Source: Melioribacteraceae bacterium
GTDB taxonomy: Bacteria; Bacteroidota; Ignavibacteria; Ignavibacteriales; Melioribacteraceae
Direction of reading: 5' to 3'
Length of the DNA stretch: 64,000 bases
Assembly (NCBI GenBank): GCA_016927595.1
Contig: JAFGMI010000048.1
Span: forward strand, 1-64,000
Shown: one piece after another, positions 1 through 64,000 of the stretch
How the letters are laid out: each line of letters opens with the position of its first letter
How positions within the stretch are numbered: position 1 is the stretch's first letter
Notes under the pieces: model-generated
The model's database searches: none
What the model saw: the letters and a program-made list of their open reading frames with translations, nothing else
Told to the model about the DNA's origin: nothing
Made by a program: the position numbers and the translations under genes

Positions 1-1
1 C

Positions 2-493
2 TCCCTTTTTTCTGACCAGAAGGCGAACAGGATAGGTGATGCAATTACGATTATAGTTGTCGAGGAATCGCAGGCAACCAATAATGCCCAGACTAATGCC
101 GGAAGGTCCAGCGACATTAATTTCAGCGGCAGCGGTACCGTGGATGCTACTGCGCTTCCTAATGCAAATCTGGGGCTTGAATCGGGCAATGAGTTTAAAG
201 GTTCGGGAGGAACAAAGACAACCGGAATGGTGCGGACCAAAATCAGCGCCACTATTGATTCGGTTCTGGCAAACGGAAATATGAGAGTTATCGGAAGCAG
301 AAAGATTTCAATAAATGGAGAAGAACAGACAATATCAATAAGAGGAATTGTTCGTTCAGCGGATATATCTGCGGAAAACACAGTTTTATCTTATAACATC
401 TCTGATGCAGAAATAACTTTTGAAGGATCAGGAATAATTGATGATGCCCAGCAGCCCGGCTGGCTTACAAAATTATTTCACTGGTTATTTTAG
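2..493 (+). CDS. flgH: Flagellar L-ring protein FlgH (5' end outside window)
   Basis: Builds the L-ring, the outer-membrane bushing around the flagellar rod. The frame is open from base 2 with no start codon, so the N-terminus with its signal peptide and lipobox lies upstream of the window. The visible part starts SLFSDQKANRIGDAITIIV, the hallmark of FlgH, and keeps the family C-terminus (GxRxISINGE, then RGIVRSADISAENTVLSYNISDAEI split over two strands) before a short tail. About 163 residues are seen of the usual 200-230. It is followed 8 bases later by flgI, as in many flagellar operons. The call rests on strong motif agreement. Confidence 0.93.
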   Translation, partial: SLFSDQKANRIGDAITIIVVEESQATNNAQTNAGRSSDINFSGSGTVDATALPNANLGLESGNEFKGSGGTKTTGMVRTKISATIDSVLANGNMRVIGSRKISINGEEQTISIRGIVRSADISAENTVLSYNISDAEITFEGSGIIDDAQQPGWLTKLFHWLF

Positions 494-501
494 GTGAAGA
501 A

Positions 502-1596
502 ATGAGAAATTTAATTAATGTAATATTATTAGCATTTATCATTCAGAGTACAATAACCGCCCAGCGTGTGAAAGACATTGCCATAATCGGCGAACAAAAT
601 TCAGAACAGATTATCGGCTATGGTCTGGTAGTCGGGCTTGCGGGTTCCGGCGATAGTCACCGTTCCTCATTTACGATCCAATCGGTTACCAGCATGCTTA
701 AAAGGTTCGGTATTACTGTACCACAGGCTCAGTTAAAAACCAGAAACGTTGCTGCGGTAATGGTTACTGCAACTATAAATGCGTTTCTTAAACCCGGCTC
801 GGCATTTGATGTTAATGTATCATCGCTCGGTGACGCAAAAAGCCTTCAGGGAGGAACATTGCTTATGACTCCACTGTCGGGGATAAATGGAAATGTTTAC
901 GGTTTTGCACAGGGTCCGGTTTCAGTTGGAGGTTACGATGTATCTACAAATACAGGCAGCAGGGTCTCGCGTAATCATACACTTGCAGGAAGAGTACCCA
1001 GAGGCGGTTCTCTTAAATCATCGCCCTCGGATGCAATAGAGTATTCATCGGAGATCAAAATATTTCTGAAGAATCCTGATCTCACAACGTCGGATAACGT
1101 TGCTAAAGTTGTAAATCAGAACTTTGGTGAAGGAGTTGCCAAAGCAATTGATGCTTCCGAAGTGCAGGTTAATGTTCCGGTGCAGAATCAAAATAATATT
1201 GTTGAGTTTTTAGCGCAGCTCGAATCACTTGAAGTTACTACTGATTTCGGTGCAAGAGTTGTTCTTAATGAAAGAACAGGTACGGTAGTCGCAGGTAATA
1301 ATGTGATTATTAAACCCGTTACGATCTCACACGGCGGGCTGAATATAAATATTAAATCATATCCGATAATTTCACAGCCGGGTGCTTTTTCGGGCGGAAG
1401 AACAGAAGTATTTAACAACCTGGTTCCTGAAGCTTTTCAGGATACATCAAATGTGGTTGCAATTGACGGCGCCAGTAACGTGCAGGAAGTTGCAGCGGCA
1501 CTTAATTCGCTTAAAGTATCGCCGCAGGATATAATTGCAATATTCCAGGCAATAAAAGAAGCGGGTGCATTAGTTGGAGAATTAATAATTCTGTAG
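502..1596 (+). CDS. flgI: Flagellar P-ring protein FlgI
   Basis: Periplasmic P-ring subunit that surrounds the rod in the peptidoglycan layer. The 364 residues match the usual length. The first 20 or so residues form a cleavable signal peptide (LINVILLAFIIQSTITAQ). The mature start RVKDIAIIGEQNSEQIIGYG and the downstream GLAGSGDS and LLMTPLSG segments are typical FlgI signatures, and the end AGALVGELIIL matches the family C-terminus. It sits 8 bases after flgH and 5 before flgJ, so the three are surely co-transcribed. Presence of both P- and L-rings implies a conventional diderm flagellum, not a periplasmic one. Confidence 0.97.
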   Translation: MRNLINVILLAFIIQSTITAQRVKDIAIIGEQNSEQIIGYGLVVGLAGSGDSHRSSFTIQSVTSMLKRFGITVPQAQLKTRNVAAVMVTATINAFLKPGSAFDVNVSSLGDAKSLQGGTLLMTPLSGINGNVYGFAQGPVSVGGYDVSTNTGSRVSRNHTLAGRVPRGGSLKSSPSDAIEYSSEIKIFLKNPDLTTSDNVAKVVNQNFGEGVAKAIDASEVQVNVPVQNQNNIVEFLAQLESLEVTTDFGARVVLNERTGTVVAGNNVIIKPVTISHGGLNINIKSYPIISQPGAFSGGRTEVFNNLVPEAFQDTSNVVAIDGASNVQEVAAALNSLKVSPQDIIAIFQAIKEAGALVGELIIL

Positions 1597-1601
1597 TTGT
1601 T

Positions 1602-2411
1602 ATGAATAATGTAAACTTAAAAATAACAAACCAGGCAAAGCATATTTCGGGTACTCCTGAATCAGGTAAAAAATATTCTTCTCAGGAGAAAGAAAAAATT
1701 GCAAACGCCGCCAGAGAATTTGAAAGTCTTATGACTACAATGATGATTCAGAGCATGACCAAGTCGTCAGGAGGTCTGTTCGGAAGTGAAGGATTCGGAG
1801 GCGAATATTTCGACACAATGTTCGAGTCGAAAATTGCATCGTTCATGTCGAAGTCAAGAACATTCGGAATAGCTGATCAGGTTTACAGAAATGTAACCGG
1901 GGAAGAATTATCGCAATTAAGAATCGAAAGCAAACACGAAGGCATATCTGCCAAACCGATAAGGATAGAAAACTCATCGGCTGACAGGACTAAAATGAGT
2001 CCAAGCATAGGCTCACTTAACCGGCTTGATAAATTTAAAAATATAATCCAGAGCGCTTCACAGAAATATGGTCTTAATGAAAATCTTGTTAAATCGGTAA
2101 TCCTTACTGAATCGGCAGCAAATCCCAGAGCGGTATCAACCGCAAATGCAAAAGGTTTAATGCAGCTTATGGATGCTACTGCCAGGGATTTGGGTGTAAT
2201 TAATTCATTTGATCCCGTGCAGAATATTCACGGCGGGTCGAAATACCTGGCGCAAATGATAAACAAATTTGGTGGTAATCTTGAGAAGGCACTTGCCGCA
2301 TACAACGCTGGACCGGCAAATGTGGAAAAATTCAACGGCATCCCGCCGTTCAAGGAAACCAAAAATTATGTCAACAGAGTACTTAGTTATTTGAACTATC
2401 TTGAGGGATAA
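1602..2411 (+). CDS. flgJ: FlgJ-type rod-binding domain fused to a lytic transglycosylase (SLT) domain
   Basis: Rod cap and peptidoglycan-opening enzyme for flagellar rod assembly. Residues about 30-105 are the FlgJ rod-binding domain (AAREFESLMTTMMIQSM, GGEYFDTMFESKIA). A linker follows, and residues about 145-265 form a soluble-lytic-transglycosylase domain with catalytic Glu170 in the context SVILTESAANP, then GLMQLM and AAYNAGPANVEK. In enterobacterial FlgJ the second domain is a glucosaminidase-type hydrolase, so the enzyme half here belongs to a different family. No signal peptide is visible, as expected for export through the flagellar apparatus. The stop codon lies just before the start of the next gene. 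Confidence 0.92.
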   Translation: MNNVNLKITNQAKHISGTPESGKKYSSQEKEKIANAAREFESLMTTMMIQSMTKSSGGLFGSEGFGGEYFDTMFESKIASFMSKSRTFGIADQVYRNVTGEELSQLRIESKHEGISAKPIRIENSSADRTKMSPSIGSLNRLDKFKNIIQSASQKYGLNENLVKSVILTESAANPRAVSTANAKGLMQLMDATARDLGVINSFDPVQNIHGGSKYLAQMINKFGGNLEKALAAYNAGPANVEKFNGIPPFKETKNYVNRVLSYLNYLEG

Positions 2412-2412
2412 A

Positions 2413-2877
2413 ATGAACATTAAAAATTTGATCAGTAACTACAACGAGCAGCTTGAGAATCTGCAGGAATTATTGAAAACAGCTACACTCAAACAGAAGG
2501 CTATCATCAATAACGAGAGAGAAACTATTGAAAAATCCACTTTTGCGGAAGAATCAATCCTTAACAAGATAAATAAAAAAGAGCAGGAAAGAAGTCTGGT
2601 TCTCAGAAATTTAATTGCAAAGAACGGCGAACCCGATACAGCCCGAGCTAATTATACCTTAGATGAGGTTTTAACATTTGTTCAGAGTAATTCGAACGTC
2701 GAAGAATTCGAGGCTTTTATGAACTGCAGAAATCAGATCAGATCTGAGTTCGAAAATATAAAAGCTGTTAACTCTCAAAACAGATTTCTGATTGAGCAGG
2801 CAAACAGTATTGTAAAACAGACACTTGATGTTCTCCTTAAATCAAGGAAAAAACCAATTTTAGACAGAAGAATATAA
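2413..2877 (+). CDS. flgN: FlgN-like flagellar export chaperone
   Basis: Probable cytoplasmic chaperone for the hook-associated proteins FlgK and FlgL. The 154-residue protein is almost entirely helical and charged (LISNYNEQLENLQELLKTA, then ETIEKSTFAEESILNKINK), as FlgN proteins are. Sequence conservation in this family is low, so the call leans on its position directly before flgK (one base between stop and start) and on size. The ATG at 2413 is preferred over an in-frame TTG at 2401 because a GAGGGA ribosome-binding site lies just upstream of it and because the TTG would overlap flgJ. Confidence 0.75.
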   Translation: MNIKNLISNYNEQLENLQELLKTATLKQKAIINNERETIEKSTFAEESILNKINKKEQERSLVLRNLIAKNGEPDTARANYTLDEVLTFVQSNSNVEEFEAFMNCRNQIRSEFENIKAVNSQNRFLIEQANSIVKQTLDVLLKSRKKPILDRRI

Positions 2878-2878
2878 A

Positions 2879-4237
2879 ATGGGACTTTCAAAGGTATTTG
2901 ACATATCGAGACGTAGCTTAACTACGTATCAAAATGCGATGAATGTTTCGTCGCACAACATTGCGAATGCATCGAACAAAAACTATTCGAGGCAAAGGGC
3001 AATAATTCAAACCGAAACTCCTGAAGTTACATCGAATTTTGTCTGGGGTTCGGGGATAAGGCTGGATGATGTACAGCGCGTCAGGGATGACTTAATTGAT
3101 AAACAGATTCTGTTTAATCAACAGTCGTATACGAGCAATCAGAAGCAGTCTCTGTTACTTGGTCAGATTGAAATGGTTTTTTCGGAGCCGTCGGATATCG
3201 GTATTTCAAATCTGATGAACCAGTTTTTCAACTCGTGGAATGAGCTTGCCGTAACGCCTAATTCTATACCGCTTCGAAACAACGTCGTTTACTCGGCTCA
3301 GAACCTGGCTGCAAAAATCGGAAGTATAAACAATGATCTGGATATTATCAAATCGGATATGTTCCAGGAGTTCAAAGAAAAAACCAACGCGGTGAACGAA
3401 TATCTTACCCAGATCAGGGAACTAAATACAAAAATTTATGAATCGACCGCCGTTAACAGAACCCCCAATGACTTGAGTGATACGAGAGATATGTTAGTTG
3501 AGGAATTGTCCAAACTGGTTAACTTGAATGTTACCTACGATACGAGCGGTAATGCCAATATCAGTATCGGAGGCGTGTTTGCTGTAGACGGTTCTTCAGT
3601 AACTAAATTTGAAGCAGTTGTGGATGACGGTAAACTTAAACTCGGGATAGCCAACACTGATACAACAGTATCTTTGAAAGGAGGCGAACTTGCCGGTATA
3701 TCTGACACATATTCGAATAAAATTCCCAACTATCAGACAAGGCTTGATAATCTATTTACACAGATTGTTGCTTCGGTAAATACGATTCATTCTTCAGGTT
3801 ATTCTCTTGAAGAACCGCCTCAGACCGGCATAAACTTTTTTGACGGGTATATCAACGGTAAATTAGTCCTGAATGAAGCTATAGTAAATGATCCCAATAA
3901 AATTGCAGTGTCAGCCGACGGTACAAAAGGCAACGCAGAACTTGCACTTCAGCTGGGTGAGTTAAACAGTCAGAAGGTAATCGAGGGAACCACGCTTGCC
4001 GCATATTATAATTCATTGATCAGCACGGTAGGTAATGATAAACTGGCGTCCGACAGGATGACAGAGGCTAACAGTATGGTTCTTGAACAGCTTGATCTGC
4101 AGAGATCTTCTGTATCGGGAGTCTCGATCGACGAAGAAATGACGGATATAATTAAATTTCAGAGAGCATACGGCGCTTCAGCAAAGCTTATTAAAATTGC
4201 CGATGAAATGCTCGAAACAATAATGAACTTAATTTAG
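2879..4237 (+). CDS. flgK: Flagellar hook-associated protein 1 (FlgK)
   Basis: First hook-filament junction protein. The N-terminus GLSKVFDISRRSLTTYQNAM with SHNIANASNKNYSRQRA is the conserved rod/hook/filament D0 motif, and the C-terminus (SVSGVSIDEEMTDIIKFQRAYGASAKLI) is the matching D0 helix that ends FlgK proteins. At 452 residues it is on the short side, the difference being in the variable central domain. It lies between the putative chaperone gene and flgL, the classical order. Confidence 0.96.
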   Translation: MGLSKVFDISRRSLTTYQNAMNVSSHNIANASNKNYSRQRAIIQTETPEVTSNFVWGSGIRLDDVQRVRDDLIDKQILFNQQSYTSNQKQSLLLGQIEMVFSEPSDIGISNLMNQFFNSWNELAVTPNSIPLRNNVVYSAQNLAAKIGSINNDLDIIKSDMFQEFKEKTNAVNEYLTQIRELNTKIYESTAVNRTPNDLSDTRDMLVEELSKLVNLNVTYDTSGNANISIGGVFAVDGSSVTKFEAVVDDGKLKLGIANTDTTVSLKGGELAGISDTYSNKIPNYQTRLDNLFTQIVASVNTIHSSGYSLEEPPQTGINFFDGYINGKLVLNEAIVNDPNKIAVSADGTKGNAELALQLGELNSQKVIEGTTLAAYYNSLISTVGNDKLASDRMTEANSMVLEQLDLQRSSVSGVSIDEEMTDIIKFQRAYGASAKLIKIADEMLETIMNLI

Positions 4238-4245
4238 AGCAGGAT

Positions 4246-5139
4246 ATGAGAATATCAGATACAATGTTGAGTCAGACTTACCTGAACAACGTTTACAAGT
4301 CAAAGCAGGGAGTTGAGAAACTGACTACTCAGATTGCCACAGGTTCAAAACTGAACAAGCCTTCGGATTCTCCGAGCGGAACAGCACGGCTTCTGAGACT
4401 GACATCAACCATCGAAACAGCTGATGTATATATAAAAAATATTCAGGAAGGCATTGCAAATTTGACCGAGACGAGCAACGCACTCGAGGGAATGATTAAA
4501 AATGTTACTGATGCCAGAGTAATATTCACTGAAATACAGAATCCTTCGAATACCAACAACATTGACGAATACGCGAACAGACTTGATCTTATTCTGGATT
4601 CAATGCTTAACCTCGCAAATACCGAATATAACGGCAAATACTTATTCGCAGGTACTGATTTCGATGCAAAGCCATACGGATTTACGAGTGACGGTTCTGC
4701 GGTTGAACTTAAAGTTACCGACGTTAGTGCAGATCATAAAGTGAAAATTTCAGAAAATATAAATCAGAAAATAAATATTAACGGGACCGAACTTTTTGGT
4801 AGCATAGGTGCCGGGGATATATTTAATACAATTAAAAAAATAAGTGATGATCTTAAAGGCGGTAGTCTTCCCGGAAGTGCAGATGTTCAGATTATAAACG
4901 ATTTTTACGACAACTTATTGAACAAAACCACACAAACCGGCGTGTATATCAACCGGCTTAATGATTCGGAACAACTGCTTAATCAAAGCAAGCTGACGAT
5001 TCAGGAGCTTATATCAAAGGAGAAAGATATTGATGTTGTTGAAGCTACCATTAATCTGGAGCAGCAGGATTATCTTCTTCAGGTGGCTTATAAAACATCT
5101 TCCATGATTTTGCCTAAATCGCTGGTGGATTTCATATGA
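4246..5139 (+). CDS. flgL: Flagellar hook-associated protein 3 (FlgL)
   Basis: Second hook-filament junction protein, built on the flagellin fold. The N-terminus MRISDTMLSQTYLNNVYKSK followed by LTTQIATGSKLNKPSDSPSG is diagnostic, and the C-terminus is the flagellin-like helix (EATINLEQQDYLLQVAYKTSS). The 297-residue length fits FlgL. The last bases overlap the start of the downstream stator gene by 4 (ATGA), which points to translational coupling. No flagellin gene is in the window. Confidence 0.95.
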   Translation: MRISDTMLSQTYLNNVYKSKQGVEKLTTQIATGSKLNKPSDSPSGTARLLRLTSTIETADVYIKNIQEGIANLTETSNALEGMIKNVTDARVIFTEIQNPSNTNNIDEYANRLDLILDSMLNLANTEYNGKYLFAGTDFDAKPYGFTSDGSAVELKVTDVSADHKVKISENINQKININGTELFGSIGAGDIFNTIKKISDDLKGGSLPGSADVQIINDFYDNLLNKTTQTGVYINRLNDSEQLLNQSKLTIQELISKEKDIDVVEATINLEQQDYLLQVAYKTSSMILPKSLVDFI

Positions 5140-5915
5140 TGAAGAAGTACGGAACTACTTTCGGTTTTATACTGGGAATGTTATCTGTCTTCGGCGCATT
5201 TCTTATTGAAGGCGGATCACTGAAAGCTTTGTTTCTTGTTGCCCCTTTGATAATTGTTTTCGGAGGCACATTTGCAGCTACGATTATAAGTGTAGGACTC
5301 GACAGGTTTAAAAGTATTTTTACTTTGATAAGAAAGGCATATTTCCCCCTGAAATACGATTATAAAAAGTTGATATCCGATTTTTTTGCGTTGTCGGTTA
5401 AATCGAGAAGAGACGGGCTGCTGTCGGTTGAAAAAGATCTCTCGAATTTCGACCATCTGTTTCCTCGCAAACTGGTCAGGTTTGTCCTGGATGGAACAGA
5501 TAGTTCAACATTAGAAAATATTGCCCTCCTCGAAATGAATGCAATGCAGGAACGGCATTATGCGGGTGCGGGAATATTTTCTAAAATGGGAGGGTATGCA
5601 CCCACAATGGGTATACTCGGAACTGTTATGGCGCTTATTATGACACTGGCAAACGCCGGTTCGGATCCGAATTTGCTGATTCAAAACATAGCAACCGCAT
5701 TTATAGCTACTTTATGGGGAGTACTAACGGCTAATTTATTTTGGCTGCCAATTGGAGATAAATTAAAAAAATGTCATTTAGAAGAGAAAAATATGATGGA
5801 ACTGTCGCTGGAAGGGACGCTGGCATTGCAGAACGGAGAAATTCCGTCGGTATTGAAAGCAAGAATGATAAGCCTGCTCCCTCAAAAAGATCAGAAAGAA
5901 ATTCTCGAATCTTAA
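5136..5915 (+). CDS. motA: Flagellar stator protein MotA (first pair)
   Basis: Inner-membrane stator subunit of the ion-driven motor, MotA/TolQ/ExbB superfamily. It starts with the GTTFGFILGMLSVFGAFLIEGG helix (given here only in part as a landmark), continues with VFGGTFAATIISVGL, has the cytoplasmic loop with SRRDGLLSVE, and then the TM3-TM4 pair (GGYAPTMGILGTVMALIMTL and ATLWGVLTANLFWLPI). The end (SLEGTLALQNGEIPSVLKARM) is the normal MotA tail, so the protein is complete at 259 residues. It resembles the MotA/MotP type of Firmicutes and Spirochaetes rather than the longer E. coli type encoded at 7957. The downstream motB overlaps it extensively. Confidence 0.93.
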   Translation: MMKKYGTTFGFILGMLSVFGAFLIEGGSLKALFLVAPLIIVFGGTFAATIISVGLDRFKSIFTLIRKAYFPLKYDYKKLISDFFALSVKSRRDGLLSVEKDLSNFDHLFPRKLVRFVLDGTDSSTLENIALLEMNAMQERHYAGAGIFSKMGGYAPTMGILGTVMALIMTLANAGSDPNLLIQNIATAFIATLWGVLTANLFWLPIGDKLKKCHLEEKNMMELSLEGTLALQNGEIPSVLKARMISLLPQKDQKEILES

Positions 5916-6586
5916 ACGGCGGCGCGGATCCGTCCGACGACGATAAAAATAACGACAGGTACTTGATTACTTATGCCGATCTTATAACATTGTTATTAGG
6001 ATTATTTATTATCATGTACGCTATTTCGAATGTTGATCTGTTGAAATACGAAAAGTTGATGACTGCCATGGGATCGGTTTTCGGTAACACACAGCCCGGA
6101 ATTCCGTCTTTACCTGAACTGAAAACCGATGTGACGGTAAAACCGATTGACAAGCTTAAGAATGATCTTAATACTGTTATTAAAAGATACAAGTTCGAAA
6201 AGTCAGTTTCTCTTGAGGAAAATGAAAGAGGTATAGTTATACACATATTAGACGACATCCTTTTCAAATCGGGCAGGGCTGAACTTACGGAGAGCTCCAG
6301 GAAAGTATTAAGTAAGCTGGCAGATATATTAAGAATCCTGCCAAACGATATCAGGATTGAAGGTCACACGGATAATTTACAGATAAATTCTGCCACCTAT
6401 CCGTCCAACTGGCATTTATCAGTTGCCAGGGCGTTAAATACTTCATATTATCTGATCAGAAATGAAAATTTATCGCCGGAAAAGATTTCAATCGTCGGTA
6501 ATTCGGAATACAAACCGATAGCAGACAACGAAACTCCTGAAGGGAGAGAAAAAAACAGAAGAGTAGATATTGTAATCATTAAATAA
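5771..6586 (+). CDS. motB: Flagellar stator protein MotB (first pair), overlapping motA by 145 bases
   Basis: Peptidoglycan-anchored stator partner of the preceding MotA. Its single membrane helix carries the ion-binding Asp in YLITYADLITLLLGLF. The C-terminal half (FKSGRAELTESSRKVL, RIEGHTDNL, NRRVDIVII) is an OmpA/MotB peptidoglycan-binding domain. No ATG, GTG or TTG exists in this frame between 5771 and the membrane helix, so the start at 5771 is the only standard one. It implies a charged, basic N-terminal extension of about 60 residues encoded inside the end of motA. A rare start codon further downstream cannot be excluded. Confidence 0.9.
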   Translation: MSFRREKYDGTVAGRDAGIAERRNSVGIESKNDKPAPSKRSERNSRILNGGADPSDDDKNNDRYLITYADLITLLLGLFIIMYAISNVDLLKYEKLMTAMGSVFGNTQPGIPSLPELKTDVTVKPIDKLKNDLNTVIKRYKFEKSVSLEENERGIVIHILDDILFKSGRAELTESSRKVLSKLADILRILPNDIRIEGHTDNLQINSATYPSNWHLSVARALNTSYYLIRNENLSPEKISIVGNSEYKPIADNETPEGREKNRRVDIVIIK

Positions 6587-6595
6587 GTTAGGGTT

Positions 6596-6976
6596 ATGAA
6601 AATACAAACAAAACAATTCGGCGAAATTGAATTCGATGAAAACTTAATCATCAAATTCGATGCAGGAATATTCGGTTTTGAAGAGTACAGCAAGTACTTA
6701 CTGATTAAAACCGATAATGAATTATTCTACTGGTTGAATTCGGTAGAAGAACCTGAAGTTGCTTTTCCCCTTATCGGAATCAGGATACTGGATGATGAGT
6801 ATCCTTTTGAGGATAACGGAGAACCATTCGGAATTGTTACATTAAATTCCGATCCGTCTAAAATTACTGTAAATCTGAAAGCACCTATTTATATTAATCA
6901 GGATAAAAAAGTAGGAGAGCAGCGGATACTTGATAACGACAAGTATTCGGTAGATTATAACCTGTTTATTGATTAA
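6596..6976 (+). CDS. fliW: Flagellar assembly factor FliW
   Basis: Small cytoplasmic protein that in Bacillus subtilis binds both flagellin and CsrA, coupling flagellin level to CsrA activity. The 126-residue sequence has the family start (QTKQFGEIEFDENLIIKF, then GIFGFEEYSKYLLI) and the conserved NLKAPIYIN near the end. It lies 9 bases after motB and 14 before csrA. The fliW-csrA neighbour pair is conserved in many flagellated bacteria and supports the same partner-switch control here. Confidence 0.95.
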   Translation: MKIQTKQFGEIEFDENLIIKFDAGIFGFEEYSKYLLIKTDNELFYWLNSVEEPEVAFPLIGIRILDDEYPFEDNGEPFGIVTLNSDPSKITVNLKAPIYINQDKKVGEQRILDNDKYSVDYNLFID

Positions 6977-6990
6977 AGGGGATTGGGACA

Positions 6991-7251
6991 ATGTTAATCT
7001 TAAAAAGAAAAACCAACGAAGAAATAAAAATAAACAAAAATATTACTGTAAAAATCTTGTCTATTTCCGATAATCAGGTAAAGATCGGTATCGATGCGCC
7101 GGGGAACGTTCAGATTTACAGGGCGGAATTACTTGACAGAGTAAAGGAAAATATCAAAATGGCTTCGGAAAAGAGCAGGGAAAGCGTTAAAGATTTAAAT
7201 AATCTCGTATTGAACAAGATCGGAAAATCGGAAGATGAGCACAAAAAGTAA
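6991..7251 (+). CDS. csrA: Translational regulator CsrA
   Basis: Homodimeric RNA-binding protein that represses translation by binding GGA motifs in mRNA leaders, in flagellated bacteria commonly the flagellin mRNA. The N-terminus MLILKRKTNEEIKINKNI and QVKIGIDAP are the family core, and the usual VHREE segment appears as VQIYRAELL with the RNA-binding Arg kept. At 86 residues it is longer than the 61-residue E. coli protein, with an extra charged C-terminal tail of the type seen where CsrA is controlled by FliW. The end overlaps the next gene by 17 bases. Confidence 0.96.
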   Translation: MLILKRKTNEEIKINKNITVKILSISDNQVKIGIDAPGNVQIYRAELLDRVKENIKMASEKSRESVKDLNNLVLNKIGKSEDEHKK

Positions 7252-7957
7252 ACTAACTATCCTTATCGTGGATGATTCTGATATAACAAGGAATTCGCTC
7301 AAGAATTTCTTTGAAGATTACAAATTGGAAGTCATTACCTGCAGCGATGGTCTGGAAGGTATTCAGATGGCTCTTGAGTGTAAACCAAATCTGATTTTTC
7401 TTGATCTGCTTATGCCCAACCTGAACGGATTGAAAACACTTCAGGTTATGAAAGTTGTAAAAGATATCAAGAGTATTCCTGTAATCGTTATCAGCGGAAA
7501 TACCAATAAGCAGAATGTGATAGGGGCAATTGAAGCCGGTGCCGAAAAAGTATTGTCAAAGCCTTTGAAAAAGGACCTTATAATAAAAAGCGTAAACGAG
7601 ATATTAGGTGAAGATGTTCTTAAGAAGAGCGAAGGAGAGAAAACACTAAGCGATGAAGATAATTTCGAATTGAGAAGACGTCTTGTAAAGTTCTTCCTGA
7701 ACAGTTTTCCTGAAAAGAAAAAAGCAATTCTGGAAGGTCTGAGTACAAAAAACAAAGATTTAATGAATATCGCCATTCACGAAATTAAAGGCACAGGCGG
7801 TCTGATCGGTTACCCGGAAATAACCGTTTTAGCCGGTCGCATAATGAATAAACTAAACCAGTCTCATATCGACTGGAATTACATCCGCTATGAAATTGAT
7901 GAATTATTCAACCTGATAAAAATTGTTGAAATTCCTAAAGAGGAGCTTAGTTTCTAA
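7235..7957 (+). CDS. Response regulator with receiver domain and C-terminal HPt-like domain
   Basis: Residues 1-125 form a CheY-like receiver with acidic pocket VDDSD, phospho-acceptor Asp57 in LIFLDLLMP, Thr/Ser at VISGN and Lys at LSKPL. Residues about 140-235 look like a histidine phosphotransfer domain: helical, with His182 in IHEIKGTGG, matching the HPt H-x-[LI]-K-G motif. A receiver joined to HPt can pass phosphate between kinases and regulators without DNA binding. The gene is embedded between csrA (17-base overlap) and the second motA (1-base overlap), so its target is probably motor function or flagellar assembly. The HPt reading is by motif only. Confidence 0.82.
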   Translation: MSTKSKLTILIVDDSDITRNSLKNFFEDYKLEVITCSDGLEGIQMALECKPNLIFLDLLMPNLNGLKTLQVMKVVKDIKSIPVIVISGNTNKQNVIGAIEAGAEKVLSKPLKKDLIIKSVNEILGEDVLKKSEGEKTLSDEDNFELRRRLVKFFLNSFPEKKKAILEGLSTKNKDLMNIAIHEIKGTGGLIGYPEITVLAGRIMNKLNQSHIDWNYIRYEIDELFNLIKIVEIPKEELSF

Positions 7958-8814
7958 TGTTTGTTATTATCGGAATCGGAGTTGTAATTGCTTCAGTAGT
8001 CCTGGGATATACAGTAGCAGGCGGGAACTTTATGGTTCTTCTTCAGTGGGCGGAATTTATAACTATCGGGGGAGCAGGTCTGGGCAGTTTAATAATTGCT
8101 ACTCCGAAAGAGACCCTGGGTAAAATTGTTGTTGCACTTAAAAACACCATAAAATCTGATCATTTGCATAAAGAAGACTATCTGGAAATACTGAAATCTT
8201 TCAACGATTTATTCCTTGCAGCTCAAAGGGACGGCTTACTATCAATAGAATCGCATATCGAAAAGCCTGAAGAAAGCAATATACTTAACAGAAGCAAAAA
8301 ATTTATAGAAGATAAGTTTACAACAGATTTTTTCTGCGATACTATGAAAATATTATTAACCGGTTCAGTACCATCTCACGAGCTGGAAAATATTATCGAT
8401 ACTGAAATTGAATCGTATGAGCTTGAACACAAACCGATAAGCGCATCAGTTGCTAAAGTTGGCGACGCGTTTCCCGGTCTCGGTATTGTTGCCGCGGTTC
8501 TGGGAATAATTATTACCATGTCCTCTATTGATAAAGGTGCCGCTTATGTAGGACTACACGTTGCAGCAGCTCTGGTTGGTACTTTTCTTGGCGTGCTGCT
8601 TAGTTACGGTTTCGTAGGTCCTCTCGCAACCAAACTTGAGCATGACCTTGAGCATAAGTTGAGATTTCTGGAAACAATTAAAACCTGTATAGTAGCCTAC
8701 GCAAAAGGTAATCCGCCGATTATCGCTGTTGAAATTGCAAGAAGAACTATTTTTTCGGATCAGCGACCCACATTCACTGAACTCGAAGCTTACATGCGTG
8801 GAAAAAAAGAGTAG
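7957..8814 (+). CDS. motA: Flagellar stator protein MotA (second pair, E. coli-like type)
   Basis: Second MotA of the window. At 285 residues it follows the proteobacterial H+-type MotA pattern: IIGIGVVIASVVLGYTVAGGN at the start, then WAEFITIGGAGLGSLI, a long cytoplasmic domain with QRDGLLSIE, and the TM3-TM4 region (VAKVGDAFPGLGIVAAVLG, with the conserved Pro, and ALVGTFLGVLLSYGFVGP). It is clearly different from the 259-residue MotA at 5136. It starts in the stop codon of the receiver-HPt gene (TAATG) and leads directly into its MotB. Confidence 0.95.
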   Translation: MFVIIGIGVVIASVVLGYTVAGGNFMVLLQWAEFITIGGAGLGSLIIATPKETLGKIVVALKNTIKSDHLHKEDYLEILKSFNDLFLAAQRDGLLSIESHIEKPEESNILNRSKKFIEDKFTTDFFCDTMKILLTGSVPSHELENIIDTEIESYELEHKPISASVAKVGDAFPGLGIVAAVLGIIITMSSIDKGAAYVGLHVAAALVGTFLGVLLSYGFVGPLATKLEHDLEHKLRFLETIKTCIVAYAKGNPPIIAVEIARRTIFSDQRPTFTELEAYMRGKKE

Positions 8815-8817
8815 CAG

Positions 8818-9582
8818 ATGGATGATAAACAGGAAAATGTCCCGATAATTAAAAAGGTTAAAAAAGGTCATCACGGGCATCACGGTGGTGCGTGGAAGGT
8901 AGCCTACGCCGATTTTGTGACTGCCATGATGGCTTTGTTTATTGTATTGTGGGTTCTGGGTCAGAGTGAAGATATTAAAAAAGCGGTTTCAAACTATTTT
9001 AAGGATCCGACTGGCTATTCGCCATACGGAAAAAATGTTATTTCGGGTTCACCCGGAAGCCCGGTCCCGATGAAAAATATGGATGGCATACCCAAAGGCT
9101 CAAAGGAGAAAGAGAAATTCGAAAAGATGAAGAAAAACATCCAGAAGGAACTCGCCAGGAATAAGGATTATGTTAGTATCTCCGGTAATATAGAATTTGA
9201 GATAGTAACGGAAGGATTGAGGATAGAATTGGTAGAAAGTTCAGATAATGTTTTTTTCGGTATTGGAAGCAGCGAATTGAATTCAACTGCATCCAGGTTG
9301 TTGCATGATATTGGAAATCAGCTTTCAACACTTCCCAATAAAATTGTTGTGGAAGGTCACACGGATTCACGACCGTTTTTATCGGGCGGTGAAAGTTATA
9401 CGAATTTCGAGCTGAGTGCAGACAGGGCTAATTCAGCCCGTAGAGCATTGCTTAGCGGAGGAGTAAAAGTTGAAAATATTGATGAAATAAGGGGATATGC
9501 CGATAAAAGGTTACGAGATCCCGAAAATCCCTATAGTCTTGTTAACAGAAGAATCAGTATAATAATAAAATATCTGGAATAA
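8818..9582 (+). CDS. motB: Flagellar stator protein MotB (second pair)
   Basis: Partner of the MotA encoded 3 bases upstream. The N-terminus has a His-rich stretch (HHGHHGGAWKVAYADFVTAM) leading into the ion-binding helix, which is the H+-type MotB pattern (E. coli has GAWKIAYADFMTAMM). The C-terminal domain is OmpA-like (FFGIGSSELNSTASRLL, VEGHTDSRPF, NRRISIIIKYL). The 254 residues are complete. The genome therefore encodes at least two MotA/MotB stators in one operon. Confidence 0.95.
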   Translation: MDDKQENVPIIKKVKKGHHGHHGGAWKVAYADFVTAMMALFIVLWVLGQSEDIKKAVSNYFKDPTGYSPYGKNVISGSPGSPVPMKNMDGIPKGSKEKEKFEKMKKNIQKELARNKDYVSISGNIEFEIVTEGLRIELVESSDNVFFGIGSSELNSTASRLLHDIGNQLSTLPNKIVVEGHTDSRPFLSGGESYTNFELSADRANSARRALLSGGVKVENIDEIRGYADKRLRDPENPYSLVNRRISIIIKYLE

Positions 9583-9584
9583 AT

Positions 9585-10001
9585 GTGGAAGAGCATATTT
9601 TAATTGTCGAAGATGATCCCTTTCTGAAGGAATTTTACGAATTCATATTCAAAAAAATGAAAACCAGAATCACAATGATTGAAGACGGTTCGGAATTTTT
9701 TGATATATTGGAAAAAGAGAATATCAGTGTGATATTAATGGATGTGAACTTAAAGAATACTACTTATGAGGGAAAGAAAATCGATGGTGTGTTTTTATCG
9801 AGAAAAGTTAAGGAAGATCCTCGATTTAAAGATATCCCGATATTAATCGTTTCAGCCTATTCGCTTGAAAAAGGGAGTAGAAATTTATTTGAAGATAGTC
9901 TCGCTGATGGTTATTTTACTAAACCGATTACGGATATAAATTACTTTCTCAAACAAATACAGAAATTTTCCCGGGTATCATGTCAAAAGATAGAGTCCTG
10001 A
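9585..10001 (+). CDS. Single-domain response regulator (CheY-like)
   Basis: A receiver domain of 138 residues with acidic pocket EDD, phospho-acceptor Asp53 in VILMDVN, Ser at IVSAY and Lys at YFTKPI. No output domain follows, so signalling must be by protein contact, as for CheY. The start is a GTG two bases after the motB stop. The loop after Asp53 is longer than usual (about 10 extra residues before the next helix). Whether it binds the flagellar switch cannot be told from sequence. Confidence 0.88.
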   Translation: MEEHILIVEDDPFLKEFYEFIFKKMKTRITMIEDGSEFFDILEKENISVILMDVNLKNTTYEGKKIDGVFLSRKVKEDPRFKDIPILIVSAYSLEKGSRNLFEDSLADGYFTKPITDINYFLKQIQKFSRVSCQKIES

Positions 10002-10639
10002 TTGTTGAAGACGAGCCTGATACACTTTTTATCTTAACTAAACTTCTGGAAAAAAATAACTACGAAGTTAAAACTGCGAAGAACGGTAAAGAGGCGTTGG
10101 GTGTTGTCGATAGTTTTCAGCCTTACGTTGTGCTGGCTGATTGGACTATGCCCGAGATGGACGGTATTGAACTTTGCAACAGACTTAAAAGCAACGAAAA
10201 ACACAAACTGATATACTATATAATCCTGACCGCAAGGACTTCATTAAGAGACAGGGTAAAAGGGCTGGATATTGGTGCAGATGACTTTTTACTCAAACCT
10301 ACAGAGAATCAGGAACTGCTTGCCAGAATAAGATCCGGTGTCAGAATCTACAAACTTCAGAACGAGCTTAAAAATATTGAACACAGTAAAGCACTGATTG
10401 AAATGGCTTGTACATTGGGTCATAAAATGAACAATCCTTTAAGCAGCTTGATTATGTCTTTAAAAAGTATTCAGGATGACCTGAATCAGGATGTTAAAAA
10501 GCAGTTCGAAGAAGACTTTATGGTTATCGATGAATCCATCAAAAGGATAAAAGATCTCGTCAACAATCTCACAAAACTTCAGAATCCCGAAACGATTGAA
10601 TACTCGGACAACAGCAAAATGCTGAAACTGGAGGACTAG
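9980..10639 (+). CDS. Receiver domain fused to a DHp/HisKA-like domain without kinase ATPase
   Basis: Residues 1-125 are a receiver (VEDEPD, Asp54 in VLADWTMPEMDG, Thr in ILTART, Lys in LLKPT) with the TPxxxxELLARI helix common in PleD/OmpR-like regulators. Residues 130-200 contain His148 in CTLGHKMNNPLSS, which matches the H-box of HisKA domains (HEINNPL type), followed by the second antiparallel helix (IDESIKRIKDLVNNL). There is no N, G1 or G2 box, so it cannot autophosphorylate alone. It could act as a dimeric phosphotransfer protein in the manner of Spo0B/ChpT. It overlaps the upstream receiver gene by 22 bases. Confidence 0.8.
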   Translation: MSKDRVLIVEDEPDTLFILTKLLEKNNYEVKTAKNGKEALGVVDSFQPYVVLADWTMPEMDGIELCNRLKSNEKHKLIYYIILTARTSLRDRVKGLDIGADDFLLKPTENQELLARIRSGVRIYKLQNELKNIEHSKALIEMACTLGHKMNNPLSSLIMSLKSIQDDLNQDVKKQFEEDFMVIDESIKRIKDLVNNLTKLQNPETIEYSDNSKMLKLED

Positions 10640-10731
10640 TTCCTGCAAAATTCCCCATCGGATTCCATTTCTCAAACTTGTTTTAAACTAAAAAATTTTA
10701 GGCAATTTTCGATAATATACCGAGGAATGCC

Positions 10732-11385
10732 ATGCTAGAGAAAATATCAGAAGTACACGTTGACAACAGATTTCGCGAAAACAAGAAAAATTCAGGGAAA
10801 AAATATGCGAAATCGGCTTACCAGACGGAGAAGCAGTTCGATAATGACTCGTTATCGCTTTCGCCTGCTTTCGAAATCGCTGCCAGATTTCATTTGAAAA
10901 TTAAAGATATTACAAAATCTGCCATCGATAAATTTGAAGTGAAATTTGAACTGAATGATTTTTTAATTGATTTCACTGTCGATCTTAAGAATCTTTTTGG
11001 TTCAAATGAACTGGCGGTAAAATTTTCCAGAGCGGTTCATGAGGATAATAATCCCAGGGAGATACTTTTCTGGTTTAAGTACCGACTCGATAAAATTGAA
11101 AAGGATGAAGACCTCATGCTTTCTACCGACTATTTAAGCAGACTGCTGGAGAACGTTCTGGATTTAAGTTCCGTTGCCGAATTGAATATCTATGATGAAT
11201 CATCGCTCAATGCATTAATCGACGGATTAGAATACGGAATTGATTCCGAAATTTATAATCTCAGCAGCGTTACAATAAAATTTATTGAAAAATTATTCGA
11301 TCAAAACATTACTGAAAGGCTTACACCAACGAATGATGAAGAAAGATCTTTTACATTTCAACTTGTCAGGCAATCCAGGCTCTAA
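10732..11385 (+). CDS. Protein of unknown function before a histidine kinase
   Basis: A 217-residue protein I do not recognise. The first 45 residues are basic and probably disordered. The rest alternates acidic helices and short strands (KIKDITKSAIDKFEVKFELN, LIDFTVDLKNLFG, IEKDEDLMLSTDYLSRLLEN). No membrane segment, signal peptide, Cys cluster or catalytic motif is visible. It is preceded by a 92-base gap without clear signals after the flagellar operon, and its 3' end overlaps the following kinase gene, so the two are probably translated together. It may be a partner of that kinase; this is inference from position only. Confidence 0.7.
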   Translation: MLEKISEVHVDNRFRENKKNSGKKYAKSAYQTEKQFDNDSLSLSPAFEIAARFHLKIKDITKSAIDKFEVKFELNDFLIDFTVDLKNLFGSNELAVKFSRAVHEDNNPREILFWFKYRLDKIEKDEDLMLSTDYLSRLLENVLDLSSVAELNIYDESSLNALIDGLEYGIDSEIYNLSSVTIKFIEKLFDQNITERLTPTNDEERSFTFQLVRQSRL

Positions 11386-13219
11386 GAATTATTTAGGGAT
11401 AAATTCTCCCGGCAATCCCGTATTGTTCGACAACAAAATCTGGATAGTCGTTCATGAAGGCGGCAGGGTGTTGTACGCAAATGATAAGTGCAAACGGGTA
11501 CTTAACATTCTTGAAGAAGACAATCTCACAAAATTAAAAACAGAACCCGATCTGGGCTCTCTGCTGGATAATCTTAATAATTACAATTACACAAATTTTA
11601 CCTTCGAGATCTTCGTTGATATAAACGGTTACAGTTCGACTTACCAGGTGGATCTTGAAAGAGTATATATTGAAGGCGAAAAATATTTCGTGCTTATATT
11701 TAATTCGCAGGCAGACAACAGCAGACTTGAGTCCAGAATTTCTACTCTGCATAATGCGCTCGAACACGGACAGATACCCGTAATTATAACCAACGAAAAA
11801 GGAAGAATAGTATACGCTACTAGAAGTTTTGAAAATTTATTAGGTCTGGAACTGGATGTAATATACAACAACCATCTTTCATCCGTTTTTTCATGGTATC
11901 TCGACAACAGGGATATTGCGGAAATTCAAGCGGCTGTAATTCAAAGGAAAAAATGGTCGACGAATATATTTATAAAGGGAAAAGCAGATGAAACCCTTGT
12001 TTACGATCTGGTTCTTAATCCCGTAAAGGAAGAAGGGGACAGTCTTTACAGCTTTATACTTACTGCACATGATGTGAGTTATTATCACCAAAAAAACTTA
12101 ATTATTAAAAAATCGGAAGCAAAACTCAGATCAATTATAAATAATATTTCTGATCTGCTGCTGATATTCCGGAAGGCTGATGATGGTTTTATTATCGAAG
12201 GCGCAAACAACGGATTTAAACAGGAATTCGGTCCGAATCTGGATAACACAAATAGTACTATAACTAAAAAAATTATAGATCCGGAATTCTCCGGTAAACT
12301 GATAAACTCATGCGAGTTAATGCACAGGAATAAACTTGAAGTATTTGATTTCGATTACGTAAAGGATGATGAGACGTATTATGCCGCTAAATTGTCGTAT
12401 CATCATGATCCTAACCACAATGACTATTTATATATACTTGTTTTAAGAGATATTACCGAAAGTATAAAACAAGAAAAACAGATAAAAGAAGCTTATAAAA
12501 GAGAACACCAGCTGAATAAGCTGAAGACGACTTTTATGCAGAACATGTCGCACGAACTGCGGACGCCTGCTACTGCTATACATGGTTATAATGAAATTAT
12601 TGCCGATTGCCTGGCAAGTAATGATTACGAAGCGATTCAGGAATTATCGCGAAGCCTCGGTAATGTTGTAAGTCGCTTAATAAATCTTTTTACAAAAATA
12701 TTGGAAATATCTGAGATCGAATCGAATGAAGTTGAGATGAATATTGTAAGGCAGAACTGTAATAAAATACTAAGTTCGGTTTATGAAAAATCCCTGCAAA
12801 ATGCCGAAAAGAAAAAAATTGAGCTTACGTTGAAGTTATCTGAATCCCACAACCTTATAGAAATCGATTGGTATAAATTTGAGAAGGTGATAACCTATCT
12901 TGTTGATAATTCAATTAAGTATACCGATTATGGTAAAGTTGTAATTGCTTCGAGAAAAGAAGGTGACAGAATAATAGTTTCTGTATCAGATACCGGTATC
13001 GGAATGCATCAAACAACAGTGAACTGGTTGCTTGAATCGTTTGTCCAGGAAGACGAAGACGGACTGACAAGGGAGTATGAAGGAACCGGTCTCGGTCTTA
13101 CTATAGCTTATAAGTACACAAAGCTGATGGGCGGCGATATGAAGATTACCAGCGAGAAAAATGTCGGGACAGTAATTGACATATCTTTCCCGATAGTCCA
13201 AAAACCACTGGGGTGGTAG
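11333..13219 (+). CDS. Cytoplasmic PAS-domain sensor histidine kinase
   Basis: No membrane helix is evident, so it is a soluble sensor. Three PAS-like regions can be traced: one around WIVVHEGGRVLYANDKC, one at VIITNEKGRIVYATRSFENL, and one starting SEAKLRSIINNISDLLLIF. The HisKA domain has His407 in MSHELRTPATAIHGY. The ATPase domain has N box VDNSIKYT, G1 SDTGIGM and G2 YEGTGLGLTIAYK. No receiver domain follows. Starts possible are the paired ATGs at 11333/11336 or a TTG at 11285; the ATG is preferred although its ribosome-binding site (GAAAGG) is rather far away. It overlaps the upstream gene by 53 bases and meets a kinase on the opposite strand tail to tail. Confidence 0.9.
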   Translation: MMKKDLLHFNLSGNPGSKNYLGINSPGNPVLFDNKIWIVVHEGGRVLYANDKCKRVLNILEEDNLTKLKTEPDLGSLLDNLNNYNYTNFTFEIFVDINGYSSTYQVDLERVYIEGEKYFVLIFNSQADNSRLESRISTLHNALEHGQIPVIITNEKGRIVYATRSFENLLGLELDVIYNNHLSSVFSWYLDNRDIAEIQAAVIQRKKWSTNIFIKGKADETLVYDLVLNPVKEEGDSLYSFILTAHDVSYYHQKNLIIKKSEAKLRSIINNISDLLLIFRKADDGFIIEGANNGFKQEFGPNLDNTNSTITKKIIDPEFSGKLINSCELMHRNKLEVFDFDYVKDDETYYAAKLSYHHDPNHNDYLYILVLRDITESIKQEKQIKEAYKREHQLNKLKTTFMQNMSHELRTPATAIHGYNEIIADCLASNDYEAIQELSRSLGNVVSRLINLFTKILEISEIESNEVEMNIVRQNCNKILSSVYEKSLQNAEKKKIELTLKLSESHNLIEIDWYKFEKVITYLVDNSIKYTDYGKVVIASRKEGDRIIVSVSDTGIGMHQTTVNWLLESFVQEDEDGLTREYEGTGLGLTIAYKYTKLMGGDMKITSEKNVGTVIDISFPIVQKPLGW

Positions 13220-13223
13220 AATA

Positions 13224-14753
13224 CTAACGATTCATGGCACGATTACCGGTATTGCGTTTGTCCGATGAGATTACAGTTTCGTTGAAAACAAGAGTTACTT
13301 TGGTTCCGTTTTCTTTGCTGCTTTCAATCCGCAAATCAATATTATTTATGTCGCAATATTTTTTAGTGAGAGCTAATCCCAGTCCGTTCCCCTCGTATTT
13401 TCTGTTTACACCTTCATCTTCCTGTGTGAAAGGTATAAAAACACGTTGTATGTATTCCCGGCTCATCCCTATGCCTGTATCTGCAAATTCGATAACAAGT
13501 TTATTTTGAATATCCGAGTATAGTCTTACCTCAATACTTCCGCATGTTGTGAATTTAACGGCGTTGTCTAAAATATTCAGTAAAATCTGCCTGAGCATAT
13601 ATTCATCACAATTAACCAATAAATTTTCTGTTTCCCGCATGTAACGAAATTCAATACCCTTTGACAAAGCATACTGTCGGTATTTCATAAATACTTCATT
13701 AAAAACATCAGTAAAAATATTCAGCTCCCTTGGTATAAAATCGTATGAATCCGTCATTACCTCCGACATATCAAGAATCATATTGATTGTTCGGATAATT
13801 CTTTCGCCTCCTCTGTTAATAACTTCGAATCCTGTAATATACTCGGGATCCAGTTTATCCTTAACCTCTTCCTTTATCAGATTCGCAAAACTCAGTATTG
13901 CATTTATCGGAGTTCTTATCTCATGCGACATTTGTGCAAAGAACATAGATTTAAGCCTGGCGTTTCTGTTATTAGCATCCTTTAATTTATTCTGCAGTCT
14001 TATTTCTTCATGCCTGTTTATAAATTCGAATATCCACCAGCCGGTATTCTTAAGCTTTGTTATTATTATATCCGCAAAGCAAATTTGAATAGATTTTGTG
14101 AGGATTCTTGATTTGGAAACTACCACACTTCTTTGTTCACTGCGCAGAATCAGTTTGATATCATCAAATCCTTCGATGTTGAGAATATTTTCGAGCAGTT
14201 CATCTCTTAATTTGATTCCGGTCTTTAGTTGGAAATATTCCGCAAAACTTTCATTATAATCGATTAGTTTGATTGACCCGTCTATCACACACCTGGGTAT
14301 CGTGGAATTCATTACGTAATATAAATCCAATGGTTCGTATTCTCCTGCAGGATGATTTTTTTGCAGACTGAAATAATTGGTAAATTCGATTGAAAATAAT
14401 TTAAATGCCTTTAAATCGACCCGTTTTATACTACAATCAATTGTCTCATTATGAAAATGTTGATGTCTCAAATGAAGTTTGAGTTCATTGGTATTTGATT
14501 CGCCGGATAAGAAGTTTATCAGATTATTAAGTTCGGCGATATTGTCCCGATGAAACGATATAAGAAGTTTCTGAATGTTAAACTCCGAACAGTCGTTAGG
14601 CGATAACTTCAAAAATTTTAAAGCTGCCTCATTTACGAATAAAAGCGCATTTTCTCTGAAGAGAATCAGCGGATAGTCCTCTGAATTGAATAATAATACA
14701 ATGGAAATTAGGTCTTCATTACCAATGTTTGGAGCACAATAATATTTTTCCAT
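13224..14753 (-). CDS. Cytoplasmic PAS-domain sensor histidine kinase
   Basis: A 509-residue kinase without a membrane segment. The N-terminal half has two weak PAS-like units (LILFRENALLFVNEAALKFL and PRCVIDGSIKLIDYNESFAE). HisKA carries His277 in AQMSHEIRTPINAILSF, and the ATPase domain has N box LDNAVKFT, G1 FADTGIGMS and G2 GNGLGLALTKKYC. It is convergent with the kinase ending at 13219, only 4 bases away, and the QEDEGVNRKYEGNGLGL segment is close to the equivalent in that neighbour (QEDEDGLTREYEGTGLGL), so the pair may be paralogues. Its cognate regulator is not identifiable; receivers at 7235-10639 are candidates. Confidence 0.9.
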   Translation of the reverse strand: MEKYYCAPNIGNEDLISIVLLFNSEDYPLILFRENALLFVNEAALKFLKLSPNDCSEFNIQKLLISFHRDNIAELNNLINFLSGESNTNELKLHLRHQHFHNETIDCSIKRVDLKAFKLFSIEFTNYFSLQKNHPAGEYEPLDLYYVMNSTIPRCVIDGSIKLIDYNESFAEYFQLKTGIKLRDELLENILNIEGFDDIKLILRSEQRSVVVSKSRILTKSIQICFADIIITKLKNTGWWIFEFINRHEEIRLQNKLKDANNRNARLKSMFFAQMSHEIRTPINAILSFANLIKEEVKDKLDPEYITGFEVINRGGERIIRTINMILDMSEVMTDSYDFIPRELNIFTDVFNEVFMKYRQYALSKGIEFRYMRETENLLVNCDEYMLRQILLNILDNAVKFTTCGSIEVRLYSDIQNKLVIEFADTGIGMSREYIQRVFIPFTQEDEGVNRKYEGNGLGLALTKKYCDINNIDLRIESSKENGTKVTLVFNETVISSDKRNTGNRAMNR

Positions 14754-14833
14754 TTATAGATTTGATTTTTAGTTAAGGAATTTTTATCCCTCACTGGTCG
14801 CTGATATGAATAAAACAACAATTACCGTGCCAT

Positions 14834-14856
14834 TAATATTTCAAGTTGAAATATTA
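14834..14856. promoter_or_regulatory. Perfect 23-base palindrome upstream of a kinase gene
   Basis: TAATATTTCAA and its exact complement TTGAAATATTA flank a single central G. It lies about 80 bases upstream of the minus-strand kinase start at 14753, inside a 213-base gap that otherwise shows no gene. The short centre makes a transcription terminator unlikely and an operator for a dimeric regulator more likely. No similar site was seen elsewhere in the window. Confidence 0.5.
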
Positions 14857-14902
14857 TTAAATAAATTCAGTTCAATTCATGAAGCTAGCTTAAAGCCCAA
14901 CT

Positions 14903-14936
14903 ACCTGATTGGGAGAAGTTAAAAATGTAATCAGGT
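14903..14936. repeat. Inverted repeat ACCTGATT/AATCAGGT
   Basis: Two 8-9 base arms (TACCTGATT and AATCAGGT) separated by about 18 bases, located just beyond the 3' end of the minus-strand kinase that stops at 14967. It could be part of a transcript end for that kinase, but there is no T-run after it on either strand, so the terminator role is doubtful. Confidence 0.35.
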
Positions 14937-14966
14937 TATGCGGTGTTTTCAATTATAATCAGGATA

Positions 14967-16559
14967 TTAAGGATTACAAGGGAGTGAAAATGTGAAACGA
15001 CTTCCTTCACCCGGCTTACTTTCTACTTTAATGTTACCGTTATTTTTCTGTACGAATTCATTACATAGAATTAAACCGAGTCCGGTTCCCGTCTCGTTAT
15101 TCGTACCTGCTTTTGATCTGAAATTTTCTATGTTGAAAAGATTGTTCATATCAGACTCATCAATTCCAATTCCGTTATCTTCAACAGAAATTTCCACGAA
15201 ATTGTTTTTCGCCTCTCCAGAAATGATTATTCTGCCCGACTCAGAAGTAAACTTAATTGCATTGGTTATTAAATTTCTTAATATAGTTTTAACCATGTCC
15301 TTATCGGCGTATACGGTAAGTTCAGAGTTGATATCTTTTGAAACCCTTATTTTTTTTGAGTCTGAACTGCTCGTTGTTAACGATAGTACTTCATCAACTA
15401 CCTCGTTGATGTAAAAATTAACCTGTTCGATCTGCAGCTTGCCGGACTGAGATCTTGACCACTGAAGTAAATTCTCAAGAAGCTGATAAGAATTTTTGGA
15501 TGTATTTCTGATTTGTGTAAGATATTCTATATGTTCCTGCGCATTCATTTCGTTATAATCTTCCATTAATGCTTCCGTATACCCAAGCAGCGTTATAAAG
15601 GGATTCTTCAGATCATGGGCTATAATCGAGAAGAATCTGTCCTTATTATAATTGGTGCGCTGCAATTCATCCATATAAGCAGCAAGTTTTTCTTCCGCGA
15701 CTTTTCTGTCCTGAATATCTACCAGCCCACCGACAAGCCCGACAATGCTGCCGTCGTAGTTTAAGAAACTCGCCTGGTAGCAGATAGCATCATAAAAACT
15801 ATTATCCTTTACCGGAATGGATACATCAAACTGCTGAACAACATTACTGTTAAATAGTTCTTTGTCCTTTTCAGCGAAAAACTCAGCCAGTTCTTTGGGA
15901 AAAATATCCGATGCGTTCCTGCCGATCAGTTCTTGTCGTTCAATACCAACCAGCTCTACAAAAGCTTCGTTGCATCCCTGATAGCAGCCGGAAGTATCTT
16001 TATAATAAATCGGGGTGGGGAGGGTGTTTATCAACACTTCAAGAAAGTTGATATTATTCTGCAGTGCAAATTCAGTTTCTTTTTGTTTGGTTATATCCGA
16101 TGAAATGCCCAGGATGCTGTTTATTTCGCTTTCCTTATTAAACAGGGGAATCAATGAATTAATTGCATAAGTTTTAGTGCCGTCAAGCCAGGTTTCTTCA
16201 GTCTCAAAATCAATAATCGGCTTGCCTGATTTGATAGTCTGGTTCTCTTTTCTGTGAATATCGTTGGAGTATTCTTCTGAATAAAATGATGAATCGCCTG
16301 ATCCGATTAAATGATCCGGGTCTGAAAGACCGAATTTTTTTGCGAGAGATTTACTTGCTCCTGTATAAACACCGTTTTTATCCTTTAGATATACTGCCTG
16401 AGGGATATTGTTGAGGATGATACTCAAAAGGTATTCCTTGTACTCAAGTATCCTGACTTTTTCAATCAGATTTTCGTATTTAGATTGCAGATTCTCGAGC
16501 TCATTTTGAAGCTCTTGAACAGACTTATTGTTTTTTTTACTCATTCTCGGAGAAGCCAT
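14967..16559 (-). CDS. Cytoplasmic PAS-PAS sensor histidine kinase
   Basis: A 530-residue soluble kinase. Residues 10-45 form a coiled coil (SVQELQNELENLQSKYENLI). Two PAS domains follow: one from about 45 to 160 (IPQAVYLKDKNGVYTGASKS, ending in GISSDITKQK) and one from about 165 to 290 (LPTPIYYKDTSGCYQGCNEA, ending in GGLVDIQDRK). HisKA has His315 in IIAHDLKNPFITLLG, and the ATPase domain has N box ITNAIKFT, G1 VEDNGIGID and G2 GTGLGLILCNEF. It is divergent from cheW across a 189-base gap. The HDLKNP H-box type is common in Bacteroidota kinases. The input signal is unknown. Confidence 0.91.
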   Translation of the reverse strand: MASPRMSKKNNKSVQELQNELENLQSKYENLIEKVRILEYKEYLLSIILNNIPQAVYLKDKNGVYTGASKSLAKKFGLSDPDHLIGSGDSSFYSEEYSNDIHRKENQTIKSGKPIIDFETEETWLDGTKTYAINSLIPLFNKESEINSILGISSDITKQKETEFALQNNINFLEVLINTLPTPIYYKDTSGCYQGCNEAFVELVGIERQELIGRNASDIFPKELAEFFAEKDKELFNSNVVQQFDVSIPVKDNSFYDAICYQASFLNYDGSIVGLVGGLVDIQDRKVAEEKLAAYMDELQRTNYNKDRFFSIIAHDLKNPFITLLGYTEALMEDYNEMNAQEHIEYLTQIRNTSKNSYQLLENLLQWSRSQSGKLQIEQVNFYINEVVDEVLSLTTSSSDSKKIRVSKDINSELTVYADKDMVKTILRNLITNAIKFTSESGRIIISGEAKNNFVEISVEDNGIGIDESDMNNLFNIENFRSKAGTNNETGTGLGLILCNEFVQKNNGNIKVESKPGEGSRFTFSLPCNP

Positions 16560-16748
16560 TTAAAGTCTGGAAAACCTTTTCACTACATATAATATGCAAA
16601 TATAATATATTTCAAGCATATTTAAGCGATTTCATACATTGTTGCCTGATCTTTTCTCCTTAAAAAAACTAAAGTTTTTATACTCCTGTCCGATAATAAG
16701 GTAAGAATATTTAAATGACAATAAGTATTAATATATCCGGGAATAGAG

Positions 16749-17234
16749 ATGGAAAATGATCAAAACTTAAAAGTAGACCATGAAGAAATTTTACAGCTGG
16801 TAAGCTTTAAAATTGGCGGTGAAGAATTCGGCGTCGATATCCTGAAAGTACAGGAAATCAACAGGATGCTCCAAATTACTAAAGTTCCCAACACAAGCAG
16901 TTTTATTGAGGGTGTTATTAATTTGAGAGGCAAAGTAATACCGGTTGTTGATCTTCGTACGAAATTCGGATTTTCAAAGATCGAACACGATAAAAATACA
17001 AGAATTGTTGTTGTTGAGTTAATCAGCAAGACCGTAGGTTTTATAGTTGATGAAGTCAGCGAAGTTCTTAGAATTCCCAAGGGAATTACGGAAGCTCCGC
17101 CTGAGATGATTTCGGGAATAAATTCGGATTTTATAACTGCCGTAGGTAAACTTGAAGACAGATTAATTATTCTGCTCGATCTTGAAAAAACCCTCTCAAC
17201 CGAAGTTGCACAAGAATTAGAAACTATTTCATAA
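16749..17234 (+). CDS. cheW: Chemotaxis coupling protein CheW
   Basis: Adaptor linking chemoreceptors to the CheA kinase. The 161 residues have the CheW fold landmarks: LVSFKIGGEEFGVDILKVQE, then the receptor-contact region with KVPNTSSFIEGVINLRGKVI, and FGFSKIEHDKNTRIVVVE. No cheA, methyl-accepting protein or other chemotaxis gene is in the window, so it is a solitary unit here, followed by its own terminator. It is preceded by about 190 bases holding the divergent promoters of this gene and of the kinase at 14967; I see no distinct motif there. Confidence 0.95.
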   Translation: MENDQNLKVDHEEILQLVSFKIGGEEFGVDILKVQEINRMLQITKVPNTSSFIEGVINLRGKVIPVVDLRTKFGFSKIEHDKNTRIVVVELISKTVGFIVDEVSEVLRIPKGITEAPPEMISGINSDFITAVGKLEDRLIILLDLEKTLSTEVAQELETIS

Positions 17235-17264
17235 AATACCCCTTACCTCAAAAAAATACCTAAA

Positions 17265-17302
17265 CGGGCTTATCGAAGTTTTTTGATAAGCCCGCCTCTT
17301 TT
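17265..17302 (+). terminator. Rho-independent terminator after cheW
   Basis: A perfect 10-bp stem, CGGGCTTATC with GATAAGCCCG, around a 10-base loop, followed by CCTCTTTTT. It lies 30 bases after the cheW stop codon and is the clearest terminator in the first third of the window. Confidence 0.88.
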
Positions 17303-17321
17303 TAAATTGCCCATAAATTGT

Positions 17322-17341
17322 AAACCGTTTTAAACTGGTTT
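17322..17341. promoter_or_regulatory. Interrupted palindrome AAACC-N2-TTTAAA-N2-GGTTT
   Basis: A 20-base element in which 16 positions obey dyad symmetry. It sits between the cheW terminator and the lipoprotein gene, about 130 bases upstream of the latter. It could be an operator; no second copy was found in the window, so support is limited. Confidence 0.35.
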
Positions 17342-17470
17342 GGCTTTATATATGTCTAATCTTTAGTTTATTATCCGCCAGTTATAACAGGCATATTAAA
17401 TTATAATGAATATTTTATTTAGTAATTTCGCTCGGATTTTAATTTATTAATATCCTTAACCGGAGAAATA

Positions 17471-18298
17471 ATGAAGCTGTTACTTAAAAAAATTGCCGGC
17501 TGCTCGATAATTATCATCTTGTTTTCAAACAGTTGTTCAGGTCCGCAGATAATCAGCAGGTATTCTGCCGGTAAGATAATAATTGACGGTAAGATAGAAG
17601 AATGGCAGAACTCGCTTATATACAATGACGAGGAAAATCTCGGATTCGGGGCGACCAATGATGGAAATAATCTTTATCTGGTATTCACCACTGCAAGCAG
17701 AGTTAATATATTTAAAATTCTTACAATGGGTTTAACATTATGGATCGATCCAGCTGACGGCGGGAAAACAATAGGTTTGCAGTATCCATTGCAGAAAGAA
17801 ATTGAAGATCAGCGTTCTATCAGATCCTTTAAATTCGGAATGGATGACGAGGATGAATTTGAAATCCGGATTAAACGATTAATAAAACTGCAAACGGAAT
17901 TAAAAGTAATCAATGAAAATAAATTCCCTCTCTACGCGTTTAATACAAATGCTTCCGAAGGGTTTGAAATTGCTGTTGATTACACGGGCGGCAGATTAAG
18001 TTATGAACTACAGATCCCGCTTCAAACAAACACCGCTTACAAATATTTTGTTGAAGCCTCTCCCGGCGATGAACTGAAGGTTAGTCTGGAAAGCGGTGAA
18101 TTCCGCCAAGGAAGAAGAGGCGGCGGAACGGTGAATATACCTCCTCAGACCGGCGGAATGGGAGGTGTATCTAATCCCCCGGGAGGCAGTGGCGGTCGCG
18201 GCATGAAGCGCGAAAATTTGATGGATACGTTCGATAAGATTGAATTTGAAATTAATATATTTCTCTCAAAGAGTAATGATTTTCAATCGGGAGAATGA
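17471..18298 (+). CDS. Lipoprotein with CBM9/DOMON-like N-terminal domain and Gly-rich tail
   Basis: A 275-residue predicted lipoprotein: signal peptide with lipobox NSCSG near residue 24. The following segment (IIIDGKIEEWQNS, then NDGNNLYLVFTTASR and TLWIDPADGGK) has the DGxxxEW start and strand pattern of CBM9/DOMON-like domains, also seen in the T9SS protein at 28093. The last 70 residues include a Gly/Arg/Pro-rich stretch (EFRQGRRGGGTVNIPPQ, GGMGGV, PGGSGGRG), probably disordered. Function is unknown; a surface or periplasmic binding role is inferred. An AGGTCT-free leader and GGAGAA ribosome-binding site lie just before the ATG. Confidence 0.75.
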   Translation: MKLLLKKIAGCSIIIILFSNSCSGPQIISRYSAGKIIIDGKIEEWQNSLIYNDEENLGFGATNDGNNLYLVFTTASRVNIFKILTMGLTLWIDPADGGKTIGLQYPLQKEIEDQRSIRSFKFGMDDEDEFEIRIKRLIKLQTELKVINENKFPLYAFNTNASEGFEIAVDYTGGRLSYELQIPLQTNTAYKYFVEASPGDELKVSLESGEFRQGRRGGGTVNIPPQTGGMGGVSNPPGGSGGRGMKRENLMDTFDKIEFEINIFLSKSNDFQSGE

Positions 18299-18306
18299 AT
18301 TATTAA

Positions 18307-19590
18307 TTAATTATCATCGGTATTGTCAATCAAACCGCCGGGCAGGAATTTTGTCGATTTAGCTCCCAGCTCTCTTAGTTTTTCAGCACGCCTGATCAAA
18401 TTACCCGAACCGTCGGATAATTTCTTCATCGCATCACTAAAACTGTCTTTGGTTGAATCAAGTTTTTTGCCGATGGTTGTAAGGTCTTCTACAAAACCAA
18501 CAAATTTATCGTACAGCGCACCGCTTTGTCTGGCAATTTCCAAAGCGTTCTTGTTTTGATTTTCCTGCTTCCAGATGCTTGCTATAGTTCTCAGTGTTGC
18601 AAGAAGAGTACTAGGACTTACGATCACAATATTCTTTTCGAACGCATCCTGGAACAATGAGGCATCATGCTGAACAGCAAGAGCGAATGCCGGTTCGACA
18701 GGAATAAACATTAAAACAAAATCGGGAGTGTTGAGTTCGTATAAACCCTGATAGTTTTTTTGACTTAAATCCTTTATATGATTACGTACCGACTTAATAT
18801 GCTCGGTTAAAAATTTGTTTTTATCATTGTTGTCGTCGGTAGAGAAAAACTGCTCGTATGCAGTGAGCGAAACTTTGGAATCAATTATTACATTTTTTTC
18901 ATCCGGCAGGTAGACTATCACGTCCGGGCGCTGAAGACTCCCCGATTCGCTTCTGAAACTTTCCTGTATCTGGTATTCCCTTCCTTTTACCAAGCCGGAT
19001 TTTTCGAGTACACTTTCAAGAATAAATTCACCCCAGTTTCCCTGGGCTTTACTATCACCCCTCAAAGCTTTAGTAAGATTGTTTGCTTCCTTTGTCATTT
19101 GCTGGTTAAGATCGTAAAGCAGTTTTATCTGTTGCACTAATCCCGCTCTGGCTTCAACGTCTTTGCTGTGTTTGTCCTCCACCTTGCGTTCAAACTCTTT
19201 TATTTTTTCGGAAAGCGGATTAAGTATATCACTTAAATTCTGTTTGTTCTGTTCGGTAAATTTGGCGCTTTTCTCATCAAGAATTTTATTGGCAAGATTT
19301 TCAAATTCTTTTGTAAACTTCTCCTGAAGTTTTTCAAGTTCGATGTTTTGTTCTTCCATTTTTTCCCGAAGATTCTTGTAATCTGACTGCAGTGAAGCGT
19401 ATTCGGAATTCAGATTAAACAATCTTTCAGAGCTGGTTTTCTGTTCATCTTTTTTCTCGGAGATTTCGGCTTCCAGTAAGGAATTGCGCTCCATCAATTT
19501 TGCGATTGTGCCGGATTGTCTGGAGTTTGAATAAAAATAACCCGTAAGTATTCCCAAAAGTACCCCGGCTAATAATAATAAAATCTCCAT
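18307..19590 (-). CDS. rmuC: DNA recombination protein RmuC
   Basis: RmuC family protein, a membrane-anchored predicted nuclease-fold protein that limits recombination at inverted repeats in E. coli. One N-terminal membrane helix (LLLLAGVLLGILTGYFY) is followed by a long coiled coil (residues about 35-150) and the conserved RmuC core (KAQGNWGEFILESVLEKSG, DVIVYLPDEKNVIIDSK, FVLMFIPVEPAFALA, VIVSPSTLLATLRTIA). The 427 residues are full length. It converges with the lipoprotein gene, 8 bases apart. Confidence 0.95.
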   Translation of the reverse strand: MEILLLLAGVLLGILTGYFYSNSRQSGTIAKLMERNSLLEAEISEKKDEQKTSSERLFNLNSEYASLQSDYKNLREKMEEQNIELEKLQEKFTKEFENLANKILDEKSAKFTEQNKQNLSDILNPLSEKIKEFERKVEDKHSKDVEARAGLVQQIKLLYDLNQQMTKEANNLTKALRGDSKAQGNWGEFILESVLEKSGLVKGREYQIQESFRSESGSLQRPDVIVYLPDEKNVIIDSKVSLTAYEQFFSTDDNNDKNKFLTEHIKSVRNHIKDLSQKNYQGLYELNTPDFVLMFIPVEPAFALAVQHDASLFQDAFEKNIVIVSPSTLLATLRTIASIWKQENQNKNALEIARQSGALYDKFVGFVEDLTTIGKKLDSTKDSFSDAMKKLSDGSGNLIRRAEKLRELGAKSTKFLPGGLIDNTDDN

Positions 19591-19837
19591 CTTTACACCG
19601 TCTTGTGATGAAACAAAAATACTTATTCTGGTTTAAAAGATTCAATTAAAAGTTGGTTAAATAAAGATTTATATAGTTGAATGCAGGATTTTAATGCAAA
19701 AGGGATTAAAACTTACGACAACCGAAAAACTTTTAGTTATTGAAAACAATTTCATAATTTATTTCTAACTTTGCGCTTGACAGTTCCTGCTTTGAGGCAG
19801 AAGTAAAACCCGGAGCGTAATACTTTATTTTAATAGC

Positions 19838-21172
19838 ATGAATCAAAAAAGTTCAATAAAAACCGGCACAACTAATTATACTTCCATAATTATAATTTCG
19901 ATAACTATTTCTGTTCTTATTCTTTATTATATTCTTACCGTAGTGACTCAAAAAACCCCGGAGAAGCAGGTTATCGAGATATTTTATGCAGACAATATTT
20001 CTGCAACACATCAGAAGGTTATCGATAATTTTAACAGAAAACATTCGGGTGCTATAAAAGTTACCCCAATTGACCTTCCGTTCTGGAAGTTCAGTACAAA
20101 TGAAAGAAAAGAACTTCTTACAAGAGCACTGCGCAGCAAGAGCGAACGTATTGATATTTTCGCAGTTGATCTGATATGGGCATCGAGATTTGCAAAATGG
20201 TGTGAGCCGATCGAATTGCTGAGTCCCCAAAATGATTACAAGGAATTTCTGAACTATTCTCTTGAATCCTGCATCGTGGACGGAAAGTTATATGCGCTTC
20301 CGCTGTATGTGGATATCAGTATTATGTATTACCGTGAGGATTTGCTTAGTAAAATTCCCGATTCTGAAAAAGTTATAAGCAAACTGAAAAACTCAATTTC
20401 CTGGGAAGAATTCATTGAACTCGCGAAATACTTCGATAAGGAAAAGAATCCGTTTTACCTTTTTCCGGCTGATGATTATGAAGGATTAATTTGCAGTTAC
20501 TTTGAACTGATACTGGGTCAGGATATAAATTTTTTTGATAACCCCGCTTTCGATATAAACAGTGAAACACCTAAAAAATCCCTCCAGTTACTGGTTGATC
20601 TCGTTAACAAATACTCTGTTTCTCCGCAGATTGTAAGCCAGTACAGGGAACAAAAATGTTATGAATATTTCTTGACCTATAACGGCGTATTTCTCAGAGG
20701 CTGGCCGAGTTTTGTTAAGGATAACAAGAACATGATGCACGATTATAATATAGAGCAGTACGTTAAAAAAGCCCCGCTGCCGCACTTCAATGGTAAAAGA
20801 ACCGGTTCGGTGTTCGGCGGCTGGAATCTGATGATATCCCAATACTCGCAGCATAAAGAAGAGGCGTTCAAATTCCTGCAGTATCTTACAAGCGAGGAAG
20901 CGCAGGAAATAATGCATAATGAGGGCGGTTATTTGCCCGTACTATCGGTATTTTATGAAGACAGCATCTACCTGAATAAATATCCCGAACTGACTTATAT
21001 GAAAAAATTACTGGACAACGGTATGCACAGACCGTTTTTAAAAGATTATACCAGGATCTCCGACATAATTTCATACTATGTTCACAGGGCTATTACTAAG
21101 GAAGTTTCTGTTGACGAAGCGTTGATTCAGGCGGATAAGATGATCAAAGCCAATAAAGTAATTATCAGGTAG
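19838..21172 (+). CDS. Membrane-tethered extracellular solute-binding protein, sensor type
   Basis: A family 1 (sugar-type) solute-binding protein of 444 residues. The N-terminus has an uncleaved-looking membrane helix (IIIISITISVLILYYILTVV) without a lipobox, so it is likely anchored in the inner membrane facing the periplasm. Binding-protein landmarks follow: IDIFAVDLIWASRFAKW, LYALPLYVDISIMYYREDLL, FGGWNLMISQYSQHKEEA, and LTSEEAQEIMHNEGGYLPV. No ABC permease or ATPase gene is nearby. Instead a kinase begins 6 bases after its stop. The arrangement suggests that it presents sugar to the kinase rather than to a transporter. The preceding 247-base gap probably carries the promoter, but no clear motif was identified. 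Confidence 0.88.
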   Translation: MNQKSSIKTGTTNYTSIIIISITISVLILYYILTVVTQKTPEKQVIEIFYADNISATHQKVIDNFNRKHSGAIKVTPIDLPFWKFSTNERKELLTRALRSKSERIDIFAVDLIWASRFAKWCEPIELLSPQNDYKEFLNYSLESCIVDGKLYALPLYVDISIMYYREDLLSKIPDSEKVISKLKNSISWEEFIELAKYFDKEKNPFYLFPADDYEGLICSYFELILGQDINFFDNPAFDINSETPKKSLQLLVDLVNKYSVSPQIVSQYREQKCYEYFLTYNGVFLRGWPSFVKDNKNMMHDYNIEQYVKKAPLPHFNGKRTGSVFGGWNLMISQYSQHKEEAFKFLQYLTSEEAQEIMHNEGGYLPVLSVFYEDSIYLNKYPELTYMKKLLDNGMHRPFLKDYTRISDIISYYVHRAITKEVSVDEALIQADKMIKANKVIIR

Positions 21173-21178
21173 ATAACG

Positions 21179-22660
21179 ATGTCAAAGTCCAGAATAATTG
21201 AAAATATTAATAAATACAGATTCGAGTTCAAACATCTCACGGTGCTGTTTGTTGTTATGATTTTCTTCCAGATAATTTTATCATTCATTCAAAAGTCTTC
21301 TCTGCAGAGTTTTCTTCTTGAAACGCAGAAATCTTATCAGCAGTACAGTGCAGAAAAAATGGCAAACTTAACCAGCACTTCACTGGAACTGCTTCTCGAA
21401 AATATTAACATTATGGATATAACAGACGAAGATGAAAAGCAAAAAATAATTCAATCGTTCAATATTATATTCAGTCAGCAGCTTCTGCAGCATAATGTCG
21501 AGGATATTTGCATAATTGTTTCAAGGAATCATAATACGTTTGCAATTGACGATGGCTCGATGCTTTTTGATTATCTTACCAATTATCTTAACTATACCCG
21601 CGAACCAGCGCTGCGTCATCAAGATGCCGTTAACAGATATCTGGATATTGAAGACAAGCTAAAGGTCGAAGAAAAGATTTACAGTACTCTCGAAGGTATG
21701 CAGACTTTTCACATTTTTGTTCCGTTCGTACCGAACGGAGAATATCAGGGAGTTGTTTACCTGAAAAAAACACCCGATTTTACATTCCTCACGAATGAAA
21801 TTGCATCAAGCTATGACGAGGCTGCGATTATTTACTCATCGTTAATCTTACTGGGTCTTCTTACAATGTATTATATTTCATCGTATACTGTTAAGGAAAG
21901 AGATGAAGTACAGAAAAAATTTCTTGTGGAACACGAAAACTTCATCAAGGAACAGATTATGCATGAGAAGGAATCGCTTTTTACGAAAAGAATTTATCAT
22001 ACGCATCATAAAGCCGAAAAAATTATGGGATTTATAAAAGAGGACCTGAGAATTATAAATAAAGACAACATCGATGAAATTAAGAACCGCGTCACAAAAT
22101 ATTCCAATTTCATATCGCGTGTTATTTACGACATGAAATGGTACGATCCGCCTATACACACACTGCGGAATCAGATGTTCAACACTAACGTCAACGAAAT
22201 TATTAATTTTCTTACAAGCCACATATTTTTAAGATTGTCTTCGAGTACCGATATATTCAGCTTTGAATTAAACCTGGATAACGATATACCTTTGATTCAT
22301 ATTAATGAATTCGTAGTATGGGAGATATTTGAACCACTGATTCAAAACAGTATTGATCATTCTGGTGACAGGAAAATAAAGATAAATATTCAATCGAAGT
22401 ATTTTAAGAATCAAAACCTGTCTGAAATTTTAATCTCGGATGATGGAACCGGTATACCCGGAGAACTTCTCGAGACTGATCCGGAAGGCGTGAAAAAGAT
22501 ATTTAATGAAAATGTTTCTACAAAGATAACCGAGAACAAAAATTCGGGTTACGGCTGCTATATTGCGCATCAGATGGCAACAAAAAGATGCGGCTGGCTG
22601 CTAGATGTTTACAATAATCCGGATAAGGGCTGTACCTTTAAAGTAACAATACCACACTAA
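21179..22660 (+). CDS. Membrane histidine kinase with periplasmic domain
   Basis: A 493-residue sensor kinase with two membrane helices, about residues 20-38 (LTVLFVVMIFFQIILSFI) and 220-240 (IIYSSLILLGLLTMYYI), enclosing a periplasmic domain of about 180 residues. A cytoplasmic helical region follows (EHENFIKEQIMHEKESLFTK), in which the phospho-acceptor is probably a His of RIYHTHHKAEK, not the standard H-box. The ATPase domain is present but divergent: N box LIQNSIDHS, G1 ISDDGTGIPG, G2 NSGYGCYIAHQMA. Lying between a solute-binding protein and a sigma-54 regulator, it most likely reads the bound sugar state across the membrane. Confidence 0.87.
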   Translation: MSKSRIIENINKYRFEFKHLTVLFVVMIFFQIILSFIQKSSLQSFLLETQKSYQQYSAEKMANLTSTSLELLLENINIMDITDEDEKQKIIQSFNIIFSQQLLQHNVEDICIIVSRNHNTFAIDDGSMLFDYLTNYLNYTREPALRHQDAVNRYLDIEDKLKVEEKIYSTLEGMQTFHIFVPFVPNGEYQGVVYLKKTPDFTFLTNEIASSYDEAAIIYSSLILLGLLTMYYISSYTVKERDEVQKKFLVEHENFIKEQIMHEKESLFTKRIYHTHHKAEKIMGFIKEDLRIINKDNIDEIKNRVTKYSNFISRVIYDMKWYDPPIHTLRNQMFNTNVNEIINFLTSHIFLRLSSSTDIFSFELNLDNDIPLIHINEFVVWEIFEPLIQNSIDHSGDRKIKINIQSKYFKNQNLSEILISDDGTGIPGELLETDPEGVKKIFNENVSTKITENKNSGYGCYIAHQMATKRCGWLLDVYNNPDKGCTFKVTIPH

Positions 22661-22670
22661 TGGAGAAGCA

Positions 22671-24119
22671 ATGTCAGATAGAAAGATTAAAATATTGTTG
22701 ATAGAAGATGAAGAATTTGATGTAAGGCGGGTCAGGAATACAATTAAACTATTCGATCAGTTGATCACGATTGTCGATGTAACATCGAACGGCTCCGATG
22801 CACTTGACCTGTTGAAAAAGAATACTAAAAGTTACGATCTGGTAATAATGGATTATCAGATTGCAGGAGCGCTCCGTGGCGAGGAACTGATAAAAAAAAT
22901 AAAACAGATAAACAGCACGATACAGATAATTGTTATCACAAAATTAACCATAAATGTTTCCGATTTCGATTTTGCAAAAAGTCTTATGCGTGCCGGAGCT
23001 TTCTGGTACTGCACAAAGTACCCTGGAGATATTGACGAGTACATTTATCAGCCCACCGATTTTCTTATGAGCATTTTGAATGCATATGACAAAAAAAGGC
23101 TGGAAGAGGAGAGTTATAACTCCAATAAAAAACTTATACGGAATATTGACGAAATACTTGAAAAGAAAAAAATTATTTCTGCTTCTGATTCAATAAGAAA
23201 GCTTAAGGTCTCGATTGAGAAACTTGCAGAGAGCGATATTAACATTCTTATTAGCGGCGATTCAGGTACCGGCAAAGAACTGGTGGCAAACAATATACAT
23301 TACAGAAGCGCAAGGAAACTCGAAAACTTTGTGCCCATAAACTGTGGAAGCATTCCTCATGACCTCATTGAAAGTGAATTATTCGGTTATGAGAAAGGTG
23401 CGTTCACTGGTGCAAATACAGGCAAGCAGGGTTTGTTTGAAGTCGCAAATAACGGTACGATTTTTCTGGATGAAATAGGTGAACTGCCGTTGTCAGCTCA
23501 GGTAAAACTCCTTAGATTTATTCAGGAGGGGGAGATTGAAAAAATTGGAAGAACTAAAAGTATAAAAGTTAACGTGAGAATTATTGCCGCCACCAACAAA
23601 AATCTTGAAGATGAAATTGAAAAGGGAAATTTCAGGGAAGATTTGTTTTACAGGTTAAATATCGTTCCTTTGCATATCCCGCCGCTGAAAAACAGACCTG
23701 AAGATATAGATCTGCTGTTTGAATATTTTAAGATTCTTTATAGTCACGAGCTGGGGAAAACTATTCCCGCGGTCGATAAAGAAGTTCTGCAATCCTTAAA
23801 AAATTATTATTGGCCCGGAAATGTAAGAGAATTAAAAAATGTAACGCAGCGACTGGTTTTTTACAGTGACGGGAAAATTACATTGGAAGATCTTAATTTG
23901 GCTTTAACAAGGCGTAAGAAATCAGGCGCGAATGATTCACCTTTCAGATTCTCCGACACATCGCAGATACAACCCTTAAAGGATATTGAAAGAAATTTCA
24001 GGAAGTATTATTTCATGTTTGTAAGAGATAATTCGGAATCGGATGCCCATGCTGCAATGAAACTGGGTCTGGCTCCACCCAATTTCCACAGGATGTGTAA
24101 GGAACTGGGATTGAAATAA
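22671..24119 (+). CDS. Sigma-54-dependent response regulator (NtrC family)
   Basis: A 482-residue transcription activator. The receiver has IEDEE, Asp61 in LVIMDYQIAG, and a Lys near the end. The AAA+ domain is complete: Walker A SGDSGTGKELVAN, sigma-54 contact loop EKGAFTGANTG, Walker B IFLDEIGELPLS, and the arginine-finger region FREDLFYRLNIV. The C-terminal 45 residues (LKDIERNFRKYYF, SDAHAAMKLGLAPPNFHRM) are a Fis-type helix-turn-helix. It ends the binding-protein/kinase operon. Tandem palindromes start within its stop codon region and precede a sigma-54-like promoter for the next gene, so it probably activates the glycan genes. Confidence 0.94.
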   Translation: MSDRKIKILLIEDEEFDVRRVRNTIKLFDQLITIVDVTSNGSDALDLLKKNTKSYDLVIMDYQIAGALRGEELIKKIKQINSTIQIIVITKLTINVSDFDFAKSLMRAGAFWYCTKYPGDIDEYIYQPTDFLMSILNAYDKKRLEEESYNSNKKLIRNIDEILEKKKIISASDSIRKLKVSIEKLAESDINILISGDSGTGKELVANNIHYRSARKLENFVPINCGSIPHDLIESELFGYEKGAFTGANTGKQGLFEVANNGTIFLDEIGELPLSAQVKLLRFIQEGEIEKIGRTKSIKVNVRIIAATNKNLEDEIEKGNFREDLFYRLNIVPLHIPPLKNRPEDIDLLFEYFKILYSHELGKTIPAVDKEVLQSLKNYYWPGNVRELKNVTQRLVFYSDGKITLEDLNLALTRRKKSGANDSPFRFSDTSQIQPLKDIERNFRKYYFMFVRDNSESDAHAAMKLGLAPPNFHRMCKELGLK

Positions 24120-24160
24120 ACTTATTATTCTAATAAGTATAACTTATTATTTTAATAAGT
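24120..24160. promoter_or_regulatory. Tandem palindromic upstream activator sites before the GH5 gene
   Basis: Two 19-base palindromes, ACTTATT-ATTCT-AATAAGT at 24120-24138 and ACTTATT-ATTTT-AATAAGT at 24142-24160, repeat with a period of exactly 22 bases. Both arms are perfect in both copies. Centres lie 92 and 70 bases upstream of the -24 element at 24221. A closely related pair with the same period and spacing precedes the symporter at 26452. Most likely binding sites of the sigma-54 activator encoded immediately upstream. Confidence 0.75.
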
Positions 24161-24220
24161 TGTAATTCAAATTGAACTCCATAAGCTATCAAACTACGGT
24201 AAAATAAAGATTTGCTTTAA

Positions 24221-24235
24221 TGGTCCGGGATTTGT
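24221..24235 (+). promoter_or_regulatory. Sigma-54-like promoter of the GH5 gene
   Basis: TGGTCCG-GGAT-TTGT matches the consensus TGGCACG-N4-TTGC at 8 of 11 positions, with GG and TG correctly spaced. Transcription would start near 24246, leaving a leader of about 38 bases before the GTG start. Its support comes mainly from the activator sites at the proper upstream distance. Confidence 0.6.
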
Positions 24236-24283
24236 AAAATCTTATATGGGTGAACTACCAATCAACAATCTGCGGGGTTATTT

Positions 24284-26275
24284 GTGCGTTTCATTTTCGC
24301 TTTACTGCTATCTGTTTCAATAATTAACGGACAGGGTTTTCTGAAAACTAATGGTAAAAAAATTATCAACGGTGCCGGAACAGAAATAATTTTACGTGGG
24401 ATAGGACTTGGTGGCTGGATGCTGCAGGAAGGTTATATGCTTAAAACAAGTTCGTTTGCAAATGCCCAGCATAAACTCAGAAACAAGATTGAGCAATTAT
24501 TAGGTAAAGAGAAAACAGATGATTTCTACTCTGCATGGCTGTCGAATCATTTCAGAAAAATTGATGCAGATGCTCTTTCCGATTGGGGATTTAACAGTGT
24601 AAGACTGCCTATGCATTATAATTTATTTACACTTCCCATTGAAGATGAACCTGTTGCCGGTGAAAATACTTTTTTGGAAGTCGGCTTCAACATGATTGAT
24701 GAATTATTAAACTGGTGCGAAACCAACAGGATGTATCTTATACTTGATCTCCATGCAGCCCCGGGCGGACAGGGTCATGATGAGCCGATAGCCGATTACG
24801 ATCCTGCAAAACCGTCACTATGGGAAAACGAATTTAACAGAAGCAAGACTGTAGCGTTTTGGAGAAAAATTGCAGAAAGATATGCAGATGAAGAATGGAT
24901 AGGCGGATATGATTTAATAAACGAACCGAACTGGGAACTGCCCGGAAATACTATGCTTCGAGAATTGTATGTGAATATTACCAATGCAATACGTGAAGTT
25001 GATAGCAACCATATAATTTTTATAGAGGGAAATTGGTTCGCAACCGACTTTAATGGTCTTACCCCCGCCTGGGATGATAATATGGTTTACAGCTTTCATA
25101 AATACTGGAATGAAAATTCGCTCAATTCAATTAATTACCTGCTCAGTTTGAGAGACAGCGAAAATGTTCCGTTATGGCTGGGAGAAACCGGCGAGAATTC
25201 AAATGTCTGGTTCAAAGAATGCGTAGAATTGATGGAATCGAACAATATCGGCTGGGCATGGTGGCCCCAGAAGAAGATCGATAACGTTGTCGGACCACTG
25301 TCGGCACCGATTGATCCGGGTTATCAAAAACTGCTGAACTACTGGCAGGGCAGCGCACCGGAACCGGGTGTTGATGAAGCGTATTCCTCGCTGATGCAAC
25401 AGGCTGAAAATATGAAATATGAAAACTGCACTTTTCAGCCGGGAGTAATCGATGCTTTATTCAGACAACAGGATTCCGAGGCTTCAAAACCTTTTAAAGA
25501 ACATAACCTGCCAGGTATTGTATTTGCAACTGAATATGATCTGGGAACAATAAATACTGCGTATAAGGATGTCGACTATCAGAATACTAAGGGACTCGGT
25601 GCGGCACAGTGGAATACCGGAAACAAATTCAGGAATGACGGAGTTGATATTGAGGAGTGCCAGGATATAATATCGAACGGTTATAACGTAGGATGGATCG
25701 AAAACGGGGAATGGTTGAAATTCACTTTAAATGTTGATACACCCGGCAGTTTTGAGATTGATGTACGGTATGCCGCCAACAGTTCGGGAGGTAAGGTTTT
25801 ATTAACTATGGACGGACAAAATATCGGCGGCGCTGTTGACCTTCCCGTTACCGGGGGATGGCAGAACTGGGCTTCATTAACTGTTGGCGAAGTGGAGTTG
25901 ACTGCCGGCAGACACGAATTGATGCTGAGATTTTTCGGCAGCGGTTATAATTTTAACTATGTTGAGTTTTTCGCTACAACTGTCGGGGTTAACGATAATA
26001 ATAATACACCTTCCGGATTTTTATTGGATCAGAATTATCCGAATCCGTTCAACAGTCAGACAACTGTCAGATATAATGTACCCGAATCTTCGGATGTTTT
26101 AATTTCTTTGTATTCATATACTGGTGAAAAGATTACCAATCTGGTAAACAAATTCATGCAGCCAGGCATTTACTCGATGAATATTAATTTCAATAATTTA
26201 ACTTCGGGAATATATCTGATAAGCATGAAAACTGAAAAATATAATAGTACAATAAAAACAGTACTTCTTAATTAA
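24284..26275 (+). CDS. Secreted GH5 endoglucanase-type enzyme with CBM6 and T9SS sorting domain
   Basis: A 663-residue extracellular glycoside hydrolase. After a signal peptide (FIFALLLSVSIINGQ), residues 20-350 form a GH5 catalytic domain: LRGIGLGGWMLQEGYM, acid/base Glu214 in YDLINEPNW, and nucleophile Glu301 in PLWLGETGEN. This pattern resembles exo-beta-1,3-glucanase and cellulase subfamilies. Residues about 395-570 are a CBM6-like module (WIENGEWLKFTLNV, FEIDVRYAANSSGGKV, YNFNYVEFF). The end is a type A T9SS sorting domain (LDQNYPNPFN, then LTSGIYLISMKTEKY). Beta-glucan is the likely substrate, given neighbouring GH16 and GH3 genes. It starts at GTG with a GGGG-type ribosome-binding site. 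Confidence 0.92.
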   Translation: MRFIFALLLSVSIINGQGFLKTNGKKIINGAGTEIILRGIGLGGWMLQEGYMLKTSSFANAQHKLRNKIEQLLGKEKTDDFYSAWLSNHFRKIDADALSDWGFNSVRLPMHYNLFTLPIEDEPVAGENTFLEVGFNMIDELLNWCETNRMYLILDLHAAPGGQGHDEPIADYDPAKPSLWENEFNRSKTVAFWRKIAERYADEEWIGGYDLINEPNWELPGNTMLRELYVNITNAIREVDSNHIIFIEGNWFATDFNGLTPAWDDNMVYSFHKYWNENSLNSINYLLSLRDSENVPLWLGETGENSNVWFKECVELMESNNIGWAWWPQKKIDNVVGPLSAPIDPGYQKLLNYWQGSAPEPGVDEAYSSLMQQAENMKYENCTFQPGVIDALFRQQDSEASKPFKEHNLPGIVFATEYDLGTINTAYKDVDYQNTKGLGAAQWNTGNKFRNDGVDIEECQDIISNGYNVGWIENGEWLKFTLNVDTPGSFEIDVRYAANSSGGKVLLTMDGQNIGGAVDLPVTGGWQNWASLTVGEVELTAGRHELMLRFFGSGYNFNYVEFFATTVGVNDNNNTPSGFLLDQNYPNPFNSQTTVRYNVPESSDVLISLYSYTGEKITNLVNKFMQPGIYSMNINFNNLTSGIYLISMKTEKYNSTIKTVLLN

Positions 26276-26306
26276 GTCCTCTTAATATTCTATTTTCATG
26301 CAATCT

Positions 26307-26347
26307 GCTTATTAAAAAAATAATCTCTCCTTATTATTTTAATAATT
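26307..26347. promoter_or_regulatory. Second pair of tandem activator sites, before the symporter operon
   Basis: GCTTATT-AAAAA-AATAATC at 26307-26325 and CCTTATT-ATTTT-AATAATT at 26329-26347 are imperfect versions of the sites at 24120-24160 and again start exactly 22 bases apart. Centres are 91 and 69 bases upstream of the -24 element at 26407, within one base of the spacing in the first pair. Confidence 0.65.
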
Positions 26348-26406
26348 GACCTCATTCATAAAATCCGAATTTACCGTATACTTACCCATAAACAAGCTTT
26401 TTAATC

Positions 26407-26421
26407 TGGCATTAAATATGA
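26407..26421 (+). promoter_or_regulatory. Sigma-54-like promoter of the symporter operon
   Basis: TGGCATT-AAAT-ATGA keeps the TGGCA of the -24 box and the TG of the -12 box at the correct spacing (7 of 11 consensus positions). On its own it would be weak evidence; the paired upstream sites at the same distance as in the GH5 promoter make it credible. Confidence 0.5.
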
Positions 26422-26451
26422 GTTATTCAAATTTGACTTCACGGGTAAAAT

Positions 26452-28026
26452 TTGATAGATAACTTAACAGCTCAGGATAACATATTTATACTGGCATATT
26501 TTGTAATTGTGCTGTTTATTGGGATAATTGCTTCTGTCGGAAAGGATAAAACAATTAACGATTATTTCCTGGCCGGGAAAAATATGGGCTGGGTAATAGT
26601 CGGAACATCTTTGTTTGCAACAAATATTTCGAGTGAACATATTATCGGACTTGCCGGCGCAAGTTCGGTGCATGGATTGAGCGTCGGTTATTTTGAATGG
26701 ATCGCTGTGTTCATTCTTATAATGCTCGGATGGCTTTTCGCTCCTATTTTTATTAAATCCGATGCGGTTACAATGCCGCAATTCCTGGGTAGAAAATATG
26801 GTGACAAAGTAAGAAGCTACCTTACGGCTGTTTCGCTTGCAGCATACTTTTTTACGAAAATAGGTGTTACCATTATTGCAGGCGGCTACCTTCTGAGTAA
26901 AATTTTAGGTCTCGACCTGTTCACATCGGCTGTCTTTATCGTATTACTTACCGGACTTTACACCGTAATCGGCGGTCTCTCTTCAGTAATGAAAACTCAG
27001 TTATTTCAAACAGTAATTTTACTAACCGGTTCAATTCTTCTTGCCTACTTCGGATTGGACAAAATCGGGGGCGTTGCCACACTTGTGAATAAATTGCCCG
27101 AAAGCTATTTCAACGTGATCAAATCAACGACAGATCCCGATTTTCCCTGGACCGGTATTCTATTCGGTGCACCGATACTCGGAATATGGTATTGGTGTAC
27201 CGATCAATATATTGTTCAGCGAATCTTGGCAGCTAAAGGTATATCAGATGCGAGAAAAGGAACTTTTCTGGCGGCGTTTCTGAAACTTGTGCCGGTTAGT
27301 CTGCTTATAATACCCGGTCTGGTAGTTGCTGTTGAATTCCCGAACATCAAAGGGGATGATGCTATTACCTACCTCATATCGGGCGATCTGCTTCCGGTAG
27401 GTATAAAAGGTATAGTTATAGCAGGCATATTTGCCGCTTTCATGTCTTCGTTATCAAGTGCATTCAACAGCTCTGCAACACTAATTGCCATCGATATATT
27501 TCAGCCGAGAAAACCACATGCTGCCGAAAGTCAGGTAGTGCTGGTCGGGAGACTGGCTACTATTTTAATTGTAATCCTCGCAATTCTGTTCATACCCCTG
27601 CTGAAAATTATTAACAGTCAGATTTATATATATCTGCAGAAACTTCAGGCTTTTATAAGTCCGCCTATAGCCAGCGCATTTTTATTCGGAATATTCTGGA
27701 AAAAATCGTCTTCAAAGGGATTATTATGGGCTCTGGTAATAGGAGGAGTAATTGGTTTTATAAGAATCATAACTTCCGTAATAAATCCCACGCTGATTGA
27801 AGATCTTTATGTAATTAATTACTTCAATACGATCCACTATCTGCATTTCGCTGTAATACTGTTTTTCATATCATCAGCGGTGCTTGTTGCCGTGAGCAGG
27901 TATGATAACCGAATGAAGAAAAACCTGATATTTGAAAATGAAAACATAAACAACGATCAAGACGATTTTGAGACTGAATCACTTAATCAGGAAAAAGAGA
28001 AACTGGAAATAAGCGAACATAAATAA
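26452..28026 (+). CDS. Sodium:solute symporter (SSS family), probably sugar uptake
   Basis: Inner-membrane Na+-coupled transporter of the SGLT/SSS family, 524 residues with about 13-14 helices. Landmarks are DYFLAGKNMGWVIVGTSLFA, NISSEHIIGLAGASS, and the sodium-site region GIFAAFMSSLSSAFNSSATL. The sequence between (YWCTDQYIVQRILAAKG) is typical of sugar-transporting members. The TTG start is followed by a short hydrophilic head and the first helix. A charged tail (QEKEKLEISEH) ends the protein. Its promoter region has the tandem operators described at 26307, so it is probably induced with the glycan-degrading enzymes to import released glucose or short oligosaccharide. Confidence 0.92.
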   Translation: MIDNLTAQDNIFILAYFVIVLFIGIIASVGKDKTINDYFLAGKNMGWVIVGTSLFATNISSEHIIGLAGASSVHGLSVGYFEWIAVFILIMLGWLFAPIFIKSDAVTMPQFLGRKYGDKVRSYLTAVSLAAYFFTKIGVTIIAGGYLLSKILGLDLFTSAVFIVLLTGLYTVIGGLSSVMKTQLFQTVILLTGSILLAYFGLDKIGGVATLVNKLPESYFNVIKSTTDPDFPWTGILFGAPILGIWYWCTDQYIVQRILAAKGISDARKGTFLAAFLKLVPVSLLIIPGLVVAVEFPNIKGDDAITYLISGDLLPVGIKGIVIAGIFAAFMSSLSSAFNSSATLIAIDIFQPRKPHAAESQVVLVGRLATILIVILAILFIPLLKIINSQIYIYLQKLQAFISPPIASAFLFGIFWKKSSSKGLLWALVIGGVIGFIRIITSVINPTLIEDLYVINYFNTIHYLHFAVILFFISSAVLVAVSRYDNRMKKNLIFENENINNDQDDFETESLNQEKEKLEISEHK

Positions 28027-28092
28027 TATGCTTATACACAATATATATGGTAATAATATGAACCAACTAAAACCTATCAGGAGGTAGTTACA

Positions 28093-30594
28093 ATGAGAAG
28101 ATTGTTAATAACTCTATTTGCGTTCTTATTAAGTTTTACTCTAGTAAACGCACAGCAGGAAGTTCAGGTGATGAATTTCGACACCGCCGCTGCCGATACT
28201 CTTTACATGGCAAATCATGAAGGTGAACCGCCGCAGGGTGGTCCTGCAAGTTACATGACCTTTGAGGATGACAATACCGACTTTGTTGAAGGTACGGGCG
28301 CTCTTAAAATTAAATATGTTATCGGTGCTTACCATCCATGGGGAAGCTACGGTAATGCTATTCATCCGGATGGAGGCGCAGAAGAACCTGTTTATAATTT
28401 CAGCGGGCGGGAATTTATAAGCATCTGGATGAAAATTCATAATGCGCCTGTATATCCTGAATATATGGTTTTCAGAATGCATCTGAAAGACAGACCTTAC
28501 CCGGAAGCTGATTTCGAAGAATACATTTATCAGAATAATACTGTTATAGATGCTCAGGCTGACTGGTTTGAATTGAAAATTCCCCTGGTCGATCTTGAAA
28601 CAGGCGGCAACTCCGATCCGAATGATCAGGGATTCTCTCTGTTTCCTTCAGGCTGGACAAGAAGTCATGAAAATAATTTAATGCTCGATCTTGATAAAAT
28701 CGTCGGGTGGAATATTTCCGCTGTTACAGCTGGCTGGACTGATCCTGCATTAATTCCTGCCGATTCGGTTGTTGTTTCTTATGATAACATGATGCTGAAA
28801 GGTTTCAGAGCTGTTCCGCACGTGTTCTTCAACGGTAAAACGATGAATACCACTTTCTCACAATTTACATGGGGACAATCGCAATTAATTCTGGAAGAAG
28901 GAGCAGGATCAGAAACCGGTAAAAACGCGATGAAATGGACAATGGGCGATGAATGGGCAAACGGCTGGACTGGAATCGGATGGAACGTTGATCCCGCTAT
29001 GAATATGCTTGGTTCGTGGCCGGTTGATTCAGTTAAAATTAGAGTGAAAGCCGGTACAAGTACAGGTGCTTTAAGAGTACAGTTTGAATCCAGTGGTGGA
29101 AAGGTGGGCAAGGTTTTCACACCTGTTGCAGATGAACAATGGCACTTATATTCACTGGCATTGAAAGATTTTGTTGTTCAGGATAATTTACCGGATTTCG
29201 ATACTTCTAATGTTACCGTTGTTGGCTTAATGGCTGAAGCTTCAGCAGTAGCAGGAAACGTTGTTTATTTTGAAGATTTCTGGACAGGCAATCCGACTAT
29301 CGACGTCGTTCCGCCGGCTGCACCGCAATCGTTCCTTCCGTTCGGTTCCGGTGACTACGTTAACCTGATTACATGGATTGATGTTACCGGCGAATCAGGT
29401 GAACTATATAATATTTATTACAGCGAAAATCCTATCACAAGTCTTGAAGACGAGGGAATTGAAATTCTTAAAAAGAACATTGAAGAAAATCAGCAGGAGT
29501 TTACTCATACATTAAAAGCACCTCTCGATGATGCAGATGTAACTTACTATTATGCGATTGAATGTATGGACTATGCCGGAAACTTCAGTAATATAGTCGT
29601 TTCGGATGCCGTTACAAACAAAGCCAAAGGATCGCCGGTTATTCACGGTGAAGCTCCTGTAAATTTCGCAGCCGACGGTGACCTTAGTGACTGGGCTGGC
29701 ATAAGACCTTTTGTTCTGAATCCTGCAACCGGTGATGGTGTTGTTGTTACCAACCAGTCATGGGATGATGCAAACGACCTGTCAGCTAATTTTTATATTG
29801 CCACCGATGGTAATTACCTCTATGTGGCTTATGATATTGAAGACGATCTCTATGTCTGGAGCGATGCACAGGCTTCATACTATAATGATTCACCTGATAT
29901 ATTTATAGGACTTTACGACACTAAGGGTAAATTGCATACCGCTTATAAAAGAGATGATGAACCGGATTACCACTTTAGGTTTACACCCACCGCATTAATA
30001 CTGGATAATCTGGCAAGTGCAGCGGTTATTGATACATCGAGTTCCGATTTCTATCACGATGTAAAATTCCCTACAGGTTACGTTTATGAAGCTAAAGTTT
30101 CGCTCGATAGCATTGCTGCGGTAGATGGCGATGCATTGTTCGTTCCCGAAAAGGGAATGAGAATTCCTTTCGATCTGGCAATAAATGATGCCGATGCTAC
30201 CGAAACACGCGAAGGTATAATTACACTTTCGCCAATCAATCAGGACAAAGGATATCAGGATGTTTCTGTATGGACACACACATGGATAGGAGATATGCCT
30301 ACCGATGTAAATGATGATGCGGTTGTTCCTTATACATTCACGCTGGATCAGAATTATCCGAACCCGTTCAATCCTGCAACACAGATTAAATACAGTATTG
30401 GTGAAACAGGCTTGGTAACTCTTAAAGTATTTAATATTCTGGGGCAGGAAGTTGTTACTCTGGTCAACAAAATACAGTCGCCGGGAAGTTATTTAATCAA
30501 TTTTGATGCATCCAGCCTTACTTCAGGTGTGTATGTTTATCAGATTCAATCAGGCTCAATGATAAGTTCTAAAAAAATGATGCTGATTAAATAG
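28093..30594 (+). CDS. Large T9SS-secreted carbohydrate-binding protein
   Basis: An 833-residue secreted protein with a clear signal peptide (LITLFAFLLSFTLVNAQQ) and an AGGAGG ribosome-binding site. Residues 25-240 and 240-410 look like two beta-sandwich carbohydrate-binding modules (FVEGTGALKIKYVIGAYHP, FISIWMKIHNAP; GKNAMKWTMGDEWANGW). A fibronectin-III-like unit follows (YVNLITWIDVTGESGELYNI). Residues about 510-740 form a CBM9/DOMON-like domain (FAADGDLSDWAGIRPF, DGNYLYVAYDIEDD). The last 80 residues are a T9SS type A sorting domain (LDQNYPNPFNPATQIKYSI). No catalytic motif is recognised. A glycan-binding role at the cell surface is inferred. Confidence 0.82.
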   Translation: MRRLLITLFAFLLSFTLVNAQQEVQVMNFDTAAADTLYMANHEGEPPQGGPASYMTFEDDNTDFVEGTGALKIKYVIGAYHPWGSYGNAIHPDGGAEEPVYNFSGREFISIWMKIHNAPVYPEYMVFRMHLKDRPYPEADFEEYIYQNNTVIDAQADWFELKIPLVDLETGGNSDPNDQGFSLFPSGWTRSHENNLMLDLDKIVGWNISAVTAGWTDPALIPADSVVVSYDNMMLKGFRAVPHVFFNGKTMNTTFSQFTWGQSQLILEEGAGSETGKNAMKWTMGDEWANGWTGIGWNVDPAMNMLGSWPVDSVKIRVKAGTSTGALRVQFESSGGKVGKVFTPVADEQWHLYSLALKDFVVQDNLPDFDTSNVTVVGLMAEASAVAGNVVYFEDFWTGNPTIDVVPPAAPQSFLPFGSGDYVNLITWIDVTGESGELYNIYYSENPITSLEDEGIEILKKNIEENQQEFTHTLKAPLDDADVTYYYAIECMDYAGNFSNIVVSDAVTNKAKGSPVIHGEAPVNFAADGDLSDWAGIRPFVLNPATGDGVVVTNQSWDDANDLSANFYIATDGNYLYVAYDIEDDLYVWSDAQASYYNDSPDIFIGLYDTKGKLHTAYKRDDEPDYHFRFTPTALILDNLASAAVIDTSSSDFYHDVKFPTGYVYEAKVSLDSIAAVDGDALFVPEKGMRIPFDLAINDADATETREGIITLSPINQDKGYQDVSVWTHTWIGDMPTDVNDDAVVPYTFTLDQNYPNPFNPATQIKYSIGETGLVTLKVFNILGQEVVTLVNKIQSPGSYLINFDASSLTSGVYVYQIQSGSMISSKKMMLIK

Positions 30595-30612
30595 TATTTT
30601 CATTAATCCTTA

Positions 30613-30650
30613 ATAAGTTGCGGGGAAGAACCTATTTCTCCGCAACTTAT
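30613..30650 (+). terminator. Hairpin between the T9SS protein and TonB receptor genes
   Basis: A 14-bp stem with one G-T pair (ATAAGTTGCGGGGA against TCTCCGCAACTTAT) and a 10-base loop. It is not followed by a clean T-run, so it may be an attenuating or RNA-stabilising hairpin between genes of one operon rather than a full terminator. Confidence 0.55.
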
Positions 30651-30711
30651 ATATTATTAAATATCATAAAGTTATTATGGAAAAATTAAAACATGCGAGG
30701 AGGATTATAAA

Positions 30712-33363
30712 TTGAGACTTAAATTTATCGCAATAGTTTTTACAGGACTAAGTATCCTCCTGAGTTATAATCTTTTTGCAGGGCAGACAGGCAAAATCGC
30801 CGGCAAGGTAACCGATAGTCAAACCGGTGAACCCGTAATAGGTGCTAATATTATTGTAGACGGCACCTACCTGGGGGCTGCTTCGGATATCGACGGTTAC
30901 TACTTTATTAATAATGTCCCTCCGGGAGTTTACAGTGTTGTTGTAAGCAGTATCGGTTATAAAAAAACAACCGTGACCGAGGTTCAGGTCCGAATAGATT
31001 TAACAACCAATGTTGATGTAGAACTGGTCTCCGAGTCGGTTGAACTGGGGCAGGATGTTGTGGTTGTTGCCGACAAACCTCTTGTGATAAAAGATCTGAC
31101 CTCAACATCTGCAACAGTATCATCCCGCGAAATTGATATGATGCCGGTTGAGAGTATAGGTCAGATTATTAATCTTCAGGCTGGTGTGATAGGCGGACAC
31201 TTCAGAGGCGGAAGATCAAACGAAGTTTCTTACCTTATCGACGGTTTGCCGGTTACTGATGCTTTTAATGGTCAGATTTCTGTTGAAGTTGAAAACAACT
31301 CTATTAGAGAACTGGAGATAATCAGCGGTACATTCAACGCTGAATATGGTCAGGCAATGTCGGGAATAGTTAACATAGTTACAAAGGAAGGCAACCAGAA
31401 TTTTGAGGGCAGTGCTACAGCTTATTTCGGCAACTACCTCTCAAAAGATGACGGTATATATGAGAACCTCGACAGGTTCAGTTTCAGGGGAATAAAAGAT
31501 TTTCAATTTTCATTATCGGGACCTACAAAAATATTGAACAGCTTAACCTTTTTTGTTACCGGCAGATATTTTAACGATGAGGGAAGCACATTCGGTAAAA
31601 GAGTATATAACACTTCTGATTATTTCTGGTTCATGCCGACAGGTGACGGCGAATATGTTTCCATGAATCCGTGGGAAAAATACTCTCTCAACGGGAAACT
31701 GACGTATAACCTTCCCAGCTGGAAGTTCAGCTATTCGTTGTTCTGGGATAAGGATGAACGATCCTATTATGATCATGCTTACAGATGGACGCCCGACGGT
31801 ATTCTAAATCACTTCAGCAAAAATATGATTCATAATGTTCAAATGTCATTCATTCCCTCCCAAAGCACTTTTACATCATTGAAATTCTCAGCAAACCGTT
31901 ATGAATTTTACGGATACCTTTACGAGGATCCATTTGATCCCAGGTATGTAAATCCTATTCAGGGTAATCCTTCTTCAGGATACACGTACAGACAGGGAGG
32001 CAATCAGTCCTGGCGTTATAAACGTTTTACCGAATCTTATATCGGTCAATGGACTTTTGAATCCCAGGTGAGCAGAGAACACAAGTTTAAGATGGGAGTA
32101 GAAGGTAGAATTACAAAGATTTTTAATCACAGTATGAACATCATAAATAAAGCAGGCGATGAACCTTTGACCGATACCGGAATTCCGGCTTTTGAACTCG
32201 GTTATCCGGAACTGCATGCAAGAGATAATCAGCAGTATACCAAATTTCCTTACGAGATAAGCGCGTATATTCAGGATAAAATGGAATACGATATAATGAT
32301 AATTAACGCGGGTCTGCGTCTGGATTATTTTAATGCCAATACTTCGATGCCCGCCGACTTAAGGAATGCGCTTAACAATCCCGATTTCCCGGGGTATAAT
32401 GAAAGAGTTGAAGTGGATGCAAAGATGCAGCTGAGCCCGAGAATAGGTGTGTCATTTCCGATTTCTGATCAGGGAGCTATATATTTCTCGTACGGTCATT
32501 TCTTCCAGATTCCCACTTTCGAAAACCTTTACGCTAACGATGAATATATAATTATACCGGGACAGTCTTTAAGCTCATATACCGGGAATCCTGATCTCGA
32601 CGTTCAGAAAACAGTCCAATACGAACTCGGTTTGCAGCAAGTGATTTTCCCTAATGTTTCTCTCGATCTCACGGTTTACTACAGGGATATCAGAAATCTG
32701 CTCGGTATGGAAATTATAAACACCTACGAAGGATCGAAATACGCTCGCTTCATAAACCGTGATTATGGAAATACAAAAGGATTTATTATAACGCTCGATA
32801 AAAGGTTTGCGGATTATTTCAGCGCTAAGATAGATTATACCTATCAGCTGGCTGAAGGTAATTCTTCGGATCCGATGGCAGTATATAACGATAATCAAAC
32901 CGATCCGCCTGTTGAGTCGGAAAAACATCTTGTGCCGCTGAACTGGGATCAAAGATCAACTATTAATTTTACAGCCAATGTCGGCGAACCTGGTGACTGG
33001 AATGTCGGGTTAATATTCCAGTACGGGTCGGGTCAGCCCTATACTGAAGATATTCGCATATCAAACGGTGTCAGGTTCGAAAACGGCGGAAGAAAACCAA
33101 CATTTTACAGCCTGGACCTGAAGGCTGATAAATTCTTCAGTATCGGTCCTTTGTCGGTAAATGCATTCCTGCTTGTGTATAATGTTCTTGACATAAGAAA
33201 TGAATTTGGTGTTTATGGAACTACCGGAAGAGCCAATGCAGATCTTAACGTAAAATTTGCCGGTGAGGTGATCGGCTACAACACAATTGATGAATATCTT
33301 AAAAATCCTGGTAACTATTCTGCGCCGAGACAAATTCGTCTTGGTTTAAGAGTGGGTTTCTAA
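30712..33363 (+). CDS. TonB-dependent outer-membrane receptor with N-terminal CarboxypepD_reg domain
   Basis: An 883-residue outer-membrane transporter. The signal peptide (FIAIVFTGLSILLSYNLFAG) is followed by the carboxypeptidase-regulatory-like domain (GKIAGKVTDSQTGEPVIGAN, SVVVSSIGYKK), the plug domain (residues about 130-230; EVSYLIDGLPVTDAFNGQ, AEYGQAMSGIVNIVTKEG) and a 22-strand barrel ending in the aromatic-terminated strand IRLGLRVGF. No SusD-like gene follows, so it is not a typical SusC/D pair. It begins at a TTG preceded by a GAGGAGG ribosome-binding site. It likely imports a glucan oligosaccharide or works with the two following genes. Confidence 0.91.
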   Translation: MRLKFIAIVFTGLSILLSYNLFAGQTGKIAGKVTDSQTGEPVIGANIIVDGTYLGAASDIDGYYFINNVPPGVYSVVVSSIGYKKTTVTEVQVRIDLTTNVDVELVSESVELGQDVVVVADKPLVIKDLTSTSATVSSREIDMMPVESIGQIINLQAGVIGGHFRGGRSNEVSYLIDGLPVTDAFNGQISVEVENNSIRELEIISGTFNAEYGQAMSGIVNIVTKEGNQNFEGSATAYFGNYLSKDDGIYENLDRFSFRGIKDFQFSLSGPTKILNSLTFFVTGRYFNDEGSTFGKRVYNTSDYFWFMPTGDGEYVSMNPWEKYSLNGKLTYNLPSWKFSYSLFWDKDERSYYDHAYRWTPDGILNHFSKNMIHNVQMSFIPSQSTFTSLKFSANRYEFYGYLYEDPFDPRYVNPIQGNPSSGYTYRQGGNQSWRYKRFTESYIGQWTFESQVSREHKFKMGVEGRITKIFNHSMNIINKAGDEPLTDTGIPAFELGYPELHARDNQQYTKFPYEISAYIQDKMEYDIMIINAGLRLDYFNANTSMPADLRNALNNPDFPGYNERVEVDAKMQLSPRIGVSFPISDQGAIYFSYGHFFQIPTFENLYANDEYIIIPGQSLSSYTGNPDLDVQKTVQYELGLQQVIFPNVSLDLTVYYRDIRNLLGMEIINTYEGSKYARFINRDYGNTKGFIITLDKRFADYFSAKIDYTYQLAEGNSSDPMAVYNDNQTDPPVESEKHLVPLNWDQRSTINFTANVGEPGDWNVGLIFQYGSGQPYTEDIRISNGVRFENGGRKPTFYSLDLKADKFFSIGPLSVNAFLLVYNVLDIRNEFGVYGTTGRANADLNVKFAGEVIGYNTIDEYLKNPGNYSAPRQIRLGLRVGF

Positions 33364-33392
33364 GAATATAAAATTCGTAAATGGAGGCGTGG

Positions 33393-36300
33393 ATGTATCG
33401 TCGTATTTTGACATTAATTTTTCTTTTAACAATCTGTTCTGTAATGGTTGCACAAACTACTCCGGAAATCGAAGGATATCGGAACGATGAATTGGGCAGC
33501 TTTCAATACGAACGCGAAGGTACAATGGACGGTAATCAGGTAAGAACCCTGTTCCGTAATAATGGACAGGTAGGCTACTGGCCATTTCAGCCTTCGGGCG
33601 AATGGCCGAAAGGATCCGGTCACAGCTACCTCGACGGTGTTGCTGTACTGATTGCATCGGAGGTGGTAACTCCAACCGACAGGGTAATTCACCCGCTGGC
33701 AACAGCCTACCGTGAGCATTATGATTACGATCCGGTTACCGGACAAAGGTGGACACTCGAAGCGGTTCCGGGATACATGAATCCTTCATCCGAATCACCC
33801 GCGATGAGTAATAAAAATAATACCTGGCCGGATATTTGGCCGCGCGCGCTGTATAACGTGAACACCAACTGGGATGGTTACTGGTACGGTTATTTCGGAA
33901 GAGGTGTCCTTAATGCCGATATAGAAACATTCTTTGTTATGGATGATTCGAAAGACCGTGAATGGACCCGTGTACCTTACAGCTATTATCCTATTGCAAG
34001 CGATTCTGCCAGAGGCGGTCTGGGTTTGAGAGTGGAGGTGCGCGGTTTTCAGTGGTCGCATGTGCTCGCCGAAGATATAATTTTCTGGCACTACGATATA
34101 GTTAATATCTCCGACCATGATTATGATAAAACAGCTTTCGGTTTTTATACGGACTCGGGTGTTGGTGGTACTGATGATAGCGGTGACGACTATGCATACT
34201 TCGATAAGACCCTCGATATTACTTATGCATATGATGAGGACGGTTTAGGAACCCCCGGAAGGTATCCTACCGGTTATTATGGTTATGCATATCTCGAAAG
34301 CCCCGGTATAGGCACAAACGGCATAGATGATGACGAAGACGGAATCATTGACGAAACCAGAGATAACAATATAGATGATGATGGCGATTGGGTGCCTTAC
34401 ACAGATCTTAATGGCAATGATGTTTGGGATGCTGATGAAAATGAACCCTTGAATGACGACCTGGGCGCCGATGGTGTAGGTCCTTACGACAGACAATACA
34501 ACGGTCCCGATGAAGGTGAAGGCGATGGTGTACCTACACACGGTGAGCCTCATTTCGATGAAACCGATATTACAGAATCGGATATGATTGGTTTAACCAG
34601 TCTCGACATTTACATTCTTGGTGACGGCGGAACCGGCGGCGGCTGGGGAAAAGACGATGAATCAATGTGGGGAAAAATGACCTCGAACGAATTTGCCACT
34701 GAACTGCAGAATAAAAACATCTCAATGGTGTTCGCTTCCAGTCCATTCCCGCTCGCAAAAAACAAACGCGAAAGATTTTCGATGGCTCTTGTCTTCGGTT
34801 CGGATCTCGACGATCTTATTTTCAACAAAGAAACTGTTCAGGAAATTTATGACGCTAACTATAATTTTTCCAAACCGCCTTTAAAACCAACATTAACCGC
34901 AATTCCGGGAGACGGGAAAGTATTTCTTTATTGGGACGATATTGCCGAGGAATCCCGCGATCCTTTTATGGGATATGAAATTCCCGACGATCCCACTTCG
35001 GGTCCGAAGAAAGACTTCGAAGGTTACATGATTTACAGAAGTACCGAACCGGAATTTAATGATATCAAGGTAGTCACAGATTCAAAAGGTGAACCTAAAT
35101 TCTGGAAGCCTATAGCTCAATTCGATCTGATCGATGGAATTGAAGGTCCCGATCCGGTGGGGATTAATGGTGCTAGCTTCTGGCGCGGTAAGGAAACGGG
35201 TCTTCAGCATTCGTACGTCGACTCTAACGTAACAAACGGTCAGCAGTACTATTACGCAGTTGTTTCGTACGATATGGGTGACCCGGAAAGAGGTACAAAA
35301 GGATTAACACCTTCCGAATGTACTAAAATTATAACCGAAGATTTTGCCGGTAATATTCAGTTTATCGACATCAATTGCGCAGTTGTTACTCCTAATGCAA
35401 GAGTGGCGGGATACCTTCCGCCTGAAATAAGCGGTAACCTTAACGAAGTGACTGAAGGAATCGGAACTGGAAGGTTGAATCTTAACGTACTTAATCCGGC
35501 AGAGATTAAAAACGATGCTTCTTATCAGGTAGTATTTTACTCCGAAGGTGATTTCCCGACATATACAACGGATAATTTTTCAGTAATAAGGACCTATGAC
35601 GGTACGGTTGATACAATGGTATTAAACAGTAGAGAAATCGGATTGACGAAGTTCAGCGAACCTTTTGACGGCATGGTAGTTTCCATTGATAATGATACTT
35701 CGATTTCAGTAAACCTCGATGAGACCGGCTGGCTTGTCGGTACTAATCCCCTTAATATCATCGTTAGGGAAGATACAACAGGAAGCAGCATGCCATGGCC
35801 TTCGGATTATGAAATTCATTTCCATAATGATCCGGTTTATACCACACCGTTTTCGAAAATTCCCGTCGAATTTGAAGTTCTTAATGTTACTACCGGCGAA
35901 CAATCTGATGCGGAAATAGTGGACCGGGATAAATCCGGTGACCTGAGCGTCGGTGATGATATTCTGATTGTGGAATATGTCGGCACAAGATTCAAAGTTG
36001 CATGGCGAATTCATTATTTCAGAACACTTTTTCCCGGAGCTCCCAATCTTGAACCGGGCGAAGGAGATATCTATTTCATAAAAACGAACAAGCCTTTTTA
36101 TAATGGAGATAAATTTACTTTTTCAACCAGATCTGAAGAGATAGATAATGAGCTTGCTAAAACGCAGCTTGAAAAAATAAAAGTTGTTCCAAATCCCTAT
36201 GTAGCGCAGGCTGAATGGGAGAAAAGAAATCTTAATCAAACCGGACGTGGTGAAAGGCGAATTGACTTTATCCATCTGCCAAGCGAGTGCACTATCAAAA

Positions 36301-36482
36301 TTTATACTGTTGCCGGTGCACTTGTTAAAACGCTTTACAAGGAAGGCAATTCCATCGATGGATCCATATCATGGAACCTGGTAACGGAAGATGGAATGGA
36401 CGCAGCATTCGGGCTTTACATTTACCATGTCGACGCACCGGGTGTTGGTGAACACATCGGCAAATTCGCTTTAATTAAATAG
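33393..36482 (+). CDS. Large secreted protein with acidic Ca-binding-type loops and C-terminal FlgD/T9SS-like domain
   Basis: A 1029-residue secreted protein of the kind found beside TonB receptors in Ignavibacteria; I do not know its function. The ATG at 33393 is chosen because GGAGG lies five bases upstream of it and a signal peptide (RRILTLIFLLTICSVMVAQ) follows directly; an ATG at 33381 would add four residues. Residues about 300-390 are very rich in Asp and Asn (GIDDDEDGIIDE, NNIDDDGDWVPY), resembling Ca-binding thrombospondin-3 or EF-hand-like loops. A fibronectin-like segment follows. The C-terminus (KVVPNPYVAQAEW, CTIKIYTVAGALVKTL, GLYIYHVDAPG) is a FlgD-Ig-like domain of the T9SS sorting type. 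Confidence 0.8.
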   Translation: MYRRILTLIFLLTICSVMVAQTTPEIEGYRNDELGSFQYEREGTMDGNQVRTLFRNNGQVGYWPFQPSGEWPKGSGHSYLDGVAVLIASEVVTPTDRVIHPLATAYREHYDYDPVTGQRWTLEAVPGYMNPSSESPAMSNKNNTWPDIWPRALYNVNTNWDGYWYGYFGRGVLNADIETFFVMDDSKDREWTRVPYSYYPIASDSARGGLGLRVEVRGFQWSHVLAEDIIFWHYDIVNISDHDYDKTAFGFYTDSGVGGTDDSGDDYAYFDKTLDITYAYDEDGLGTPGRYPTGYYGYAYLESPGIGTNGIDDDEDGIIDETRDNNIDDDGDWVPYTDLNGNDVWDADENEPLNDDLGADGVGPYDRQYNGPDEGEGDGVPTHGEPHFDETDITESDMIGLTSLDIYILGDGGTGGGWGKDDESMWGKMTSNEFATELQNKNISMVFASSPFPLAKNKRERFSMALVFGSDLDDLIFNKETVQEIYDANYNFSKPPLKPTLTAIPGDGKVFLYWDDIAEESRDPFMGYEIPDDPTSGPKKDFEGYMIYRSTEPEFNDIKVVTDSKGEPKFWKPIAQFDLIDGIEGPDPVGINGASFWRGKETGLQHSYVDSNVTNGQQYYYAVVSYDMGDPERGTKGLTPSECTKIITEDFAGNIQFIDINCAVVTPNARVAGYLPPEISGNLNEVTEGIGTGRLNLNVLNPAEIKNDASYQVVFYSEGDFPTYTTDNFSVIRTYDGTVDTMVLNSREIGLTKFSEPFDGMVVSIDNDTSISVNLDETGWLVGTNPLNIIVREDTTGSSMPWPSDYEIHFHNDPVYTTPFSKIPVEFEVLNVTTGEQSDAEIVDRDKSGDLSVGDDILIVEYVGTRFKVAWRIHYFRTLFPGAPNLEPGEGDIYFIKTNKPFYNGDKFTFSTRSEEIDNELAKTQLEKIKVVPNPYVAQAEWEKRNLNQTGRGERRIDFIHLPSECTIKIYTVAGALVKTLYKEGNSIDGSISWNLVTEDGMDAAFGLYIYHVDAPGVGEHIGKFALIK

Positions 36483-36494
36483 GGGATAATGACT

Positions 36495-37517
36495 ATGAAA
36501 GGGAAATATATTGTTTTATTACTTGTGGTTATTCCGTCGATGTTGATGGCGCAATTTGTCTCGGATGTGTCGAAACGCGGAACAACTGCAGCGCCGTTTC
36601 TAACAATTAGTCAGGGTGCACGTGCTACAGGCATGGGAAGCGCATTCGTAGCTGTTGCTGATGATCCCTCGGCAATATTCTGGAACGCAGCTGGTATAGC
36701 AAGACTTGAACAGAACGGCGTTACGTTCGATCACACAAAATGGTTTGCAGATATAGGATATAATTTTGCAGCGATAACTTATAATCTTGGAAGCTTCGGA
36801 ACATTAGGCGCCAGTTTCATCTCATCTACTGTGGATGAAATGGATGTAACAACAATAGAAGAACCGGAGGGGACAGGAGAAACATTCGGTGTGCAGGATG
36901 TGGCTGTAAGTCTGGCCTGGGGTTTTAATATTACGGATAATTTTTCAATAGGTTTCAATCCCAAAGTCGTTTATCAAAGTATCTGGAAAATGTCTGGTAT
37001 GGCTTTCGCTATTGATCTCGGAGTTCTTTACAATACTCCGTTCGAGGGAATTACACTCGGCGCTTCGATTACAAATTTCGGTTCCAAGCTTCAGCTTGAC
37101 GGCACGAGTTCAGTGGTCTTGTATGATGATGATATTACGACAAGCGGTAATAACGGAAGAATACCGGCACGCCTGCAGGTTGATGCATGGGATCTGCCGC
37201 TGGGATTCAAAGTGGGTCTGTCTTATAAACCTTTTACTGAAGGATTGCATAAACTGATTATTGCAGTCGATGCAGCCCACCCCAACGATAATTATGAGTA
37301 CGTTAATGTAGGTGGCGAATATACTTTCAATAATCTTTTTACCGTAAGAGGAGGATATAAGTCGCTGTTTCTCGAGGAATCGGAGGAATCGTTTACAATA
37401 GGCGCAGGTATAGTTCAGCGTATCATGGGAAACATAAATATCAGATTCGATTATGCGTATGTCGATTTCGGTACGCTTGATAATATTCAGAAGTTCTCTA
37501 TAGGCATTAATTTTTAG
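36495..37517 (+). CDS. PorV/PorQ-family outer-membrane beta-barrel protein
   Basis: About 340 residues, with signal peptide (YIVLLLVVIPSMLMAQF), then the family signature TISQGARATGMGSAFVAVAD and DDPSAIFWNAAGIARL, then a FadL-like barrel ending in a strand with terminal Phe (FSIGINF). In T9SS, PorV carries cargo from the translocon to the sortase complex. Here the gene lies 12 bases after a T9SS-type cargo gene, so it may be a dedicated shuttle for that cargo. The ATG at 36495 has a GGGG ribosome-binding site at good distance; the ATG at 36489 would be too close. Confidence 0.85.
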   Translation: MKGKYIVLLLVVIPSMLMAQFVSDVSKRGTTAAPFLTISQGARATGMGSAFVAVADDPSAIFWNAAGIARLEQNGVTFDHTKWFADIGYNFAAITYNLGSFGTLGASFISSTVDEMDVTTIEEPEGTGETFGVQDVAVSLAWGFNITDNFSIGFNPKVVYQSIWKMSGMAFAIDLGVLYNTPFEGITLGASITNFGSKLQLDGTSSVVLYDDDITTSGNNGRIPARLQVDAWDLPLGFKVGLSYKPFTEGLHKLIIAVDAAHPNDNYEYVNVGGEYTFNNLFTVRGGYKSLFLEESEESFTIGAGIVQRIMGNINIRFDYAYVDFGTLDNIQKFSIGINF

Positions 37518-37570
37518 GATTGATTAGCATTATCCTTCAGTAATATTGTTTGATAACTGAGATACATGAT

Positions 37571-37626
37571 AAGCGGGGCTAAGATATTTATTGTTTATTG
37601 CTGGTCGGCAACTCCGCTTTTCTCTT
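37571..37626 (+). terminator. Possible terminator after the PorV-like gene
   Basis: AAGCGGGG at 37571-37578 pairs with CTCCGCTT at 37612-37619 (one G-T pair), followed by TTCTCTT. The 33-base loop is long, so this is only a moderate candidate for the end of the TonB receptor operon. Confidence 0.4.
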
Positions 37627-37692
37627 AATTTATAGTATTCGCTCTTAACCTGAGTTGAAGTAAATAATTTTATTAAAGCATAAGAGGGTTGC

Positions 37693-39951
37693 ATGCGGAA
37701 AAATATTCTATTGATACTACTGTTTTTCATTTTGCTTCTTGTGAACGTTGTTAATGGAGAAGAGAATTCTGAAAATAAATATAAGGAAGCCGATGATTTC
37801 GTTCGGATACTTCTTTCGAAAATGACGCTGGAAGAAAAAATCGGGCAGATGAATCAGATAACCGTTGAAGTAATATCCAAGCCAAGGGCGGATGGTTTCC
37901 AAAAACTTGAAATCGATCCGGATAAACTGAAAGAGGCGCTTGTAAAATATCATACCGGTTCTATTATTAATACAGGCGGTTATGCCAATAATGTGGATAA
38001 CTGGCATGAAATTATAACTGTTATTCAGGACGGCGCTGCCGGGTATACCAGACTGGGCATTCCTGTATTATACGGTATCGATGCCATTCACGGTGTCAGC
38101 TATACAAGAGGTGCTACATTGTTTCCCCAGTCCGTAGCGATGGCGGCTTCAAGAAACCGTGAACTCTTACGGCAAAGTGCTGAGATAACCGCACTTGAAA
38201 TGAGAGCTTCCGGAATTCCGTGGACATTCAATCCGGTGCTGGGTATGGGACGCGAGCCTTATTGGTCGAGATTATGGGAAACCTTCGGTGAGGATGTTTA
38301 TCTCGCATCTGAATTCGGGCGCGAATATGTTAAAGGAATCCAGGGATCAGATCCGTCGGATAAAATTAACGCTGCTGCATGTATGAAGCATTACCTTGGA
38401 TACAGTGTTCCGAAAAACGGACGCGACAGAACTCCAGCATGGATACCCGAAAGAATGCTTCGGGAAATTTTTTTACCTTCCTTCAAAGCCGCGGTGGATG
38501 CCGGTGTCTTAACGGCAATGGCTAATTCTTCCGAGATTAATGGAATCCCCGTCCATTCCGATTATTACCTGCTTACGGAATTACTTAAAGATGAATTAGG
38601 ATTTAAGGGATTTATGGTTTCGGACTGGGAGGATATTAAGAGACTGTATGAACGGGACCATGTTGCCGGTTCACCGAGAGAAGCCGTTAAAATGGCTGTC
38701 ATGGCAGGAATTGATATGAGCATGGTACCGTTTGATTTCAGCTTTTATGAATTACTGCTTGAGCTTGTAAAAGACGGCGAGGTTCCGGTTGAAAGAATTG
38801 ACGATGCCGTCACAAGAATATTGAGGGTTAAATATCTGCTGGGACTTTTTGATAACGCTTATCCCGATAAATCTCTGCTCCCGGAATTTGCATCTCAGAA
38901 GAATACCGGAGTTAATCTTCAGGCAGCCCGTGAGTCGATAACTATGTTGAAAAACGATAATTCTGTACTGCCGCTTTCAAAAGAAAAAAAATATCTGGTA
39001 ACCGGGCCCGCATCGAACATGTTAAGTGTATTGAACGGTGGCTGGTCGATTACATGGCAGGGGAATGAAGAAAAACTGTATCCTGAAGATAAGTACACAA
39101 TACTTGAAGCCGTTCAGTCGAAAGCGGGAAACGAGAACGTAATTCATATGGAAGGATGTACCTTTGAGGAAGACATAAATACCAAAGAAACAGTTTCAAA
39201 GGCTTCGGAAGCTGATGCGGTTATAGTATGTATCGGTGAACCTCCGTACTGTGAAGGGGAAGGAAATATTAATAATCTTGAAATGACTTCCGTTCAGCTG
39301 GAACTTGCAGCACAACTTTCCAAAACTGGCAAACCGGTCATACTTGTGTTGGTAGAAGGAAGACCGAGGGTCATCAGTAAAATTGCTGATGATGCATCAG
39401 CAATTCTTATGGCATACCTTCCGGGAATGGAGGGAGGCAGAGCTATCGCCGATATATTATTCGGTGATGCTAATCCCAGCGGTAAACTTCCGTTTTCATA
39501 CCCGCGGGATGTACGAGGCAATACATGTTACGATTTTAAACCGATTGAACAGTTTGATGTGAACAAATACAATCCTCAATGGGAATTCGGTTACGGTTTA
39601 AGTTACACGAATTTCGAATATGCCAATCTGGTACTCGATAAAACCGAATATAAGATGAATGATGTAATCAGAGTTTCTGTTGACTTAAAAAATACAGGCA
39701 GCGTGGATGGCAAAGAAACTGTAGAGTTGTATATTTGCGATATTGTTGGCACGGTTTCCAGACCGGTAAGACAGTTAAAAAGATTTCAGAAGATAAATCT
39801 CGAGGCAGGAAAATCCACGACTGTATCTTTCGAACTGGATATGTATGATTTATCTTTTATCAACCGCGATAATTTGAGAACCACAGAACCGGGTGAATTT
39901 ACGGTAATGGTAAAAAATCTGGAAAAGAAATTTGTCCTTGCAGATGAATAA
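37693..39951 (+). CDS. Glycoside hydrolase family 3 beta-glucosidase
   Basis: Releases glucose from the non-reducing end of beta-gluco-oligosaccharides. It has an N-terminal signal peptide (ILLILLFFILLLVNVVNG) and 752 residues. The (beta/alpha)8 domain carries YGIDAIHGVSYTRGATLFPQ and nucleophile Asp311 in KGFMVSDWEDIKR. The second domain has the acid/base region around EPPYCEGEGN. A C-terminal fibronectin-III-like domain follows (GYGLSYTNFEYANL, FELDMYDLSF). No T9SS domain is present, so it is probably periplasmic and works on oligosaccharides imported by the TonB receptor. The symporter gene follows after 22 bases. Confidence 0.94.
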   Translation: MRKNILLILLFFILLLVNVVNGEENSENKYKEADDFVRILLSKMTLEEKIGQMNQITVEVISKPRADGFQKLEIDPDKLKEALVKYHTGSIINTGGYANNVDNWHEIITVIQDGAAGYTRLGIPVLYGIDAIHGVSYTRGATLFPQSVAMAASRNRELLRQSAEITALEMRASGIPWTFNPVLGMGREPYWSRLWETFGEDVYLASEFGREYVKGIQGSDPSDKINAAACMKHYLGYSVPKNGRDRTPAWIPERMLREIFLPSFKAAVDAGVLTAMANSSEINGIPVHSDYYLLTELLKDELGFKGFMVSDWEDIKRLYERDHVAGSPREAVKMAVMAGIDMSMVPFDFSFYELLLELVKDGEVPVERIDDAVTRILRVKYLLGLFDNAYPDKSLLPEFASQKNTGVNLQAARESITMLKNDNSVLPLSKEKKYLVTGPASNMLSVLNGGWSITWQGNEEKLYPEDKYTILEAVQSKAGNENVIHMEGCTFEEDINTKETVSKASEADAVIVCIGEPPYCEGEGNINNLEMTSVQLELAAQLSKTGKPVILVLVEGRPRVISKIADDASAILMAYLPGMEGGRAIADILFGDANPSGKLPFSYPRDVRGNTCYDFKPIEQFDVNKYNPQWEFGYGLSYTNFEYANLVLDKTEYKMNDVIRVSVDLKNTGSVDGKETVELYICDIVGTVSRPVRQLKRFQKINLEAGKSTTVSFELDMYDLSFINRDNLRTTEPGEFTVMVKNLEKKFVLADE

Positions 39952-39973
39952 CACAAGATAAAGGAAAATAGAT

Positions 39974-41611
39974 ATGAATTTTTCAACCGTGGATTATATA
40001 GTATTTACCGTCTACATTATTGGAATAGTCAGTTTAGGACTTTACGTTTCGAGAGAAAAGAAAGGGCATGAAAAAGATTCTCAGGATTATTTTCTTGCCG
40101 GTAAATCGCTTACCTGGTGGGCAATTGGTGCCTCGTTAATTGCAGCCAACATATCCGCCGAACAGATAATCGGTATGTCGGGATCCGGGTTTGCTATTGG
40201 TCTGGCAATAGCATCTTATGAATGGATGGCAGCAATCACGTTGATAATTGTAGGCAAGTTTTTCCTGCCGGTTTTTATTGAAAAAAAGATATACACAATC
40301 CCTGAATTCATAGAAAAAAGATATAACACGACGCTTAAAACTATTCTGGCTGTATTCTGGATATTCCTGTTCGTATTTGTCAATTTAACTTCGGTGCTGT
40401 TCCTGGGAGCTAAAGCTTTGGATACCATTATGGGAGCAGGCGACGGAAGCATGATCATCTACGGGATAATCGGTCTGGGTTTTATTGCTATAGCGTATTC
40501 ATTGTACGGTGGTCTTTCGGCTGTTGCCTGGACGGATGTAATACAGGTAATATTGCTGGTGCTTGGCGGAATAATTACAACTGTCATAGCTCTTGATTAT
40601 GTTACTCCCGAAGGGGGCATTATTAACGGTATATCTCATATATATGAAACTGCAGGTGATAAATTTCATATGATATTGGAGAAAGGACATCCTGAATTTG
40701 ATAATCTTCCAGGAATTGCAGTCTTAATCGGAGGCATGTGGATTGCAAACCTTTATTACTGGGGATTCAACCAGTATATAATTCAAAGAACTCTGGCTGC
40801 CAAATCACTGGGTGAAGCTCAAAAAGGCATTGCATTTGCAGCCTTCCTTAAACTTATTATTCCCTTAATAGTAGTTGTTCCGGGTATAGTTGCATTCGTT
40901 ATGTATTCTCAGCCTGATGGTACAAATATAATTGCAGGCGCGCAGGATGCATTTACCAAGACAGACGGTTCTATAAATTACGATAAGGCTTATCCCTGGC
41001 TTATAAGTACATTTGTTCCGATAGGTCTAAAGGGCGTGGTTGTAGCGGCTTTAACAGCGGCAATCGTTTCCTCACTTGCATCTATGCTTAACTCGACTTC
41101 AACCATATTTACGATGGATATTTATAAACCGTATATTAATAAAGGTGCAGATGAAAAGTCGCTGGTAAAAATCGGTCGGATAAGCGCCGTTGCGGCTCTT
41201 GTAGTAGCCGGACTTACCGCACCGCTGCTTAAAAGCATTCCTCAGGCATTTCAATATATCCAGGAGTATACCGGCGTTGTTAGTCCCGGTATTCTGGCTG
41301 TTTCCATGATAGGATTGTTCTGGAAAAAGGTTACAACGAGAGGAGCAATCTGGGGTGCTATACTATCTATCCCTACGGCTCTGATTCTTAAAATCGAATC
41401 ACTTGCTCTGCCGTGGATGGATCAGATGCTTTACACTTTTTTAATTACCATAGTTATCGCCGGAATGATTAGCCTTGCTTCAAACGAGAACTCCGATGAT
41501 GTTAAAGGATTCAATTTTACTTCCAAATTATTCTCGACTGATAAGACATTCAATATTTCTGCATATGTTATATGTCTGGTTCTTGCATTACTTTATACAA
41601 TTTTCTGGTAA
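39974..41611 (+). CDS. Second sodium:solute symporter, SGLT-like
   Basis: A 545-residue SSS transporter with the same landmarks as the one at 26452 (DYFLAGKSLTWWAIGASLIA, NISAEQIIGMSGSGF, YYWGFNQYIIQRTLAAKSLG, AALTAAIVSSLASMLNSTST). It is closer to sugar-specific vSGLT/SGLT members because of the longer C-terminal extension and the GGLSAVAWTDVIQ motif. It lies between GH3 and GH16 genes, so glucose released by the beta-glucosidase is a plausible substrate. It is not preceded by the tandem operators and probably shares a transcript with the GH3 gene. Confidence 0.92.
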   Translation: MNFSTVDYIVFTVYIIGIVSLGLYVSREKKGHEKDSQDYFLAGKSLTWWAIGASLIAANISAEQIIGMSGSGFAIGLAIASYEWMAAITLIIVGKFFLPVFIEKKIYTIPEFIEKRYNTTLKTILAVFWIFLFVFVNLTSVLFLGAKALDTIMGAGDGSMIIYGIIGLGFIAIAYSLYGGLSAVAWTDVIQVILLVLGGIITTVIALDYVTPEGGIINGISHIYETAGDKFHMILEKGHPEFDNLPGIAVLIGGMWIANLYYWGFNQYIIQRTLAAKSLGEAQKGIAFAAFLKLIIPLIVVVPGIVAFVMYSQPDGTNIIAGAQDAFTKTDGSINYDKAYPWLISTFVPIGLKGVVVAALTAAIVSSLASMLNSTSTIFTMDIYKPYINKGADEKSLVKIGRISAVAALVVAGLTAPLLKSIPQAFQYIQEYTGVVSPGILAVSMIGLFWKKVTTRGAIWGAILSIPTALILKIESLALPWMDQMLYTFLITIVIAGMISLASNENSDDVKGFNFTSKLFSTDKTFNISAYVICLVLALLYTIFW

Positions 41612-41616
41612 TCGAT

Positions 41617-42456
41617 ATGAATAGAAGACACACTAAATGGAGTTTTATACTAATACTGTTATTCATAGGAGCTGTGTGCTGCTCGAATAAAGATGATCCT
41701 GCTTCTTCAGATAACGATGAAACCCCGGCAGGGTATAAATTAGTTTGGCAGGATGAATTTGATGGGGACAAAATTAACGCTGATAACTGGATTCATGAGG
41801 TAAATGCCCGCGGAGGAGGCAACAACGAACTTCAGTATTATACAGACAGACCCGAAAATTCATACGTGAGAGACGGTGAACTGCACATAGCGGCTCTGGA
41901 GGGAGCTTATACCGGTCCCGAAGGAACTCGTTATTATACTTCGGCGCGAATGACGACACAACAGACAAGAGCGTTTCAGTATGGCAGGATTGAGGCAAGA
42001 TTGAAGCTTCCGTACGGACAGGGATTATGGCCTGCATTCTGGATGCTTGGTACTAATATTACACAGGTTGGCTGGCCGTCCTGCGGCGAGATAGATATTA
42101 TGGAGATGATAGGGGGCGGTGACGGCAGGGATAATGTTACTCACGGCACTCTTCATTGGGAACACAACGGTCATAAATATCAGGGTGGAAGCAAAAAAAT
42201 TGAATCAGGTAAACTTGCGGATGATTTTCACGTTTATGCTGTTGAATGGGATGAATCAAAAATCGATTGGTATCTGGATGATGAATTGTTTTACTCAATG
42301 GATATAACTGCGGTAGGGATGAGTGAGTTTCATCAGCCGTTTTTTATTATACTTAATGTTGCAGTAGGAGGAAACTGGCCCGGAAGTCCCGATGCGTCAA
42401 CCGTGTTCCCTCAGGAAATGATTGTTGACTATGTAAGAGTCTACGAAAAAGAATGA
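41617..42456 (+). CDS. GH16 beta-1,3-glucanase lipoprotein (laminarinase type)
   Basis: Endo-acting beta-glucanase, 279 residues from the ATG at 41617, which gives a lipoprotein signal (FILILLFIGAVCC, lipid-modified Cys21). An in-frame ATG at 41572 lies inside the upstream symporter gene and would not give a proper signal peptide. The GH16 domain spans residues 40-279: YKLVWQDEFDGD, GQGLWPAFWMLG and the catalytic loop GEIDIMEMIGG with Glu158 (nucleophile) and Glu163 (acid/base). The ExDIME form is that of laminarinases. It has no T9SS domain, so it is a membrane-bound enzyme, unlike its neighbour at 42622. Confidence 0.93.
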   Translation: MNRRHTKWSFILILLFIGAVCCSNKDDPASSDNDETPAGYKLVWQDEFDGDKINADNWIHEVNARGGGNNELQYYTDRPENSYVRDGELHIAALEGAYTGPEGTRYYTSARMTTQQTRAFQYGRIEARLKLPYGQGLWPAFWMLGTNITQVGWPSCGEIDIMEMIGGGDGRDNVTHGTLHWEHNGHKYQGGSKKIESGKLADDFHVYAVEWDESKIDWYLDDELFYSMDITAVGMSEFHQPFFIILNVAVGGNWPGSPDASTVFPQEMIVDYVRVYEKE

Positions 42457-42621
42457 GTTGTGGTTTTAATGAGAAAAAATTACGGGACTTTGTTTTATTG
42501 ATACAATCAACCTCTTATGGTTACTTGTTTATTATTCGATAAAATTTTTTTACCGTTAAAGCATATTTTATTTCCACTATAAATACCTAGATGATACCGG
42601 CTAATTTAAGTGAATGAAAAC

Positions 42622-43689
42622 ATGAAACTGAAAACAGTGTGTATATCCGTTATTTTGTTTTCCTTAAGTATAAAAGCACAAAATTATCAGCTGGTATGGT
42701 ACGATTCATTCCTGGGAAATGAACTTGATACGGACAGCTGGTCATACGAAACCGGCGGCGGCGGATGGGGCAACAATGAACTGCAATATTATACCAGCCG
42801 ACCGGATAATCTTTATCTCGAAAACGGCAGACTTGTTATCACTGCAAAAAGAGAAACCTACGGCGGTAGTAATTATACATCAGCGAGAATCGTTACAAAA
42901 GGCAAAAAGTTTTTTCGGTACGGCAAAGTAGAGGCGAGAATTAGAATGCCCTTTGGTCAAGGTATCTGGCCGGCTTTCTGGATGCTTGGTGAGAACTTTT
43001 CAAGCGTTGGTTGGCCGAGGTGCGGAGAAATTGATATTGTCGAAATGATAGGCGGAACGGGAAATGAGAATAAAGCTTATGGCACGGCACACTGGGATAA
43101 TAACGGCTCCCATGCTCAGTATGGAGGATATACTAAGCTTCAGTCGGGTATACTTGCTGATGACTGGCATCTCTACGCTGTTGAATGGAACAATCAAAGC
43201 ATAAAATGGTTTTTCGATGGTAACAAATACCACGAAATCGATATCACCTCTTCAGAGTTACGCGAGTTTCATAACGAATATTTTATAATCCTGAATTTAG
43301 CCGTGGGCGGCAAATGGCCCGGATATCCTGACGGCACAACACTTTTCCCGCAAACTCTGGAAGTCGATTACATACGTGTATACCAGGATTTGCCGACTGG
43401 CATTGAAACCGATACGGTGCCCCCTGAGGAGAGGCTCCTGGTTTATCCGAATCCTTTTAACAGTCAGATCAACGTTATCTTGAATTCGAAAGGAATTGCA
43501 GACCGTTCGGCAGAATTGAAGTTGTTCAATCTATTGGGACAGGAAATGTTTAATGCTGAGTACGATATTCAAAGCGGGATTAATAATTTCAGTTTGAACT
43601 TGCACGGAATAATTAATAGCGGGATTTATTTGCTGGTTGTAGATACGGGTGCAAATTTATATACGCATAAAATTATGTATCTGAAATAA
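42622..43689 (+). CDS. Secreted GH16 beta-1,3-glucanase with T9SS sorting domain
   Basis: A 355-residue endo-glucanase. The signal peptide (TVCISVILFSLSIKAQ) follows the ATG at 42622; a GTG at 42610 is also in frame but only adds four polar residues. The GH16 domain (residues 21-255) shares long stretches with the enzyme at 41617, including NNELQYYTSRPDN, FGQGIWPAFWMLG and GEIDIVEMIGG with Glu136 and Glu141. The rest (ERLLVYPNPFNSQINVIL, LKLFNLLGQEMFN, INSGIYLLVVDTG) is a T9SS type A sorting domain. The two GH16 genes are probable paralogues with different cell locations. The 165-base gap before it has no recognisable promoter. Confidence 0.93.
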   Translation: MKLKTVCISVILFSLSIKAQNYQLVWYDSFLGNELDTDSWSYETGGGGWGNNELQYYTSRPDNLYLENGRLVITAKRETYGGSNYTSARIVTKGKKFFRYGKVEARIRMPFGQGIWPAFWMLGENFSSVGWPRCGEIDIVEMIGGTGNENKAYGTAHWDNNGSHAQYGGYTKLQSGILADDWHLYAVEWNNQSIKWFFDGNKYHEIDITSSELREFHNEYFIILNLAVGGKWPGYPDGTTLFPQTLEVDYIRVYQDLPTGIETDTVPPEERLLVYPNPFNSQINVILNSKGIADRSAELKLFNLLGQEMFNAEYDIQSGINNFSLNLHGIINSGIYLLVVDTGANLYTHKIMYLK

Positions 43690-43726
43690 TATTACTTTGT
43701 GTTCAATTATTTAATATGTTGTTCCC

Positions 43727-44419
43727 ATGATTAGAAAAATATGTTGTCCGATTATTTCTCTTTTATTCATTTTAAATTGTTCCGGTCATGAGCAAATGAA
43801 CGATGACGTTGAAATAAAGAAAGAACTGAAATACCTCGCACTGGGTGACTCCTATACCATTGGTGAAAGTGTCGGTAAAAATGAAAAATATCCGGTCCAA
43901 CTTGCAGATTCGATTTTATCCTCCGGCACAGATATTAAACTGAGAATTATAGCGAGAACAGGTTGGACAACTGATGAACTGAGTGATGCGATAAAGGAAA
44001 GTAAGATTGAGGAGAAATTTGATATCGTGTCGCTTCTGATTGGTGTTAACAACCAATACAGAGGAAGGGATGCCGATGAGTACAGAATTCAATTTATGGA
44101 ATTATTGCAGACAGCAATTGATTTTGCCGATGGAAATACCGGCAGGGTTTTGGTTTTATCAATTCCCGACTGGGGAGTAACGCCTTTTGCTGAAGGGAGA
44201 GATAAGGTAAAAATTTCTTCTGAAATCGACCTCTTCAATAAAATTAATAAGGAAGTATCGGAAGAATCCGGAGTAAAATATTTTTATATTACAGATATAT
44301 CGAGAATACCGGATCCGGAATTAATTGCCGTTGACGGACTGCATCCATCCGGTAAAATGTACGCAGAGTGGGTTAACAGAATCATGCCTTATGTCTTAAA
44401 AATTATCAGCGAGAATTAA
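43727..44419 (+). CDS. SGNH/GDSL-type hydrolase, predicted lipoprotein
   Basis: An esterase-fold protein of 230 residues. The N-terminus is a lipoprotein signal (ISLLFILNCSG). Catalytic blocks are ALGDSYTIGE (block I Ser), a Gly in RTGWTTDEL (block II), IGVNNQYRG (block III Asn) and VDGLHPSGK (block V Asp and His). Such enzymes often deacetylate polysaccharides or hydrolyse acyl esters. The neighbouring genes give no clear substrate, being a GH16 gene upstream and a kynureninase that starts at the very next base. Confidence 0.87.
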   Translation: MIRKICCPIISLLFILNCSGHEQMNDDVEIKKELKYLALGDSYTIGESVGKNEKYPVQLADSILSSGTDIKLRIIARTGWTTDELSDAIKESKIEEKFDIVSLLIGVNNQYRGRDADEYRIQFMELLQTAIDFADGNTGRVLVLSIPDWGVTPFAEGRDKVKISSEIDLFNKINKEVSEESGVKYFYITDISRIPDPELIAVDGLHPSGKMYAEWVNRIMPYVLKIISEN

Positions 44420-45703
44420 TTGCCGGTATTTAATACCTCAGTTGACTTCGCAAAGCATTTGGATCAGAATGATGCTTTGGCATCCTGTCGCAGCGAATTC
44501 TTTTACGCAGATGAAAATATAATTTATCTGGATGGTAATTCTCTCGGGAGACTCCCGCTGAAATCCAAATCTAAACTGGATGAAGTTATTAACCTTCAGT
44601 GGGGAGAACGCTTAATAAGAAGCTGGAATGAGAAATGGCTGGATATGCCTAAAAAAGCTGCGCATAAAATCGCAGGAATAATAGGGGCAGAACCGGAAGA
44701 GGTGCTGATTTGTGATTCAACCTCAATTAATTTGTATAAACTTGTACTTGCAGCTTTACATTATCAGCCCGATCGTAAATCAATAGTTTCAGATGAATTA
44801 AATTTTCCTTCGGATCTCTATATATTCCAGGGTGTTGTAAGGCTCTTTAAAGATGCTTATCAGTTAAAGCTTGTCGGCAGCAGCAATGGTATTAAACCTG
44901 ATCTGAATCATATGAAAGACCTGCTGGATAATGATACTGCGCTTGCAGCGTTTTCACATGTACTGTTTAAAAGCGGTTATATGTACGATGTTAAAGCAGT
45001 AACAGAAATCGTGCATTCAGCGGGAGCACTGACACTATGGGATTTAAGTCACTCGGTGGGTGTAGTGCCCATAAAATTGAATGAATGGAATGTTGATTTT
45101 GCAGTCGGATGTACATATAAATACTTAAACGGAGGACCAGGTTCTTCGGCGTTTCTTTACATAAGAAGAGATTTAATTGTTAAGATGGAGAACTTCATAA
45201 GCGGTTGGTTCGGGCATTCCAATCCGTTCGGATTTGATTTGCGCTTCAACTCCTCTGACGGTATTGAGAAATTCAACTGCGGCACATCAAATATATTGTC
45301 TATTGCCTCAATAGAACCTTCACTCGATATTATAACCGAAGCAGGTATCGATAGCATTCGCAAAAAATCTGTTTTACAAACTGATTATTTGATTTATCTG
45401 GTTAAGGAGAGATTAAAGAAATTTGGTTTTGAAATCGGATCACCTTTCTCTGATCAGGAACGGGGCTCTCATGTATCCTTACGGCACAATGAAGGATACA
45501 GGATTTGTAAAGCATTGATTAATTCATCCGAACTGCAAACCAATGTTATCCCGGATTTCCGGATGCCGGATAATATCCGTATCGGAATTTCTCCGCTGTA
45601 TAACTCCTTCGTTGATATATATTCGGCTGTCGAAGCAATTGAATATGTATTGGCAAATAAATTATACGAGAGATATAACTACGATAACGAAAAAGTTACA
45701 TAA
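44420..45703 (+). CDS. kynU: Kynureninase
   Basis: PLP enzyme cleaving L-kynurenine (or 3-hydroxykynurenine) to anthranilate and alanine. The 427 residues match the family, with IYLDGNSLGRLPLKSK at the start, DSTSINLYK (cofactor phosphate region), WDLSHSVGVVPI, and the PLP Lys234 in GCTYKYLNGGPGSSAFLY. The WFGHSNPFGFD segment is also typical. It starts at a TTG directly after the previous stop. No tryptophan dioxygenase or formamidase is adjacent, though the creatininase-family amidase at 49442 is a conceivable partner. It may serve tryptophan breakdown or NAD synthesis. Confidence 0.9.
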   Translation: MPVFNTSVDFAKHLDQNDALASCRSEFFYADENIIYLDGNSLGRLPLKSKSKLDEVINLQWGERLIRSWNEKWLDMPKKAAHKIAGIIGAEPEEVLICDSTSINLYKLVLAALHYQPDRKSIVSDELNFPSDLYIFQGVVRLFKDAYQLKLVGSSNGIKPDLNHMKDLLDNDTALAAFSHVLFKSGYMYDVKAVTEIVHSAGALTLWDLSHSVGVVPIKLNEWNVDFAVGCTYKYLNGGPGSSAFLYIRRDLIVKMENFISGWFGHSNPFGFDLRFNSSDGIEKFNCGTSNILSIASIEPSLDIITEAGIDSIRKKSVLQTDYLIYLVKERLKKFGFEIGSPFSDQERGSHVSLRHNEGYRICKALINSSELQTNVIPDFRMPDNIRIGISPLYNSFVDIYSAVEAIEYVLANKLYERYNYDNEKVT

Positions 45704-45790
45704 TCATTTTTTCGTACACTCCTGTTTTGTTATATTCCTAACTTAAAAGTATCTTGATTTATTTCTATTGTCATATTTTTCAGGAATTGC

Positions 45791-46771
45791 ATGAAAAATA
45801 TTAATTGGGGCATAATAGGCTGTGGTGATGTTACTGAGGTAAAAAGCGGTCCCGCTTTTAATAAGGTTAAAGATTCGAAACTCGTTGCGGTGATGAGAAG
45901 AGATAGTCTGAAAGCAGCTGATTATGCGAAAAGACATCATGTGCCGAAGTGGTACGATGATGCCGATAAATTAATTAATGATCCTGATGTTAATGCGGTT
46001 TATATTGCCACTCCTCCATCTACCCATGCATTTTATACCATTAAAGTTGCTGAAGCAGGCAAACCCGTGTATGTTGAAAAACCTATGGCGTCTGATTACA
46101 GCGAATGTCTTAAAATGATTGAAGCATGTAAAGTAAACAATGTACCCCTTTTCGTAGCCTACTACAGAAGAATGCTTCCTTTATATATCAAAGTCAAAGA
46201 ATTGATTGATAATGGTATTATAGGTAACTTAAGAACATTAAATATACAGCTTCACCTTAAACCGTATCGATGGGATTACAATTCTGCTGATCATAACTGG
46301 AGAGTGAATCCGACGGTAGCCGGAGGAGGTTATTTTTACGATCTGGCATCACACCAGCTTGATTTTTTTGATTATGTTTTCGGACCAGTCAAAAATGTCT
46401 CGGGTATTTTTAAGAATCAGGCAGGGCTGTATTCTGCGGAAGATAATGTTCAGGCAGTTTTTGAGTTTGAAAACGGAGTATTGGGAAACGGTTCGTGGTG
46501 TTTTACAGTAAGTAAGTACAACCAGATTGACCGGGTGGAAATTAACGGTGATAAAGGATTGATATCATTTTCAACTTTTGATTTGAAGCCGTTGGTTTTA
46601 ATAACTGAAAAAGGAAAGAAAGAAATGAATCTGGATCCGCCGGAAAATATACAGCTTCCGCTGATTGAAACAGTTGTTGCCGATTTGCTGGGCAGGGGAA
46701 AATGCCCAAGCACCGGTGAAACGGGTGCCAGAACGAATAAGGTGCTTGATAAAGTACTGGGAAAAATTTAG
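45791..46771 (+). CDS. Gfo/Idh/MocA-family NAD(P)-dependent oxidoreductase
   Basis: A 326-residue oxidoreductase: Rossmann start INWGIIGCGDVTEVKSGPAF, PKWYDDADKLINDPDVNAVY, the catalytic EKPMA motif in VYVEKPMASDYSEC, and the C-terminal alpha/beta domain with GGGYFYDLASHQLDFFDYVFG. Members reduce or oxidise sugars, inositols or related compounds. The exact substrate cannot be told; nearby glycan genes suggest a sugar. It is preceded by an 87-base gap with an AGGA-type ribosome-binding site. Confidence 0.92.
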   Translation: MKNINWGIIGCGDVTEVKSGPAFNKVKDSKLVAVMRRDSLKAADYAKRHHVPKWYDDADKLINDPDVNAVYIATPPSTHAFYTIKVAEAGKPVYVEKPMASDYSECLKMIEACKVNNVPLFVAYYRRMLPLYIKVKELIDNGIIGNLRTLNIQLHLKPYRWDYNSADHNWRVNPTVAGGGYFYDLASHQLDFFDYVFGPVKNVSGIFKNQAGLYSAEDNVQAVFEFENGVLGNGSWCFTVSKYNQIDRVEINGDKGLISFSTFDLKPLVLITEKGKKEMNLDPPENIQLPLIETVVADLLGRGKCPSTGETGARTNKVLDKVLGKI

Positions 46772-46791
46772 AACAAACAAAGGATTTTGTC

Positions 46792-47304
46792 ATGGAAAAT
46801 ATTTTAGTCAAAAAGAAAAGCCTAAACACATTATTAATTGATTTGTCTTTTTTCGCTGTAATATATTTCCTTCCTGCGATTTCCCATCTAGTTGCATTGC
46901 CGGTCTATTATCTTGAACCGATGAGACTGATGATGCTTCTTGCTGTGGTCTATACAAACAGGTTTAATGTATATTTCATTGCATTAACGATCCCGTTTTT
47001 TTCCTTTGCCGTTTCGGCTCACCCGGTGTTGTTAAAAAGCGTTCTTATCTCAATTGAATTGATAATCAATGCATATCTGTTCTTTATTCTAATTAGTGTT
47101 ATTAAAAATTATTTTTCAGCCGCGCTGATCAGTATCGTTGTCAGTAAAGCAGTCTATTACGGTTTAAAATTTCTGGTAGTTACAACGGGATTACTCGATA
47201 GCAGCGTGATTTCGACATCGCTCTTTATTCAGGCAGCAGCTGTTATTCTCTTGTCGTTGGTTGTTTTTTTATTGTTCAGGTTCAGGAAATCCAACTTGAA
47301 TTGA
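46792..47304 (+). CDS. Small integral membrane protein, unknown
   Basis: A 170-residue protein with about five membrane helices (DLSFFAVIYFLPAISHLVAL, MRLMMLLAVVYTNR, YFIALTIPFFSFAVS, LIINAYLFFILISVI, AAVILLSLVVFLLFRF). Size and topology resemble substrate-binding (S) components of ECF transporters, but no AAxxGG-type or ECF-A/T partner is present. It lies 20 bases after the oxidoreductase and 28 before the AEC transporter, so it belongs to the same transcript. No function is assigned. Confidence 0.7.
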   Translation: MENILVKKKSLNTLLIDLSFFAVIYFLPAISHLVALPVYYLEPMRLMMLLAVVYTNRFNVYFIALTIPFFSFAVSAHPVLLKSVLISIELIINAYLFFILISVIKNYFSAALISIVVSKAVYYGLKFLVVTTGLLDSSVISTSLFIQAAAVILLSLVVFLLFRFRKSNLN

Positions 47305-47332
47305 AACAGGGAGACGAACAGCCTTACGCCAA

Positions 47333-48277
47333 ATGGATAATCTGTTATATATTGTAAACGTTGTATCACCGGTATTTTTTCTGGTAACACTCGGAATATT
47401 TTTAAGATATATAAAAGCCGTTAATGAATCGTTCATAGATCTCACATCAAAGTTTGTATTCAATGTATCGTTGCCCGTTCTGGTATTTCTTAAATTATAT
47501 GAAGTGAACCTTACGGAAACATTCGATTTACCGTTTGTTCTCTTTATAAGCACCGGAACCGCTTTAACTTTCGGACTTTCCTGGCTGATAAGCCTGTTAA
47601 TCATCGGGAAAAGAAATGATAGGGGTGTGTTTATTCAAGGCGCGTTCAGAGGCAACTATGCGATAGTGGGACTCGCAATAGTAATGGGCATGTTCGGTTC
47701 CGATGCTTTATCAAAAGCTTCGTTAATGATCCCGTTCCTTTTACCGATATATAATTTTTCTGCAGTAATAGCTCTCACAGTTTACAGCAATCATCAGATT
47801 AAACTCAGTGTCGGGAAATTAACAAAAGATATTATGCTGAATCCGTTAATACTGGGTGTGCTCGCGGCATTGCCTTTTGCTCTGCTGAAAATTGATATTC
47901 CGCAATCTGTAAAGATTTCCGGGGAGTACCTTTCGTCTATCGCTTTGCCTTTGGCACTGATCGGAATCGGAGGCTCACTCAATTTCGAGGCTATTAAAAA
48001 AGCATCCCGGATCTCAATCTACGCCACTGCTCTTAAAATAATTCTCTTCCCCTTTTTAGCAAGTTTCTCCGCTTACCAGCTGGGATTTACCGGTATTGAC
48101 CTCGGGATTATTTTTGTTATATTCTCATGCCCGACTGCAATTGCCAGTTTTGTTATGGCAATAGCAATGGGGGGAAGCGGTAAAATTGCTGGGAATATAA
48201 TAGTCCTGTCGACACTCGGTTCGGTTTTAACAATGACAGTAGGATTGTATATACTAAAATCATATAACTTAATTTGA
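47333..48277 (+). CDS. AEC-family (auxin efflux carrier-like) transporter
   Basis: A 314-residue permease with about ten membrane helices. The pattern (FFLVTLGIFLRYIKAVNESF, VSLPVLVFLKLYEVN, GAFRGNYAIVGLAIVMGMFG, LPLALIGIGGSLNFE) is typical of bacterial AEC proteins, several of which move malate, malonate or other organic acids. Here it might export an acid made by the neighbouring catabolic genes, but this is only suggested by position. The 185 bases after it hold no gene and no clear signal other than the ribosome-binding site of galE. Confidence 0.9.
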   Translation: MDNLLYIVNVVSPVFFLVTLGIFLRYIKAVNESFIDLTSKFVFNVSLPVLVFLKLYEVNLTETFDLPFVLFISTGTALTFGLSWLISLLIIGKRNDRGVFIQGAFRGNYAIVGLAIVMGMFGSDALSKASLMIPFLLPIYNFSAVIALTVYSNHQIKLSVGKLTKDIMLNPLILGVLAALPFALLKIDIPQSVKISGEYLSSIALPLALIGIGGSLNFEAIKKASRISIYATALKIILFPFLASFSAYQLGFTGIDLGIIFVIFSCPTAIASFVMAIAMGGSGKIAGNIIVLSTLGSVLTMTVGLYILKSYNLI

Positions 48278-48462
48278 AAGTCAGATGATGAAATATTCTG
48301 AATCGTGAATTCCTTTGCAAAACTTATTGCTTCAGGATTACATTCTTTCAGACTTACTTTCAGTATAATTTTCGGGTATGAAAAACTTTTGTTCAAAAAA
48401 TAAATTAATCCACCCACATTTTGTAAATTTGATTATTCGGATTTACTTCCATGGAGAATTGT

Positions 48463-49434
48463 ATGAATAGTATTCTTGTTACAGGCGGCGCAGGATATAT
48501 TGGCAGTCACATCGTTCAGCTCCTTTGTGATGGAAATTATCCTGTTATAGTTTTCGATAATTTTAGTACGGGGAGACGAGAAAATATTGACCATAGAGTA
48601 AAGGCAGTGGTTGAAGGCGATGTTAAGAATTCAGAAGATCTTAAAGGTGTGTTAACACAAAATGTTGATACGGTATTTCATTTCGCTGCATGGAAGGCTG
48701 CCGGCGAATCTATGGTTAATCCCGGCAAATTTGCTGAAAACAATATCTGCGGATCACTTGCACTTTTAAACAGTATGGTTGAAAACAACGTTAAGTACTT
48801 CGTCTTTTCTTCGTCGGCTGCTGTTTACGGTAGCCCCGAATACCTTCCCATAGACGAGAACCATCCGAAGAATCCGGATAACTATTACGGATATACGAAA
48901 CTTGCGATTGAAGAAAACCTTAAATGGTACAGCAGACTCAAAGGACTAAGATATGCATCTCTCCGTTATTTTAATGCGACAGGATACGATATAAAAGGTA
49001 ATATAAAAGGTAAGGAGAATAATCCATCCAACCTTTCGCCTATTGTAATGGAAACTGCATGCGGTATGAGGGATACCATGGAAGTATACGGCAATGACTA
49101 TGATACACCCGACGGTACGTGTATACGAGATTATATTCACGTAACTGACTTAGCTGAGGCGCATTTGCTTGCCATGGAATATATTCTTGGCAATAAAGAG
49201 AATCTTATTGTGAATCTTGGTACAGGTGAGGGAAAGTCTGTTCTTGAAATTATTACTGCCGCCGAGAAGGTAACGGGTGAAAAAGTAAAATATAAAATTA
49301 CCGAAAGGCGTCCGGGTGATCCGGCAAAACTTGTGGCAAGCTCGGATCTGGCATACCGGAAACTGGGCTGGAAAGCAAAGCATTCCGGTTTGAATGAAAT
49401 ATTCGAATCAATGAAAACCGTATATTTTGATTAA
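48463..49434 (+). CDS. galE: UDP-glucose 4-epimerase GalE
   Basis: Interconverts UDP-glucose and UDP-galactose. It is an extended short-chain dehydrogenase: NAD motif VTGGAGYIGSH, active Ser/Thr region VFSSSAAVYG, and catalytic Tyr/Lys in YYGYTKLAIEE. The end has AKLVASSDLAYRKLGWKAK. The ATG at 48463 is preferred because GGAG lies just upstream of it; an ATG at 48451 is also in frame. It precedes the creatininase-family gene by 7 bases, which suggests one transcript. Confidence 0.94.
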   Translation: MNSILVTGGAGYIGSHIVQLLCDGNYPVIVFDNFSTGRRENIDHRVKAVVEGDVKNSEDLKGVLTQNVDTVFHFAAWKAAGESMVNPGKFAENNICGSLALLNSMVENNVKYFVFSSSAAVYGSPEYLPIDENHPKNPDNYYGYTKLAIEENLKWYSRLKGLRYASLRYFNATGYDIKGNIKGKENNPSNLSPIVMETACGMRDTMEVYGNDYDTPDGTCIRDYIHVTDLAEAHLLAMEYILGNKENLIVNLGTGEGKSVLEIITAAEKVTGEKVKYKITERRPGDPAKLVASSDLAYRKLGWKAKHSGLNEIFESMKTVYFD

Positions 49435-49441
49435 AGTGGTT

Positions 49442-50218
49442 ATGATAATGAAAAAACGATCCTCCAGTTTGTATGATTTAACATATTCTGATCTTAAAGC
49501 TAATCCGCCTAAAGTTGTTATATTACCCTGGGGAGCGACTGAAGCTCACAATCAGCATTTACCGTATGGTTCAGATGTTATCCAGGCGTATGAGGTTGCG
49601 GTAGAATCCGCTGCTATGGCTAATGGGTCGGGAGCTGAATCAGTAGTGCTTCCTCCGGTTCCGTTCGGTAATAACGCTCAGCAACTTGATCAGTTTGTTA
49701 CGATTCATCTTTCAACAAAAACCGCAATCGTATTACTCGAAGATGTAGTCAAATCACTTACGGCTCAAGGTATCGGCAAACTGATTCTGGTTAATTCACA
49801 CGGCGGAAATGAATTTAAACCAATCATAAGAGATCTGCAGAATCAGTATAGAGTTTTAATAGTGCTTATTGATTTATACAAGATGATACCCGATTTAATA
49901 AGTGAAATTTTCGATGTTCCAGGTGATCACGCAGGTGAATTGGAAACCAGTTTAATGATGTATTTAAGTAGTGGCAAATTCAGCACGAACAAAGCCGGGG
50001 ACGGTGGAAGAATTCCATTCGCCATTGATTCTCTTAATAAGTCAGGCATCTGGACACCCAGACCGTGGACGAAATCACACCCTGACCTCGGTTCCGGAAA
50101 TCCTGCCGCAGCAACTGCAGAAAAAGGGGAAAAATATTTTAATGCGCTCTGCTCGGAACTGAGTAAAGTAATTACTGATATATCTGATGCGGAAAAAGGT
50201 GAAATACCTTACCTGTAA
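49442..50218 (+). CDS. Creatininase-family amidohydrolase
   Basis: A metal-dependent amidase fold of about 258 residues. Landmarks are VILPWGATEAHNQHLPYGSD (metal-binding Glu, His and Asp), VLPPVPFGNNAQQLDQF, ILVNSHGGNEF and PGDHAGELETSLMMYLS. Family members hydrolyse creatinine, formylaminopyrimidine intermediates, mycofactocin precursors or, in some cases, N-formylkynurenine-like amides. No choice can be made from sequence. The start is uncertain: ATGs at 49442 and 49448 and a GTG at 49436 are in frame. The following 82-base gap separates it from the glycyl radical genes. Confidence 0.88.
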   Translation: MIMKKRSSSLYDLTYSDLKANPPKVVILPWGATEAHNQHLPYGSDVIQAYEVAVESAAMANGSGAESVVLPPVPFGNNAQQLDQFVTIHLSTKTAIVLLEDVVKSLTAQGIGKLILVNSHGGNEFKPIIRDLQNQYRVLIVLIDLYKMIPDLISEIFDVPGDHAGELETSLMMYLSSGKFSTNKAGDGGRIPFAIDSLNKSGIWTPRPWTKSHPDLGSGNPAAATAEKGEKYFNALCSELSKVITDISDAEKGEIPYL

Positions 50219-50300
50219 GTAATCGATATATATTAATAAAACATATCTTTCCTTGATCGTAATAATTCGATAATTTAATACCACAAAAAGGCTTTGTGTT

Positions 50301-51101
50301 TTGAAAGGATACATATTTGATATAAAACGATTCGCAATGCACGACGGTCCGGGCATCAGAACCACCGTTTTTTTAATGGGGTGTCCTCTTCGCTGCTGGT
50401 GGTGTCATAATCCTGAAAGCATCGGACAAATCAACAAATCAGATAATCTTAGAAACCATAATGAACATAATACAAGCTGTGAAAACTTCGATAAGCTGCA
50501 TCCGACAGAATATTCCGTTGATGAACTTTACACTGAAATCGAAAAGGACTGGTTATTCTATGAGGAATCTTCAGGCGGTGTTACTTTCTCCGGCGGAGAA
50601 CCCCTCGTGCAGATTGACTTTCTTGAATCAATTATGAAAAAGTGTAAATATAATGATTTTCACACCGCTCTTGATACTACAGGATATGCCAAGTATACTA
50701 CCCTTGAAAGAATTATTAAGTATACTGATCTTTTTCTCTACGATATCAAATTGTTTAATGACGATTTGCATAAAAATTATACCGGTGTTTCCAATAAACT
50801 CATACTTGAAAATTTAAATAGGTTGATTGAAAATGATGCAAATGTAGTTCTCAGAATTCCTTTGATTCCTGAGATTACGGACACCGAAGAAAACTTGTCG
50901 AGAGTAATCGGTTATATTAAAGGTATTAATAGAACACTTAAAATCGATCTCCTCCCCTATAATAAATTATCTGAATCAAAATATATTAAGTTGAATACAG
51001 AATCGAGGTTGGGAAAGGTCGAAACACAATCCGAAGAACAACTCTCCGGGATTGTAGCGCTGTTTAACAATCATGGGCTTGAAGTTACTTTAAGAGGCTG
51101 A
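50301..51101 (+). CDS. Glycyl radical enzyme activating enzyme (radical SAM)
   Basis: Installs the glycyl radical on its partner, here the enzyme encoded one base downstream. The 266 residues include the cluster-binding CxxxCxxC of activases (GCPLRCWWCHNPE), SAM-binding GG in SGGEPLVQ, and IDLLPYNKL near the end. The N-terminus FAMHDGPGIRTTVF is typical. The insert that binds extra FeS clusters in glycerol- and choline-type activases lacks most of its Cys residues here (only SCENF is seen), so it is nearer the short PflA-like layout. It starts at TTG with an AAAAGG ribosome-binding site. Radical function implies anaerobic or microaerobic use. Confidence 0.94.
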   Translation: MKGYIFDIKRFAMHDGPGIRTTVFLMGCPLRCWWCHNPESIGQINKSDNLRNHNEHNTSCENFDKLHPTEYSVDELYTEIEKDWLFYEESSGGVTFSGGEPLVQIDFLESIMKKCKYNDFHTALDTTGYAKYTTLERIIKYTDLFLYDIKLFNDDLHKNYTGVSNKLILENLNRLIENDANVVLRIPLIPEITDTEENLSRVIGYIKGINRTLKIDLLPYNKLSESKYIKLNTESRLGKVETQSEEQLSGIVALFNNHGLEVTLRG

Positions 51102-51102
51102 T

Positions 51103-53466
51103 ATGACAGAAAGAATTAAAAGACTTAGGGAACAAACACTATCAATTCATCCAGGTATTTCAATGGAAAGAGCAGAGCTGCTTACGGAGTTTTATAAAAG
51201 CGGTATCCCTGAAAACGAATCGGTTCCCGTCACACGCGCACTGGCATTTAAATATCTGTTAGAAAATAAATTTCTTTGTGTGAACAATGGTGAATTAATT
51301 GTTGGCGAACGAGGACCTGCGCCTCACGAAACACCGACCTTTCCTGAAATCTGTACGCACAGCCTGGCGGATTTTGAAATTTTGAATAACCGTGAAAAAA
51401 TTTCATTCAGGGTTAGTGATGAAGATAAATCTGTACAACAGCATAATGTAATTCCTTTCTGGTCCGGCAGATCTATTCGTGATAAAATTCTTAAATCGGT
51501 TGATAATGACTGGAAGGAAGCTTACAGCGCTGGTGTATTTACTGAATTTATGGAACAGCGGGCACCGGGACATACAGTTCTGGATGATAAAATTTATAAA
51601 AAAGGATTTAAAGACTTCATAAACGATATTGATACAAGTATTAGAAATTTGAATTTTCATAAAGATGAAGAAGCTTTGAATAAGAGTGAAGAACTGAAAG
51701 CTATGCGGATCTGCGCCGAGTCCTTGATTTCTTATTCGCGAAGGTATTCGGAGAAATTATACGAACTCGCGGCAAGTGAAACAGATGAATCCAGGAAGAA
51801 TGAACTGGAGACAATGGCGGGAATTTGCTCACGTGTCCCCGGCAATAAACCGAATACTTTCTGGGAAGCTTTACAGTATTATTGGTTTGTGCATTTGGGA
51901 GTAATTACGGAACTGAATACCTGGGATTCTTTTAATCCGGGCAGGCTCGACCGGCATTTATATCCTTTTTTTAAAAGAGATGTCGAAACAGGTTTGCTTA
52001 CTGAAGATAAAGCCAGGGAACTGCTGCATTCTTTCTGGATAAAATTTCACAACCAGCCGGCTCCTCCGAAAGTAGGTGTTACCGCTCAGGAAAGTAATAC
52101 GTATACTGATTTTTGTCTTATTAATTTGGGTGGTGTTGATGAAAATGGCGATGATGCAACTAATGAATTGACGTATATAATTCTAGATGTTATAGAGGAG
52201 ATGAGACTGCTCCAACCCAGCTCGATGGTTCAGATTAGTAAAAAAAATCCCGACAGGCTTTTGAAAAGGGCATTGAAAATTATTAAAACAGGTTTCGGAC
52301 AACCGTCTGTATTTAATACTGATGCAATAATTCAGGAGATGCTTCGTCACGGAAAGTCGATTGAGGATGCGCGAAACGGGGGTGCGAGCGGTTGCGTTGA
52401 AACAGGAGCTTTCGGGAAAGAAAGCTATATACTTACCGGTTATTTCAATATTCCTAAAATACTGGAAATTACTCTTAACAACGGGATTGATCCGCGGACT
52501 AATAAAAAGATTGGAATTGAAACAGGAGATCCGACAAAGTATGAATCCTTTGAACAGTTTATGTCTGCTTTTAAAAAACAGCTGAATCATTTTGCAGAAA
52601 TTAAATTAAAAGGCAACCTTATTATTGAACGGTTGTGGGCAGAATATTTACCGGCACCTTTTATGTCGATCCTTGTTGATGACTGCATTAAAAAAGCAAA
52701 AGACTATAACGACGGGGGTGCAAGATACAATACATCTTACATTCAGGGAGTGGGGATGGGCAGTGTCACCGATAGTTTGGCTTCAATTAAATATAATATT
52801 TATGATAAAAAGAAATTATCAATGGAGCAGCTGCTGAATGTTTTGAGAGATAATTTCAGCGGGCATGAAGAAATAAGAAAAATGTTTCTTGATGCTACCC
52901 CCAAATACGGGAATGATAACGACTATGCCGATTCAATATTGCGCGAAGTTTTTGATATATATTACAACGCCGTCGACGGACGCCCCAACACAAAAGGAGG
53001 CTTCTACAGAATAAATCTTTTGCCAACAACGTCTCATGTTTATTTCGGAAGTGTTATCGGTTCAATGCCGGATGGAAGACTTTGCGGCAAGCCTTTGTCC
53101 GAAGGCATTTCTCCTGTTCAGGGCGCCGACCGCAACGGTCCTACTTCGGTAATAAAGTCAGCAGCAAAAATCGATCATATCAGAACCGGCGGGACTCTTC
53201 TCAATCAGAAGTTTTCTCCTCAAATTCTGGAGGATGAATCCGGAGTTGAAAAAGTTTTGAAATTAATTCGGTCGTATTTCAGAATGGATGGGCATCATAT
53301 TCAGTTTAATGTTGTAACTGCAGAAACTTTGAGGAATGCGCAGGCTGAACCGGAAAATTACAAGGACCTGATAGTGAGAGTAGCCGGTTACAGCGACTAT
53401 TTTGTTAATCTTGGTGAAGAGCTCCAGGAAGAAATTATCAGAAGAACTGAACAGAGTGACTTCTGA
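51103..53466 (+). CDS. hypD: Glycyl radical enzyme, trans-4-hydroxy-L-proline dehydratase (HypD)
   Basis: Dehydrates trans-4-hydroxy-L-proline to pyrroline-5-carboxylate by glycyl-radical chemistry. At 787 residues it is full length. Thiyl Cys431 and base Glu433 lie in GASGCVETGAFGKE, and radical Gly762 in VRVAGYSDYF. Compared with residue numbers I recall for Clostridioides difficile HypD (Cys434, Glu436, Gly765, Asp278, Ser334, Asp339, Phe340, Phe152, His160, Tyr450), every position is matched at a constant offset of minus 3: Asp275, Ser331, Asp336, Phe337, Phe149, His157, Tyr447. This makes HypD far more likely than glycerol, choline or diol enzymes. The activase gene ends one base upstream; a peptide transporter follows. 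Confidence 0.9.
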   Translation: MTERIKRLREQTLSIHPGISMERAELLTEFYKSGIPENESVPVTRALAFKYLLENKFLCVNNGELIVGERGPAPHETPTFPEICTHSLADFEILNNREKISFRVSDEDKSVQQHNVIPFWSGRSIRDKILKSVDNDWKEAYSAGVFTEFMEQRAPGHTVLDDKIYKKGFKDFINDIDTSIRNLNFHKDEEALNKSEELKAMRICAESLISYSRRYSEKLYELAASETDESRKNELETMAGICSRVPGNKPNTFWEALQYYWFVHLGVITELNTWDSFNPGRLDRHLYPFFKRDVETGLLTEDKARELLHSFWIKFHNQPAPPKVGVTAQESNTYTDFCLINLGGVDENGDDATNELTYIILDVIEEMRLLQPSSMVQISKKNPDRLLKRALKIIKTGFGQPSVFNTDAIIQEMLRHGKSIEDARNGGASGCVETGAFGKESYILTGYFNIPKILEITLNNGIDPRTNKKIGIETGDPTKYESFEQFMSAFKKQLNHFAEIKLKGNLIIERLWAEYLPAPFMSILVDDCIKKAKDYNDGGARYNTSYIQGVGMGSVTDSLASIKYNIYDKKKLSMEQLLNVLRDNFSGHEEIRKMFLDATPKYGNDNDYADSILREVFDIYYNAVDGRPNTKGGFYRINLLPTTSHVYFGSVIGSMPDGRLCGKPLSEGISPVQGADRNGPTSVIKSAAKIDHIRTGGTLLNQKFSPQILEDESGVEKVLKLIRSYFRMDGHHIQFNVVTAETLRNAQAEPENYKDLIVRVAGYSDYFVNLGEELQEEIIRRTEQSDF

Positions 53467-53480
53467 AATCGGTGCTGCGC

Positions 53481-53499
53481 TGATAAGTTTTAATTATCA
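53481..53499. promoter_or_regulatory. Inverted repeat TGATAA-N7-TTATCA before the peptide transporter
   Basis: Six-base perfect arms in the 63-base gap between hypD and the transporter gene, 31 bases upstream of the transporter ATG. It could be an operator, or chance in an AT-rich gap. No second copy was found. Confidence 0.25.
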
Positions 53500-53529
53500 T
53501 ATCAATTAAAAACTCATAAAGGCAGATTT

Positions 53530-54804
53530 ATGCTCAAGGGACATCCCAAAGGGATCATGGTTATGTTTTTTACTGAAATGTGGGAGCGTTTCGGTTTCTA
53601 TATATTAATGGCGGTATTAACGTTGTACATGGATAGTGAATTCGGCTGGAGTGATTCGGTGAAAGGCGATCACTACGGAGGATTCCTCGGACTTGTTTAT
53701 TTTATTCCTTTATTAGGCGGCTGGCTGGGCGATAAAATTCTGGGTCAGATAACAACTGTTAAAATAGGAGCCCTGTTAATGTCGCTTGGGTATATTGCTC
53801 TTGCATTATCGTCAGCTGATCAGCTCGTATCATTCTATATAGGTTTATTTCTTATTGCATTCGGGACCGGTTTATTCAAAGTAAACATGGCTGTGCTTAT
53901 AGGAAATTTATACAGAAATAAAGTTCATCTGAAAGATGCAGGTTTTAATATATTTTATATGGGGGTAAATGTTGGCGCAACTATTGCCCCTCTTGCAGCT
54001 ACTGCGCTGGGATATTTGTTCGATGATTATCGCATGTCTTTCTGGGCTGCAGCAGTCGGTATGTTTGTGTGTCTGATAACATTTCAATCCGGTAAATATA
54101 AACTTGTGAGTGCCGACGTAAAACAGTCTGATCAAAAAAATGAAGTTTTAGACGAAGCCTTAATTACCCCACAGGAATCAGTCCAAAGGATAACAACATT
54201 AATTGTTCTTTTTTTAATAGTAATATTTTTCTGGCTGGCGTTTTATCAGAACGGGTTTGCTCTGACTTTATTTGCAGAAAGATCGACAGAAATTTATAAC
54301 ATTCTCAGACCCGAAACTTATCAGTTTTTTAATCCGTTTTTCATACTTGTTTTAACTCCGCTTTTACTGCGTTACTTTTCAATGCTCAACACAAAGGGAA
54401 AGGAACCATCAACCCCTGTAAAAATATTTATCGGTATGTTAATAATGGGAGCATCGATGGTGGTTATGGTTTTTGCATCACTCGAAGGCGGGAATGATGA
54501 TGCAAATAATATGTCGCCTGCATGGCTGATCTCAACTTATTTCATAGTTACGCTTTCGGAAATTCTTATTTCGCCGATGGGTCAGTCCTATGTTTCAAAA
54601 GTCGCTCCGCCGAAAATTCAGGGACTTATGATGGGAGGATGGTTTTTGGCTACTTCGGCAGGTAGTTATTTGTCGGGATTATTAGGCAAGTTCTACAGTG
54701 ATTTTCAGCATCACGAGTATTTCATGCTGCTTACAGGCATTCTGATTATTTCTGCTGTGCTCGCATTATTGTCGATGAAAAGACTTAAACGCTTTGCACA
54801 TTAA
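53530..54804 (+). CDS. POT-family proton-coupled oligopeptide transporter
   Basis: A 424-residue MFS-type transporter with about 12 helices. The POT signature ExxERF is present (FFTEMWERFGFYILM), as are LGGWLGDKILGQ and the second family motif FNIFYMGVNVGA. Such proteins import di- and tripeptides. Placed between hypD and two genes of hydroxyproline-type metabolism, it could bring in hydroxyproline-containing peptides from collagen or plant cell-wall glycoproteins. It is shorter than classical POT members (about 480-500). Confidence 0.88.
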   Translation: MLKGHPKGIMVMFFTEMWERFGFYILMAVLTLYMDSEFGWSDSVKGDHYGGFLGLVYFIPLLGGWLGDKILGQITTVKIGALLMSLGYIALALSSADQLVSFYIGLFLIAFGTGLFKVNMAVLIGNLYRNKVHLKDAGFNIFYMGVNVGATIAPLAATALGYLFDDYRMSFWAAAVGMFVCLITFQSGKYKLVSADVKQSDQKNEVLDEALITPQESVQRITTLIVLFLIVIFFWLAFYQNGFALTLFAERSTEIYNILRPETYQFFNPFFILVLTPLLLRYFSMLNTKGKEPSTPVKIFIGMLIMGASMVVMVFASLEGGNDDANNMSPAWLISTYFIVTLSEILISPMGQSYVSKVAPPKIQGLMMGGWFLATSAGSYLSGLLGKFYSDFQHHEYFMLLTGILIISAVLALLSMKRLKRFAH

Positions 54805-54975
54805 GTTTGATTAATACTTATACAAGGAAATTAGCAGGTATATCGCGAAATTACTTATTATAGTTTTCAGGGAATGAGACGAAAATACATGGGTAACTAT
54901 CTGAAAAGAAAGAAAAAAGAATTTGGGTCGGAGGTAGGCTGATATTGGTTTCGAAAATAAAAACATATTAAACGG

Positions 54976-55866
54976 ATGAGAAGAATCATGCTTAAAGGAA
55001 TATTTCCACCTATACCCACACCATTTGCGGGTGATGAAATTTCGTTAGAACAACTAAAAAACAACATTGAAAAATGGAATTCAACCGGTCTCGCAGGTTA
55101 TGTAGTTATGGGTTCTAACGGCGAAAGCGCGTATCTGACGTGGGATGAAAAAATAAAACTGGTTTCAGCGGCAAAAGAATACGCTTCCGGAAATAAAGTA
55201 ATAATTGCAGGTACAGGGTCGGATTCCATCAAATCTACAATACACCTCTCTAATAAGGCTGCAGAGGCAGGGGCTGATTATGTTCTGATACTTACACCAC
55301 ATTTCTACCAATCGAAAATGAATCACGAAGCCTTACTCGATTACTTCAGGAACGTCGCTGACAATATAGCCGTCCCTCTGATAATCTATAACGTACCGAA
55401 ATTTACAGGAGTCAATATATCATCAGACACAGTTTCTGTTTTATCGGGGCATGAGAATATTATTGGTATTAAAAACAGTTCCGAGAATCTTGCCGAGCAG
55501 GCTGAAATTATCCGGAATGTGCAGAACGACTTTTCCGTTCTTATTGGTACTGCTTCAGTTTTATATCCGGGATTATGTATGGGAGCCTGCGGGGGAATTG
55601 TGGCACTTTCTAATATTGCACCGTCGGAATGTATTGATATTTATAACATGACTTTAAAAGGAGAACATATTAACGCACTTGACGTGCAGAGAAAAATGCT
55701 GAAAATTAATAAGTTGGTAACATCTCAGTTTGGTGTGGCGGGATTAAAATATGCAATGGACATGCTTGGCTATTACGGAGGATTGCCGCGGAAACCGCTT
55801 CAGCCTCTGACCAACAAGGAGAGGGAGTTGATGAACGAAATTTTAACTGAAGCTGATTTAATATAA
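54976..55866 (+). CDS. Dihydrodipicolinate-synthase-family aldolase, resembling 4-hydroxy-2-oxoglutarate aldolase
   Basis: Class I aldolase fold of 296 residues with Schiff-base Lys166 in IIGIKNSSENL, the Tyr of IIYNVPKFTG, and the GSNGE phosphate/carboxylate loop. The C-terminal part (FGVAGLKYAMDMLGYYGG, then PRKPLQPL) is strikingly like what I recall of human HOGA1 (FG-PGLK-MD-GYYGG-PLQ). HOGA splits 4-hydroxy-2-oxoglutarate into pyruvate and glyoxylate in hydroxyproline breakdown. The next gene is a glyoxylate-type aminotransferase, which supports that reading. Alternative substrates of this broad family remain possible. An ATG at 54988 is an alternative start. The 171-base gap upstream holds no convincing signal. 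Confidence 0.82.
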   Translation: MRRIMLKGIFPPIPTPFAGDEISLEQLKNNIEKWNSTGLAGYVVMGSNGESAYLTWDEKIKLVSAAKEYASGNKVIIAGTGSDSIKSTIHLSNKAAEAGADYVLILTPHFYQSKMNHEALLDYFRNVADNIAVPLIIYNVPKFTGVNISSDTVSVLSGHENIIGIKNSSENLAEQAEIIRNVQNDFSVLIGTASVLYPGLCMGACGGIVALSNIAPSECIDIYNMTLKGEHINALDVQRKMLKINKLVTSQFGVAGLKYAMDMLGYYGGLPRKPLQPLTNKERELMNEILTEADLI

Positions 55867-55882
55867 ACCATTAGGATTTATA

Positions 55883-57007
55883 ATGAACTATAAACCGTTT
55901 ATTCCTCCGGAAAGAATTTTAATGGGACCAGGTCCCTCGAATATTCATCCGAATGTTCTGAGTGCAATGTCGCGGGAAACCATAGGTCACCTAGATCCCG
56001 AATTCATTAGATTGATGGATGAGATTAAAGATCTGTTGAAATATGCTTTTCAAACATCGAACGATGTAACCTTTGCCGTCTCTGCTCCAGGGTCGGTCGG
56101 TATGGAAAGTGCAATTGTTAATCTGGCAGAGCCGGGTGAAAAGGTTGCAGTTTGTGTCAACGGCGTATTCGGCAGCAGGATGAAAGATATTATTGAAAGA
56201 TGCGGCGGTGCCCCGGTTGTAGTTGAGGGAGAGTGGGGAAGAGCTGTAGATCCTTCATCACTGGAAAAGGTTCTTTCACAGGACGCCGGCATTTCTGTTG
56301 TTGCCTTCGTGCATGCCGAAACTTCTACCGGAGCATTGAGTGATGTCAAAACTCTCGCAGAAATTGCACGGCATCATGATTGTTATACAATTGTAGATAC
56401 GGTCACTTCACTCGGAGGTTCAGAACTTAAGGTAGATGAATGGCAATTGGATGTTGTTTATTCGGGATCACAGAAATGCCTTTCATGTCCGCCGGGATTG
56501 TCGCCGATTACTTTTAGTAATAAGGCTGTTCAAAAAATAAAAAACCGGAAGACACGAGTTCAAAGCTGGTTCATGGATTTGAATCTTGTGCTCGGATACT
56601 GGGGCTCTGGTGGTAGAAGGACATATCATCACACTGCACCCATCAACTCCCTATACGGACTGCACGAGTCTTTGCTGCTTCTGAAAGAGGAGGGCATTGA
56701 AAATGCCTGGAAACGGCATTCGAATAACGGGAAACTGTTTTGCGGGGAATTGAACTCTATTGGTTTAAAACCTTATGTCCCAGAACACGAAAGACTTGCG
56801 CAATTGATTACTATTAATATTCCGGACGGTACTGACGACGCTTATGTCCGGAAAAATTTGCTTGAAAAGTACAATCTTGAAATCGGTGCAGGATTAGGAC
56901 CTCTGACAGGGAAAGTCTGGCGAGTTGGATTAATGGGATATTCTTCCAGTAAAAAGAATATCGATTTATGTATTACTGCACTTAATAATTCGATTAACAA
57001 TAGGTAA
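55883..57007 (+). CDS. Class V aminotransferase, alanine-glyoxylate type
   Basis: PLP enzyme of 374 residues. The start (RILMGPGPSNIHPNVLSAMS), the PLP Lys in YSGSQKCLSCPPGLSPITFS, the YHHTAPINSLYGLHESL segment and the end (GLGPLTGKVWRVGLMGYSS) follow the alanine-glyoxylate aminotransferase AGXT pattern closely. Such enzymes turn glyoxylate and alanine into glycine and pyruvate. Serine-pyruvate or phosphonate-linked activities are also seen in the family. It begins 16 bases after the aldolase gene, and the pair makes sense as glyoxylate producer and consumer. Confidence 0.88.
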   Translation: MNYKPFIPPERILMGPGPSNIHPNVLSAMSRETIGHLDPEFIRLMDEIKDLLKYAFQTSNDVTFAVSAPGSVGMESAIVNLAEPGEKVAVCVNGVFGSRMKDIIERCGGAPVVVEGEWGRAVDPSSLEKVLSQDAGISVVAFVHAETSTGALSDVKTLAEIARHHDCYTIVDTVTSLGGSELKVDEWQLDVVYSGSQKCLSCPPGLSPITFSNKAVQKIKNRKTRVQSWFMDLNLVLGYWGSGGRRTYHHTAPINSLYGLHESLLLLKEEGIENAWKRHSNNGKLFCGELNSIGLKPYVPEHERLAQLITINIPDGTDDAYVRKNLLEKYNLEIGAGLGPLTGKVWRVGLMGYSSSKKNIDLCITALNNSINNR

Positions 57008-57042
57008 CTTGTAAAAAACAGTTATAAAATTACGGGATAGTT

Positions 57043-58443
57043 ATGTATAAAAATATTTTTACGCTTTTGCGATTTATAATCATACTTATCATAATAAATT
57101 CATGCACATCAAATTTTACGCTCGAACAGGCAAAATTTAATTCCGAGAAGGGTTGGAATAAATACCGGGAATTGTATTCTGAAATTAAAATGCCGGAGTT
57201 TCAGAACAATGAATATAATATATCGGACTATGGAGCGGTTGCAGGCGGTCAGGCGGATTGCAGACCCGCAATCATCAAAGCAATTGAAGAGTGTAATAAA
57301 AACGGAGGCGGCAAAGTCGTAATCCCCAAAGGAATATTTTTATGCGACGGACCGGTTCATCTTCTGGATAATGTTAATATTCAGATAAGCGATGGTGCGC
57401 TGCTTAAATTCGGAACGGAAATAAGCAGGTACAAACCACTGGTAAAGGTTAAATGGGGAGATGCAATATGCTATAATTATTCACCGCTGTTCTATGCCGA
57501 AGGCAAATCAAACATTGCAGTAACAGGTGCAGGTGTGATAGATGCTCAGTCTCAACTGAGCTGGAATATATGGAGCGACAGCAGTCAGTCCGTTGATGCT
57601 TCAGTTCTTAAAAAGATGATGGAAGAAAATTTACCTCTTGATGAAAGAATTTTTGGCGACGGTTTAATGGACGGATTAAATACATGTCAACATTATCTCA
57701 GACCTGACCTGATTCAGTTTTACAATTGTGAAAATATACTTATTGAGAACTTTACTCTGAAAAACAGCCCTCTTGCGAATGTTCATCTTGTATTCAGCAG
57801 AAATGCAGTTGTTAAGAATATAAGAATTACGGCAAGTTCTAAAGGCGATGATGGAATTATAATCGACTCATCTTCTGATGTGCTGGTTGAAAATTGTATC
57901 ATCAATACTAAATCGAATGCAATTTTACTCAAAGCCGGCAATGATTCAGAGCAAGTTGATGATCCCTCATGCAAAAATGTTCTTCTCGTGAATAATATAA
58001 TTACATGGGCATGGAACGGGATAGTGATCGATGAGAATATTTTTGCGGATATCAGAAATTTATTTGTGGATAATAACAAGATATTCTGGGCTTTCAATGG
58101 GATTGTAATCAATACGAATCTGAAAGCTAATTCTTCAGTCAGCGATGTTTTTGCAAGAGAAATAAAAGTAGACCTGATAAAAAACACATTACTTGATTTT
58201 AAACTTGGTAATGTAGAATTAAATCCGGATAACAGAATTGATGATGTATATTTAACAGACGTAAAATGCAATGTAGTTGAAAATGTCCCGATAAGAATAT
58301 CACCGAACAACAGCAGTAATATTTCACGGATATTGATTTCGGACATCGAACTTGGCTTCTCGAAGGTTGAAAATGAGATTGAAGATATGAATGAAATTAT
58401 AGTTAATAATATTACAAAAGCGGAAACTCACCACGGTATGTGA
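57043..58443 (+). CDS. GH28-like parallel beta-helix lipoprotein lacking standard catalytic residues
   Basis: A 466-residue lipoprotein (signal IIILIIINSCTSN). It begins like GH28 polygalacturonases (YNISDYGAVAGGQADCRPAI, GGGKVVIPKGIFLCDGPVHL) and has NSPLANVHLVFSRN and SKGDDGIIIDSSSDVLVENC. In active GH28 enzymes the next motif is GDDCIAIKSG, but here it is KSNAILLKAG (Ser291, Asn292), so the catalytic Asp pair is absent. The GHG motif is replaced by AWNG. Asp270 of the first motif is kept. It may be inactive, a binding protein, or have different chemistry. It closes the catabolic run, 35 bases after the aminotransferase. Confidence 0.82.
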   Translation: MYKNIFTLLRFIIILIIINSCTSNFTLEQAKFNSEKGWNKYRELYSEIKMPEFQNNEYNISDYGAVAGGQADCRPAIIKAIEECNKNGGGKVVIPKGIFLCDGPVHLLDNVNIQISDGALLKFGTEISRYKPLVKVKWGDAICYNYSPLFYAEGKSNIAVTGAGVIDAQSQLSWNIWSDSSQSVDASVLKKMMEENLPLDERIFGDGLMDGLNTCQHYLRPDLIQFYNCENILIENFTLKNSPLANVHLVFSRNAVVKNIRITASSKGDDGIIIDSSSDVLVENCIINTKSNAILLKAGNDSEQVDDPSCKNVLLVNNIITWAWNGIVIDENIFADIRNLFVDNNKIFWAFNGIVINTNLKANSSVSDVFAREIKVDLIKNTLLDFKLGNVELNPDNRIDDVYLTDVKCNVVENVPIRISPNNSSNISRILISDIELGFSKVENEIEDMNEIIVNNITKAETHHGM

Positions 58444-58482
58444 AGCATTTCTGACCATAATATTCCCCTGCAGGATTAAAAG

Positions 58483-58499
58483 GGCTCCGTAAGGGAGCC
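58483..58499 (+). terminator. Weak terminator hairpin after the GH28-like gene
   Basis: A 6-bp GC-rich stem (GGCTCC with GGAGCC) around GTAAG, 40 bases after the stop codon and followed by TTATT rather than a full T-run. It probably separates the catabolic transcript from the next regulated gene. Confidence 0.5.
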
Positions 58500-58519
58500 T
58501 TATTCGGATATGAAATTTC

Positions 58520-58535
58520 TCGACCGAAAAGTCGA
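58520..58535. promoter_or_regulatory. TCGAC-N6-GTCGA activator site, first small-protein promoter
   Basis: A perfect 5+5 palindrome (TCGAC-CGAAAA-GTCGA), centred 90-91 bases upstream of the TGGCACG element at 58618. Sites with the same arms precede the second gene of the module (59122-59159). Probably bound by the NtrC-type regulator at 62966. A second inverted repeat, AAAACG-N8-CGTTTT, lies at 58593-58612 just upstream of the -24 box. Confidence 0.6.
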
Positions 58536-58617
58536 TTCATTCGCCCGATATAACTTATCTGAATTATCATTCCTCATAATAGTGCTTAAAACAAAACGTT
58601 TTCAAGCGTTTTGAAAC

Positions 58618-58632
58618 TGGCACGTAATTTTA
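58618..58632 (+). promoter_or_regulatory. Possible sigma-54 promoter of the first small secreted protein
   Basis: The -24 part TGGCACG is a perfect match; the -12 part at the right spacing reads TTTA instead of TTGC, losing the important G. Transcription would begin near 58643, about 43 bases before the ATG. Weak -12 but good context. Confidence 0.5.
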
Positions 58633-58685
58633 TAATAACAATTACAAAAGTAAAACAAGCACAAACAAATAAACGGAGGTCTAAA

Positions 58686-59060
58686 ATGAAACGCATAATT
58701 AATTTCTCAGTAATATTCGCAGCATTACTTCTTTTTTCTTCTACAGCTTTCGCACAAACTACAGTTGGAACGGGTCTTGGCTCAAACGGACAGGGTTTGA
58801 ACTGGGTCGATGCCGACGGTGACGGAATATGTGATAATTTCGGCACGGCAAATCAAGGTTCGTCTAATGGTGCTAAAGGAGCAAAGAAAATGAACAGAAT
58901 GAATGGTCAGGGAGGACAAGGTCTGGCTAAAGGTTTTGGTAACGGAACCGGTTTAAGACCACAGGATGGCACAGGTCTCGGTGCAGGAAAAGGTTCCGGA
59001 AGCGGAGTTTGTGATGGCTCTGGCCCTAAAGGTGCAGGCAGAAGAGGTAATTCTAAATAA
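58686..59060 (+). CDS. Small secreted Gly-rich protein with DxDGDG loop
   Basis: A 124-residue secreted protein. The ATG at 58686 follows a CGGAGGT ribosome-binding site and a clear signal peptide (FSVIFAALLLFSSTAFAQ). The mature part starts with TTVGTGLGSNGQGLNWVDAD, continues GDGICDNFG (a Ca-binding-type DxDGDGxxD loop), and then becomes a Gly-, Lys- and Asn-rich stretch with repeated GTGLG/GSG units (FGNGTGLRPQDGTGLGAGKG). Two Cys residues (in GICDN and GVCDG) could form a disulphide or bind metal. I know no family. It has its own terminator and sigma-54-type promoter elements. Confidence 0.72.
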   Translation: MKRIINFSVIFAALLLFSSTAFAQTTVGTGLGSNGQGLNWVDADGDGICDNFGTANQGSSNGAKGAKKMNRMNGQGGQGLAKGFGNGTGLRPQDGTGLGAGKGSGSGVCDGSGPKGAGRRGNSK

Positions 59061-59081
59061 AAGAATAATAACTCGAAGTTA

Positions 59082-59106
59082 AAGCAGCCGGGAGGCTGCT
59101 TTTTTT
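59082..59106 (+). terminator. Rho-independent terminator
   Basis: A 9-bp perfect stem (AAAGCAGCC with GGCTGCTTT) and GGGA loop run into a T-tract. It isolates the 124-residue protein gene as a single-gene transcript and shows that the following gene needs its own promoter. Confidence 0.92.
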
Positions 59107-59121
59107 ATGTTTATTAACTTC

Positions 59122-59159
59122 CCGACAATAATGTCGAAAACGTTCGACTGTTTAGTCGA
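59122..59159. promoter_or_regulatory. Tandem CGAC-N6-GTCG activator sites, second small-protein promoter
   Basis: CCGAC-AATAAT-GTCGA at 59122-59137 and TCGAC-TGTTTA-GTCGA at 59144-59159 repeat with a 22-base period. The second copy has the same arms as the site at 58520. Centres are 98-99 and 76-77 bases upstream of the -24 box at 59228, the usual range for enhancer sites of sigma-54 activators. Confidence 0.72.
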
Positions 59160-59227
59160 TTTAATAACAAGTGAAAAACAAAAAATGCGTTTATTAAGAA
59201 ACCGTGAAGTTTATTTTTTAATTTTAT

Positions 59228-59242
59228 TGGCACGGGTATTGA
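59228..59242 (+). promoter_or_regulatory. Sigma-54 promoter of the DxDG protein/barrel operon
   Basis: TGGCACG-GGTA-TTGA agrees with the TGGCACG-N4-TTGC consensus at 10 of 11 positions, the best sigma-54 promoter seen in the window. Transcription would start near 59253, 17 bases before the ATG at 59270. Confidence 0.82.
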
Positions 59243-59269
59243 CTATTTATATATAAAAAAGAGAATGAA

Positions 59270-59692
59270 ATGAAGATGAGAATAGTATTTGTGATCCTGC
59301 TGACTTTTTTTGCGTATCAGATGGATGCAGCTGCACAGGATACAACAAAAGTAAAAGAGAATAACAAGAAAAACGCTAACCATGGAGCAGGATTCATTGA
59401 CCTGAATGGTGACGGATATAATGATAAAGCTCCGGATCATGACGGTGACGGCATTCCAAACGGACTCGATCCAGATTATCAGAAAATGAAAAGAGAGAGA
59501 AGTAATAAAAAAGTACATTATATAGATCTCAACGGCGACGGCGTTAACGATAATATGATTTTAAAAGGTAAAGGTAAGGCGGGCAAAATGAATTTTAATA
59601 AGCAGTTGATGAATTCTGAGAAGCAAGGTGAAAACGTCCGCACGCAGCAGACCAAAGGGAAAAACGGAACTGGCAAGGGAGGCAAAAAATGA
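59270..59692 (+). CDS. Small secreted protein with two DxNGDG loops
   Basis: A 140-residue secreted protein: signal peptide FVILLTFFAYQMDAAAQ, then a Lys/Asn-rich start. It has Ca-binding-type loops (FIDLNGDGYNDKAPDHDGDG, with IPNGLDPDY after it, and YIDLNGDGVNDN) like thrombospondin-3/dockerin loops. The tail is basic and Gly-rich (KGKNGTGKGGKK). It resembles the 124-residue protein at 58686 in layout but not closely in sequence. Its last codon overlaps the barrel gene start (ATGA), so the two are coupled. Function unknown. Confidence 0.75.
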   Translation: MKMRIVFVILLTFFAYQMDAAAQDTTKVKENNKKNANHGAGFIDLNGDGYNDKAPDHDGDGIPNGLDPDYQKMKRERSNKKVHYIDLNGDGVNDNMILKGKGKAGKMNFNKQLMNSEKQGENVRTQQTKGKNGTGKGGKK

Positions 59693-60819
59693 ATTTCAAA
59701 ATGAATAATGCCTCGCCGATAGTTTTAATAATTATGTTACTCAGTAATTCTGTATTTGCACAGTGGAGTTTTAATATTTCCACTTATCAGGAATATGCAT
59801 CCAATCCTTTCCGGTTGCCTGAACCCGTTTCCGAAATTATTTCCAATCTGAATTTGGGTGTACAAAAAGAATATGAATCTATAAATCTGTTGTATTTTGG
59901 AGGTTATACCGGCTTCTCGAAAACCGTCGAAAGAAATTATTACTGGCATCAACTCGGTATTTATCAGGAGGATTCAAACAGCACATACGGAGCATATGCA
60001 GAGCAGAGAATTAACAAATCCGAATATAACTTTTTCGATTATTTCGATTTATCGGCATATTACAAATACAGGATGGATTATTCGTATTTTATTCCTACAA
60101 TCAATTTCAGTGCAAGTTATAAGAAATATACTAATTTAAGTGAGTACGATAATCTTTTCCTTAATGCCGGAATATCAGTAAATAAAAGTTTTGAAACGAA
60201 AACTACACTGATATTACAATCGGCTCTCAACTATAAGTATTATTTTAACAATTATTCAGCTCCTGTGTTGTCGGATCCAAACGCATATCAGCCGGGTATG
60301 GGCAGGTACTGGTCTACTGGTTCGTCAACATTTCAGATTTATTCGAATCTGCGAATCGCTCAGTCGGTAGCCGAAAATACCGGGCTTGCGGTTTATTACA
60401 CTAACAGGTTTCTGCCGGATGAAAGCGCTGTTAATAATACCGAATATATGCTCTACAGTGCTAATGAATCCGATTTATACGATGATCCTGTAAGCCGCAA
60501 TGAGAATTCCGCAGGTATTGAACTTACCCAGCTTTTGTCCGATGACCTTATTATTAAAACCGGTTATGAGTACAGCTCAAGAAAATATCCAAGCCAGGGT
60601 GTTTATATTAACGAAACGGATTACAATACATATTCAGTCCGGAACGACGAGCAGTCATTCTTCTATTTTACATTTAATAAATTATTTACTCTTGACGAAG
60701 AAGAGCAGTACAGTTTACTGCTGGGTTTAAACTACAGTCTGGTTGATAAAACATCTAACAGCTACTGGTATGATTATAAAAACAATTCGTTTTCTTTAAA
60801 TTTATCCCTCCAGTTCTAG
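59689..60819 (+). CDS. Outer-membrane beta-barrel protein of unknown function
   Basis: A 376-residue protein with signal peptide (IVLIIMLLSNSVFAQW) and alternating aromatic strands throughout (YNFFDYFDLSAYYKYRMDY, FYFTFNKLFTLDEEEQYSLL) ending in a barrel-type terminal strand (FSLNLSLQF). About 14-16 strands are expected. It resembles no transporter I can name. Being in one transcript with a small Ca-loop protein under sigma-54 control, it may export, anchor or sense something at the outer membrane. Confidence 0.78.
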   Translation: MNFKMNNASPIVLIIMLLSNSVFAQWSFNISTYQEYASNPFRLPEPVSEIISNLNLGVQKEYESINLLYFGGYTGFSKTVERNYYWHQLGIYQEDSNSTYGAYAEQRINKSEYNFFDYFDLSAYYKYRMDYSYFIPTINFSASYKKYTNLSEYDNLFLNAGISVNKSFETKTTLILQSALNYKYYFNNYSAPVLSDPNAYQPGMGRYWSTGSSTFQIYSNLRIAQSVAENTGLAVYYTNRFLPDESAVNNTEYMLYSANESDLYDDPVSRNENSAGIELTQLLSDDLIIKTGYEYSSRKYPSQGVYINETDYNTYSVRNDEQSFFYFTFNKLFTLDEEEQYSLLLGLNYSLVDKTSNSYWYDYKNNSFSLNLSLQF

Positions 60820-60825
60820 AAGCGC

Positions 60826-60859
60826 AGATTCCCGGGAATGTTTATATTTCCGGGAATCT
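60826..60859. terminator. Long hairpin between barrel and kinase genes
   Basis: AGATTCCCGGGAA pairs with TTTCCGGGAATCT (13 bp, one G-T) around an 8-base loop, 7 bases after the barrel stop. No T-run follows, so it is a terminator or processing/stability element; the kinase gene starts about 100 bases later and may have its own promoter in the rest of the gap. Confidence 0.55.
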
Positions 60860-60955
60860 ATTGCGGCTAATTATAATCCCATATGAAGGAGAATTAAATT
60901 AAATTTTGAAATCCATTAATCAATTATATTTCCGGTCAACAGTAATTATACGTTA

Positions 60956-62953
60956 ATGAAAAAGCTTGCAATAATACAACCCAGAATACTTCTTCTTATT
61001 TTTTCGGTGGTTCTGCTTATAGTGGTTATCAATGTATTTAATGATTTAAGGCAGAGCAGGGAAGAAGCTCTCAGCGTTTTAAAAAGTCAGGCTCATTCGC
61101 TTCTGGAAACGATAATAATTTCATCGCGGGAATTATTGACAGCAGGTTATGAAGTTGAGAGTGAGATTAATAAGCGCCTGCTAAACAATGCAGGCATAAT
61201 AAAATTACTGCTCGAAAAAAATAAACTTGACGATAGCCTCTTAAAACAAATTGCCGATCAGAACAATCTGAACAGGATAAATATTTTTTCCCGCAACGGT
61301 AAACTCCTTTACTCCAGCATCGGGAGAGGGAACCCGGATGCGTCGGGTCAGTTTATGAAGGATATACTTGCACCTATTTTTAATGATGAAACCGATACGG
61401 TAATAATAGGGTTGAGGGAAGCAAGGATGCAGCAGGGGCACAGGTATGTAGCCGCCCTGGCAACACCGGATAACGGGGCAATAGTTCTGAATCTTGATGC
61501 TGGCTCGCTGCTCGAATTCAGAAAACGAATTGGTTTCGGAATTCTTCTTAACAGGTTGACCGATAATGAAGGTGTTGTATATACAGCTCTAGAAGATTCA
61601 ACAGGAATACTGGCAGCATCTGCTAACATTTCGAAACTTCAAAATCTGGCAAATGATAATTTCAATGCAGAATCAGTAAATGAGAACAGTCTCAGATGGA
61701 GAACCAACGTATTTGACGGCGAAGAGGTTTTCGAAGCTGTTCAGCCGTTCGAGTTGGGTGGCGAAGTAATTGGTATGTTTAAAGTCGGGTTATCGTTAAC
61801 GCCGTTAAATATGGTTAATGAACAGATGGCGGAAAGAATTATCATCAGCGGGGCTCTTCTTCTGATACTCGGCACATTTTTAATCGGATTCCTTTTTTCA
61901 CGCCAGAATTTTCAGGTGCTTCAAAGACAATATAATTATGTTGAAGGTTTTGCAAATCAGCTTATCCAGAATGCAAACGATATTATAATTGTTCTTGATG
62001 AACAAATGAGAATTAAAGATATTAATTCATCGGGTAAAAAATTCTTCGGCTTGCATGATATTGAATCGGAGTCTCGGTCACTGAGTTCAATATTATGTCA
62101 GGGTGATCAGGAAAAAATATTTAACTCACCATCAAACATCATCGAAATAGTTTGCACTAAAAATAATCAACGCAGGCATCTTTTAATTTCCCGCAGCTCT
62201 TTCAGGGAATCGGGGGATGTAAAATACCACCTTCTCATAATTAAGGACCTTACTGATATAAAAGAGCTGGAGGAACAGGTTGCCAGGAGCAGTCAATTAA
62301 CAGCAATGGGAAACCTTGCTGCCGGAGTGGCTCATGAAATCCGTAATCCTTTAAATACAATCGGCACAATAATTCAGCAGCTGCAGAAAGATTTCGAACC
62401 CCGGAACGATGCAGATGATTACAAATCTTTTACTTCCATTGTGCATAAAGAGGTTAAGAGAATAAATAAAACCATTGAAAGTTTTCTTAAACTTGCCCGA
62501 CCCGAACCGATAAAGCGAAAGCCTTTTCTATTAAAAGATCTACTGGATGAAGTGGTTCTTCAGAACACAAAAATATTCGATAATAAAAATATTCAACTGA
62601 TAAAAGAATTTTTATACGACGGAGAAGTAAACTGGGACGAAAACCAGATTAGGCAGGTTATGTTAAATCTGATTGCCAATGCAGTTGATGCGGTAAATAA
62701 AAAAGGCAAAATTAAAATTTCATCAAGCGAAAAGAATAACTGGATTTACATTATTGTTGAAGACGACGGTTGCGGAATTCCGGAGGAGAATCTGGATAAA
62801 ATATTTAATCTGTACTATACCACGAAGGATAATGGTACAGGTATAGGATTAGGGATTGTACAAAGGATTATTAATGAACATGATGGAGTTCTGACTATTG
62901 ATAGCAAACCTGGCAGCGGAACAACAGTAACAATAAAAATTAAACCGGAATAA
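60956..62953 (+). CDS. Membrane sensor histidine kinase (NtrB/ZraS-like)
   Basis: A 665-residue kinase. Two membrane helices (residues about 10-28, LLLIFSVVLLIVVINVF; and about 292-312, IISGALLLILGTFLIGFLF) enclose a periplasmic domain of about 260 residues with a Cache-like look (NRINIFSRNGKLLYSSIGRG). A PAS domain follows (ANDIIIVLDEQMRIKDINSS), then HisKA with the H-box GVAHEIRNPLNTIGTI and the ATPase with N box LIANAVDAVN, G1 VEDDGCGIPE and G2 GTGIGLGIVQRI. This HEIRNPL type is typical of kinases paired with NtrC regulators, and such a regulator begins 12 bases downstream. The signal is unknown. Confidence 0.92.
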   Translation: MKKLAIIQPRILLLIFSVVLLIVVINVFNDLRQSREEALSVLKSQAHSLLETIIISSRELLTAGYEVESEINKRLLNNAGIIKLLLEKNKLDDSLLKQIADQNNLNRINIFSRNGKLLYSSIGRGNPDASGQFMKDILAPIFNDETDTVIIGLREARMQQGHRYVAALATPDNGAIVLNLDAGSLLEFRKRIGFGILLNRLTDNEGVVYTALEDSTGILAASANISKLQNLANDNFNAESVNENSLRWRTNVFDGEEVFEAVQPFELGGEVIGMFKVGLSLTPLNMVNEQMAERIIISGALLLILGTFLIGFLFSRQNFQVLQRQYNYVEGFANQLIQNANDIIIVLDEQMRIKDINSSGKKFFGLHDIESESRSLSSILCQGDQEKIFNSPSNIIEIVCTKNNQRRHLLISRSSFRESGDVKYHLLIIKDLTDIKELEEQVARSSQLTAMGNLAAGVAHEIRNPLNTIGTIIQQLQKDFEPRNDADDYKSFTSIVHKEVKRINKTIESFLKLARPEPIKRKPFLLKDLLDEVVLQNTKIFDNKNIQLIKEFLYDGEVNWDENQIRQVMLNLIANAVDAVNKKGKIKISSSEKNNWIYIIVEDDGCGIPEENLDKIFNLYYTTKDNGTGIGLGIVQRIINEHDGVLTIDSKPGSGTTVTIKIKPE

Positions 62954-62965
62954 AGGATCAGGCAC

Positions 62966-64000
62966 ATGAAAGGGTTATCAATTCTGCATATAGACGACGA
63001 AAAAAATCAGCTGGAATCGTTGTCGAGGTTTTTAACAAAACGCGGTCACAATGTTTTTACCGCTTCATCTGGAATCAACGGATTGGAAATAGTAAAAAAT
63101 AATTATATCGATCTGGTATTGAGCGACTTTCGTATGCCGGGAATGAATGGTCTTGAAGTTTTAACGAAAACCAAAGAGATAAATCCCGCTATCGATGTGG
63201 TTATTATAACTGCATACGGAAATGTTGATGAAGCAGTCGCAATAATGAAAAGCGGAGCGTACGATTATTTAACAAAACCGGTAGACCTGGATGAACTTGA
63301 AAACTTAATAAAGAGAGTGGGCGAGAAAAAAATTCTTCTGAGGGAAAACGATGCACTTAAATCGCAGCTGCAGGATAAATTTAAATTTGAATCCATCGTT
63401 ACACAAAGCGGTAAAATGGAGAACGTGCTTAATATTGCGGGCAGAGTTGCATCCAGCAAGGCGACGGTGCTGATAAGAGGTGAAAGCGGTACGGGTAAGG
63501 AACTCGTTGCCAAAGCAGTGCACTTCGCAAGTAACAGAAAGCTTAAGCCGTTCATTACTGTTAATGTTGCAGCGCTTTCTGAAAACCTGCTTGAGAGCGA
63601 ATTGTTCGGACACGTTAAGGGTTCTTTTACAGGTGCGGTAAATACGCGTATGGGAAGATTTGAGGAAGCAGACGGCGGAACGCTGTTCATTGATGAAATA
63701 GGGGATATACCTTTAAATATACAGGTAAAACTTCTGCGTGCAATTCAGTTCGGCGAGATACAAAGCATCGGCAGTAATGAGACAAAAAATGTTGATGTGC
63801 GTATAATTGCCGCAACCCACCGCAAACTTGAAGAGATGATTAAGGACAGCGAGTTCAGAGAAGATCTGTTTTACAGACTCAATGTTGTTTCGCTCGTTTT
63901 ACCATCATTAAAAGAGAGAAAAGAAGATATACCATTGCTTGTTGATCATTTTATAAGAAAATATTCAGAGACTAATGGAAAAGAATTGAAAGGTATGTCT
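62966..64000 (+). CDS. Sigma-54-dependent response regulator (3' end outside window)
   Basis: NtrC-family activator; 345 codons are visible and the frame is open at the window end, so the rest of the AAA+ lid and the DNA-binding domain are missing. The receiver has HIDDEKN, Asp54 in LVLSDFRMPGMNG and Lys in YLTKPVD. Walker A is RGESGTGKELVAK, Walker B LFIDEIGDIP, and FREDLFYRLNVV follows. The sigma-54 contact loop reads GSFTGA (residues 219-224) instead of GAFTGA. Start ATG 62966 follows an AAGGATCAGG leader. It pairs with the kinase just upstream and probably acts at the TCGAC-N6-GTCGA sites in front of the module. Confidence 0.93.
   Translation, partial: MKGLSILHIDDEKNQLESLSRFLTKRGHNVFTASSGINGLEIVKNNYIDLVLSDFRMPGMNGLEVLTKTKEINPAIDVVIITAYGNVDEAVAIMKSGAYDYLTKPVDLDELENLIKRVGEKKILLRENDALKSQLQDKFKFESIVTQSGKMENVLNIAGRVASSKATVLIRGESGTGKELVAKAVHFASNRKLKPFITVNVAALSENLLESELFGHVKGSFTGAVNTRMGRFEEADGGTLFIDEIGDIPLNIQVKLLRAIQFGEIQSIGSNETKNVDVRIIAATHRKLEEMIKDSEFREDLFYRLNVVSLVLPSLKERKEDIPLLVDHFIRKYSETNGKELKGMS

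Follow-up and report, generated by a model that had tools for sequence, protein, structure and literature searches.

Doubled palindromes upstream of two glycan-gene promoters as predicted enhancers of a neighbouring sigma-54 activator in Melioribacteraceae

Two promoters of glycan genes within the window (the whole stretch of DNA analysed, 64,000 nucleotides of a Melioribacteraceae bacterium) carry a doublet of palindromic sites upstream of a predicted sigma-54 element. As read from the sequence, these doublets are almost certainly where the sigma-54 activator encoded nearby docks. It is highly probable that they serve as classical enhancers (upstream activating sequences) for this activator, whose gene lies beside them and shares an operon with those of a sugar-binding protein and a kinase. 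The sites, their conservation, their co-occurrence with the regulator, the sigma-54 elements and the helical phasing were all established by computation.

The tandem 19-bp palindromes described in the earlier note at 24120/24142 and 26307/26329 were recovered with the same coordinates and sequences, no strand being assigned to them. In the case of the GH5 promoter, both copies, ACTTATTATTCTAATAAGT (24120–24138, directly after the stop codon of the activator gene) and ACTTATTATTTTAATAAGT (24142–24160), are perfect matches to ACTTATT-N5-AATAAGT. The copies before the symporter gene, GCTTATTAAAAAAATAATC (26307–26325) and CCTTATTATTTTAATAATT (26329–26347), show three and two mismatches to the 19-mer, respectively, which are confined to the outer two bases of each arm, whereas none of the four copies at the two promoters deviates from the inner 15-mer TTATT-N5-AATAA. 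Thus, the description of the symporter copies as degenerate applies to the outer bases but not to the inner 15-mer, and the conserved unit is this 15-bp core and not the outer ACTTATT form.

The copies are exactly 22 bp apart from start to start in both doublets, as had been claimed, and the doubled core stands 61–62 bp before a TGG-N9-TG element. The TGG starts at 24221 and 26407, placing the palindrome centres 92 and 70 bp (GH5) and 91 and 69 bp (symporter) upstream of it, within the reported 91–92 and 69–70 bp. These values are right, but the three spacings had been presented as independent and are not fully so, as they amount to one 22-bp rule and one promoter distance. The predicted -24/-12 elements on the forward strand are TGGTCCGGGATTTGTA for GH5 (24221–24236, predicted start near 24246) and TGGCATTAAATATGAG for the symporter (26407–26422, predicted start near 26433). 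The -12 element of the latter (ATGA) is weak taken alone; symporter promoters of relatives share its form, e.g., TGGCATTGTTTATGAG.

The 3.85-Mb genome was scanned by pattern search, with the reversed pattern as control. The perfect doubled core has exactly two matches, both in this glycan cluster, against zero for the perfect reversed pattern; the doublet is not widespread, and the argument that such agreement is unlikely by chance in AT-rich DNA holds. When up to three mismatches are allowed, 20 matches are found in the whole genome against nine for the reversed control, and the near-doublets with two or three mismatches, which barely exceed that control, were left out of the regulon. Apart from frame-shifted overlaps of the two, the closest further match to a doublet with 22-bp spacing in the window shows 10 mismatches. 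A near-doublet with two mismatches (G000:C38:65811-65847, L065) lies in low-complexity DNA, with the gene of another sigma-54 activator (68746) about 3 kb away.

That the palindromes are only a chance pattern of AT-rich intergenic DNA has a negligible probability. Single copies with one or two mismatches are scattered over the genome, but 20 pairs spaced exactly 22 bp were counted around the activator orthologues against 0.55 expected from local shuffles of the loci. Moreover, the generalised doublet TTATY-N5-RATAA has many tens of matches in 58 relatives against two for the reversed control, i.e., about one chance match per forty real ones, and the sigma-54 element after the doublet is replicated in a hold-out set of sites (see below). 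The conservation data already refute the chance reading.

Orthologues of the activator, 53–71% identical, are found in most genomes of the family and the order. Many of them, spread over many genera, have the same doublet directly downstream of the activator gene and upstream of the next transporter gene, and some carry only single or degenerate sites. In its generalised form (two TTATY-N5-RATAA copies with starts 21–23 bp apart) the doublet occurs in about 30 relatives, and among 87 doublets the copy spacing is 22 bp in 48, 23 bp in 21 and 21 bp in 13. Among the 58 relatives, the doublet is present in 30 of the 39 genomes with an activator orthologue and in one of the 19 without (Fisher p=3e-7). 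Of the 73 doublets listed, 42 lie within 10 kb of an orthologue, whereas the same radius around 56 more distant sigma-54 activators contains none. The other 31 are located more than 10 kb from any orthologue and lend no support from linkage; they fit a trans-acting regulator, as expected. In the tree of 45 activators, the label of a neighbouring doublet is clustered (seven changes vs. 14.8 when shuffled, 0 of 500 shuffles).

No doublet was found in the control loci of distant activators (871,561 bases, wider contig scan), where the best match (55% identity, labelled Neomarinimicrobiota) is accompanied by one perfect copy of the site but no doublet. Doublets are sporadic beyond the order in the class-level scan. 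In one genome of the same class, nine matches come from a single 21-bp tandem array (G146:C9:3951-4154), which is probably an unrelated repeat.

The TGG...TG motif had been proposed as a sigma-54 element on the grounds of its spacing, and this is borne out by the relatives. The search for elements with GG and TG at the right spacing and a score of 11 or more covered the DNA downstream of those doublets that have a long open frame. Such elements follow 67 of the 84 doublets in the discovery set, compared with 10 of 84 when that DNA is read on the wrong strand, and 38 of the 42 in the hold-out set, compared with eight of 42. Among these 38 elements, 23 fall within the distance windows of 59–63 and 70–74 bp that were fixed beforehand. 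The hold-out sites were fetched after the windows had been set, and some of their genomes are congeners of discovery genomes, so that the p-value of 5e-17 overstates independence. The consensus across relatives, TGG[CT]A[CT]-N5-TTG, agrees with that of sigma-54 at positions to which the search gave little weight; 97% of the elements have A at position 5 and 99% have C or T at position 6, as in TGGCAC. The genome also encodes RpoN (PF04552, E=3.9e-60, at G000:C6).

The distance between doublet and promoter is not fixed, contrary to what the earlier note had proposed; among relatives it takes several values that form a ladder, each step being one turn of the helix. When pooled, the distances fall into groups at about 59–61, 70–74, 79–83, 89–91 and 101–105 bp, with a period of about 10.7 bp (R=0.58, p=2e-4 vs. 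a smoothed envelope). Given this grouping, enhancer and promoter stay on one helical face, with the distance shifting by whole turns. The paired palindromes, at their spacing of 21–23 bp, are in register with each other and with the promoter, the arrangement that marks an enhancer.

It was also considered whether the palindromes are RNA elements, either the terminator of the activator gene or a structure of the 5′ leader, which is very improbable. The first doublet begins right after the activator stop codon, and as RNA its two copies fold into one hairpin (-14.4 kcal/mol, z=-4.7). However, any tandem palindrome can fold, and the symporter doublet reaches only -5.9 kcal/mol. A terminator was rejected on the A/T stem, the lack of a T-run and this weak second fold: an intrinsic terminator has a GC-rich stem and a T-run, whereas these arms are nearly pure A/T with no T-run after them. 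The doublets of relatives precede unrelated genes and sit between divergent promoters. They also lie at a conserved phase upstream of the promoter element and, because of this position, outside the target transcript.

The enhancer reading leads to the operon that ends at the first doublet. Three forward-strand genes, starting at 19838, 21179 and 22671, form a tight operon, the kinase gene being separated by 6 bp from the first and by 10 bp from the third. The first (19838–21172) encodes a sugar-type extracellular solute-binding protein (SBP; Pfam SBP_bac_1, 2.6e-18; a weak MalE-like match) with an N-terminal membrane anchor, as judged from its sequence. The second (21179–22660) encodes a sensor histidine kinase (HATPase_c, 1.4e-12; AtoS-like C-terminus), the presumed partner of the activator. 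No ABC permease was found among the scanned neighbour genes, and for this reason the SBP is more likely a sensor subunit than part of a transporter.

The third gene (22671–24119) encodes an NtrC-type response regulator of the sigma-54 activator family (Pfam Response_reg, 6.6e-13, and Sigma54_activat, 2.5e-70). D61 of its receiver domain is invariant in the orthologues and was taken as the phosphoacceptor. The AAA+ domain contains GAFTGA, with residues 243 and 245–248 invariant in the orthologues. Pfam gave no match to a Fis-like domain at the C-terminus, which is below detection. The AlphaFold model places there one long and two short helices (436–453, 458–465 and 469–478; pLDDT about 80–85), a predicted Fis-like helix-turn-helix of three helices. 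Foldseek with the whole protein ranks NtrX, NtrC1 and NtrC4 first.

No site is present upstream of 19838 in the window. Autoregulation of the operon was considered and rejected: relatives often carry a doublet upstream of it, but the sigma-54 element usually faces a divergent MFS gene. For instance, five loci (L096, L097, L144, L147 and L148) have one doublet between the SBP operon and a divergent MFS gene, with a clear sigma-54 element on the MFS side only.

The proposal that the doublet is the likely operator of the activator encoded at 22671 gains support from its tracking with that activator and its linkage to it (30/39 vs. 1/19 and 42/73 vs. none, as given above), and position together with co-occurrence favours this protein as the putative binder. 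It is unlikely that the doublet instead serves another regulator as its enhancer, the main candidate being the activator of a paralogous SBP, kinase and regulator module on contig C51, or serves both. This paralogue (G000:C51:20536) is 61% identical to the activator at 22671 and hardly differs from it in the helix-turn-helix, including the recognition helix. Single TTATCAN3TGATAA-like sites accompany some members of its clade, in a few cases beside sigma-54 elements. Against it, all eight rows of the fully supported paralogous clade, including the member of this genome, are without a neighbouring doublet, the motif search around the clade returned only single similar sites, and the doublets flank activators of other clades. 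Cross-binding by the paralogue is possible, as is a core common to both whose flanks and copy number differ.

The second module itself (G000:C51:17711-21984; L062:1712-5985) is without a doublet and adjoins GH97-, alpha-galactosidase-, GH105- and pectin-degradation-like genes, as named from a reading of their translations. In three other loci of the paralogous clade (L098, L085 and L083), single TTTTATCAN3TRATAAAA sites near SBP operons or sigma-54 elements are a possible variant operator. There is about an even chance that modules of this type run separate glycan clusters throughout the order, each paralogous clade having its own version of the TTATY-N5-RATAA core (doublets here and single flanked TTTTATCAN3TGATAAAA-like sites in the paralogous clade), with sigma-54 replacing SusR/HTCS-type regulation of polysaccharide use in this lineage.

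The first predicted target of the activator at 22671 is a secreted GH5 glucanase (24284–26275, forward strand; Pfam Cellulase, CBM_6 and Por_Secre_tail) with a CBM6 and a T9SS sorting tail. Its PDB matches include CelC, glucan 1,3-beta-glucosidases and a beta-1,3-glucan-related CBM6, and our best guess for the substrate is a beta-glucan. The second is a sodium:solute symporter (26452–28026, forward strand; Pfam SSF, 3.4e-76; TIGR00813). Three further forward-strand genes follow it, namely a CBM9-like T9SS protein (28093–30594, Pfam; gap of 66 bp), a TonB-dependent receptor (30712–33363, Pfam; gap of 117 bp) and a large protein without family (33381–36482; gap of 17 bp). From their common strand and these gaps, they may be co-transcribed with the symporter. 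None of the eight scanned proteins of the cluster belongs to the SusD family, and the TonB receptor scores far below the SusC/RagA cut-off; among these proteins there is thus no SusD-like lipoprotein beside SusC of the kind that defines a SusCD polysaccharide utilisation locus.

As regards the regulon that had been predicted, the doublets of relatives mostly precede Na+/solute symporters, MFS transporters and glycoside hydrolases; in this genome, strict doublets limit it to the two promoters. The genes after doublets in relatives include a sodium/solute symporter in 30 cases, the SBP operon in 11 and a divergent MFS transporter in nine. Secreted proteins such as GH5 and others like it also occur there, as do a TonB receptor and a ROK sugar kinase. 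The glycoside hydrolase families represented are GH2, GH3, GH5, GH9, GH16, GH30, GH31 and GH125.

In the proposed mechanism, the signal would be an oligosaccharide outside the cell, probably a fragment of a beta-glucan. The anchored SBP and the histidine kinase would sense it, and the kinase would phosphorylate the NtrC-type regulator of the same operon. Dimers of the regulator would occupy both TTATY-N5-RATAA palindromes, which lie two helical turns apart and on one face of the DNA, and this paired binding would promote assembly of the AAA+ ring. The ring would then touch the sigma-54 RNA polymerase, positioned some six to ten turns further downstream at the -24/-12 promoter, and use ATP hydrolysis to open the promoter. 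As a result, the GH5 glucanase and the Na+/solute symporter would be switched on, perhaps with the downstream CBM9-like and TonB-receptor genes.

The mechanism is that of a textbook sigma-54 enhancer, and systems of this kind are known. NtrC binds tandem palindromic sites upstream of glnA. The doublets share with NtrC-family enhancers the paired palindromes, a dimeric response regulator of the Fis type (predicted here, as is its binding), the -24/-12 promoter, helical phasing and a GAFTGA AAA+ domain; they differ in the nearly A/T-only operator TTATY-N5-RATAA and in their glycan targets. Upstream activating sequences of Clostridiales enhancer-binding proteins are mostly reported at 100–250 bp (PMC6615313), whereas the enhancer here is very close, about 60–105 bp from its end to the -24 element.

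As for the sensor, the binding protein is encoded with a kinase and a response regulator and would control polysaccharide-use genes, as in AraPST of Geobacillus and ChiS with its chitin-binding protein, which are sensors composed of a sugar-binding protein, a histidine kinase and a response regulator. Here, however, the response regulator is a sigma-54 activator, whereas AraT-type regulators are not known to depend on sigma-54. The polysaccharide utilisation loci of Bacteroidetes combine SusC/SusD with hybrid two-component or ECF regulators. The cluster resembles them in its TonB-dependent receptor, secreted glycoside hydrolases with T9SS tails and local regulator, and departs from them in that the scanned cluster proteins include neither SusD nor a hybrid kinase, the main transporter predicted to be regulated is a sodium symporter, and sigma-54 is used. 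In Firmicutes, CelR and LevR, activators with PTS regulatory domains, exert sigma-54 control on sugar PTS operons. They are alike in that sigma-54 serves sugar use; control here is by a two-component system and no PTS is involved.

An enrichment of PTS in sigma-54 control of sugar use has been described (PMC12316311). In a 2025 survey of sigma-54 regulons, PTS-type sugar genes are reported in Bacillota, and its passages on carbohydrates are silent on this operator and regulon. The open-licence literature gave no description of the operator, the regulon or an SBP sensor that, in this lineage, acts through a sigma-54 activator in polysaccharide use; the operator, the regulon and the helical ladder appear to be undescribed.

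From sequence alone, and in dozens of genomes that are uncultured or little studied, an orphan three-gene sensor is linked with the operator and the genes it is predicted to control. Glycan regulons thereby become predictable by pattern search, and a regulatory circuit becomes readable from genome sequence. Helical phasing at short-range sigma-54 enhancers has otherwise been studied with engineered constructs, and the natural ladder of enhancer-promoter distances offers a comparative test of it.

Two loci show richer arrangements of the sites. In L067 (about 13196–13254, reverse strand), three palindromes stand in a row with 22-bp spacing before a symporter, i.e., with one extra dimer site. 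In L084, two complete doublets (reverse strand, 15209 and 15299) are located 90 bp apart, between a symporter gene and a divergent gene on the opposite strand.
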